From Actinomyces sp. oral taxon 170 str. F0386 (GTDB lineage Bacteria; Actinomycetota; Actinomycetes; Actinomycetales; Actinomycetaceae), in assembly GCF_000195595.1 (NCBI RefSeq), contig NZ_GL882514.1, forward strand, positions 1-33,978: a DNA stretch of 33,978 nt, given 5' to 3'. Below the pieces are notes generated by a model. It was not told where the DNA came from. It did no database searches and saw only the letters and a program-made list of their open reading frames with translations. Below, one piece after another: positions 1-33,978 of the stretch. The first letter of the stretch is position 1. Each line of letters starts with the position of its first letter. A program made the position numbers and the translations under genes.

Positions 1-1
1 C

Positions 2-212
2 GGATCATCCCCGCTCGCGCGGGGTTTACTAGGCAGTACCGGGACATGCAGGCGACCGTGGAGGATCATCCCCGCTCGCGCGGGGTTTACGCGAAGCGCT
101 TGCGGCCCTCGAAACCGGGGGCCGGATCATCCCCGCTCGCGCGGGGTTTACTCCCAGACACCCTGGATCCCAGGGATCAAGTTGGGATCATCCCCGCTCG
201 CGCGGGGTTTAC
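2..212 (-). CRISPR. Type I-E CRISPR array, leader-proximal end, continuing past the left edge
   Basis: Four identical 28-nt repeats lie at 2-29, 63-90, 124-151 and 185-212, separated by three different 33-nt spacers (30-62, 91-123, 152-184), a constant 61-nt period. On the minus strand each repeat starts GTAAAC, has the stem CCCCGC with loop GCGA and stem GCGGGG, and ends ATGATCC, as known for type I-E repeats processed by Cas6e. Transcription is therefore on the minus strand, away from cas2, and the spacer at 152-184 would be the newest. Base 1 belongs to a further spacer, so the array continues outside the window. All four repeats match exactly, as expected at the young end. The spacer bases next to the ATGATCC end differ (G, T, G, C on the minus strand). 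Confidence 0.98.
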
Positions 213-268
213 ACTTGAGGATCCTTGGAATCCCAACGATGAGTCACCCTACCAGACCGCGTTTACCT
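213..268 (-). promoter_or_regulatory. CRISPR leader
   Basis: Only 56 nt separate the cas2 stop from the first repeat, so the leader is short or extends into the 3' end of cas2. On the minus strand it holds TAGGGT (plus 246-251), which fits the actinobacterial TANNNT -10 pattern and would start transcription about 25-30 nt before the first repeat. No convincing -35 is seen. The repeat's first hexamer GTAAAC recurs at plus 261-266. The leader role is inferred from position between cas2 and the array. Confidence 0.6.
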
Positions 269-661
269 TCACTGCTGACCTAGCGCTCGCTCCGCAGAGT
301 TCCGATAGCGCCGCCGTCGCGCAGCGATCGACCAGGACTCCTTCGGAGGCCTGACGGCGCCGGGGATCGCCTGTGATCCCTCGATCTGCCGGTACGGGGT
401 ACGCATGACGAGGCACCCTTCGATATCGACCGGTTCACGCTCGTGCCCCAAAGAGGCGATCTCGAACCGCTGCTCGGATCGCACCGACCAGATCAGCAGT
501 GCACGACCGTCCCCGATGTATGCGCGAACCAACTCCCACAGCTGCTCTCGTACTCGAGCTGAAACATGCCCGGCGAAGACCCCAGGAGAGACCTCCAACA
601 ACCAGCGAGTCATGGAGCCCCGCAACGAGGCAGGGGCGGCAGACAGAACTAGAACTACCAT
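269..661 (-). CDS. cas2: CRISPR-associated endonuclease Cas2, type I-E
   Basis: Cas2 dimers bridge two Cas1 dimers in the spacer-acquisition integrase. The start MVVLVLSAAP, the segment MTRWLLEVSPGVFAG, then VSARVREQLW and WSVRSEQRFE align in order with E. coli Cas2 (CT1978-type, specific to I-E systems). The ATG at 661 overlaps the last 7 nt of cas1, supporting translational coupling. A longer open frame upstream reads through cas1 and is not likely to be used. The protein is 130 residues, against about 95-120 in the family; the extra length is a basic C-terminal tail (around residues 90-130, with a RRRRYRN patch) after the conserved PYR. The stop lies only 56 nt from the array. Confidence 0.93.
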   Translation of the reverse strand: MVVLVLSAAPASLRGSMTRWLLEVSPGVFAGHVSARVREQLWELVRAYIGDGRALLIWSVRSEQRFEIASLGHEREPVDIEGCLVMRTPYRQIEGSQAIPGAVRPPKESWSIAARRRRYRNSAERALGQQ

Positions 662-1593
662 CCTCCCGCATCCTCTCCAGCGTAGTTCGATCCGCCGGCC
701 ACAGCACGCTGCTGGTAGTCCCACAAGGAGACGACGTTGACGCTCATATCCTCCAGATCATCAACCTCAAGCAGGCGGTAAATATCTTTGACCGTCCGCT
801 CGATGACCCTGAGCTCGAAGACCTTGTCCCGAACACGCCGTCGCGTGGTCCCAGTGAGGTCATCCATCCCCTCGGAGACGACATCGAAGGCGATGGGAAT
901 CGTTGTTTCCGCCTTGTACAGGTCGGCGACGTCGTAGACGAAGGAGCGCTCGTGGCCCGTGTGAACGAAGCCGAGTCCCGGAGAGCACCCCAGGGAGACA
1001 ATCACTCCGTGAACGACGCCGTACAGGGCTGCGTGCGCAGCTGAAAGCGCCTGGTTGATCGGATCCGATGCCTCGAAGTCATCAGGACGATAGTCGCGTC
1101 GGGTCCAGGGAACCCCAGTGCGCCTTGAGTTCTCGCGGTACACCTCGCGGACCCGAGTGCCTTCCCGGCCTCTGAGCTGCTGCATGGTGAGCCCATCGAC
1201 ATCTTCGCCGCTGAAGCGCATGCAGTACATCTCGCGCGCCACCCGCAGTCGTTTCTGGGGAGAGGAGACCCTGGCCGCTTGCTCCACCAGCAGGCGGGTG
1301 GATGTCGCCAGCGATCGGCCGTGCGCGTAGTAGCGCACGCCGCGTTCACCGACCCAGACCGCCGTCGTCCCGCACTCGCCCAGCAGGCTCATCGCCTGGT
1401 GACTGACCGACGTTCCCGGACCGAGGAAGACCGATATCAGAGAGGCAGCGGGGACGCGGATGGTGCCCTGGTCGTTGCGCGCGGTCAGGGCACCATCCTC
1501 CCGGTGCACCACGCAGTGCTCCAGGTAGAGAAAGGACATCCGGTCCTGGACACGGGGCAGCGCCGTCACCGGAACCGGCAGCATTCTGACCAT
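655..1593 (-). CDS. cas1: CRISPR-associated endonuclease/integrase Cas1, type I-E
   Basis: Cas1 is the catalytic subunit that inserts new spacers at the leader end of the array. The 312-residue protein has the expected acidic and histidine ligands: E144 in RGREGTRVREVY, H211 in GFVHTG, and D221/D224 in FVYDVADLYK. These match E141, H208, D218 and D221 of E. coli Cas1. The N-terminal beta domain is at about 1-95 and the alpha-helical catalytic domain follows. The ATG at 1593 is 2 nt after the cas6e stop and has AGGA upstream; an in-frame ATG at 1584 is an alternative. The gene overlaps cas2 by 7 nt. All catalytic residues are present, so acquisition is probably functional. Confidence 0.97.
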   Translation of the reverse strand: MVRMLPVPVTALPRVQDRMSFLYLEHCVVHREDGALTARNDQGTIRVPAASLISVFLGPGTSVSHQAMSLLGECGTTAVWVGERGVRYYAHGRSLATSTRLLVEQAARVSSPQKRLRVAREMYCMRFSGEDVDGLTMQQLRGREGTRVREVYRENSRRTGVPWTRRDYRPDDFEASDPINQALSAAHAALYGVVHGVIVSLGCSPGLGFVHTGHERSFVYDVADLYKAETTIPIAFDVVSEGMDDLTGTTRRRVRDKVFELRVIERTVKDIYRLLEVDDLEDMSVNVVSLWDYQQRAVAGGSNYAGEDAGGW

Positions 1594-1595
1594 TG

Positions 1596-2282
1596 TCAGT
1601 CCTGTCGCACCCGGGCGAGCGTCATGAGCCCACAGCCGTAGGCCTTGGACCGGCCGATCCCGGCGATGAGCGCGCGGCGCAGGGGCTCAGGATCAGTGAC
1701 ACGCAGAACGCCTTCGTAGACGGTGCGGTTGATGGTCACGCGGTCGTATCCTACACCCCCTGGTCTCCGCCGGTTGAAAACAGGACGCTCCCGGTACGCG
1801 ACCAAGACGGCCTCCTCAGTCCCCTCACCATCAGCATGGTCCACGGGCATGAGCTCGAAGCCGAACCGTGGGACGCGGTCCATGAGCCACTGTCGCTGCT
1901 GTTCAACGGTCACGTGTCCGTAGCGCTGTCCGCGCGCTCCTGGGCCCCGAGAAGCCGAGTGGGACGGGTTCGCCGCGAGGCGGAAGGCCCACAGCTGCCC
2001 GGCATCCAGCGAGGCGAGGAATGGGGAGTAATCCAGGGTCCGCGCCTGGGTGCCGGCCGTCCCCGCCTCTGCGACGAGCTGAGAGCAGTCAGGTTCTAAT
2101 GGCGACAGTATGTACAGGGCCGTTGTCATGCCTCGGTCGACCCGCCACAGGACGCGTCCAGGCCCGTTCCCGTCATGACCTCCGGTGGCGCTCATGACGA
2201 CGGCGTGCATGGCCTGAGGCGACCCCAGATACTTGCGCGCAAGGCGGCGCTCCGGGGCCAGATCGATCTTCGTTAGGAACAC
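1596..2282 (-). CDS. cas6e: Cas6e (Cse3/CasE) crRNA-processing endoribonuclease
   Basis: Cas6e cuts the pre-crRNA just 3' of the repeat hairpin and stays bound in Cascade. The 228-residue protein starts MFLTKIDLAPERR, has a histidine at position 26 in the place of the known Cas6e general base, and ends with the glycine-rich loop GIGRSKAYGCGL typical of the second ferredoxin-like fold. The Cse3-like segment LDYSPFLASLDAGQLWAFRLAANP is in the middle. The start overlaps the cas5e 3' end by 10 nt, so the two are probably translationally coupled. The target hairpin (CCCCGC/GCGGGG) is present in the adjacent array. Confidence 0.94.
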   Translation of the reverse strand: MFLTKIDLAPERRLARKYLGSPQAMHAVVMSATGGHDGNGPGRVLWRVDRGMTTALYILSPLEPDCSQLVAEAGTAGTQARTLDYSPFLASLDAGQLWAFRLAANPSHSASRGPGARGQRYGHVTVEQQRQWLMDRVPRFGFELMPVDHADGEGTEEAVLVAYRERPVFNRRRPGGVGYDRVTINRTVYEGVLRVTDPEPLRRALIAGIGRSKAYGCGLMTLARVRQD

Positions 2283-2989
2283 TGGTTCGCCTCCTCCAGC
2301 ACAAGCATGGGATCATGCGCGTCCGCTTTAGGCACACCGACCTGCACCATGAGCCGTTCAACCTGGCGGAAGTCGTAGTCGCGGCGTCGCGGATCGAAGG
2401 AAACCGGTACATCACGACTGCCGCGGGCCGAACCCCGCTCCCCTACGGGTACGGCCTCCTGGTCGAGCAGCAGCTCCGCGTCGAAGACACGGCTGCGATG
2501 CCGTTTCTGGAACCACGGTGAAGCGAGCCAGGGCTCGGTCCGAAGCACATCGAGCAGCGCCGCGTCCCGAAGGCCCAGGGACACGGGAGGCGTCGGCGGG
2601 CAGGAGCGCCTCCCGAGGTATAGCGGGAAAGCCGGATGGTGGAGCGCCTCGTCAATGCCCTCCAGGAGGGGACGATCACCTTCGATACCTGCGAGGAAGA
2701 CGGCGTCGGCGAGGTAGTACCGGTTCGACAGAGGCATGGAGTCCTTGCCGTCAAGCGAGCGTGCCGTGTGGAAGTCCCTGATGACTCGACCGGGCTGGTC
2801 CTTGCGCACCCCGAACCGCAGGGACAAGAGGTCCTCGATCGGGTCTGTCCGGCGACGGCCGATTGCGGCCGACAGCATGCCGATGATGCCGCTCCTGGTC
2901 GGCGCGAGCTCGGTGGAGCGGACGGTGAAGCGAGATTTCACCCCCCAGGCCTGTAAAGGTCCTGCGAGTCGCAGGAGGAGGACGGTCAT
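2273..2989 (-). CDS. cas5e: Cascade subunit Cas5e (CasD)
   Basis: Cas5e caps the 5' handle of the crRNA in Cascade. The 238-residue product begins MTVLLLRLAGPLQAWG, the hallmark N-terminus of Cas5e, followed by STELAPTRSGIIGMLSAAIGR, which also fits the family, and later PLYLGRRSCPP. Its ATG overlaps the cas7e stop by one base (TGATG) and its end overlaps cas6e by 10 nt. Length matches the family (about 220-250). No missing segment is seen. Confidence 0.95.
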   Translation of the reverse strand: MTVLLLRLAGPLQAWGVKSRFTVRSTELAPTRSGIIGMLSAAIGRRRTDPIEDLLSLRFGVRKDQPGRVIRDFHTARSLDGKDSMPLSNRYYLADAVFLAGIEGDRPLLEGIDEALHHPAFPLYLGRRSCPPTPPVSLGLRDAALLDVLRTEPWLASPWFQKRHRSRVFDAELLLDQEAVPVGERGSARGSRDVPVSFDPRRRDYDFRQVERLMVQVGVPKADAHDPMLVLEEANQCS

Positions 2990-4116
2990 CAGGCTCGCTC
3001 CTCACGGCTCGCTCGGGGAGCCACAACCTGACGGACCCGGTCAGGTAGGTCGGCGAAGGACACGCGCTCACCAAACGAGGAGACGGCATCTGAGTCCTTG
3101 AGAGCGACGACGAAGCTGCTCAGCGGCGTCACCCCGTAGTTCTTCTCGATCGTCTCGGCGTACTGAGCGAGCGCCTCCACTGAACGGTCGACGTAACCGG
3201 TGCCGGAGGCCTCCGGCACCGGTTCCTCGAAGGCACCGACGAGGGAAACAGGTTGGTCGTCACGGATAGAAACAACGATGGTTTCCGGGAGGGTCCGGTT
3301 GGCGAACGTGTTCTGCTTCCCGGTGGGCATCGACAGGCAGAATCCCTTGATGAAGACCTCAAGCGCTCGCAGTGCCGCGTCGCCGTCCCCGAGGTTCTCG
3401 ACCAGCATGTCAAGATTGACGGTGGCATAGCGGTACATGGTGGCCGAGGAGAACTCGACCGTGCCCATCATTCCGGCGCCGGCGTCCTCCTCCTCTGATC
3501 GGCTCTTCTCATCGTCGACGGCGGTGAAGAAGTCGTACTCGTTCTCAGCTGCGTGCGTGGAGATGGCATGGGCCACTTGGCAGGCGGCATCAACGTTGAG
3601 GTCGGTGTCATCGGCGACCATGCGTCCAAACAGTGCGATATCGACGGCGTGCGCCTCCTTGAAGATCTTCTTGACTGTTTTGGCGTCAAGCGCTTCACCG
3701 TCACGGGCTGAGGTAACAGCCAGCTCGGCCAGGCGCGCGATCTGGCTGGTGGACAGGAACAGGAGGTAGCCGGACTCCTGAGTCCCGTCTTTCTTGCCGC
3801 GCGGAGGTGAGAGCTTGATCTTGGCCGCCTTGAACACTCCCTCGGCGAGCGTGGTGGCGTTCTCCGCGAGCTCAGGTGCACCCTTCGCAATTGCCGCGGC
3901 CAGCACCTCGACGACTCGCTTCGTGCGTACGCCGACGTCATCGGCGTCCAACAGGTCATTGAAGTACAGACGCGTTGCTCGTTTCCAGGACTGGCTGGAG
4001 ACCCGCAGACGGCGGACGCCGCCGTAAACAGCGGATTTGGGTGAGCCCGAGTCGTCTCGGTTGACGCAGGAGGGCGGAAGGTTCTGGATGATGTGAATAT
4101 CGATGTAGGTGCTCAT
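2989..4116 (-). CDS. cas7e: Cascade backbone subunit Cas7e (Cse4/CasC)
   Basis: Six copies of Cas7e form the crRNA-binding backbone of Cascade. The 375-residue protein opens MSTYIDIHIIQNLPPSCVNR and continues with RRLRVSSQSWKRATR, both very characteristic of the CasC/DevR-type fold. The C-terminal half has LPTGKQNTFANRTLP-like sequence (SMPTGKQNTFANR). The gene starts 2 nt after cse2 and shares one base with cas5e. Family length is about 340-380 residues, so this looks complete. Confidence 0.96.
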   Translation of the reverse strand: MSTYIDIHIIQNLPPSCVNRDDSGSPKSAVYGGVRRLRVSSQSWKRATRLYFNDLLDADDVGVRTKRVVEVLAAAIAKGAPELAENATTLAEGVFKAAKIKLSPPRGKKDGTQESGYLLFLSTSQIARLAELAVTSARDGEALDAKTVKKIFKEAHAVDIALFGRMVADDTDLNVDAACQVAHAISTHAAENEYDFFTAVDDEKSRSEEEDAGAGMMGTVEFSSATMYRYATVNLDMLVENLGDGDAALRALEVFIKGFCLSMPTGKQNTFANRTLPETIVVSIRDDQPVSLVGAFEEPVPEASGTGYVDRSVEALAQYAETIEKNYGVTPLSSFVVALKDSDAVSSFGERVSFADLPDRVRQVVAPRASREERA

Positions 4117-4118
4117 TG

Positions 4119-4847
4119 TCAGTTCTCCAGGGTTGGCGCGGTTATCGTTGAGTTGGTTGCAGATGCCGGGGTGACATCGTCGGAAGAGGCTGGGGATTCG
4201 GCAGATAGGAACTGGTACTCCCGTGACCAGGTCAGGCGAACCCTTCTGGCTCCGCCCGGTTGCTGGAAATGAAGGATGTCGTCTGCGAGCATGGCGTGAT
4301 CCAAGGTGATGCTCCGGGCTCGGAGCATCGAGATGAAGCCCCGCAGGTGGTGGCGCAGCTCGGTGACGGTCGTCGAGGTGACCAGGGCGTTGAAGCGCGC
4401 CCGGGCCGAGGGGTTCTCGTCGTCCGGTGGACCGATCAGGCTGCGAGCGGCATAACCGAGCCCTCTTCCGTGCACGAACATGGGCTCGGTCCGTGACTGC
4501 TGGTGCACGGCATAGAGCGTCATGGCGGTATGGACGGCGGTCTCCTCCCAGGTAGGGGAGTCACCCGCATAATCGGGAACGTGGACGCTTGTGAGCTCCC
4601 AGATCTCGGGGAGCTCTCCGGGCGGCCTGTTCGCGCCCTTGCGCAGAGCGGCCAACTCGCCGCGTGCTCGAGCCTCATTGCGCCGATAGCGGGCCTGCAG
4701 GCCTTCCTGCCCTTTCGTTCCACCAATGCGCTGGTCGACGAGGCGGCCGGCGTTCTCCTCCAGCCGCGGACGGTAGCGCCGCTGGCGTGCTCCGGGCAGT
4801 ACTGCTTCTGCAGGGGTGGCGTGTGTACTGGTATCCGACACAGTCAT
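4119..4847 (-). CDS. cse2: Cascade small subunit Cse2 (CasB)
   Basis: Cse2 dimerises along the belly of Cascade and stabilises the R-loop. This 242-residue protein has the Cse2 pattern LAALRKGANRPPGELPEIWEL, the aromatic/helical segment TAMTLYAVHQQS and a C-terminal arginine-rich stretch around GGARRVRLTWSREY. The start overlaps the cse1 stop by 4 nt (ATGA). A Ser/Thr/Pro-rich, probably disordered tail follows residue 215 or so, making it longer than the roughly 160-200 residues of many homologues. Identification rests on both motifs and position between cse1 and cas7e. Confidence 0.92.
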   Translation of the reverse strand: MTVSDTSTHATPAEAVLPGARQRRYRPRLEENAGRLVDQRIGGTKGQEGLQARYRRNEARARGELAALRKGANRPPGELPEIWELTSVHVPDYAGDSPTWEETAVHTAMTLYAVHQQSRTEPMFVHGRGLGYAARSLIGPPDDENPSARARFNALVTSTTVTELRHHLRGFISMLRARSITLDHAMLADDILHFQQPGGARRVRLTWSREYQFLSAESPASSDDVTPASATNSTITAPTLEN

Positions 4848-6508
4848 GCCGGTGTCCTTTCCTCATTCTTATTGTTCTCAGCGATACTGTCTTGCTGCAC
4901 AGGTGCCGGTACGGCCACGTTTAGAGCACGGCGGAAGAAGAACAACGCCTTGCCGACGTCCATCCGTCCCTTCCCCTCTCCACGCCCGGCGAAGGCGGTA
5001 TCAGGCACGGCGGATGCCAGCGCCTCCTGCTGCTCCCATGCCTCGGAGTGCAGCAGCCTGCGCCACTGGTCGCGCGCCCTGACCGGGTCCGCTTCGTCGA
5101 GGGAGGCGAGCCATCGGGGGAAACGCTCATCAATGACCTGGTAGAAGGATTCACTGGAGTGCTTGCGAGCAGCCGACGCCGTATCCGGGCTCCCACCGCG
5201 AGCACGGTCCAGGTTCCCGGCCAGGTTCCGCAGTGCGGAGGCGACCTGCTCCGTCTCCTCCATGGCGTCGTGCACAACGGCGAGCAGTCGCGTGTTCTCG
5301 GGGTCGAGTAGGCCGGCGGGCAGGGGGAGGACGTCGTCAACGAGCTCGGAGACAGTTGACTCGTTATTTCCGTACTCGATGCCGACGGCACGTAAAGGAA
5401 TGAGACCACCTGCAGGCACGATTCTGCGGCGCATGAGCTCCTGATAGAAGGAGACGACACCGGGGGAACGGTATTGCGTCACTGTCCCTGCACCTTTAAC
5501 CGTGACCTTCGGGCTCAACTGAGCCACAACGGTTGACAGCCCCCGCCAGAATGCCCGGTCTGTCGGCAACTTGCGCGGCATGTAGACGGGCGTTTTGAAC
5601 TTCTTGGTCTGAGGTTCGGAGTAGCGCCATGCGGTCATCGGTTCCACCAGATACCGGTTCTGAGGTGTTGCCTTATCTCCATTTCCGAGGAAAAGACTGG
5701 TGACGCCCGCATCATCACCGTGCAGCAGCACGCGGCGCGTCTGCCACGTATAGCAGGAAACAGGTCCTGTAGGTTCCAGGTCGTGGGAACCCGCCGGACC
5801 GTCATTCTCGCGCTCCCACGGAGCAAGATCCTGCTCCGGATCGACGTCGACCAGATCAGGGAGGTTCTCGCAGACGGCAGTGTTGAGGAGCAGCGTCCGT
5901 TCCAGGCTTTCGCCCGTCACGGTCACGGTGCCGATCTGCCCTGTCCACCCAGGGCCGATTGGGTACCCCTTTCCTCTCTTGACCGAAGGGTCTCCGACGG
6001 CTCCGGAGCGGATACCGGACGGGTCGAAGGCATGAACGTGCACCAGCCATCTGGCTGCCTCCGCCCAGCCGATGGATTCCAATCCTCGAGCCATACGAGT
6101 CGTGAAGAAGGGGTTACCGTTGGGAACGTCCGCAATGAGGGACTCCAACCCCGAAGTCTTGCCTGATGCCGCATGGATGCCCGCAACCTGGAAGAAGGGA
6201 CGGTCCGGGTCGCGCAGGTCGAAGCGCTCCCGGTAGCGCTCGAGATAGTCGATGACGTCCCGCCCCAGGTGCTCGGCCTCCCAGTACTCCCTCCAGGTGT
6301 CCAGGTCCTCCGGCCCATCCATGGCACGGTGGCAGATGGCCAGCAGCAGGCGCAGGATGGCCACGTCCTGGCTGGCGATCTCTCCGTGGATCCCGGCGAT
6401 GTCCGTCGCCTCCCGGAACAGGGTGAGGAGGGAGACCTCATCGGGGGCTCCGTCGAGCCGGCTCACCCGGATCCAGGGCTCGTCGAGAAGATTGAAACGC
6501 TGCGTCAT
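4844..6508 (-). CDS. cse1: Cascade large subunit Cse1 (Cas8e/CasA)
   Basis: Cse1 recognises the PAM and recruits Cas3. The product is 554 residues from the ATG at 6508, starting MTQRFNLLDEPWIRV, the conserved Cse1 N-terminus. The open frame extends upstream to 6646, but that extension runs back through cas3 and has no family similarity. The ATG overlaps the cas3 stop (ATGA, 4 nt), and the gene's own stop overlaps cse2 in the same way. The segments ADVPNGNPFFTTR and YTWQTRRVLLHGDD are Cse1-like, and the C-terminal part is helix-rich. Length is normal for the family (about 500-560). Confidence 0.95.
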   Translation of the reverse strand: MTQRFNLLDEPWIRVSRLDGAPDEVSLLTLFREATDIAGIHGEIASQDVAILRLLLAICHRAMDGPEDLDTWREYWEAEHLGRDVIDYLERYRERFDLRDPDRPFFQVAGIHAASGKTSGLESLIADVPNGNPFFTTRMARGLESIGWAEAARWLVHVHAFDPSGIRSGAVGDPSVKRGKGYPIGPGWTGQIGTVTVTGESLERTLLLNTAVCENLPDLVDVDPEQDLAPWERENDGPAGSHDLEPTGPVSCYTWQTRRVLLHGDDAGVTSLFLGNGDKATPQNRYLVEPMTAWRYSEPQTKKFKTPVYMPRKLPTDRAFWRGLSTVVAQLSPKVTVKGAGTVTQYRSPGVVSFYQELMRRRIVPAGGLIPLRAVGIEYGNNESTVSELVDDVLPLPAGLLDPENTRLLAVVHDAMEETEQVASALRNLAGNLDRARGGSPDTASAARKHSSESFYQVIDERFPRWLASLDEADPVRARDQWRRLLHSEAWEQQEALASAVPDTAFAGRGEGKGRMDVGKALFFFRRALNVAVPAPVQQDSIAENNKNEERTPA

Positions 6509-9501
6509 TCTGATTGGACCTCCTTGAGCCCGGTGGATGGGGAGTACTCGAGTACGGTGTCGGCCAGTTGCGCCCGGCCCTCCTCCAGAAGAAGGAACAA
6601 CTGTCCTCGGAGCTGCGGATCGTCCTGCCACGCGGGTACGACGCATTTCTCCAGCTCATCGATGACCTGGTCAATCCGGTGCGGATTGCTCAGGCGCGGT
6701 GGCAACCTCACGGCGGACAGGGCCATGGCGCGGGCGATCTTCTTGTCCGGGGCGCGGTCTGTGGGGATCATGGCTCCTGGAGCCTCCGGTGCGGATGGCA
6801 GGGTGCGCAGCTCCTCCTGACCGCCCACCCGGCGCAGGTCCAGGAGGATGACCTCCAGGGAGTCCTCGCCGTCGCGGACCTGGGCGCGTCCGCTCTCCTC
6901 GTTGTCGGAAGCCGTCACGTGCAGCCAGCCAATCAGAGAGGCACTCTTCCCTCTCCGCTCGGGCTCATTCAGAAGAAACCCCTGAGCGGCCTCATGCTTC
7001 GCACGGTTGCTCGTCGCGCATGTCTCCCGAGCTCGGTCGACGGCCTCCTGCCACGACGGCGGCACTGGGGCATTGGGACCGTAGACGGCCTCGATGAGGT
7101 CGTGGACATCGTCGGGAACCGTGACGATGCCGGAGCCGTCGATCACCCGGTCCAGTGCGGCCGCGCTCATGAGCATGTCCTGCTCGCCGTAGATCGCCTT
7201 GGCCCCCGGTTCCAACGAGGGCTCGGGGAACGACGTCGACGGCAGCCAGTCGATGTAGCAGGCGGGCTCGGCAAGTCGGGGCGGCCGCCGCCGCTGGTGA
7301 CGGTGCAGGCGTCCCATGCGTTGGAGAACCAGGTCGATGGGAGCGAGGTCAGTGACGAGCAGGTCGAAGTCGACGTCGAGGGACTGCTCGACGACCTGGG
7401 TGGCGACGACGATGGCTCTGTACGGGCGCTTTCCAGCCTTGCGCGGAGGACCGAAGCGGTTGAGAAGATCCCTGTCCTTGGCAAGCCTGTCGCCGATCGT
7501 GAACCGGGCGTGGTTGAGACTGACGTCCTCTCCGAAGTGCTCGCGCAGCCGCTCATAGGTCTCCTGGGCGCGCCGCACCGTATTGCGGACCACCAGCGCG
7601 CAGCCGCCGTCGACGAGGGCCTCCTCCAAGAGCGGGATCAGAGCATCCTTCGTGAGCCGTCTCATCCGGACTGTGCTGCGTCGTCCCGACGCCGTCGGGA
7701 CAACCTCGGTGTGCTCCTCACTAGCAGTAACCAGGCAGGGGAAGGGAGTGTGCACGTTCTCAGGGGCGGGACGACGGCGGACGCGCTTTCCCGCTGCCAG
7801 GCGCAGGCCCCGTCGGTAGGCGTCGACCATGGCGGAGCAGCGAGCCTCGGACAGTGTGGCCGACAGGAGCACGACCGGCACCCCGTAGGCCGCGAGCCAG
7901 GTCAGGACCCGGTCCAGGTAGACGTTCATGTACGTGGAGTAGGAGTGCACCTCGTCGACGATGACGACCTTGCGGGACAGTCCCAGGTGTCGCATGGCCA
8001 GGTGCGGGGAACGCATTGCCCCGAACAGCAGGTGGTCCACGGTGGTGACGACGAAGTCCGACAGCATCGACTTCTTGCGCCCGTTGAACCAGGCCAGGAT
8101 CGCCAGGTCGGCTCTGCGGCCGTCCTCGGAGTCTGCGGCACGGCCCGTTCGAGCCTCTTCCTCATCCCATCCGATCCCGATAGGGCGTGGGGTCTCGCCG
8201 GTCGAGTCGTTAAGCGATCCGAGGAGCCGGTCACGGATCTCGTAGCCGCGGCGTCGCAGAAGCTGCGCCTCCTTGTTGAGTCGAGAGCGTCCGTGCAGGA
8301 GCTGAGCTGCGAACTCCGACGGCGCCCCCTCGTCGGCGTAGGCCTCCTCAATGCTCTCCAGCCAGTCGAGCTCGCGGGAGAACATGGCATCCGTCGTCGC
8401 CTGGGTGGGGAGGGCGAAGAGGATTCCGGACCGGCGAGTGCGGGCAGCGAGCACCTCTGCGGCCATGAGGGCGGCCTCGGTCTTCCCTCCTCCCGTGGAC
8501 TCCTGGACGATGAGCATGCCCGGCAGGCCCATAGAGCGGGCGGCCTGGAGTGTGCGCGCCTGGACGTCGGTGGCACGGGCACCGTCGGGCAGGTTGAAGC
8601 GACTGGTGAGCAGACAATCGGGGCCGGCGCCATCATCGTGAGGATGCCATGGCGCAGGGATCTCCAGACGCGACAGGCCGGTGGCCACGCGAAGCGCGTG
8701 GGACTCGGGGCTGAGCAGGCGCGCACCATCGTCCTCGAGTGACAGCAGCGGGAAATAGGCTTCGGTCGAGGCGATCCAGTCCGAGACGATGAGCAGTCCC
8801 GAGAGCTCCACGAGGAAGGGCTGAGACCACCTGCGCTGCCCCCAGTGAGGGAGAAGAGCCGCAGCGTCGGTGCGTCGTGTGACGAGCTCGAGGAGCTCGA
8901 GGCGGGTTATGCCCCAGGTCTCATCCTCTCCCAGGAGGTGCTCGTGCCCGTAGTAGTCGCTGGTGAGAGCCGCCGAGGTGGGCGGAATACCGTGGTGCGC
9001 CCCGACGACGGAGGCCAGAGCCTCGGCGGGCTCGAGATCCCAACCGTGCTCATCCATGAACCACTTCTCCAGGATCACGTGTCCAGCCAGGGCGTGCGGA
9101 ACCTTGCGCCGCTCGAGAGGATCCACCGGTTCGTGGATCAGCCCTGCCTCCTTCATGCGGTCGTCAAGGGCCGGGACCTGCACAGAGAAGGCCGGGGTGC
9201 ACTTGCCGATGTCGTGGACGCCGGCGATCCAGGATGTGAGCAGGCAGAGCTCCTCCACCGGGGGCAGTCCTGAATCGGAGCCCGCGAACTCGCGCTCGAT
9301 GAGTTCGCGGATGGTGGGAGCCAACCAGCGTCTGGCGAGGTGCTCGGCCACTGCTGCGGCGTCAAGCAGATGCAGCCAGAGTGGGAGCCAGTGACGGCTC
9401 TCAGGGTCGTAGCCGAATTTGGCCCATACGGATCGGACTTGCGCCGAGAGCGTCACAGGGATCTTCTTCGTTGGAGGGTGAAGCCGAATGGACCTCGACA
9501 C
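6505..9501 (-). CDS. cas3: CRISPR-associated nuclease-helicase Cas3 (HD + DExH)
   Basis: Cas3 unwinds and degrades the target strand after Cascade binds. The N-terminal HD nuclease has H44 and D47, H96-D97 with K100 (GVHDIGKCTPAF), H136, and H169-H170 (GAHHG). The helicase has Walker A ESTGGGKT (334-341), DEVH (516-519), SAT (547-549), motif V VATQVVEQSLDVDFD and motif VI QRMGRLHRH (727-735). The 998-residue length is normal for a full HD-helicase-CTD protein. The start used is GTG at 9501 with only a weak SD; a start a few codons later is possible, because conserved sequence begins near LSAQVRSVW (residue 18). It is the first gene of the cas operon. Confidence 0.96.
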   Translation of the reverse strand: MSRSIRLHPPTKKIPVTLSAQVRSVWAKFGYDPESRHWLPLWLHLLDAAAVAEHLARRWLAPTIRELIEREFAGSDSGLPPVEELCLLTSWIAGVHDIGKCTPAFSVQVPALDDRMKEAGLIHEPVDPLERRKVPHALAGHVILEKWFMDEHGWDLEPAEALASVVGAHHGIPPTSAALTSDYYGHEHLLGEDETWGITRLELLELVTRRTDAAALLPHWGQRRWSQPFLVELSGLLIVSDWIASTEAYFPLLSLEDDGARLLSPESHALRVATGLSRLEIPAPWHPHDDGAGPDCLLTSRFNLPDGARATDVQARTLQAARSMGLPGMLIVQESTGGGKTEAALMAAEVLAARTRRSGILFALPTQATTDAMFSRELDWLESIEEAYADEGAPSEFAAQLLHGRSRLNKEAQLLRRRGYEIRDRLLGSLNDSTGETPRPIGIGWDEEEARTGRAADSEDGRRADLAILAWFNGRKKSMLSDFVVTTVDHLLFGAMRSPHLAMRHLGLSRKVVIVDEVHSYSTYMNVYLDRVLTWLAAYGVPVVLLSATLSEARCSAMVDAYRRGLRLAAGKRVRRRPAPENVHTPFPCLVTASEEHTEVVPTASGRRSTVRMRRLTKDALIPLLEEALVDGGCALVVRNTVRRAQETYERLREHFGEDVSLNHARFTIGDRLAKDRDLLNRFGPPRKAGKRPYRAIVVATQVVEQSLDVDFDLLVTDLAPIDLVLQRMGRLHRHQRRRPPRLAEPACYIDWLPSTSFPEPSLEPGAKAIYGEQDMLMSAAALDRVIDGSGIVTVPDDVHDLIEAVYGPNAPVPPSWQEAVDRARETCATSNRAKHEAAQGFLLNEPERRGKSASLIGWLHVTASDNEESGRAQVRDGEDSLEVILLDLRRVGGQEELRTLPSAPEAPGAMIPTDRAPDKKIARAMALSAVRLPPRLSNPHRIDQVIDELEKCVVPAWQDDPQLRGQLFLLLEEGRAQLADTVLEYSPSTGLKEVQSE

Positions 9502-9549
9502 TGAGGTTCGTCCGCAGGGGAATTTGAAGTGTTTCAGCGGAAGCCGCGT

Positions 9550-9571
9550 GCTGTCGCACAGTAGTGACAGC
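9550..9571. repeat. Inverted repeat overlapping the candidate cas promoter
   Basis: GCTGTC (9550-9555) and GACAGC (9566-9571) form perfect 6-bp arms around a 10-nt centre, next to and over the candidate -10. Its position suggests a repressor site, but no known regulator motif is recognised. Confidence 0.35.
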
Positions 9572-9599
9572 CTACCCCTAAGACACTCGGATCATTCAA
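9569..9599 (-). promoter_or_regulatory. Candidate cas operon promoter
   Basis: On the minus strand TTGAAT (plus 9594-9599) is followed after 19 nt by TAGGCT (plus 9569-9574), which fits the actinobacterial TANNNT -10. The spacer is longer than ideal. It would leave a leader of about 60 nt before the cas3 GTG. It is supported by position and pattern only. Confidence 0.35.
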
Positions 9600-9725
9600 T
9601 CAAAGGAGCATCGGGGGCCGAGTTTCCACGGATGATAGTAGCACGCACACCACTCGTCATAAAAACTGCGAAGCAGCGGACTACCTAACACTCAAGACCC
9701 TCGGTAGGCGATCGATAAAGCGGTT

Positions 9726-9742
9726 TTAACCGGTACGGTTAA
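9726..9742. promoter_or_regulatory. 17-bp palindrome in the cas upstream region
   Basis: TTAACCG and CGGTTAA are perfect 7-bp arms around GTA. The palindrome lies in the most AT-rich part of the region, with T-rich sequence on both sides, about 225 bp upstream of cas3. It looks like an operator for a dimeric regulator; the regulator is unknown. Confidence 0.4.
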
Positions 9743-9810
9743 TTTTCTACCGCACTGTCGCTGGCGATGTATTTCGATGCACGTCAAGAATTCTGGTGAC
9801 TAGACGTACA

Positions 9811-9853
9811 AGTGGGGCCGGCAACCCGATTCACTCGGGTTGCCGGCCCCACT
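9811..9853 (-). terminator. ileS terminator stem
   Basis: A perfect 19-bp stem (9811-9829 with 9835-9853) closes a 5-nt loop, 22 nt past the ileS stop. No U-tract follows on the minus strand, which is common for actinobacterial terminator hairpins. It also separates ileS from the cas control region. Confidence 0.75.
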
Positions 9854-9875
9854 CGTAGTCAGACTCGGGTCCCGA

Positions 9876-12800
9876 TCAAGCCTCGCCCGTCTCCGCGGCC
9901 TTCTCGGTGACCTTCTCGACCGTGGCAGTGGGCTCCTTGACACCGGGGACGGCGACGAAGGACGCATCCACACAGCCGACCTCGCCCTTGACCAGGTCCA
10001 GGTGGGCGCCGGTCCAGGCGCCCTTGTCCTCGGGGACGGTCAGCTCCAGGCGGATACGGTCGCCCACGTGCAGGCCGGCGGCCTTGCGCTCGTCCTGGAC
10101 CAGGCGCACCAGGTCGCGGGCCCAGCCCTCGGCCTCCAGGGCGTCGTCGAGGGCGGTGTCCAGGACCACGAAGGCTCCCGAGGGCAGCATGGTGGCCGCC
10201 AGGGAGTCGTCGTCCACCTCGATGCGGGTGGTCAGCGTGAAGGCGCTGTCCTCCGCCTCAAGGACCACGGGGGTGGCATCAAGCAGGACGTCGTCGAAGC
10301 GCACGTCTCCGTCCTCGGTGAGCTCCCACTCCCCCGCCTTGACGGCGGCGAAGAGTCGGGAGGTGAGCTTGCGGACCTCGGGGCTGAAGGCGCGCGGATT
10401 GAGCGTCAGGTCCGTCCTGGCCTCGTATCCGGCGGACTCGGCGTCCAGGACCCGCACCTCCTTGACGTTGACCTCCTCGGCGACGAGCTCCTTGAAAGGA
10501 GCCAGCCCGGCAGGGTCGGCCGTGGCGATGGTCAGGCTGCGCAGCGGCTGGCGCACACGCAGCTTCTCGGCCTTGCGCAGGCTCAGGGCCGCAGAGACCG
10601 CCGCACGGGCCTCGTCCATGGCGGTCACGAGCTCGGCGTTGGCGACGTGGTCGGGCAGAACCGGCCAGTCGGTCAGGTGCACGGAGCGCCCACCGGTCAG
10701 GCCCCGCCAGATCTCCTCACTGACCAGCGGCGCCAACGGCGCCATGACCTCGGTGAGCACCCGCAGCACCGTGGCCAGGGTGTCGAAGGCGGCCGTCTCG
10801 CCGTCGGTGAAGCGCTGACGCGAGGTGCGCAGGTACCAGTTGGTGAGTACGTCGAGGAAGTCACGGATCGTGGCACAGGCCCCGGTGATGTCGTAGCCGT
10901 CCATCTGGGCGGCCACGGTCTCGGCCAGGTCCTTGGTGCGGGCCAGGACGTAACGGTCCATGACGTGCAGGCCGCCCCGCTTGGCGAACAGGCCCGAATC
11001 GTCGAGATCGACGCCGTCGGTGACGTAGCCGGTCTCCCCCACCTGCCCCGCGTAGAGCGCGAAGAAGTACCAGGTGTTCCACAGTGGCAGCACCACCTGG
11101 CGGACGGTGTCGCGGATGGCCTTGTCGGTGACCACGAGGTTGCCGCCACGCATGACCGGTGCTGAGAGCAGGAACCAGCGCATGGCGTCGGCCCCGTCGC
11201 GGTCGAAGACCATGGAGACGTCCGGGTAGTTGCGCAGCGACTTGCTCATCTTCGCCCCGTCGTTGCCCAGGAGGATGCCGTGAGAGACGCAGGAGGTGAA
11301 GGCGGGACGGTCGAACAGGGCCGTGGCCAGCACGTGGAGGGTGTAGAACCAGCCGCGGGTCTGGCCGATGTACTCCACAATGAAGTCACCCGGGTAGTGC
11401 GACTCGAACCACTCGACGTTCTCGAAGGGGTAGTGCACCTGGGCGAAGGGCATCGACCCGGACTCGAACCAGCAGTCCAGGACGTCGGGGATGCGGCGCA
11501 TCATCGACTTGCCAGTGGGGTCGTCGGGGTTGGGCCGCACAAGGGTATCGATGAAGGGCCGGTGCAGGTCGGTGACCTCGACGCCGAAGTCGCGCTCGAG
11601 CTCGGCGTAGGAGCCGTAGACGTCGGTGCGCGGGTAGTCGGGGTTGTCGCTGACCCACACCGGGATGGGGGCGCCCCAGAAACGGTTGCGCGAGATCGAC
11701 CAGTCGCGCGCGTTCGCCAGCCACTTACCGAAGATGCCGTCCTTGATGTGACCGGGGTACCAGTCGATGTCCTGGTTGAGCTCGACCATGCGGTCGCGGA
11801 TCGCCGAGACGCGCACGAACCAGGAGGAGACCGCCTTGTAGATGAGCGGCTTGCGGCAGCGCCAGCAGTGCGGGTAGGAGTGCACGTAGGAGGCCTGGCG
11901 CACCAGGACGGCGCGCCGGCTCTCATCGCGGCGGGTCAGGGGACCGGAGCCGTCGCGCAGGTCGGCGACGATGGGCTTGTTGGCCTCGAAGACCTGCAGC
12001 CCGGCGTAGTCGCGTATCTCCTCGGTCAGGCAACCGCCGTCGTCGACGGGGACAACGGTCTCGATGCCGGCCCCGGAGCAGGCGATCATGTCGTCCTCAC
12101 CGAAGGCGGAGGCCATGTGGACCAGTCCGGTTCCGTCGGAGGTGGTGACGAAGTCGGCGGCGATGATCGTCCAGGCGTTCGGTCCGGGCGCGGCGCCCTC
12201 GGCCCGGTGGGCATCGTCGTCGAAGTAGTCGAAGATCGGGTGGTAGCGCCGCCCCACCAGGTCCGCCCCTGTGTAGGTGGCCAGCTCCTGCGGCTCCTCG
12301 CCGAGCTCGCGGACATAGGAGCCCAAGAGGTCACGCGCCATGACGACGTCCTGGCCGGCGACCGGCGAGTCGAGGTCCTCATCGACGTGGACGGTCACGT
12401 ACTCGACGTCGGGCCCCACGGCGATGGCCACGTTGGAGGGCAACGTCCAGGGCGTGGTGGTCCAGATGAGGACCAGCTCGGGGCGCTCGGCGCCCTGGCG
12501 CAGAGGCTCCTCCAGGCGCAGGCCCACTGTGACCGTGTTGTCCTGGCGGTCCTGGTAGACGTCGTCGTCCATCTTGAGCTCGTGGTTGCTCAAGGGGGTG
12601 CGGTCGTGCCAGCAGTAGGGCAGGACGCGGTAGCCCTGGTAGGCCAGTCCCTTGTCCCACAGCTGCTTGAAGGCCCACAGAACCGACTCCATGTAGTCCG
12701 GGTCGAGGGTCTTGTAGTCGTTGTCGAAGTCGACCCAGCGGGCCTGGCGGGTGACGTAGTCCTCCCACTCCTTGGTGTAGCGCAGGACGGAGGTGCGGCA

Positions 12801-13247
12801 CTCCTCGTTGAACTTCTCGATGCCGATGCCGCCGGGGCGGGTGATCTCGGTGACGTCGTCGATGCCGAGCAGGCGCTGGGCCTCGAGCTCGGCGGGCAGG
12901 CCGTGGGTGTCCCAGCCGAAGCGGCGCTCGACACGCTTGCCGCGCTGGGTCTGGTAGCGCCCGACGGCGTCCTTGACGTATCCGGTCAGCAGGTGGCCGT
13001 AGTGGGGCAGGCCGTTGGCGAAGGGCGGGCCGTCGTAGAAGACGAACTCGTCGCAGGGCTCGCCGCGGTTGTCGATGGAGGCCTGGAAGGTGCCGTCGGC
13101 CTTCCAGTAGGCCAGGACCTCCTCCTCAATGGCGGGGAAGGAGGGCGAGGGGTCGATCCGCTCCCCCGGCCGGTGCAGGGGGTAGAAGGCGGCGCCGGTC
13201 GGCTCGCTGCCGCCGGCGGTGGTGCTGTCAGCCATCTTCTCAACCAT
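9876..13247 (-). CDS. ileS: Isoleucyl-tRNA synthetase
   Basis: This enzyme charges tRNA-Ile with isoleucine. The 1123-residue protein has the class I signature as HYGH (82-85, in [12 protein letters not shown]), KMSKS in [12 protein letters not shown], the CP1 editing domain between them, and a C-terminal anticodon-binding region. The HYGH form and the length above 1000 residues fit the long, eukaryote-like type 2 IleRS found in many actinobacteria. The ATG at 13247 is used; an in-frame ATG at 13235 (MADSTTAGG) is equally plausible. The open frame upstream to 13409 runs through the T-box leader and is not likely coding. A T-box precedes the gene and a strong hairpin follows. Confidence 0.97.
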
Positions 13248-13543
13248 CGCGGTGTGCTCTCGTCTCACTCGTTCCTGCCGCCCCGGGCGGGTGCCCGGGA
13301 CCTGACGAGGACGACGACGGCTCCCGGCCGGGACTGGCGTCCGGCTGGCGCCGCACCGCGGTACCACCTCGCTTGCCGTGCCGCGCGCCCCGACCGGGAC
13401 GACCTGCACGACCGCTTCGTTTCCAGCTGTGACGGGCTGTCCCGTCCGGTTCTACTGAGGGCCGGCGACGGCGCAGGTGCGCCGGCTGGTCCGGTTCTTC
13501 CGGAGGCTCACCGGTGATGGCCGGGTCGACGCCTTTGCTCCGG
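13248..13543 (-). promoter_or_regulatory. T-box riboswitch of ileS (specifier AUC)
   Basis: The minus strand contains the T-box core AGGTGGTACCGCGG (plus 13356-13369), which binds the acceptor end of uncharged tRNA. Upstream, Stem I has an AUC isoleucine codon (plus 13516-13518) in CCGGCCATCACCGG, followed by CCGGAAGAACCGG and AGTAGAACCGGACGGG, as in known actinobacterial ileS leaders. Between the T-box and the ATG lie a GC-only hairpin (CCCGGGC/GCCCGGG) without a U-tract and a CTCGTC (plus 13304-13309) that can pair with GACGAG (plus 13259-13264) just before the start. This suggests control of translation initiation, not transcription termination. Stem I is short, as in the actinobacterial class. 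Confidence 0.92.
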
Positions 13544-13545
13544 GG

Positions 13546-13551
13546 AGTGTA
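13546..13551 (-). promoter_or_regulatory. Candidate -10 of the ileS leader transcript
   Basis: TACACT on the minus strand fits TANNNT and would start RNA a few bases before Stem I of the T-box. No good -35 is present 16-19 nt upstream. The 13552-13669 stretch up to the next gene holds nothing else recognised. Confidence 0.4.
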
Positions 13552-13669
13552 GTGGGCGGTGCACCACCGGGGCCAGTTCGCGCCAGGCCTCAACGGCGTC
13601 GTCCTCCCCACACCCGGCGGTGGAATAGACGCCCGTGGCCGGGCAGTGATCCGCTCGGTCCCACCCGAT

Positions 13670-14617
13670 CTAGCCGACTGTGTTGAGCTCCTCGAGGGCC
13701 TCCTCGGGGAGGGTGAAGCGGGTGGCCTCGACCGCCTCAGCGAGCTGGGCGACGCTGCTGACGCCCACGATCGGGGTGATGGCCGGCTGTTGAGCGTTGA
13801 GGAGGGCCAGGACGATCTGACTCGGTTTCATGGCCAGCCTGTCCGCCCACTCTCGCAGCACCGCCAGCCGGCCGTGGGTTCCCGGGTGCTCGTAGGCCTT
13901 GGGAAGCGGACGCTCCGGGTGCTCGTAGGCGCCGGTGAGCAGCGGCGTGTAGGCCCACAGGTCCAGCCCGCAGCGTTCGGCGAGGTCCTTGCTCTCGATG
14001 GTCATCATCCCGTGGGGGTGGTCCTCGCCCTCCACCTGGACGTCGGGCCTGGGGTGAAGATAGGACTCCCGCAACTGGAGAGCACTGAAGCGGGCCGCGC
14101 TCCGCTGCTGTGCGTGGACGTTGGCCGCTGCGGCGTACCAGGTCGGGTGGTTGGACAGGCCGATCCGTGTGGCCAGCCCTTGATCCACCAGCTCACCGAA
14201 GGTCTCGGCAACATCCGAGACCGGCTGCTCTCGGTCCTCCATATGGGCCCAGTACAGATCAACGCTCTCCGTCTGCAGCCGCTGCAGGCTGTCCCGGATG
14301 GCCCGGTTGACGGTGTCCTTGCCGAGGCCTTCCACGGCGTCCGGGAAGCCATGGGGACGGGTCGGCTCCGCACCCACCTTGGTACTGAGTCGTACCTGGT
14401 CACGTGCCCCGCGGTCGGCGAGCCACTGGCCGATGACGGTCTCGCTCTGGCCACCGAGACCGGTTTCGGAGCCCCAGAACGCGTAGCAGTTGGCGGTGTC
14501 GATCCACACTCCGCCGAGATCCAGGTAGGCGTCGAGGATCTCCCGGGACTGGGCCGTGGGCAGGCGGGTTCCGAAGTGCATGGTGCCCAGCGCCATTCGA
14601 GGGTGTGCGTCAGCCAT
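13670..14617 (-). CDS. Aldo/keto reductase
   Basis: An NAD(P)H-dependent oxidoreductase of the aldo/keto reductase superfamily; the substrate cannot be told. The 315-residue protein shows the catalytic tetrad D40 and Y45 (in WIDTANCYAFWG), K80 (STKVG) and H125 (YWAH), and a C-terminal cofactor-binding part with TPIVGVSSVAQL. The ATG at 14617 (MADAHPRMALG) is preceded by GGGAG at good spacing; an upstream in-frame ATG at 14644 lacks this. It stands alone between ileS and an unrelated gene. Confidence 0.9.
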   Translation of the reverse strand: MADAHPRMALGTMHFGTRLPTAQSREILDAYLDLGGVWIDTANCYAFWGSETGLGGQSETVIGQWLADRGARDQVRLSTKVGAEPTRPHGFPDAVEGLGKDTVNRAIRDSLQRLQTESVDLYWAHMEDREQPVSDVAETFGELVDQGLATRIGLSNHPTWYAAAANVHAQQRSAARFSALQLRESYLHPRPDVQVEGEDHPHGMMTIESKDLAERCGLDLWAYTPLLTGAYEHPERPLPKAYEHPGTHGRLAVLREWADRLAMKPSQIVLALLNAQQPAITPIVGVSSVAQLAEAVEATRFTLPEEALEELNTVG

Positions 14618-14704
14618 CGAGGTACTCCCTTCGTGCTCCATCACGATGAGCGGTGTGAGACGTACCAGCGACCGTAGCCGAGCCCGCAGTTCTCAACAAG
14701 ATCG

Positions 14705-14735
14705 TCAGGGGCAACGCGGCCGCCATTGCCCCTGA
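14705..14735 (-). terminator. Hairpin after the Gly/Gln-rich protein gene
   Basis: TCAGGGGCAA (14705-14714) and TTGCCCCTGA (14726-14735) form a perfect 10-bp stem, 31 nt past the stop at 14767. A weak T-containing stretch (CTTGTT) follows on the minus strand. Confidence 0.6.
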
Positions 14736-14766
14736 GGAGAATGTTGTGCTCCCGGTAGCGGCGCCC

Positions 14767-15501
14767 TCAGCCCTCCGAGCTCTCGGTGGCGTCCTGCTGC
14801 TGGAGGACACCCGAGGAGCCCGAGCCTCCCTGCTGGCTGCCCTCGCCTGAGCCGGAGCCACCGGGCGCATCGCCGTTGGGCGTGGTCCGGCCGGCACCTC
14901 TGGATCCTCCTCCCGTACCGCCCTGGCCGTTCTGACCGCCGGGGCCGGCACCGGGCATCTGTCCACCAGGACCACCCTGGCCTCCGGGACCTCCTTGCCC
15001 ACCGGGTCCGCCCGGGCCGCCACCGGGCACGCCGCCCTGCCCGTTGCCGGAGTCCTGCTGAGCGCGGCTGCCGGTACCGTCACGGCTGTCACTGCTGAGC
15101 AGCTCTTTGGTCCCCCAACCGGCCGCGAACGAGCCCGCCAGCAGCGCCACCCCGGCTGCACCCACGACGATGTGCCGGCGGTACCAGGGCCCGCGCACCT
15201 TAGTCCGAGCCTTCTTGGCGGCCGACGACGAAGATGCGACAACACCGATGGTCGCGGCGTTCTGAGCATCCGGTGACACCCACGCCCCTCCCAGCTTCGT
15301 CTCAGCAGTGCTGCTGCCGGCAGCCGCTGCCCGAGCAGCACCTGCCGAGGCGTCTGCAGCCGTGTCACCGGAACGATCCACAGGGAAGTGCGCGGATGCG
15401 TCAGCGGCAGCATCGGTGCTCCGGATGGGGAGGCTCTCCGTGGCCGCGTCGCGACGGGATCCCTCGGAGTCGTCACCGACGGAGGAGGAGTGCTTGCTCA
15501 T
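14767..15501 (-). CDS. Single-span membrane protein with Gly/Pro/Gln-rich C-terminal region
   Basis: Not recognised as a named family. The 244-residue protein has a Ser/Ala/Asp-rich, likely cytoplasmic N-terminus (1-100), a basic patch KKARTKVRGPWYRRH (96-110), one membrane segment (about 110-130) and then over 100 residues almost free of hydrophobics, dominated by GGPGGQ-type repeats (155-200). The positive-inside rule puts the repeat tail outside. AAGGA precedes the ATG at good spacing. It could be a cell-envelope or anchoring protein, but no enzymatic motif is visible. Confidence 0.75.
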   Translation of the reverse strand: MSKHSSSVGDDSEGSRRDAATESLPIRSTDAAADASAHFPVDRSGDTAADASAGAARAAAAGSSTAETKLGGAWVSPDAQNAATIGVVASSSSAAKKARTKVRGPWYRRHIVVGAAGVALLAGSFAAGWGTKELLSSDSRDGTGSRAQQDSGNGQGGVPGGGPGGPGGQGGPGGQGGPGGQMPGAGPGGQNGQGGTGGGSRGAGRTTPNGDAPGGSGSGEGSQQGGSGSSGVLQQQDATESSEG

Positions 15502-15575
15502 GGATATCCTTTCGGTCTGGTTCCCGGCCCGACCGGGACTGGGACACGACCTTAGGAATCCCTACTGTGCTCGCG

Positions 15576-15590
15576 ACAGGTCAGACCTGT
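15576..15590. repeat. Inverted repeat upstream of the Gly/Gln-rich protein gene
   Basis: ACAGGT and ACCTGT are perfect 6-bp arms around CAG, 75 bp upstream of the ATG at 15501 and about 50 bp past the short-chain dehydrogenase stop. It could be an operator. Nothing else is seen in 15502-15641. Confidence 0.35.
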
Positions 15591-15641
15591 GAGCCACCTA
15601 TGTCCGGCGGCGTCCGACCGGCAGCCGACGCACCGCCTCCC

Positions 15642-16424
15642 TTACTGCACACGGGCAACGAGTGTGTTGGAGGCCTGGGCCCGCGGCCGCACCACCATGG
15701 AGTCGATGTTGACGTGGGCGGGCAGCTCCAGCGTCCAGGCGATGCAGGCGGCGACGTCGTCGGCGCTCAGCGGCTCGGCGACGCCGGCGTAGACCTTCGC
15801 GGCCGCCTCCGCGTCCCCGTGGAGACGGTTGAGGGAGAACTCCTCAGTGGACACCATGCCGGGCGCGATCTCGATGACGCGCACCGGCTCGCCCACCAGC
15901 TCCAGGCGCAGGGTGTTGGCGATGATCCGCTCGGCGTGCTTGGCCGCCACGTAGCCGCCGCCACCGGGGTAGGTGTCGTGGGCGGCGGTGGAGGTGAGGA
16001 ATACCAGGTCCCCGCCCCGCTCACGCATACCGGGGAGGAAGGCCTGGCTCACGCGCAGCGCCGCGAGCACGTTGCGCTCGTACATCGTGGCCCACTCCTG
16101 AGCCTTCCCCTCGGCGACCGGGTCGACTCCCAGGGCGCCGCCGGCGTTGTTGACGACGGCGTCCACGGGGCCGCCCGCAAGCGCCTCGTGGGCCAGTCGC
16201 TCGACGTCGTCCGGCTCCTGGAGGTCTGCGGCCACCCAGGTGCAGCCGGTCTCGGCGGCCAGGGCCTCGAGCCGCTCCACCCGCCGCGCGGTGGCGATAA
16301 CCTCCCAGCCGTGGCTGCGCAGCAGCCGGACGGTGGCGGCGCCGATGCCGGTGGAGGCCCCGGTGACCAGAGCACGGCGGGAAGACGGGAGGCTGTTGGT
16401 GAGGTCGTGGTGGTTCTCGCTCAT
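15642..16424 (-). CDS. Short-chain dehydrogenase/reductase (SDR family)
   Basis: A classical SDR of 260 residues; substrate unknown. It shows the cofactor motif TGASTGIG (21-28), NNAG (92-95), the catalytic Asn118, Ser145 and Tyr158-x3-Lys162, and PGMVSTE after the active site. An Arg in the ARR segment after beta-2 (TARRVERLE) suggests NADP(H). The ATG at 16424 (MSENHHDL) has GGA at -6; a longer frame to 16511 would run into the promoter region of the divergent permease gene. It is divergent from the antiporter gene, with 113 bp between. Confidence 0.9.
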   Translation of the reverse strand: MSENHHDLTNSLPSSRRALVTGASTGIGAATVRLLRSHGWEVIATARRVERLEALAAETGCTWVAADLQEPDDVERLAHEALAGGPVDAVVNNAGGALGVDPVAEGKAQEWATMYERNVLAALRVSQAFLPGMRERGGDLVFLTSTAAHDTYPGGGGYVAAKHAERIIANTLRLELVGEPVRVIEIAPGMVSTEEFSLNRLHGDAEAAAKVYAGVAEPLSADDVAACIAWTLELPAHVNIDSMVVRPRAQASNTLVARVQ

Positions 16425-16537
16425 TGTTCCACGATACGTCCCCGTCACGCCGGCCTGGCACAATCGGCCCCGGTTCGGTGGGGCCTGCCCGGCTCCGGCC
16501 GAACTGCACAACCCGGTACCCCATCGGAAGGCCCCTA

Positions 16538-17899
16538 GTGAACGCCGTCATCCTCGCCGTCCTGGTCATGCTCGTCCTGGCGATGCTGCGCGTCCATGTG
16601 GTGCTCTCACTGTTCGTTGGCGCGCTCGTGGGCGGCCTGACCGCCGGCCTGGGCATCAGCGAGACCATGGTGGCCTTCCAGGACGGTCTGGCTGACGGCG
16701 CCAAGATCGCCCTGTCCTACGCCCTGCTGGGGGCCTTCGCCATGGCGGTCGCGCACTCGGGCCTGCCCCAGCTGCTGGCGAACTGGCTCATCGCCAGGAT
16801 CGAGACCGAGGACGAGTCCGCCTCCCGCAAGGCCATTCGCATGACGACCATGCTGGTGCTGGGCGGTCTGACCGTCATGGCGATCATGAGCCAGAACCTC
16901 ATCCCGGTCCACATCGCCTTCATCCCGCTGGTGGTCCCGCCGCTGCTCATCGTCATGAGTCGCCTGCAGCTGGACCGCCGCGCAGTGGCCTGCGCCATCA
17001 CCTTCGGCCTGGTGACCACCTACATGTTCCTGCCCTTGGGCTTCGGGCGGGTCTTCCTCCACGACATCCTCTATGCCAACATCAAGGACGCGGGCTTGGA
17101 CGTCTCCCACGTCTCAGCCACCCAGGCCATGGGGATCCCGGCGCTGGGCATGATCGTGGGCCTGCTCATCGCCGTATTCGTCACCTACCGCAAGCCCCGC
17201 ACCTACCGGATCGACACCGGCAGCGACTCGGGCGAGGAGATCTCCGGCCCGGTCGAGGTGGACCGCCGCAAGGTGGCGATCGCACTGGTCGCCGTCGTCG
17301 CCTGCTTCGCGGTGCAGACCTTCCTGACCTGGACGGAGTCCAAGGCCGATCCACTCCTGGTCGGGGCGCTCCTTGGCCTCCTGTTGTTCATGGCCACCCG
17401 GGTCGTCACCATCGCCGAGGCCGACGACGTCTTCACCGGAGGTATGCGGATGATGGCTCTCATCGGGCTCATCATGATCACGGCGCAGGGCTTCGCCGCT
17501 GTCCTGAAGGAGACCAAGCAGATCGAGCCGCTAGTGAAGTCGGCGACCTCCCTGTTCGCCGGGTCCAAGCCCGCCGCAGCCTTCGTCATGCTGCTCGTGG
17601 GCCTCATCGTGACGATGGGGATCGGCTCATCCTTCTCCACCCTGCCGATCATCTCGGCGATCTACGTACCACTGTGCCTGTCACTGGGCTTCTCACCGGT
17701 GGCCACGGTCTCCCTCATCGGGACCGCCGGAGCGCTGGGGGACGCCGGCTCACCTGCGTCGGACTCCACACTGGGCCCCACGGCCGGGCTCAACGCGGAC
17801 GGTCAGCACGACCACATGCGCGACTCGGTCATCCCGACCTTCCTGCACTTCAACATCCCGCTGCTCATCGCCGGGTGGATCGCTGCCATGGTGCTCTGA
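16538..17899 (+). CDS. Na+/H+ antiporter-family permease (NhaC/YuiF-like)
   Basis: A very hydrophobic 453-residue protein with about 11-12 membrane segments. Its layout, with SQNLIPVHIAFIPLVVPPLL in the first half and GIGSSFSTLPIISAIYVPL then GDAGSPASDSTLGPT in the second, resembles the Na_H_antiporter/COG2056 group that includes B. subtilis YuiF. Members are annotated as antiporters or amino-acid permeases, so the substrate is uncertain. The start is GTG at 16538 with GGAAGG seven bases upstream; the frame before it is non-conserved. Confidence 0.85.
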   Translation: MNAVILAVLVMLVLAMLRVHVVLSLFVGALVGGLTAGLGISETMVAFQDGLADGAKIALSYALLGAFAMAVAHSGLPQLLANWLIARIETEDESASRKAIRMTTMLVLGGLTVMAIMSQNLIPVHIAFIPLVVPPLLIVMSRLQLDRRAVACAITFGLVTTYMFLPLGFGRVFLHDILYANIKDAGLDVSHVSATQAMGIPALGMIVGLLIAVFVTYRKPRTYRIDTGSDSGEEISGPVEVDRRKVAIALVAVVACFAVQTFLTWTESKADPLLVGALLGLLLFMATRVVTIAEADDVFTGGMRMMALIGLIMITAQGFAAVLKETKQIEPLVKSATSLFAGSKPAAAFVMLLVGLIVTMGIGSSFSTLPIISAIYVPLCLSLGFSPVATVSLIGTAGALGDAGSPASDSTLGPTAGLNADGQHDHMRDSVIPTFLHFNIPLLIAGWIAAMVL

Positions 17900-18010
17900 G
17901 GCCCCGGGGGCATCGCGCCACGAACCAACCGACTCCCCGGAAGTCGTTTCGCCCGTTGCACCGGCGCGGTACCGTGTTGGCCTCACATCGCAGACGAGCA
18001 GGAGGCCCTC

Positions 18011-18835
18011 ATGCGGATCGGTTTCATCGGTGCCGGTAACATGGTCAGTGCGATCGTGCGAGGGGCGGTGGCCGCGGGAACACCCGCCGGGCACCTCCTG
18101 CTCACCAGCAAGCACGGTTCCGCCGAGCGCCTGGCGGCCCAGGTGGGGGCCGTCCACGTGCCCGACGCCGCCGACCTGGTCTCACGCAGTGACATCCTCA
18201 TCCTGGGGGTCAAGCCCTACGTCATCCCCAGCGTGCTCACCGGGCTCTCCGAGGCCATCGGCCGCAGCAAGCCTCTGGTGGTCTCCATCGCAGCCGGCCT
18301 GACGCTGGAGCGCCTCGAGTCGATGCTGCCCGAGGGTACCCGGGTGGTGCGCACGATGCCGAACATGGCAGCGGCGGTGGGCGAGTCCATGACGGCACTG
18401 GCCCCGGGGAGCAGCACCGGCGCCCACGACCTGGAGACGGTGCGCACCCTCATGGAGACGATCGGACGGACCGTCATCCTGGAGGAGAAGGACTTCTCCG
18501 CCTTCATCGGCCTGGCGGGGTCCTCCCCCGCCCTGGTGTGCGCCTTCGTCGACGCTTTGGCCCGCGCCGGCGTCATGGGCGGCCTCCCCAAGGCCCTGGC
18601 CGTCCAGATCGTGGCCCAGGCCGTCCTGGGGACTGCCCGAACCGTGCAGACCGAGGCCCAGCGCACCGCCGAGGGCGGGCACGGGCGCACCCCGGCCGAC
18701 CTCATCGACGCGGTCTGCTCCCCCGGCGGCACGTCGGTGGCCGGCATGGTGGCCCTGGAGCGCGCCGGTTTCTCCGACGCCGTCATACGCGCTTTCGAGG
18801 CCATCGTCGAACGGGACCGTGAGCTGGGCGCATAG
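18011..18835 (+). CDS. proC: Pyrroline-5-carboxylate reductase
   Basis: Catalyses the last step of proline synthesis, reducing pyrroline-5-carboxylate with NAD(P)H. The 274-residue protein has the Rossmann motif GFIGAGNM (residues 4-11), VKPYVIP, RTMPNMAAAVGES, GLAGSSPALV and the C-terminal CSPGGTSVAGM signature. A strong AGGAGG precedes the ATG. It stands alone between the permease and the sulfur operon. Confidence 0.96.
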   Translation: MRIGFIGAGNMVSAIVRGAVAAGTPAGHLLLTSKHGSAERLAAQVGAVHVPDAADLVSRSDILILGVKPYVIPSVLTGLSEAIGRSKPLVVSIAAGLTLERLESMLPEGTRVVRTMPNMAAAVGESMTALAPGSSTGAHDLETVRTLMETIGRTVILEEKDFSAFIGLAGSSPALVCAFVDALARAGVMGGLPKALAVQIVAQAVLGTARTVQTEAQRTAEGGHGRTPADLIDAVCSPGGTSVAGMVALERAGFSDAVIRAFEAIVERDRELGA

Positions 18836-18850
18836 CCGCGAGCGCGCTCA

Positions 18851-18886
18851 GGCACCCACTCGGCACCCACTCGCCAGCAGGGGTGC
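18851..18886 (+). repeat. 11-bp tandem repeat and small hairpin after proC
   Basis: GGCACCCACTC occurs twice in tandem (18851-18861, 18862-18872). GCACCC in the second copy can pair with GGGTGC (18881-18886). The structure might serve as a weak proC terminator; the nearest T-run is about 18 nt further on. Confidence 0.35.
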
Positions 18887-18901
18887 GTGTCACGCCGAGC
18901 A

Positions 18902-18931
18902 ACCTTTTTCATTGTTCTACAAGGAAAAGGT
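18902..18931. promoter_or_regulatory. Operator-like dyad upstream of the sulfur operon
   Basis: ACCTTTT (18902-18908) and AAAAGGT (18925-18931) flank an inner dyad TTGT-TCT-ACAA (18912-18922) with nearly the same centre, giving a nested 30-bp dyad. It lies just upstream of a TTGACG sequence (18936) and about 45 bp before the better promoter at 18977. It is likely a site for a dimeric regulator; it might also be part of proC termination. Confidence 0.45.
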
Positions 18932-18976
18932 CACCTTGACGACGACGGCGTGAGCGGCAGCACATATCTTCACTAC

Positions 18977-19005
18977 TTGCCGTCACTTACCTACCCCGCT
19001 ACGGT
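18977..19005 (+). promoter_or_regulatory. Promoter of the sulfur assimilation operon
   Basis: TTGCCG (18977-18982), a 17-nt spacer and TACGGT (19000-19005, TANNNT type) form a good promoter. Transcription would start about 19012-19013, that is, at the ATG of the leader ORF, predicting a leaderless message. Confidence 0.7.
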
Positions 19006-19012
19006 TTTCGCC

Positions 19013-19099
19013 ATGACCTTCTCTCACGCAGCTCTTTTCAGCGGTGTTTATCCCGCTGAAATTCTGCGTGCTCACGCGGTCATGTGTTGTCGGGCCTGA
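19013..19099 (+). CDS. Cys-Cys leader peptide upstream of the sulfur operon (probable cysteine attenuator)
   Basis: A 28-codon ORF begins ATG-ACC-TTC (MTFSHAAL) exactly where the promoter at 18977-19005 would start transcription, so it is probably read from a leaderless mRNA. It ends VMCCRA followed by TGA, with tandem TGT-TGT at 19085-19090, two codons before the end. Cysteine-rich leaderless small ORFs upstream of cysteine genes are known in mycobacteria, and short Cys-containing leader peptides occur before sulfur genes in streptomycetes. The stop is 188 nt before sulfite reductase. An in-frame GTG at 18887 would make a longer ORF but lies upstream of the promoter. The function (ribosome stalling when Cys-tRNA is scarce) is inferred. 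Confidence 0.75.
   Translation: MTFSHAALFSGVYPAEILRAHAVMCCRA
19025..19070 (+). promoter_or_regulatory. Two-tier RNA hairpin inside the leader ORF
   Basis: CACGCAG (19025-19031) pairs with CTGCGTG (19064-19070), and TTTCAGCGG (19036-19044) pairs with CCGCTGAAA (19053-19061), giving 16 bp with a small internal loop and an 8-nt apical loop. It ends 14 nt before the Cys codons, so a ribosome on the leader must melt it. Confidence 0.6.
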
Positions 19100-19239
19100 C
19101 CAGCGCCTGACACCACGGGGACTTCACCCCCGCAACGAGGTATCCGGCGCAACGAAGCGTCCGGAAGGCCCCGTTGAAGCGGCTGACGCCAACCGAACGG
19201 CTCTACAGGCTCTGTACGCAGCAGCACCCCAGGCCGGCC

Positions 19240-19290
19240 CCGGACGCTCCTCATGTGCCAATGACACGTCACCGTCATGGAGGAGCAATG
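19240..19290 (+). promoter_or_regulatory. SD-sequestering hairpin before sulfite reductase
   Basis: The strong SD GGAGGAG (19279-19285), two bases before the ATG at 19288, lies in GAGGAGC (19280-19286), which pairs perfectly with GCTCCTC (19246-19252); ATG/CAT inside can extend it past a bulge. An exclusive alternative exists: AGCGTCCGG (19156-19164) pairs over 9 bp with CCGGACGCT (19240-19248), taking three bases of the anti-SD. This is the layout of a translational switch. The folding is inferred by eye. Confidence 0.6.
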
Positions 19291-20991
19291 ACCACCACCG
19301 TCACGCCACCTGCCCGCACCGTGCGCCCACCGCGCAAGGCCCGGTCGAACGGCCAGTGGGCCCTCGACGGGCGCAATCCGCTCAATGACAACGAGGCCTT
19401 CAAGCAGGACGGTTCCCCGCTGGCGGTACGCGAACGGATCGTGAACATCTACGGCCCCGGCGGCTACGAGACCATCGCACCCGACGACCTCAACGGCCGT
19501 TTCCGCTGGTGGGGTCTGTACACCCAGCGCAAGCAGGGTATCGACGGGGGCCGCACCGCCCAGCTGGACGCCTCCGAGCTCTCCGACCGCTATTTCCTGC
19601 AGCGGGTGCGCCTGGACGGCGGGAGCCTGAGCCGTGAGCAGCTGCGTGTGCTGGGTTCGGTCTCCAACGACTTCGCCCGCGGCACGGCGGACATCACCGA
19701 CAGGCAGAACATCCAGCTCCACTGGGTCGAGATTGACAACGTGCCCGAGCTGTGGCGCAGCCTGGAGTCGGTGGGTCTGACCACGATCGAGGGCTGCGGG
19801 GACACGCCTCGAGGGTTCCTGGTCTCCCCGGTGGCCGGCATCGCCAAGGACGAGGTCATCGATCCGACCCCGCTGGCCGAGGCCATCAAGGCCACCTACC
19901 TCGGCGACCCCGAGCTGGCCAACCTGCCCCGCAAGTTCAAGACCGCCATCACCGGCTCCCCCAGCCTCGACATCCTCCACGAGATCAACGACATCTCCTT
20001 CGTCGGCGTCAACCACCCCGAGCTTGGTCCCGGCTATGACCTGTGGGTGGCCGGCGCCCTGTCCACCGCCCCACGTCTGGGTCAGCGGCTGGGGGCCTTC
20101 GTCACGCCTGAGGACGCCCTGGACGTCTGGTACGGCGTCATCCGCATCTTCCGCGACTACGGCTACCGTCGCCTGCGCAACAAGGCCCGGCTGAAGTTCC
20201 TCATGGCCGAGTGGGGGCCGGAGAAGTTCCGCCAGGTCCTCCAGGACGACTACCTGGGGCGCGCCCTACCCGACGGGCCGGCCCCCGAGGAGCCGAGCGG
20301 GGACTCCGACCACATCGGCGTCCACGAGCAGAAGGACGGCCGCTTCTGGGTGGGGGCCAAGCCGCCGGTCGGCCGGTTGAGCGGGGACGTCCTGCTGGGC
20401 CTGGCAGACCTGGCCGAGCAGGTCGGCTCGGACCGGGTGCGCACCACCCCGCTGCAGAACCTGCTGCTCCTGGACGTGCCGGCTGACAGGGTCGACGACG
20501 CCGTCGCCGGCCTGCAGGAGCTGGGGCTCGATCCCGACCCGGGCGCTTTCACCCGCTCGACCCTGGCCTGCACCGGGCTGGAGTTCTGCAAGTTCGCGAT
20601 CGTGGAGACCAAGAAGCTGGCGGCGCGGGTCTCGGCCGAGCTCGACGCGCGTCTGGCTGACACCGACCTGGAGCGGCGCATCACCCTGACCGTCAACGGC
20701 TGCCCGAACTCCTGCGCCCGCATCCAGATCGCGGATATCGGCCTCAAGGGCCAGATCATCACGGTCGACGGTGAGCAGATGCCCGGCTTCCAGGTGCACC
20801 TGGGCGGTGGCCTGGCCGCCGACGGACGCGCCGAGGCCGGCCTGGGCCGCACGGTGCGCGGGCTCAAGGTCCCCGCCTCCGGCCTGACCGACTACGTCGA
20901 GCGCCTGGTGCGCCGCTACCTGGACCAGCGCCTCCCCGAGGAGAGCTTCGCCCAGTGGGCGCACCGAGCCGAGGAGGAGGACCTCGCATGA
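19288..20991 (+). CDS. sirA: Assimilatory sulfite reductase (ferredoxin-type, siroheme)
   Basis: Reduces sulfite to sulfide with six electrons, using siroheme and a 4Fe-4S cluster. The 567-residue protein has cluster ligands C428 and C434 (CTGLEFC) and C472 and C476 (CPNSC). Y78 (WGLYTQRKQG) and C170 are 92 residues apart, the same spacing as the Tyr69-Cys161 pair next to siroheme in M. tuberculosis SirA (NirA), which marks this as a sulfite and not a nitrite reductase. There is no flavin domain, so ferredoxin is the probable donor. The ATG at 19288 has GGAGGAG right before it; upstream in-frame ATGs at 19174 and 19261 fall in the leader RNA. First gene of the operon; it overlaps cysH by 4 nt. 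Confidence 0.93.
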   Translation: MTTTVTPPARTVRPPRKARSNGQWALDGRNPLNDNEAFKQDGSPLAVRERIVNIYGPGGYETIAPDDLNGRFRWWGLYTQRKQGIDGGRTAQLDASELSDRYFLQRVRLDGGSLSREQLRVLGSVSNDFARGTADITDRQNIQLHWVEIDNVPELWRSLESVGLTTIEGCGDTPRGFLVSPVAGIAKDEVIDPTPLAEAIKATYLGDPELANLPRKFKTAITGSPSLDILHEINDISFVGVNHPELGPGYDLWVAGALSTAPRLGQRLGAFVTPEDALDVWYGVIRIFRDYGYRRLRNKARLKFLMAEWGPEKFRQVLQDDYLGRALPDGPAPEEPSGDSDHIGVHEQKDGRFWVGAKPPVGRLSGDVLLGLADLAEQVGSDRVRTTPLQNLLLLDVPADRVDDAVAGLQELGLDPDPGAFTRSTLACTGLEFCKFAIVETKKLAARVSAELDARLADTDLERRITLTVNGCPNSCARIQIADIGLKGQIITVDGEQMPGFQVHLGGGLAADGRAEAGLGRTVRGLKVPASGLTDYVERLVRRYLDQRLPEESFAQWAHRAEEEDLA

Positions 20992-21746
20992 GCCTGGCAG
21001 CAACCGCCGCGTCGTCCGGCGTCCCGCACCGGACGGAGACGACCCCCCGACTGCGCCCCAAGGAGGAGCTGCGCGAGCTGGCCGAGGCCGGGACTCGCGA
21101 GCTCGGTGACGACGCCGAGGCCCTCGACGTCGCCCAGTGGGCGGCCCAGAACTTCCCCAGCACACTCGCCGTGGCCTGCTCCATGGCCGACGCCGTCCTG
21201 CCGCACGTGGTCTCCCGGGTCCTGCCCGGCGTCGACGTCCTCTTCCTGGACACCGGGTACCACTTCGCGGAGACCATGGGTACCCGTGACGCGGTGGCCG
21301 CCACCATGGACGTCACCGTCGTCGACGTGGCTCCTGAGCTGACCGTGGCCGAGCAGGACGCACGCTACGGACCGGACCTGTGGTCACGAGACCCGGCCGC
21401 ATGCTGCCGTCTGCGCAAGGTCGAGCCGCTGGCCCGGGCCCTGAGCGGCTACGAGGCGTGGGCCACCGGGGTGCGGCGCGAGGACGCACCCACCCGCACC
21501 CGCACGCCCCTGATCGGCTGGGACGCCACCCACGAGATCGTCAAGATCAACCCCCTGGCCGCCTGGACCATGGAGGAACTGACCGACTACGCCGAACAGC
21601 ACGGGGTGCTCATCAACCCCCTCCTGTACGACGGCTATCCCTCGATCGGCTGCGCCCCATGCACGGCACGAGTCATGCCCGGAGACGACCCCCGTTCCGG
21701 CCGCTGGGCCGGATTCACCAAGACAGAATGCGGAATCCACCTATGA
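20988..21746 (+). CDS. cysH: Adenylylsulfate (APS) reductase, 4Fe-4S type
   Basis: Reduces APS to sulfite and AMP using thioredoxin. The 252-residue protein has the two cysteine pairs that hold the cluster in APS reductases, C139-C140 (AACCRLRK) and C222-x2-C225 (GCAPC), which are absent from PAPS-specific enzymes, and the catalytic C248 in the C-terminal KTECGIHL. The N-terminal ATP-PPase-like fold includes AVACSMADAV and FLDTGYHF. The ATG overlaps the sirA stop and the stop overlaps cysD (ATGA, 4 nt each). Use of APS directly explains why no APS kinase is present here. Confidence 0.95.
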   Translation: MSLAATAASSGVPHRTETTPRLRPKEELRELAEAGTRELGDDAEALDVAQWAAQNFPSTLAVACSMADAVLPHVVSRVLPGVDVLFLDTGYHFAETMGTRDAVAATMDVTVVDVAPELTVAEQDARYGPDLWSRDPAACCRLRKVEPLARALSGYEAWATGVRREDAPTRTRTPLIGWDATHEIVKINPLAAWTMEELTDYAEQHGVLINPLLYDGYPSIGCAPCTARVMPGDDPRSGRWAGFTKTECGIHL

Positions 21747-22753
21747 GCATCACCCTGACCCTCACCCAATCGGCCCCGATCTCCTCCCCCGACCCTGCTC
21801 AGGCGCCGGGCCTCGAACCGGTCGGTCTCACTGACCTTTCCGGGGCCGCCACGGCCACCGAGGCCCTGGACATCCTCGATGTCCTGGAGGCCGAGGCCAT
21901 CCTCGTCATCAGGGAGATCGCCGCCGAGTGCCGCCGCCCGGTACTGCTGTTCTCCGGGGGCAAGGACTCCGTGGTCATGCTGCACCTGGCGCGCAAGGCC
22001 TTCTGGCCCGCTCCGATCCCCTTCCCGGTCCTGCACGTGGACACCGGTCATAACTTCCCCGAGGTGCTGGCCTACCGCGACCAGACGGTCGAGGACCTCG
22101 GACTGCGGCTGGTGGTGGCCCGGGTCCAGGACTACATCGACGACGGTCGTCTGCGCGAGCGCACCGACGGCACCCGCAACCCGCTCCAGACGATCCCACT
22201 CCTCGACGCCATCGAGGAGGGCGGCTTCGACGGCGTCTTCGGCGGCGGGCGCCGCGACGAGGAGAAGGCCCGCGCCAAGGAGCGCATCGTCTCCTTGCGC
22301 GACGAGTTCGGCCAGTGGGACCCGCGCAACCAGCGCCCCGAGCTGTGGAACCTTCTCAACCCCCGCCACCGCCCCGGCGAGCACGTGCGGGTCTTCCCGT
22401 TGAGCAACTGGACCGAGCTGGACGTGTGGCGCTACATCGAGCGCGAGGACATCGAGCTGCCCGGCCTCTACTACGCCCACGAGCGCGAGGTGTTCCTGCG
22501 CGACGGCATGTGGCTGGCCGCCGGCGGCGTCAACCGGCTGCGCGACGGCGAGGAGGTGGTCACCCGCACCGTGCGCTACCGCACCGTGGGCGACATGTCC
22601 TGCACGGGCGCCGTCGAGTCCGGGGCCGCCACCAACCACGACATCGTCCTGGAGGTCGCCGCCTCCACCCTGACCGAGCGGGGAGCCACCCGCGCCGATG
22701 ACCGTCTCAGCGAGGCGGCCATGGAGGACCGCAAGAAGGAGGGCTACTTCTGA
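21743..22753 (+). CDS. cysD: Sulfate adenylyltransferase small subunit
   Basis: With CysN makes APS from ATP and sulfate. The 336-residue protein has the PP-loop SGGKDS (71-76), HVDTGHNFPEV, GGRRDEEKARAKER and the C-terminal RYRTVGDMSCTGAVES, all typical of CysD. It is somewhat longer than the usual 300 or so because of about 35 extra N-terminal residues (Pro/Ser/Ala-rich). The ATG at 21743 overlaps cysH by 4 nt and the stop shares one base with cysN. Confidence 0.96.
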   Translation: MSITLTLTQSAPISSPDPAQAPGLEPVGLTDLSGAATATEALDILDVLEAEAILVIREIAAECRRPVLLFSGGKDSVVMLHLARKAFWPAPIPFPVLHVDTGHNFPEVLAYRDQTVEDLGLRLVVARVQDYIDDGRLRERTDGTRNPLQTIPLLDAIEEGGFDGVFGGGRRDEEKARAKERIVSLRDEFGQWDPRNQRPELWNLLNPRHRPGEHVRVFPLSNWTELDVWRYIEREDIELPGLYYAHEREVFLRDGMWLAAGGVNRLRDGEEVVTRTVRYRTVGDMSCTGAVESGAATNHDIVLEVAASTLTERGATRADDRLSEAAMEDRKKEGYF

Positions 22754-24108
22754 TGAGCACCCCCACCCTCACCGATATCCCCGCCGAGGCGGAGGCGCGC
22801 GCCGCCACCGGTTCGCTGCTGCGCCTGGCCACGGCCGGCAGCGTCGACGACGGCAAGTCCACGCTCGTGGGTCGCCTGCTGTTCGACTCCAAGTCCGTGC
22901 TGCGCGACCAGCTGGCCGCCGTCGAGCAGGTCAGCCTGGACCGAGGCCTGACCAGCGCGGACCTCGCGCTGCTGACCGACGGGCTGCGGGCCGAGCGCGA
23001 GCAGGGCATCACGATCGACGTCGCCTACCGCTACTTCGCCACCCCGAGGCGCTCCTTCATCCTGGCCGACTGCCCCGGGCACGTGCAGTACACCCGCAAC
23101 ACAGTCACCGGCTGCTCCACGGCCGACGTCGTCGTGCTGCTGGTGGACGCCCGCAACGGGGTCCTGGAGCAGACGCGCCGTCACCTGGCGGTCGCCGCGC
23201 TCCTACGGGTCCCGCACGTCGTCATCGCGGTCAACAAGATCGACCTGGTGGACTTCTCCGCCGAGGTCTACGCAGGTATCGAGGCCGACATCCGCGCCGT
23301 GGCCGCAGAGCTGGGCGTGGCCGCGATCCACGTTCTGCCGACCTCCGCGCTCCTGGGCGACAACATCGTCGAGGCCTCGGCCAGCACGCCCTTCTACGAG
23401 GGGCCGACCCTGCTGGGGCTCCTGGAGTCCCTGCCCACCGCCCGCGACGAGGGCGCCTTCCGCCTGCCGGTCCAGCTGGTCATCCGTCCCCAGGGCGCCG
23501 CTCCGACTCCGGAGCTGCGCGACTACCGGGGTTACGCCGGGCAGATCGCCTCGGGCACGGTGCGCGTCGGCGACCCCATCGTGGTTCTGCCCTCGGGCAG
23601 GCGCTCACGCGTGGCCGGCATCGACCTGGGCGAGCGCAACCTGGAGGAGGCCGTTGAGGGCCAGTCCGTCACGGTTCGTCTGGCCGACGACGTCGACGTA
23701 GCCCGCGGCGACACCCTGGCCGCGGCGGACGATGCGCCCCAGGTGCTCACCGAGGTCGAGGCCCGCGTGTCCTGGCTGAGCGAGGAGCCCCTGCGCCCCC
23801 GGGCGCGGGTGCTGCTCAAGCACGGCGCCCAGACGGTCCAGGCGATTGTGCGCACCATCGAGGGCCGCCTCGACCTGGACGACCTGACCACGGTGCAGGC
23901 GGACGCCCTTGAGCTCAACGACATCGGCCTGGTGCAGTTGCGCCTGGCCTCCCCGGTGCCGTTGGCCGACTACTCGGTCTCCCGGTCCGACGGCGCCTTC
24001 CTCCTCATCGACGCCCATGAGGGCGGCACACTCGGGGCGGGCATGGTGCAGCTGGCGAGCACAGGCAGCAGCGAACCGGCTGCGGCCGTCTCCTCCGGCA
24101 GGGGCTGA
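22753..24108 (+). CDS. cysN: Sulfate adenylyltransferase GTPase subunit
   Basis: The GTPase that drives ATP sulfurylase. The 451-residue protein has G1 GSVDDGKS (29-36), G2 in GITIDVAYRYF, G3 DCPGH (106-110) and G4 NKID (161-164), then two beta-barrel domains. There is no C-terminal APS kinase domain (as in CysNC), fitting a pathway that goes through APS reductase. The start overlaps the cysD stop by one base (TGATG). Confidence 0.96.
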   Translation: MSTPTLTDIPAEAEARAATGSLLRLATAGSVDDGKSTLVGRLLFDSKSVLRDQLAAVEQVSLDRGLTSADLALLTDGLRAEREQGITIDVAYRYFATPRRSFILADCPGHVQYTRNTVTGCSTADVVVLLVDARNGVLEQTRRHLAVAALLRVPHVVIAVNKIDLVDFSAEVYAGIEADIRAVAAELGVAAIHVLPTSALLGDNIVEASASTPFYEGPTLLGLLESLPTARDEGAFRLPVQLVIRPQGAAPTPELRDYRGYAGQIASGTVRVGDPIVVLPSGRRSRVAGIDLGERNLEEAVEGQSVTVRLADDVDVARGDTLAAADDAPQVLTEVEARVSWLSEEPLRPRARVLLKHGAQTVQAIVRTIEGRLDLDDLTTVQADALELNDIGLVQLRLASPVPLADYSVSRSDGAFLLIDAHEGGTLGAGMVQLASTGSSEPAAAVSSGRG

Positions 24109-24111
24109 GGC

Positions 24112-24975
24112 ATGGCCCGCGAGATCTCACCTGATACGCCTGCGGCCTCGGAGTCCTCAGCAGCCCCGTCCGTGCCATCACCGTCGGCCTCGCCGTCTGC
24201 ACCGGGTTCCGGCCCCGGGCAGCCCACCGGCTGGGTGGCGCTGGTGGGCGGTGGCCCGGGCAGCAGCGGTCTCATCACCGCCCGTGGTCTGGAGCTGCTG
24301 GGCCAGGCGGACACGGTCGTCGTCGACGCGCTGGCGCCCCGAGACCTCCTGGAGGATCTCCGCCCCGGCACCGAGGTCATCGACGCCTCCAAGCGGCGCG
24401 GCCTGCACGTCATGAGTCAGGAGGAGATCGATGCGCTCCTGGTCGACCTGGCCCGCCGCGGCAAGGGGGTGGTCCGTCTCAAGGGCGGAGACCCCTACGT
24501 GCTCGGGCGTGGCGGAGAGGAGGCCGCCGCCTGCCGTGGGGCAGGTGTCGCCGTCGAGGTCGTCCCGGGGATCACCAGCGCCATCGCCGTGCCCGCGGCG
24601 GCGGGGATCCCCGTCACGCACCGGGGCCTGTCGCGCGGCTTCTCGGTCATCACGGCTCATTCGGATCTCGGGGTACTCCCCCAGCGCCGCGATCACACAC
24701 TCATCCTGCTCATGGGGGTCTCCCGGCTGCGGGACTCAGTCACCTCCCTGCTGGAGGCCGGCAGCGATCCGGCCACTCCGGCGGCGATCATCGAGCGCGG
24801 CTACCACCCCGACCAGCGCGTGACCACCACCGAGCTGCGATGTCTGGCCGACGTCGCCACGCGGTACGGCGTGACCGCCCCCGCGGTCATCGTCATCGGC
24901 GACGTCGTCACCCTGAGCCCGTACTGGGCCGACCGAGTCGTCGAGGAGACCAGGCCGGCAAGCCCCGCCGCTTGA
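24112..24975 (+). CDS. cobA: Uroporphyrinogen-III C-methyltransferase (SUMT)
   Basis: Methylates uroporphyrinogen III twice to give precorrin-2, the first committed step to siroheme. The 287-residue protein has VGGGPGSSGLITARG, RLKGGDPYVLGRGGEEA, VVPGITSAIAVPAAAGIPVTHR and LMGV, all typical of SUMT. The first 40 residues are a Ser/Pro/Ala-rich extension with no family match, so a later start is possible. It is not fused to a precorrin-2 dehydrogenase (as in CysG). Placed 3 nt after cysN, it most likely serves the sulfite reductase. Confidence 0.93.
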   Translation: MAREISPDTPAASESSAAPSVPSPSASPSAPGSGPGQPTGWVALVGGGPGSSGLITARGLELLGQADTVVVDALAPRDLLEDLRPGTEVIDASKRRGLHVMSQEEIDALLVDLARRGKGVVRLKGGDPYVLGRGGEEAAACRGAGVAVEVVPGITSAIAVPAAAGIPVTHRGLSRGFSVITAHSDLGVLPQRRDHTLILLMGVSRLRDSVTSLLEAGSDPATPAAIIERGYHPDQRVTTTELRCLADVATRYGVTAPAVIVIGDVVTLSPYWADRVVEETRPASPAA

Positions 24976-25017
24976 GTCCACCTCGGCGCACGAAAACCGA
25001 ACCTCCTGGAGTCACTG

Positions 25018-26061
25018 ATGCGTAAGCTCGTCCTTCTCGCCCTCGTCGGCCTGGCCGCTCAACTGGTCGACGGCTCCCTCGGGATGGGGTACGGCATGAC
25101 CTCGTCCTCCCTGCTACTTCTGGCCGGACTGAGCCCGGCACTGGCCTCGGCCTCGGTGCACCTGGCTGAGATCGGCACGACCCTGGCCTCGGGGGCCTCC
25201 CACTGGCGACTGGGCAACACCGACCCCCGCCTGGTGGTCCGGCTGGGGCTGCCCGGTGCGGTGGGGGCCTTCAGCGGCGCCACGGTCCTGTCGCACCTGT
25301 CGACCCGCGCAGCGACCCCGGTGACGGCGAGCCTGCTGATCCTGCTGGGGGCCTATGTTCTGGGGCGTTTCGCCCTACGCCCGCCCCGAGGCTCTGGTAG
25401 CCGGCGCTCCCCGCACGGCAGACGGCTCCTGGTTCCTCTGGGGATGGTGGGCGGTTTCGTTGACGCCACCGGCGGTGGCGGCTGGGGACCGGTGGTGACG
25501 ACGACGCTGCTCACGGGCGGTCGCACGGCGCCACGCACCGTTGTCGGCTCGGTGGGGGCCTCGGAGTTCCTGGTGACGGCGGCGGCCTCGGCCGGGTTCC
25601 TCACCGGACTGGGCACGGCGGGCATCAGCCTCGGGATCGTCCTGGCCCTGCTGGCCGGCGGGCTGGTGGCGGCTCCGATCGCCGCCTGGCTGGTCTCCCG
25701 TCTGCCCGGAGCGGTGCTGGGCACCGCCGTCGGCGGGCTGATCCTGACCACAAACCTGCGAGTCCTGCTGTCCTGGGCCGAGGCCTCGGCCCGAACCGGG
25801 GTCATGGTGTACGGCGCGCTCGGGGTGATCTGGGCGGCCTTCCTGACCCTGGCGATCCGCAAGGCGCGGGCTAGTGCCAAAGACATCCGCGAGGAGACCG
25901 ATCAGGCACTTGAGGAGGTCCGATCCACTCATCAGCGCGGCCACGCACCTGAGGTTGCTGTACCGGACGATCCGATCACCGCCGGTGGGCCCGTCAGGCC
26001 GGTGTCGGTCGAGCCGGCTCGTTCTCGCACGCACGCAGATCTGGTGGTGGAACCGGTATGA
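25018..26061 (+). CDS. TauE/SafE-family permease, probably for a sulfur oxyanion
   Basis: A 347-residue integral membrane protein with about eight segments. It shows the family pattern of two related halves, LVDGSLGMGYGMTSSSLLLLAG near the N-terminus and GGFVDATGGGGWGPVVTTTLL after the middle, and ends in a hydrophilic tail of about 60 residues. TauE/SafE proteins are linked to export of sulfite or related sulfonates, and some actinobacterial members lie in sulfate assimilation operons where uptake is suspected. The ATG has GGAG at good spacing. It overlaps the chelatase gene by 4 nt, so it belongs to the operon. Direction of transport cannot be told. Confidence 0.85.
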   Translation: MRKLVLLALVGLAAQLVDGSLGMGYGMTSSSLLLLAGLSPALASASVHLAEIGTTLASGASHWRLGNTDPRLVVRLGLPGAVGAFSGATVLSHLSTRAATPVTASLLILLGAYVLGRFALRPPRGSGSRRSPHGRRLLVPLGMVGGFVDATGGGGWGPVVTTTLLTGGRTAPRTVVGSVGASEFLVTAAASAGFLTGLGTAGISLGIVLALLAGGLVAAPIAAWLVSRLPGAVLGTAVGGLILTTNLRVLLSWAEASARTGVMVYGALGVIWAAFLTLAIRKARASAKDIREETDQALEEVRSTHQRGHAPEVAVPDDPITAGGPVRPVSVEPARSRTHADLVVEPV

Positions 26062-26744
26062 GCACTCGTCCTCTGGTGCTGCTCGCCCACGGCTCGCGCC
26101 GGCCCGGGCCGTCCTCAGTCATGTCCCGCACCGCCGAGCGCGTCCGCACGATCCTACCGGCGGTGGAGGTGCGCACAGGCTACATCGAGCTCCAGCCCCC
26201 GGACCCGGCCACGGCGCTGGAGGGGCTGGTGGATCCGGTGGTGCTGCCCTTCTTCCTGGCCCGCGGCTATCACGTCCTCAATGACGTACCGGCCGCGGTA
26301 GAGCGACACGGGTCGGGGACGGTCACCGGGCACCTGGGAGTCGAGGAGCACCTGGTGGAGGCCGTCGCGCAGCGTCTCCACGAGGCATCCGCGTCCCTGG
26401 GCGGGCTCGCAGGACTCGACCACATCGTCCTGGGCGCGGCCGGGTCACGTCAGGGGGCGGCTCTGGAGGAGGTCGAGGCCATCACCCGCTTGCTCGAAGC
26501 GCGTCTGGGACGCAGGGTAACGCCCGCCTACCTCTCGGCTGCGCGCCCCAGCGTCCGTGACGCGGTGAGCTCGGCCCGGGCCCGGGGTGCCAGGCGGGTG
26601 GGTGTGGCCACCTACCTGCTGGCGGAAGGGCGTTTCCATCGGGCCCTGCACTCCACGGGCGCCGACGTCGTGGCCGCTCCCATCGGCGACCACCCGACGG
26701 TCGCCGAGCTGGTGGTCCACCGCTACCGGGAGCAGCTCGCCTGA
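26058..26744 (+). CDS. Sirohydrochlorin chelatase (CbiX/SirB family)
   Basis: Inserts iron (or cobalt) into sirohydrochlorin; in this operon ferrochelation to siroheme is expected. The 228-residue protein has the metal-binding start LLLAHGSRRPG (H11), a family-typical LPFFLARGYHVLNDVP, and a second related half with GVATYLLAEGRFH. This two-lobe size is normal for the long CbiX/SirB form. The start overlaps the permease stop by 4 nt. Last gene of the sulfur operon; the next gene is convergent. Confidence 0.9.
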   Translation: MSTRPLVLLAHGSRRPGPSSVMSRTAERVRTILPAVEVRTGYIELQPPDPATALEGLVDPVVLPFFLARGYHVLNDVPAAVERHGSGTVTGHLGVEEHLVEAVAQRLHEASASLGGLAGLDHIVLGAAGSRQGAALEEVEAITRLLEARLGRRVTPAYLSAARPSVRDAVSSARARGARRVGVATYLLAEGRFHRALHSTGADVVAAPIGDHPTVAELVVHRYREQLA

Positions 26745-26843
26745 CCGCGAGCGCACCCCGCCCCGAGCCGGGCGTTCTTCGCGGAGGGCGACCGTTTTTC
26801 CACACCCCTACGCGAAACATGTCGCTCTCGGCGAGTGGCGGCG

Positions 26844-27647
26844 TCAGTCGTCTGCCGTATCAAGGAGCCGCTCGGACAGGCGCTGGATGATGGGCTCGAT
26901 CTCCTGCGAGGTGGTGGCTGCGGCACTCACGCGGCCGAAGATGCCCACCGCAAGGAGCCCGAAGGCCGTCTCCTCATCCTGCTGGCTCGGCTCGCGGCGT
27001 CCGTGGGAACGGGCCACCAGGTGGGAGGTCTCTCTCAGCCAGCGGCGCCAGGTGCCGGCCAGCCTGTCGCGGGAGTCCTCATGACGAATCGCGTAGAGCC
27101 AGGTCTCCAGGTGCAGGACAACATCCTCCATGGGAAGCTCCTGGAGCTGCTCACTCCACTGCTCGGGGCTCGCCATCTCCCGAGTGGCCTCATCCGAGCT
27201 CTCCTCACCACAGGTGACGACTTCCAGGAACAGAGCCTCCTTGGAGGGGAAGGAGGAGTAGAAGGCGCCCTTGGTGAATCCAGCGGCCGAGGCGATGTCG
27301 CTGACCGCTGCCCCCTCGTAGCCCTTGGCGGCGAAGACCTCCCGGGCGGCGGTCAGGAGCCGCGCCCGGGTCTCCTCGCTCCGACGGCGTCCACCGCCCC
27401 GCCCCGAGGCGGCGCCGCTGACTGCAGTGGAGGCGGAGGCCAGCTTCCGGGAGGCGAGGTCCAGGGAGGCCGCTACCGCACTCTCACTGCTCCGGCGCGC
27501 TCCCTGACCGGCCGCCCCCACTGCACGGGAGAAGGCGGTGATCGCCTCATTGAGGGCGCGCGTCGCCTCCCTGATGTCATCAGAGGCGGAGGCCCCGGAG
27601 TCATCACTGTCACTGTTCGTCCCACGGGCGGAGCTCCTGGCGGTCAT
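26844..27647 (-). CDS. TetR-family transcriptional regulator with long N-terminal extension
   Basis: A 267-residue regulator. The TetR_N DNA-binding domain lies at about 92-138 (SEETRARLLTAAREVFAAKG, then the helix-turn-helix AVSDIASAAGFTKGAFYSSF), and the C-terminal part is helical as in ligand-binding domains. The first 85 residues are unusual: Ser/Asp-rich, then a helical Ala-rich stretch. No internal Met allows a shorter form. The ATG at 27647 lies 6 nt after TACAGT, a possible -10, so it may also be read from a leaderless transcript. It follows the ABC permease gene and probably controls the ABC ATPase/permease pair. Confidence 0.9.
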   Translation of the reverse strand: MTARSSARGTNSDSDDSGASASDDIREATRALNEAITAFSRAVGAAGQGARRSSESAVAASLDLASRKLASASTAVSGAASGRGGGRRRSEETRARLLTAAREVFAAKGYEGAAVSDIASAAGFTKGAFYSSFPSKEALFLEVVTCGEESSDEATREMASPEQWSEQLQELPMEDVVLHLETWLYAIRHEDSRDRLAGTWRRWLRETSHLVARSHGRREPSQQDEETAFGLLAVGIFGRVSAAATTSQEIEPIIQRLSERLLDTADD

Positions 27648-27754
27648 GCCCCCACTGTAGAGGAGGCCCCTCAGAAAGGGGTTCACGGCACTTCCCCCCT
27701 CCACGTTCGTCACTCCCTCCACCGGTCTCCGACCATGCGGACATCCCGGCCGAC

Positions 27755-28552
27755 TCAGGGCCGCCTTCCCAGGGCCCATGACGCTCCGGCGACGGCCACC
27801 AGGCACCATCCCCCCAGGAGGCCCCAGGAACGGGCGGGCATGCTGGCGTCGTGCGAGAACAGTCCCGCACGCACCACCTGAGCCATGGGCTCGAAGGGCA
27901 GCCAGCGGTGGATCTCCTGGGCCCAGTCGGGGAGCCTGTCGGCAGGGAAGCTGACGGGCGAGAACAGCATGATGCTGAAGGCGAGCACCTGGGAGAGGAT
28001 CTGAGCCAGGGCCGGAGCCAGGAGCGTGGCGATGGCATATCCGATGCAGGCCGCTGTCAGGGCGACCAGCACGGCGCCGGGCACCAGCCACCACTGCGGG
28101 GCGAGGTCGACGTCGAAGCGGGCGTTGGCGACGATGACGCCCACAACCAGGCCGGGCAGTGCAAGAGCGGTCCAGATCGCGAGGTCTGCCAGGAGGAAGG
28201 CGATCCTGGGGACGGGCAGGGTGCGCATCCAGTCCAGGCTGCCCTCAGTGCGGGACTGGGAGACCCACTGAGGCGTCATGATGAGTCCCAGCGAGATGAG
28301 CGCGATCGCCGGGCCGCCGCCGGCCAGGTAGAGACTCGCCTCGCGGCCTGGGTGGCCCGCAATGAGCCCGTATCCCAGGACCATGGAGACGGACAGCAGC
28401 GTCTGGACGATGATGAAGAGAGGAAGCACGGGCAGGCTGCGTCGGAACTGCCATTGAACAAGCAGGCCGAGCTGGTACCAGAGCGGAGTCACCCGAGGGC
28501 CGGTGCCACCGGCCTGGTCCGGATCAGCAGTCGTACTGGTTGGAGTAGACAT
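27755..28552 (-). CDS. ABC-2 type transporter permease
   Basis: A 265-residue membrane protein with about six segments and a cytoplasmic N-terminus, of the ABC-2 type exporter permease kind. The segment VSQSRTEGSLDWMRTLPVPR between segments 2 and 3 resembles the coupling region of such permeases. AAGGAG (plus 28559-28564) is 6 nt from the ATG at 28552, so MSTPTSTT is preferred over ATGs at 28555 and 28567. It lies downstream of its ATPase and probably forms an exporter for a drug, lipid or peptide. Confidence 0.85.
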   Translation of the reverse strand: MSTPTSTTADPDQAGGTGPRVTPLWYQLGLLVQWQFRRSLPVLPLFIIVQTLLSVSMVLGYGLIAGHPGREASLYLAGGGPAIALISLGLIMTPQWVSQSRTEGSLDWMRTLPVPRIAFLLADLAIWTALALPGLVVGVIVANARFDVDLAPQWWLVPGAVLVALTAACIGYAIATLLAPALAQILSQVLAFSIMLFSPVSFPADRLPDWAQEIHRWLPFEPMAQVVRAGLFSHDASMPARSWGLLGGWCLVAVAGASWALGRRP

Positions 28553-28669
28553 CATGTTCTCCTTCATTTCCTGATTCTCTGGGGATGGGAGTCGCGCCGC
28601 GCTTACGCGGCAGCACGGGGACGACGCGAATCATCGGGACGGGCCGGGCCTCCCGCGGATTCACAGAGT

Positions 28670-29623
28670 TCAGGCGGCATGACGGCGCACCTCCTCTCCC
28701 GTACTCCCGGTGAGATCGACGTAGACGTCCTCCAGTGAGATCGGTGCCAGCTCATAGCGCTCGATCGCTCCGTCCCTGAGGGCGTGAGCGGCCCACTCCA
28801 CGGCCTGCGTCGTACGGTGAGAGTCCACCGCCACGGATGCACGCGCGGCGTCGTGCTGTGTCAGGCTCATTCCCGCGGGAGGCTCGATCCGCCGGCCGGG
28901 AGTCCGGCTGATCTCCAGGACGAAGGACGATCCGTGGCCGGCCACGAGTGCTGCGGGAGTTCCCTCGGCAATGACGTGACCGTGGTCCAGGATGGTGAGG
29001 CGGTCGACCGCCCGTTCGGCCTCCCGCACATTGTGGGTCACGAGGAGGACCGCGGATCCAGCATCGGCCAGGAGGCGGATCTGGTCCCACAGCAGGCGAC
29101 GGCGTACCGGGTCGACGTCATTGGTGGGCTCGTCGAGGATGACCAGGCGCCCGGGGACGACGGCGCACATGGCGAAGGCCGTCAGACGGGCAACGCCACC
29201 GGAGATCTTCTGTGCGGGAGTCGTGGCCCACTCCCCCAGGTCGAGGGCCTCGATGAGCTCCTCGGCGCGTCTGCGCGTCTGACGCGGACGCCCTCCTCGC
29301 AGGCGCCCCACGAGGTCGATGGCCGTCAGAGGAGTGAGCCCCGTGATGGGGACATTGGCCTGTGCCTGGACGTTGGTGAGACGGCGGGCGAGAGCGGGGT
29401 CGGCGACGGCGTCGACTCCGTCGAGCCTGATGCTCCCGGAGGTTGGACGCAGCAGCCCCACCACCTGGTTGACCAGCGTGGTCTTGCCCGCGCCATTGTG
29501 CCCGAGGAGCCCGACCACCTCGCCGGCACCCACCCGCATGGTGACGCCGGCGTTGGCTCTCACCGTGTGCGATCCGCTTCCGAAGTGCTTGTGAAGGTCC
29601 TCAATGGCTAGAACGTCGGCCAT
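28670..29623 (-). CDS. ABC transporter ATP-binding protein
   Basis: The 317-residue ATPase partner of the ABC-2 permease. Walker A is GHNGAGKT (41-48), Q-loop around Q86-Q88, Walker B LVILDEPT (160-167), and the H-loop H197 (LLVTHN). The signature is ISGGV (140-144) where LSGGQ is usual, with VARLTAFAMCAVVPGRL after it. A C-terminal domain of about 90 residues follows, as in DrrA/NodI-like exporters. AAGGAGGAGG precedes the ATG. The 102 nt to the permease holds nothing recognised. Confidence 0.92.
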   Translation of the reverse strand: MADVLAIEDLHKHFGSGSHTVRANAGVTMRVGAGEVVGLLGHNGAGKTTLVNQVVGLLRPTSGSIRLDGVDAVADPALARRLTNVQAQANVPITGLTPLTAIDLVGRLRGGRPRQTRRRAEELIEALDLGEWATTPAQKISGGVARLTAFAMCAVVPGRLVILDEPTNDVDPVRRRLLWDQIRLLADAGSAVLLVTHNVREAERAVDRLTILDHGHVIAEGTPAALVAGHGSSFVLEISRTPGRRIEPPAGMSLTQHDAARASVAVDSHRTTQAVEWAAHALRDGAIERYELAPISLEDVYVDLTGSTGEEVRRHAA

Positions 29624-29682
29624 GAAACCTCCTCCTTTCGTTCAACTACCTGGACCGAGCACCCGATCGCCCATCAGACGAT

Positions 29683-29709
29683 CCGTACCGGTTGGTATCA
29701 ACCATACCA
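29683..29709. promoter_or_regulatory. Operator-like repeats over the ABC/TetR operon promoter
   Basis: CCGTACCGGTTGGTATCAAC is followed by CATACC and contains overlapping dyads: TACC/GGTA, GGTTG-GTAT-CAACC and GGTAT-CAACC-ATACC. On the minus strand TTGGCA is followed after 17 nt by TGATAC within this cluster, a possible promoter for the ATPase gene. A binding site for the TetR regulator encoded downstream is a natural guess. Confidence 0.5.
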
Positions 29710-29763
29710 CTCAGTATTGCCAAGAGATTTCATGGGACTTTAAGGGCTCTCATAGCAACAGAA

Positions 29764-29797
29764 ACGCTGTCCCGTACCGATCGGTACGGGACAGCGT
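29764..29797 (-). terminator. Perfect 34-bp palindrome, terminator of the ABC half-transporter operon
   Basis: Two 17-nt arms meet without a loop at 29780/29781. On the minus strand it lies 36 nt past the stop at 29834 and is followed by TTCTGTT, so a terminator is likely. Its inner CCGTACCG/CGGTACGG octamers also occur in the operator cluster 75 bp away, so it could bind a protein too. Confidence 0.7.
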
Positions 29798-29833
29798 CTA
29801 CCCGCCATTCTGTCTTGCCCGAAGCGGCCTGCA

Positions 29834-31573
29834 TCACCCCTGACGGATATGCCAGCGCGAGGAGGCCGTGGAGGCCTCGATGAAGTCACGGAAGGGACCG
29901 GGGACGGCGGCCAGCTCCTGCGGCGTACCGCACTGGGCCACACGGGCACCGGCCCCAGTCGGTTCGAGGAAGACGACCTCATCGGCCTGACGGACGGTGG
30001 ACAGACGATGGGCCACCATGATGACGGTGCGGCCTTCGGAGAGCTCGCGCACGACCTCGGTGATGGCTGACTCGTTCTCCCCGTCTAGGGCCGAGGTGAT
30101 CTCGTCGAGCAGGAGGATCGGGGCGTCCTTGACGAAGGCACGGGCGATGGCGACGCGCTGACGCTCCCCACCGGACAGGCTCAGCCCGCCGGGACCGACC
30201 TGCGTGTCCCACCCGCGCGGGAGTGCCTCGACGACGCGGTCCAGGCGGGCTCGGCGGACGGCCTCGGCCAGCTCGGCATCGGTGGCCTCGGGCCGGGCGA
30301 TGCGCAGGTTCTCCCTGATGGTGGTGTCGAACAGGTAGACGTCTTGGAAGACCATGGAGGTCATGCTCATGATCGTTGCGGCTCGTATGGATCGCACCGG
30401 CACCCCGCCGATCGTGACAGTTCCGTCGTCGACGTCCCAGAACCGGGCGGCCAGACGCAGAATCGTGGACTTGCCCGCACCCGACGGGCCCACCAGGGCG
30501 GTCACCCTCCCCTGGGGCGCGGTCAGCGACACGCCCGCCAGAACGGGGCGCCCCTCGTCATAGGAGAAGGAGACATCACTCAATGCGACCGTGGTTCCCT
30601 GAGGGGCGATCTCCTGCCCGGGCTCAGGATCGGGCAGGGGGCGCGCGTCGAGGATGTCCCCCACAGCCCGCAGAGCGACCTTCGTGTTGTCCGCCTCGGA
30701 GGCGTACATGGCGGCCTTGGTCAGCGGCAGGAGCGTGCGCGCGGTGACGGCCATGATCGCGAGGTAGGCGACGACGTCGAGCCGGTGACCGCTCACGCGC
30801 GACAGACCGACCGCCATGACCAGTGCGAAGGCGACGTTGACGATGAGGTTGAAGTACTGGCCGGGCCGGCCTTTGACGCGCAGACCGTCAAGCATGGACT
30901 CTGCGTCGTCCTCAAGGGCGGAGCGCACCGGAGCCCAGCCAGTCCTGGTGACGCCCGTGGCGCGCAGCACCGGCTGGAGGCGGGCGAACTCCACGAGCCG
31001 GCCGGCGGCAGCGCTCGAGGTGCGGTCCTCCATCTCATTGGCACGGGTGGTGGCGGCCCCCATGAGGCGCAGCACGAGGACCAGAGGGATGATGGTAGCG
31101 GCCATGATAAGAGCCAGAGGCCACTCGACGAAGGCGGTGGCCCCCAGCATCACCAGCGGCACGATGAAGGCGTTGCACAGGTTGGCGATCACCATGGAGG
31201 TCAGATGGGACAGGGTGTTGACCTCCTTGGATGTGGCATTGACGACGGCGGCCTCCCGCTCCGCGCTGAACCACCCCAGTGGCAGGGTCAGGACGTGCTC
31301 GGCAATACGGTCGATCATGGTGTCGCAGATCTCGAAGACGCTGACCCGGTAGGACCGGTACATGGCAGTGGTGTCAACGATGAGGACGCTCACCCCCAGA
31401 ATGACGACGGCGATCAGCCAGCCGGTCAACGACTCCGAGCGCGAGAAGAGGGCACGCAGGAAGGGGATCATGAGAGCGAGGGTGAGGCCCTGAAGGACGG
31501 CGGAGGCCACGAACCAGGCGGTAATGACCCGGATCTCGACGGCGTTGACGACTCGTGTCAGCAGCTTCCACAT
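29834..31573 (-). CDS. ABC half-transporter with fused ATPase, IrtB/YbtQ-like
   Basis: A 579-residue protein with an N-terminal six-helix membrane domain (1-310) and a C-terminal ATPase: Walker A GPSGAGKS (362-369), LSGGE (466-470), Walker B ILLLDE (486-491), H-loop H522. The stretches FQDVYLFDTTIRENLRI and LLLDEITSALD are typical of the YbtQ/IrtB group of siderophore transporters, which have an exporter fold but import iron-siderophores. It starts 2 nt after its partner gene, so the two form a heterodimer. Substrate assignment is an inference; drug or peptide export remains possible. Confidence 0.88.
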   Translation of the reverse strand: MWKLLTRVVNAVEIRVITAWFVASAVLQGLTLALMIPFLRALFSRSESLTGWLIAVVILGVSVLIVDTTAMYRSYRVSVFEICDTMIDRIAEHVLTLPLGWFSAEREAAVVNATSKEVNTLSHLTSMVIANLCNAFIVPLVMLGATAFVEWPLALIMAATIIPLVLVLRLMGAATTRANEMEDRTSSAAAGRLVEFARLQPVLRATGVTRTGWAPVRSALEDDAESMLDGLRVKGRPGQYFNLIVNVAFALVMAVGLSRVSGHRLDVVAYLAIMAVTARTLLPLTKAAMYASEADNTKVALRAVGDILDARPLPDPEPGQEIAPQGTTVALSDVSFSYDEGRPVLAGVSLTAPQGRVTALVGPSGAGKSTILRLAARFWDVDDGTVTIGGVPVRSIRAATIMSMTSMVFQDVYLFDTTIRENLRIARPEATDAELAEAVRRARLDRVVEALPRGWDTQVGPGGLSLSGGERQRVAIARAFVKDAPILLLDEITSALDGENESAITEVVRELSEGRTVIMVAHRLSTVRQADEVVFLEPTGAGARVAQCGTPQELAAVPGPFRDFIEASTASSRWHIRQG

Positions 31574-31575
31574 GA

Positions 31576-33423
31576 TTACCTCCCCTCACTGCCAGCCGGC
31601 TCAACGGATCCGACAGACCTTTCAGTGCCCCGAGCCACCGCCCCGGCGAGGGCTCGGCCGGGCGCACTGACCAGCGTCACGGCGTCGGCCTCCTCGCTCA
31701 GGTCCTGGCTGCGCCACATGCCAGCATAGCGGCCGCCGGCGGCCAGCAGCTCCTCGTGCGTACCACGCTCGGTGATGCGTCCGGCATCGACGACGAGGAT
31801 CTGGTCGGCATCACGGATGGTGGACAGGCGGTGGGCGATGATGATGACGGTCCGTCCGGCCGCCAGCTGGGACAGGGCCCGGTGGATGTCTCGCTCGGAG
31901 GCGGGATCGGCCTGAGCAGTGGCCTCGTCCAGAACGAGGACGGGGGCGTCCTGGAGGTAGGCGCGCGCCAGGGTGACGCGCTGACGCTCACCGCCGGAGA
32001 GGTATCCACCCTCATCGCCCAGGACCGTGTCGTAGCCGCGGGGAAGGCGCATGATGCGCTCGTGGACGCAGGCCGCCTGGGCGGCCGCCTCGACCTGCTG
32101 ACGAGTGGCTCCGGGACGTCCCAGGGCGATGTTGTCGTGGACGGACTCGTGAGCCAGGGCCACGTCCTGCAGCACGATCGCCACGCGCGAGAGCAGCCAG
32201 GGGAAGGTCGCCTCACGCACGTCGACGCCGCTGACGCGTACGGCGCCGTCGTCGACGTCGTAGAAGCGGGCGATGAGGCGGGCCAGAGTCGACTTGCCGC
32301 CTCCGGAGGGTCCGACGAGCGCCGTCACGCTTCCTGGCTCTGCCGTGAAGGACAGACCGTGCAGAACCGGGAATCCGGTCTCGTAGGAGAAGGTGACGTC
32401 TTCGACCTCGACGCGCCCGGGGGCCGGCCCCTCGCCGTCGTCGTAGGTCCCCTCGGGCATCAGCGGCTGGGAGAGCATGTCGGCGGTGGCCTGAGCGGCC
32501 ATCCTGGACTCGTAGATGTGCTGCAGCAGACCGATGAGGATCAGGAGCCCTTCCGGCAGCCCGAGGGCCACCAGGAAGAAGGGCAGTGTCGCCGATAGCG
32601 GCGTCCACCCCTGGGCGGTGAACAGGACGGCCAGCACCGCGACGGTCACGAAGACCGTGGAGGGACGCAGGAGAGCCCCCATCGCGCTGCTGGTCTTGCC
32701 GGACCTGCTCACCCACGCGTATGACAGCTGGGAGAACTCGGTGCGCGCCCGGTTGAAGCGGGTGCGGGAGGCGTCTGTGGCCTGGAACCCCTTGATCTCC
32801 TTGATGCCTTCGAGCATCTCAACGGTTGCGGAGGACAGCGCCGTCTGGGCGGCCCCGAAGCGCTCGGTGATGCCGGAGACGCCGGACAAGGTCAGAGACA
32901 TGACCCCCAGCGCAAGTAGCCACAGTCCCACCAGCGCGCATGCCAGTCGCCAGTCGGTCCACAGCAGGTAGGCCGTCCCGGCGCCCGCCATGACGACGGC
33001 GTTGGTGACGTCCCCGGGGACGTGGGCCACGAGGGTGTGGATGGAGGTGGTGTCGTCGCAGACCATCTTGCGGATCGTGCCGTGCGGGATCTGCGCCACC
33101 TGCCCCAGGGGCAGCCGGCTGATGGCGTCAACGATCCGCTGACGCAGGTGATGACGCAGCCTGGCCTCGGCCAAGTGGGTGACCCCGAGGCCGGCCAGGT
33201 ACAGGGCCTGAGAGGAGAAGAGGGCCACGACGGCGATCGCCGCCCACACCCACAGGCTGCCCCGCCAGCCCTCCGACGAGATCTCACCCAACCAGATGGC
33301 CGCCATGTTGCGCAGGGCCTCGAAGGGGACGATGGACATCAGCGCACCGACGGTGGTCAGCAGGCCGGAGACGATCATGGCTGGACGAGCAGGCCTCACA
33401 AGGTCACTGACGGTGACTGTCAT
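31576..33423 (-). CDS. ABC half-transporter with fused ATPase, IrtA/YbtP-like
   Basis: The 615-residue partner of the next gene. Membrane domain at about 1-320, ATPase with Walker A GPSGGGKS (371-378), LSGGE (475-479), Walker B VLVLDE (495-500) and H531. VLQDVALAHESVHDNIALG and LVLDEATAQADP match the YbtP/IrtA side of siderophore transporters. Unlike mycobacterial IrtA it has no N-terminal siderophore-interacting (FAD) domain. The last 35 residues are a variable tail. The ATG at 33423 has AAAGGAAA upstream; an earlier ATG at 33477 lacks an SD. Confidence 0.88.
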   Translation of the reverse strand: MTVTVSDLVRPARPAMIVSGLLTTVGALMSIVPFEALRNMAAIWLGEISSEGWRGSLWVWAAIAVVALFSSQALYLAGLGVTHLAEARLRHHLRQRIVDAISRLPLGQVAQIPHGTIRKMVCDDTTSIHTLVAHVPGDVTNAVVMAGAGTAYLLWTDWRLACALVGLWLLALGVMSLTLSGVSGITERFGAAQTALSSATVEMLEGIKEIKGFQATDASRTRFNRARTEFSQLSYAWVSRSGKTSSAMGALLRPSTVFVTVAVLAVLFTAQGWTPLSATLPFFLVALGLPEGLLILIGLLQHIYESRMAAQATADMLSQPLMPEGTYDDGEGPAPGRVEVEDVTFSYETGFPVLHGLSFTAEPGSVTALVGPSGGGKSTLARLIARFYDVDDGAVRVSGVDVREATFPWLLSRVAIVLQDVALAHESVHDNIALGRPGATRQQVEAAAQAACVHERIMRLPRGYDTVLGDEGGYLSGGERQRVTLARAYLQDAPVLVLDEATAQADPASERDIHRALSQLAAGRTVIIIAHRLSTIRDADQILVVDAGRITERGTHEELLAAGGRYAGMWRSQDLSEEADAVTLVSAPGRALAGAVARGTERSVGSVEPAGSEGR

Positions 33424-33788
33424 GTGCTTTCCTTTCTCCTCAGGTTCCTGAGACCCCGAGGAATCTGGACCGGGCATTCACGCGAGACGTTGCCAAGGAG
33501 TGCGCACCAGGAGCCTTCTCCTTCAGCATGAGGCAGCAGCGTCCACGGTTGACCACCGGGAGCGCCTGACCGAGATCGGCAAGCAGAATCCTCATTCCCG
33601 GCCAGCTAGTCGAATATGTCTCTCGCCATTGAGAGCATACAACAAAATATCCTGTATATTTGTGGAAAAGATACTGATGAAATAAGGGGGATACCGATGT
33701 CTCCTCCGTGGTGAGGACCGGATCCGACCGAGCGCTCGACGCTATCGACTCACCGCGTCATCACCACGTCAACGCAGGAATTTCTACC
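33424..33788. other. Divergent, AT-rich control region
   Basis: No gene is convincing. The part at 33610-33690 is the most AT-rich stretch of the window. It carries the candidate minus-strand promoter and dyad below. A five-codon ORF (33697-33714, MSPPW) after a good AGGGGG is present on the plus strand, but is too short to judge. Confidence 0.55.
33613..33642 (-). promoter_or_regulatory. Candidate promoter with dyad for the ABC half-transporter operon
   Basis: On the minus strand TTGTAT (plus 33637-33642) and CATATT (plus 33613-33618) are 18 nt apart. The spacer holds CTCTC-GCCATT-GAGAG (33620-33635), extended by TATG/CATA past a one-base bulge. This is a good place for a repressor such as an iron regulator, but it does not resemble the DtxR/IdeR box. 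Confidence 0.45.
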
Positions 33789-33978
33789 GTGGTCATCATG
33801 TCCTCATTCGCCACTCGAGGCAGCCCCTGTGCCATGGCCCAACACGCCGCCTCAGACAGCGGAGCCGCAGCCAACGGTGCCAGAACAACCGCCGGCCTGA
33901 CCATCGAGGAAGTCATCGAGGAAGTTCTGCTCATCGAAGTCCTCGACTCGGTGGCGTCGTTGGCGTACTGGGTGGCGT
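33789..33978 (+). CDS. Unrecognised ORF, partial, leaving the right edge
   Basis: An open frame with no stop to the end of the window. GTG at 33789 has AGGAA eight bases upstream; ATG at 33798 gives MSSFATRGSPCAMAQHAA. The first 35 residues are polar and Ala/Ser-rich, then comes an acidic-hydrophobic helix (LTIEEVIEEVLLIEVLD) coded by a 12-bp tandem repeat, then SVASLAYWVA. Such a leader could belong to a small modified-peptide precursor, but the frame is cut and no core or enzyme is visible. It is divergent from the ABC transporters. Confidence 0.45.
   Translation, partial: MVIMSSFATRGSPCAMAQHAASDSGAAANGARTTAGLTIEEVIEEVLLIEVLDSVASLAYWVA
33902..33925 (+). repeat. 12-bp tandem repeat inside the partial ORF
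   Basis: CATCGAGGAAGT occurs twice in tandem (33902-33913, 33914-33925), with a diverged copy CATCGAAGTCCT at 33932-33943. It codes for the repeated I-E-E-V pattern. Confidence 0.6.

Follow-up and report, generated by a model that had tools for sequence, protein, structure and literature searches.

A Cys-Cys leader ORF with conserved alternative RNA pairings precedes the sulfate assimilation operon of Actinomyces and is probably a ribosome-read cysteine attenuator

The sulfate assimilation operon of Actinomyces sp. oral taxon 170 str. F0386 is almost certainly preceded by a cysteine leader, a short open reading frame (ORF) that ends with two tandem Cys codons and is followed by six RNA segments with competing pairings. 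We propose that this leader is probably a cysteine-responsive attenuator of the operon, read by the ribosome, similar to the histidine attenuator and acting on the start of translation. It lies in a DNA stretch of 33,978 nucleotides (the window; contig NZ_GL882514.1, positions 1 to 33,978), whose features are listed in Table 1.

Direct reading of the sequence confirmed what a first-pass annotation of the window had described, namely a TTGCCG-17-TACGGT promoter and a 28-codon ORF ending with TGT TGT, Arg, Ala and stop. The frame closes with TGT TGT CGG GCC TGA (last nucleotide 19099) and its ATG at 19013 stands 7 nt 3' of TACGGT. Among 872 short ORFs of 8-60 codons, counted with nested starts on both strands of the window, five have Cys-Cys at most four residues from the stop and one has TANNNT 6-7 nt 5' of its start; the leader ORF is the sole one with both. 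TGT is an uncommon choice for Cys in this region (1 of 23 codons across nine neighbouring genes). No family of the NCBIfam leader-peptide profiles matched the 28 aa peptide at E ≤ 1, and Rfam covariance models gave no match at gathering score over the whole window, the lone sub-threshold match being on the other strand (E = 0.66). The leader frame is also open 5'-ward (18950-19012) to a GTG at 18950, ahead of the promoter, as it is in most of the A. oris group. This in-frame start (49 codons) was rejected, as the promoter overlaps it and no good Shine-Dalgarno sequence was seen before the GTG, and the open stretch is probably incidental.

Table 1. Features of the leader, the operon and a second leader of the same genome
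Feature	Position	Strand	Remark
Promoter -35, TTGCCG	18977-18982	+	read directly from sequence
Promoter -10, TACGGT	19000-19005	+	17 nt spacer from -35
Short ORF, MTFSHAALFSGVYPAEILRAHAVMCCRA and stop	19013-19099	+	28 codons, predicted leaderless
Cys-Cys codons, TGT TGT	19085-19090	+	predicted stall site
Segment 1, TCGGGC	19090-19095	+	can pair with 2; adjoins Cys codons
Segment 2, GCGCCTGA	19103-19110	+	beyond stop; can pair with 1 or 3
Small hairpin, variable sequence	19116-19132	+	between segments 2 and 3
Segment 3, TCCGGCGC	19143-19150	+	can pair with 2 or 4
Segment 4, GCGTCCGGA	19157-19165	+	can pair with 3 (hairpin) or 5
Segment 5, CCGGACGCTCCTC	19240-19252	+	first 8 nt can pair with 4, last 7 nt with Shine-Dalgarno region
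Segment 6	19279-19290	+	Shine-Dalgarno GGAGGAG (19279-19285) and sir start codon (19288-19290)
sir, ferredoxin-type sulfite reductase	19288-20991	+	PF01077, PF03460
cysH, (phospho)adenylylsulfate reductase	20988-21746	+	PF01507, NF002537
cysD, sulfate adenylyltransferase small subunit	21743-22753	+	TIGR02039
cysN, sulfate adenylyltransferase large subunit	22753-24108	+	TIGR02034
cobA, uroporphyrinogen-III C-methyltransferase	24112-24975	+	TIGR01469
TauE/SafE-family permease	25018-26061	+	PF01925
cbiX/sirB-like siroheme chelatase	26058-26744	+	PF01903
Five-Cys leader L140 (outside the window)	G000:C13, about 31735-31749	-	before amino-acid ABC transporter

Pfam and NCBIfam established the gene order sir-cysH-cysD-cysN-cobA-TauE-cbiX 3' of the leader, in agreement with the sulfite reductase and cys/siroheme operon annotated 188 nt beyond its stop (19100-19287, before the sir ATG at 19288). 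The NCBIfam sulfite/nitrite reductase models matched sir below their cut-offs; the cysH profile matches were taken from the ORF start at 20955, and the ATG overlapping the sir stop was picked by eye. The gene 5' of the leader is proC (18011-18835). On the minus strand 3' of the operon (26844-31573), an ORF with a TetR-like stretch was seen by eye beside ABC transporter genes.

Of 49 genomes in the genus, 28 encode Sir, and the same 28 were the Sir-positive ones (E ≤ 1e-50) among 213 genomes of the family. All 28 carry the short ORF before sir, and 27 of these leaders are distinct. The leader starts with ATGACC in 26 loci and GTGACC in two, where for L005 the ATG matching neighbouring loci was taken instead of the filter's longer GTG start. 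TANNNT stands 7 nt from this start in 26 loci and 6 nt in two, against a background of 0.003 per position (54/17,807 in upstream regions, leader sites included). This fixed distance in 28/28 supports the leaderless start suggested by the first-pass annotation, and we infer leaderless translation from it. The same annotation had called the promoter good. The -10 position is indeed kept in 28/28, but scanning 18600-19400 with a generic sigma-70 model gave no promoter-like site, so that the case for the promoter is its conservation; a TTGNNG-like -35 is present in the closest relatives (L002-L012, L014) and absent from many other loci of the genus.

Cys-Cys is present in all 28 loci, encoded by TGTTGT (23) or TGCTGT (5) with synonymous variation at the first codon, while the leader codons 5' of the pair diverge. 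Conserved Cys codons with variable flanks had been proposed as a check, and the result supports, as far as comparison of sequences can, an equivalent of the mycobacterial cysteine sensor in this lineage. Met-Cys-Cys-(Gln/Arg)-Ala forms the peptide end in 23 loci and lies one residue from it in five, with two or three codons, respectively, between the Cys pair and the stop. Among the 11 closest loci pN/pS was 0.32 in the leader frame, against 1.03 and 1.19 when the frame was shifted. Scanning named genomes yielded 39 loci, including 14 from Actinomyces that belong in part to the same genomes as the other genus loci; the leader was found in 14/14. The 25 named loci from other genera comprise nine with a Cys-Cys leader recognised by the filter, one with a diverged leader (L058, ending CSCLCRCR) and 15 with none. 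Seven Isoptericola loci and Krasilnikoviella end with CCCR and Luteimicrobium has CCC, all in the same place before sir and without Met directly before the run. That the ORF arose by chance in a conserved untranslated region and has no regulatory role is hardly credible. The frame open to GTG 18950 in most of the A. oris group would fit such an origin, but the 28/28 conservation with a fixed -10 distance, the low pN/pS in the leader frame only, and the polyCys leaders at the same place in these three other genera argue against it.

The first-pass annotation had missed the six RNA segments 3' of the Cys codons, which allow helices 1:2, 3:4 and 5:6 or, in competition with these, 2:3 and 4:5. They appear in the 28 leaders as common islands amid poorly alignable sequence. 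Segment 1 has the genus form TCRGGC, and it begins on the final base of the second Cys codon; segment 4 reads GCGTCCGG across the genus leaders, and segment 5 reads CCGGACGCTC, about 9-55 nt 5' of the Shine-Dalgarno region. The interval between segments 2 and 3 can form at least four pairs in 28/28 leaders (-1.6 to -13.2 kcal/mol, values that carry no shuffle control). Segments 1 and 2 are complementary at six of six positions in 27/27 distinct sir leaders (162/162 cells, L102 left out), and standard pairs fill 140/140 cells of 2:3, 222/224 of 3:4 and 213/216 of 4:5 (L027 left out), although these counts are favoured because the segments were located via their own motifs. Independent of them, exact CCGGACGC occurs 3' of segment 4 in 22/27 distinct leaders versus 131/10,800 shuffles (1.2%). 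Segment 5 is irregular, with a C-A mismatch in L017, L019 and L020 and an extra base in L027, and in 6/27 leaders the 4:5 match was no better than in shuffles (p > 0.05).

Segments 1-4 hardly vary, and since every segment serves two partners, covariation is scarce; double changes are confined to the small hairpin. The leaders exceeded shuffled-column controls for the cells paired, the cells with double changes and the covariation score, and did not exceed them for the pairs with double changes (186/500) or the pair types (498/500). RNAalifold folded the whole leader into 1:2-like and 3:4 helices with a few outer pairs and showed none of the alternative helices. Segments 3, 4 and 5 could also be read as DNA sites of a transcription factor, with TCCGG/CCGGA repeats beside an incidental short ORF. 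The palindrome TCCGGA is found in segment 4 of most leaders, and some have it in segment 5 too. Segments 3, 4 and 5 lie 130-240 nt 3' of where transcription is predicted to start, conservation extends to segments 1 and 2, and the Cys frame is under selection, which together make this reading highly improbable.

An RNA model (R1) was built from the 24 leaders that are distinct in a shorter stretch and was thus bound to find the 28; it found each of them once, beside sir, and nothing further in those genomes at E ≤ 0.1. Elsewhere it gave weak matches only: two in G019 and one in G199 among the 213 family genomes, and three among 396 genomes of the order. By eye, no Cys-Cys leader was seen at the weak matches G019:C21 (L101), G199 (L100/L103), G386, G478 and G214 (L104-L106). 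The Isoptericola and Krasilnikoviella leaders (L044, L046, L047, L049, L050, L061, L068, L070) have another conserved RNA, CGCGCC..CTCAG with CTGAG..GGCGCG, and an analogue of the 2:3 helix seems to exist in these eight aligned sequences.

We propose that transcription starts at the ATG of the leaderless 28-codon ORF. If Cys-tRNA is ample, the ribosome would reach the stop, cover segments 1 and 2 and then leave. Segment 3 would pair with 4, which keeps 5 free for the Shine-Dalgarno sequence or start codon of sir, and translation would be low. If Cys-tRNA is scarce, the ribosome would wait with a Cys codon in its A site and cover segment 1 alone. Segment 2 would then pair with 3, the released segment 4 would pair with 5, and the sir start region would be freed. 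The annotation had predicted that slow decoding would hold the ribosome at one defined spot; this fits the RNA, since the conserved segment 1 immediately follows the Cys codons and is able to pair with 2 in 27/27 distinct leaders. We consider such a 1-2-3-4-5 RNA switch, and hence the cascade, likely. For its output, we lean slightly towards the start of translation.

The evidence for this output lies in segment 5, whose 3' half has at least six pairs with the Shine-Dalgarno or start region of sir in 19/28 leaders. In 12 of these, namely the A. oris group and L023, the partner is the Shine-Dalgarno region, while in seven it is the start codon; only 0-7% of the other 9-mers of each leader match as well. 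In the remaining nine, G019 included, there are 4-5 pairs; eight of the 28 are at background level (21-81% of other 9-mers as good) and L013 is borderline (7%). Since 4:5 and 5:6 overlap by only about 2 nt, they need not exclude each other.

Folding was computed for the RNA beyond the ribosome edge only, with offsets counted from the start of the first Cys codon. The usual ribosome footprint extends to +15 to +17, so the edge of a Cys-stalled ribosome is expected at 13-17 nt. With nothing covered, the window leader is predicted to have 6.9 pairs in 1:2, 7.3 in 3:4, 0.7 in 4:5 and 2.7 in 5:6. An edge at 15 gives 4.9 pairs in 2:3, 2.2 in 3:4, 5.4 in 4:5 and 1.4 in 5:6, most of 3:4 being replaced by 2:3 and 4:5, and an edge at 27 (the stop) gives 7.1 in 3:4, 0.8 in 4:5 and 2.7 in 5:6. 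The predicted probability that the Shine-Dalgarno sequence of the window is unpaired is 0.34-0.39 at edges 12-18 and 0.11-0.15 at 0-9 and 21-45, and it rises again at edges ≥51, where segment 3 is approached. Between offsets 27 and 15 the gain in 4:5 is at least one pair in 10/27 leaders and less than one pair in 17/27, with an equal loss in 0/27; in L028 and L029, 4:5 is largely formed in every computed ribosome state. At offset 15 compared to 24 the unpaired probability of the Shine-Dalgarno sequence is up by at least 0.05 in only 6/27 leaders and down likewise in one. The energy for opening the sir Shine-Dalgarno sequence in 28 leaders showed no consistent change between stall and stop (Wilcoxon p = 0.39): beyond 0.3 kcal/mol, six leaders fit and five are opposite, and the window leader differs by 0.2 in the right direction. 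Stall versus uncovered RNA gave six that fit and six opposite (p = 0.75).

This lack of a consistent change would suit a cysteine leader that acts via transcription, where Rho gains access to the C-rich leader once the ribosome is released, and 4:5 or 5:6 does no more than tune the outcome. The plus strand of 18600-19400 also has no terminator-like site, and hence no intrinsic terminator with a U run before sir; the one such site in this region is on the minus strand. Rho was proposed in 2005 for the cys leaders of mycobacteria and P. acnes, because terminators were lacking (Seliverstov et al., PMC1262725). The Rho reading does not call for the complementarity of segment 5 to the Shine-Dalgarno sequence (12) or start codon (7) in 19/28 leaders, and we regard it as unlikely.

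Met precedes the Cys run directly in all 28 sir leaders (19082-19090 for Met and the Cys pair in the window), and GTC precedes the Met ATG in 26/28 (alignment of 24 plus four duplicates). A second setting of Met-Cys runs was found before amino-acid ABC transporters. Outside the window, the same genome encodes a leader ending VHMWMCCCCCR behind AGGAGG and GTG (Table 1). It precedes an ABC transporter, so this one genome carries two or more differently built cysteine leaders. Of 13 matches to TGYTGYTGYTGY in the genome, 11 were set aside by eye and the other two are one ABC leader twice; neighbouring frames were viewed at 6/13, and the short Cys-run frames L138 and L139 may conceivably be leaders too. 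The ABC ATPase (E ≤ 1e-85) occurs in 42/49 genus genomes at 50 places. Thirty of these places were examined: 25 have an upstream run of three or more Cys codons shortly before a stop, G019 has two and four have none, and Met directly precedes the run in 26/30, G019 included. Most of these places thus use a Cys-run leader that is apparently Shine-Dalgarno-led and separate from the sir type.

The Sir-less Actinomyces G019 (L102:1440-1620, G019:C14) has a leader ending DLMCCRP together with segments 3, 4 and 5 before the amino-acid ABC ATPase. It is one of the two weak R1 matches in this genome and a real leader. Its segment 2 reads GTGCC, where pairing with 3 is kept via U-G, and no -10 at leaderless distance is recognisable before it. 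The three best NCBIfam matches of the ATPase were EhuA, GlnQ and TcyN, all below cut-offs; from the leader only, we infer cystine as the transporter substrate.

The recurrence of Met before the Cys run in sir and ABC leaders, and of GTC before Met, might point to a nascent peptide, Met-Cys-Cys-Gln/Arg-Ala, that arrests the ribosome and senses something besides Cys-tRNA. Such an arrest peptide is very improbable, since RNA segment 1 overlaps those codons and explains Gln/Arg-Ala, the leaders outside the genus have no Met directly before the CCC run, and Met-Cys-Cys is all that the ABC leaders share. Met sensing and an internal start are further candidate explanations for the recurring Met codon. 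For the ribosome-read switch we propose a two-codon sensor: a ribosome stalled at Met-Cys-Cys would mask one segment and a finishing one would mask two, which feeds a cascade onto the translation start. In this fuller form, with a module that moves between genes and a genus that uses two leader designs for one signal, we hold the proposal to be evenly poised.

The histidine operon attenuator of enteric bacteria forms helices A:B, C:D and E:F versus B:C and D:E. The Actinomyces leader resembles it in that its alternative helices would form an odd-even cascade governed by where the ribosome stands. It differs in having a ribosome-binding region in place of the terminator, two regulatory codons instead of seven, and a predicted leaderless ORF. 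In M. smegmatis, leaderless polyCys ORFs reportedly attenuate translation (Canestrari 2020, as cited in PMC13236596, PMC9094748, PMC9031893). They and the Actinomyces leader, which is predicted to be leaderless too and is proposed to attenuate translation likewise, have in common a short ORF and contiguous Cys codons before cysteine genes; consecutive Cys codons near the stop were found in 28/28 leaders, and the location before cysteine/sulfur genes is the same. In contrast to the mycobacterial attenuators, the Actinomyces leader has only two Cys codons, Met before the run and six defined segments for alternative pairing, and belongs to a different lineage.

Candidate cys leader peptides without terminators were predicted in 2005 for Mycobacterium, Propionibacterium acnes and Bifidobacterium longum; in the alignment of the mycobacterial ones no conserved terminator hairpins were found (Seliverstov et al., PMC1262725). 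Actinomyces naeslundii was among the genomes of that study and is unnamed in its cysteine section. Like the candidates of that section, the Actinomyces leader is short, carries its Cys codons close to the end of the frame and has no obvious terminator. The short Cys-Cys tract at the stop, called unusual in the first-pass annotation, is present, but tandem Cys codons have a precedent in the uORFC-8-2 motif before cysS of Rhodobacterales, usually at codons 14-15 (PMC8632094). As presented there, this motif likewise joins a tandem Cys pair, set in a short upstream ORF, to RNA structure, but it has an intrinsic terminator, precedes cysS and occurs in alphaproteobacteria.

In its working principle the Actinomyces leader belongs with the known Cys leaders. 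This looks like a known kind of control in a new and unusually well-defined design, and our literature search found no report of such a leader in Actinomyces. It would take cysteine control by the translating ribosome beyond mycobacteria into a major oral genus, with a concrete RNA mechanism, and provides 28 related leaders with one common segment set, compared to the Cys leader predictions of 2005, which lacked conserved structure. With two regulatory codons and a conserved spacing, it may offer a compact system for the precision with which ribosome position is read and for attenuation on a leaderless message.
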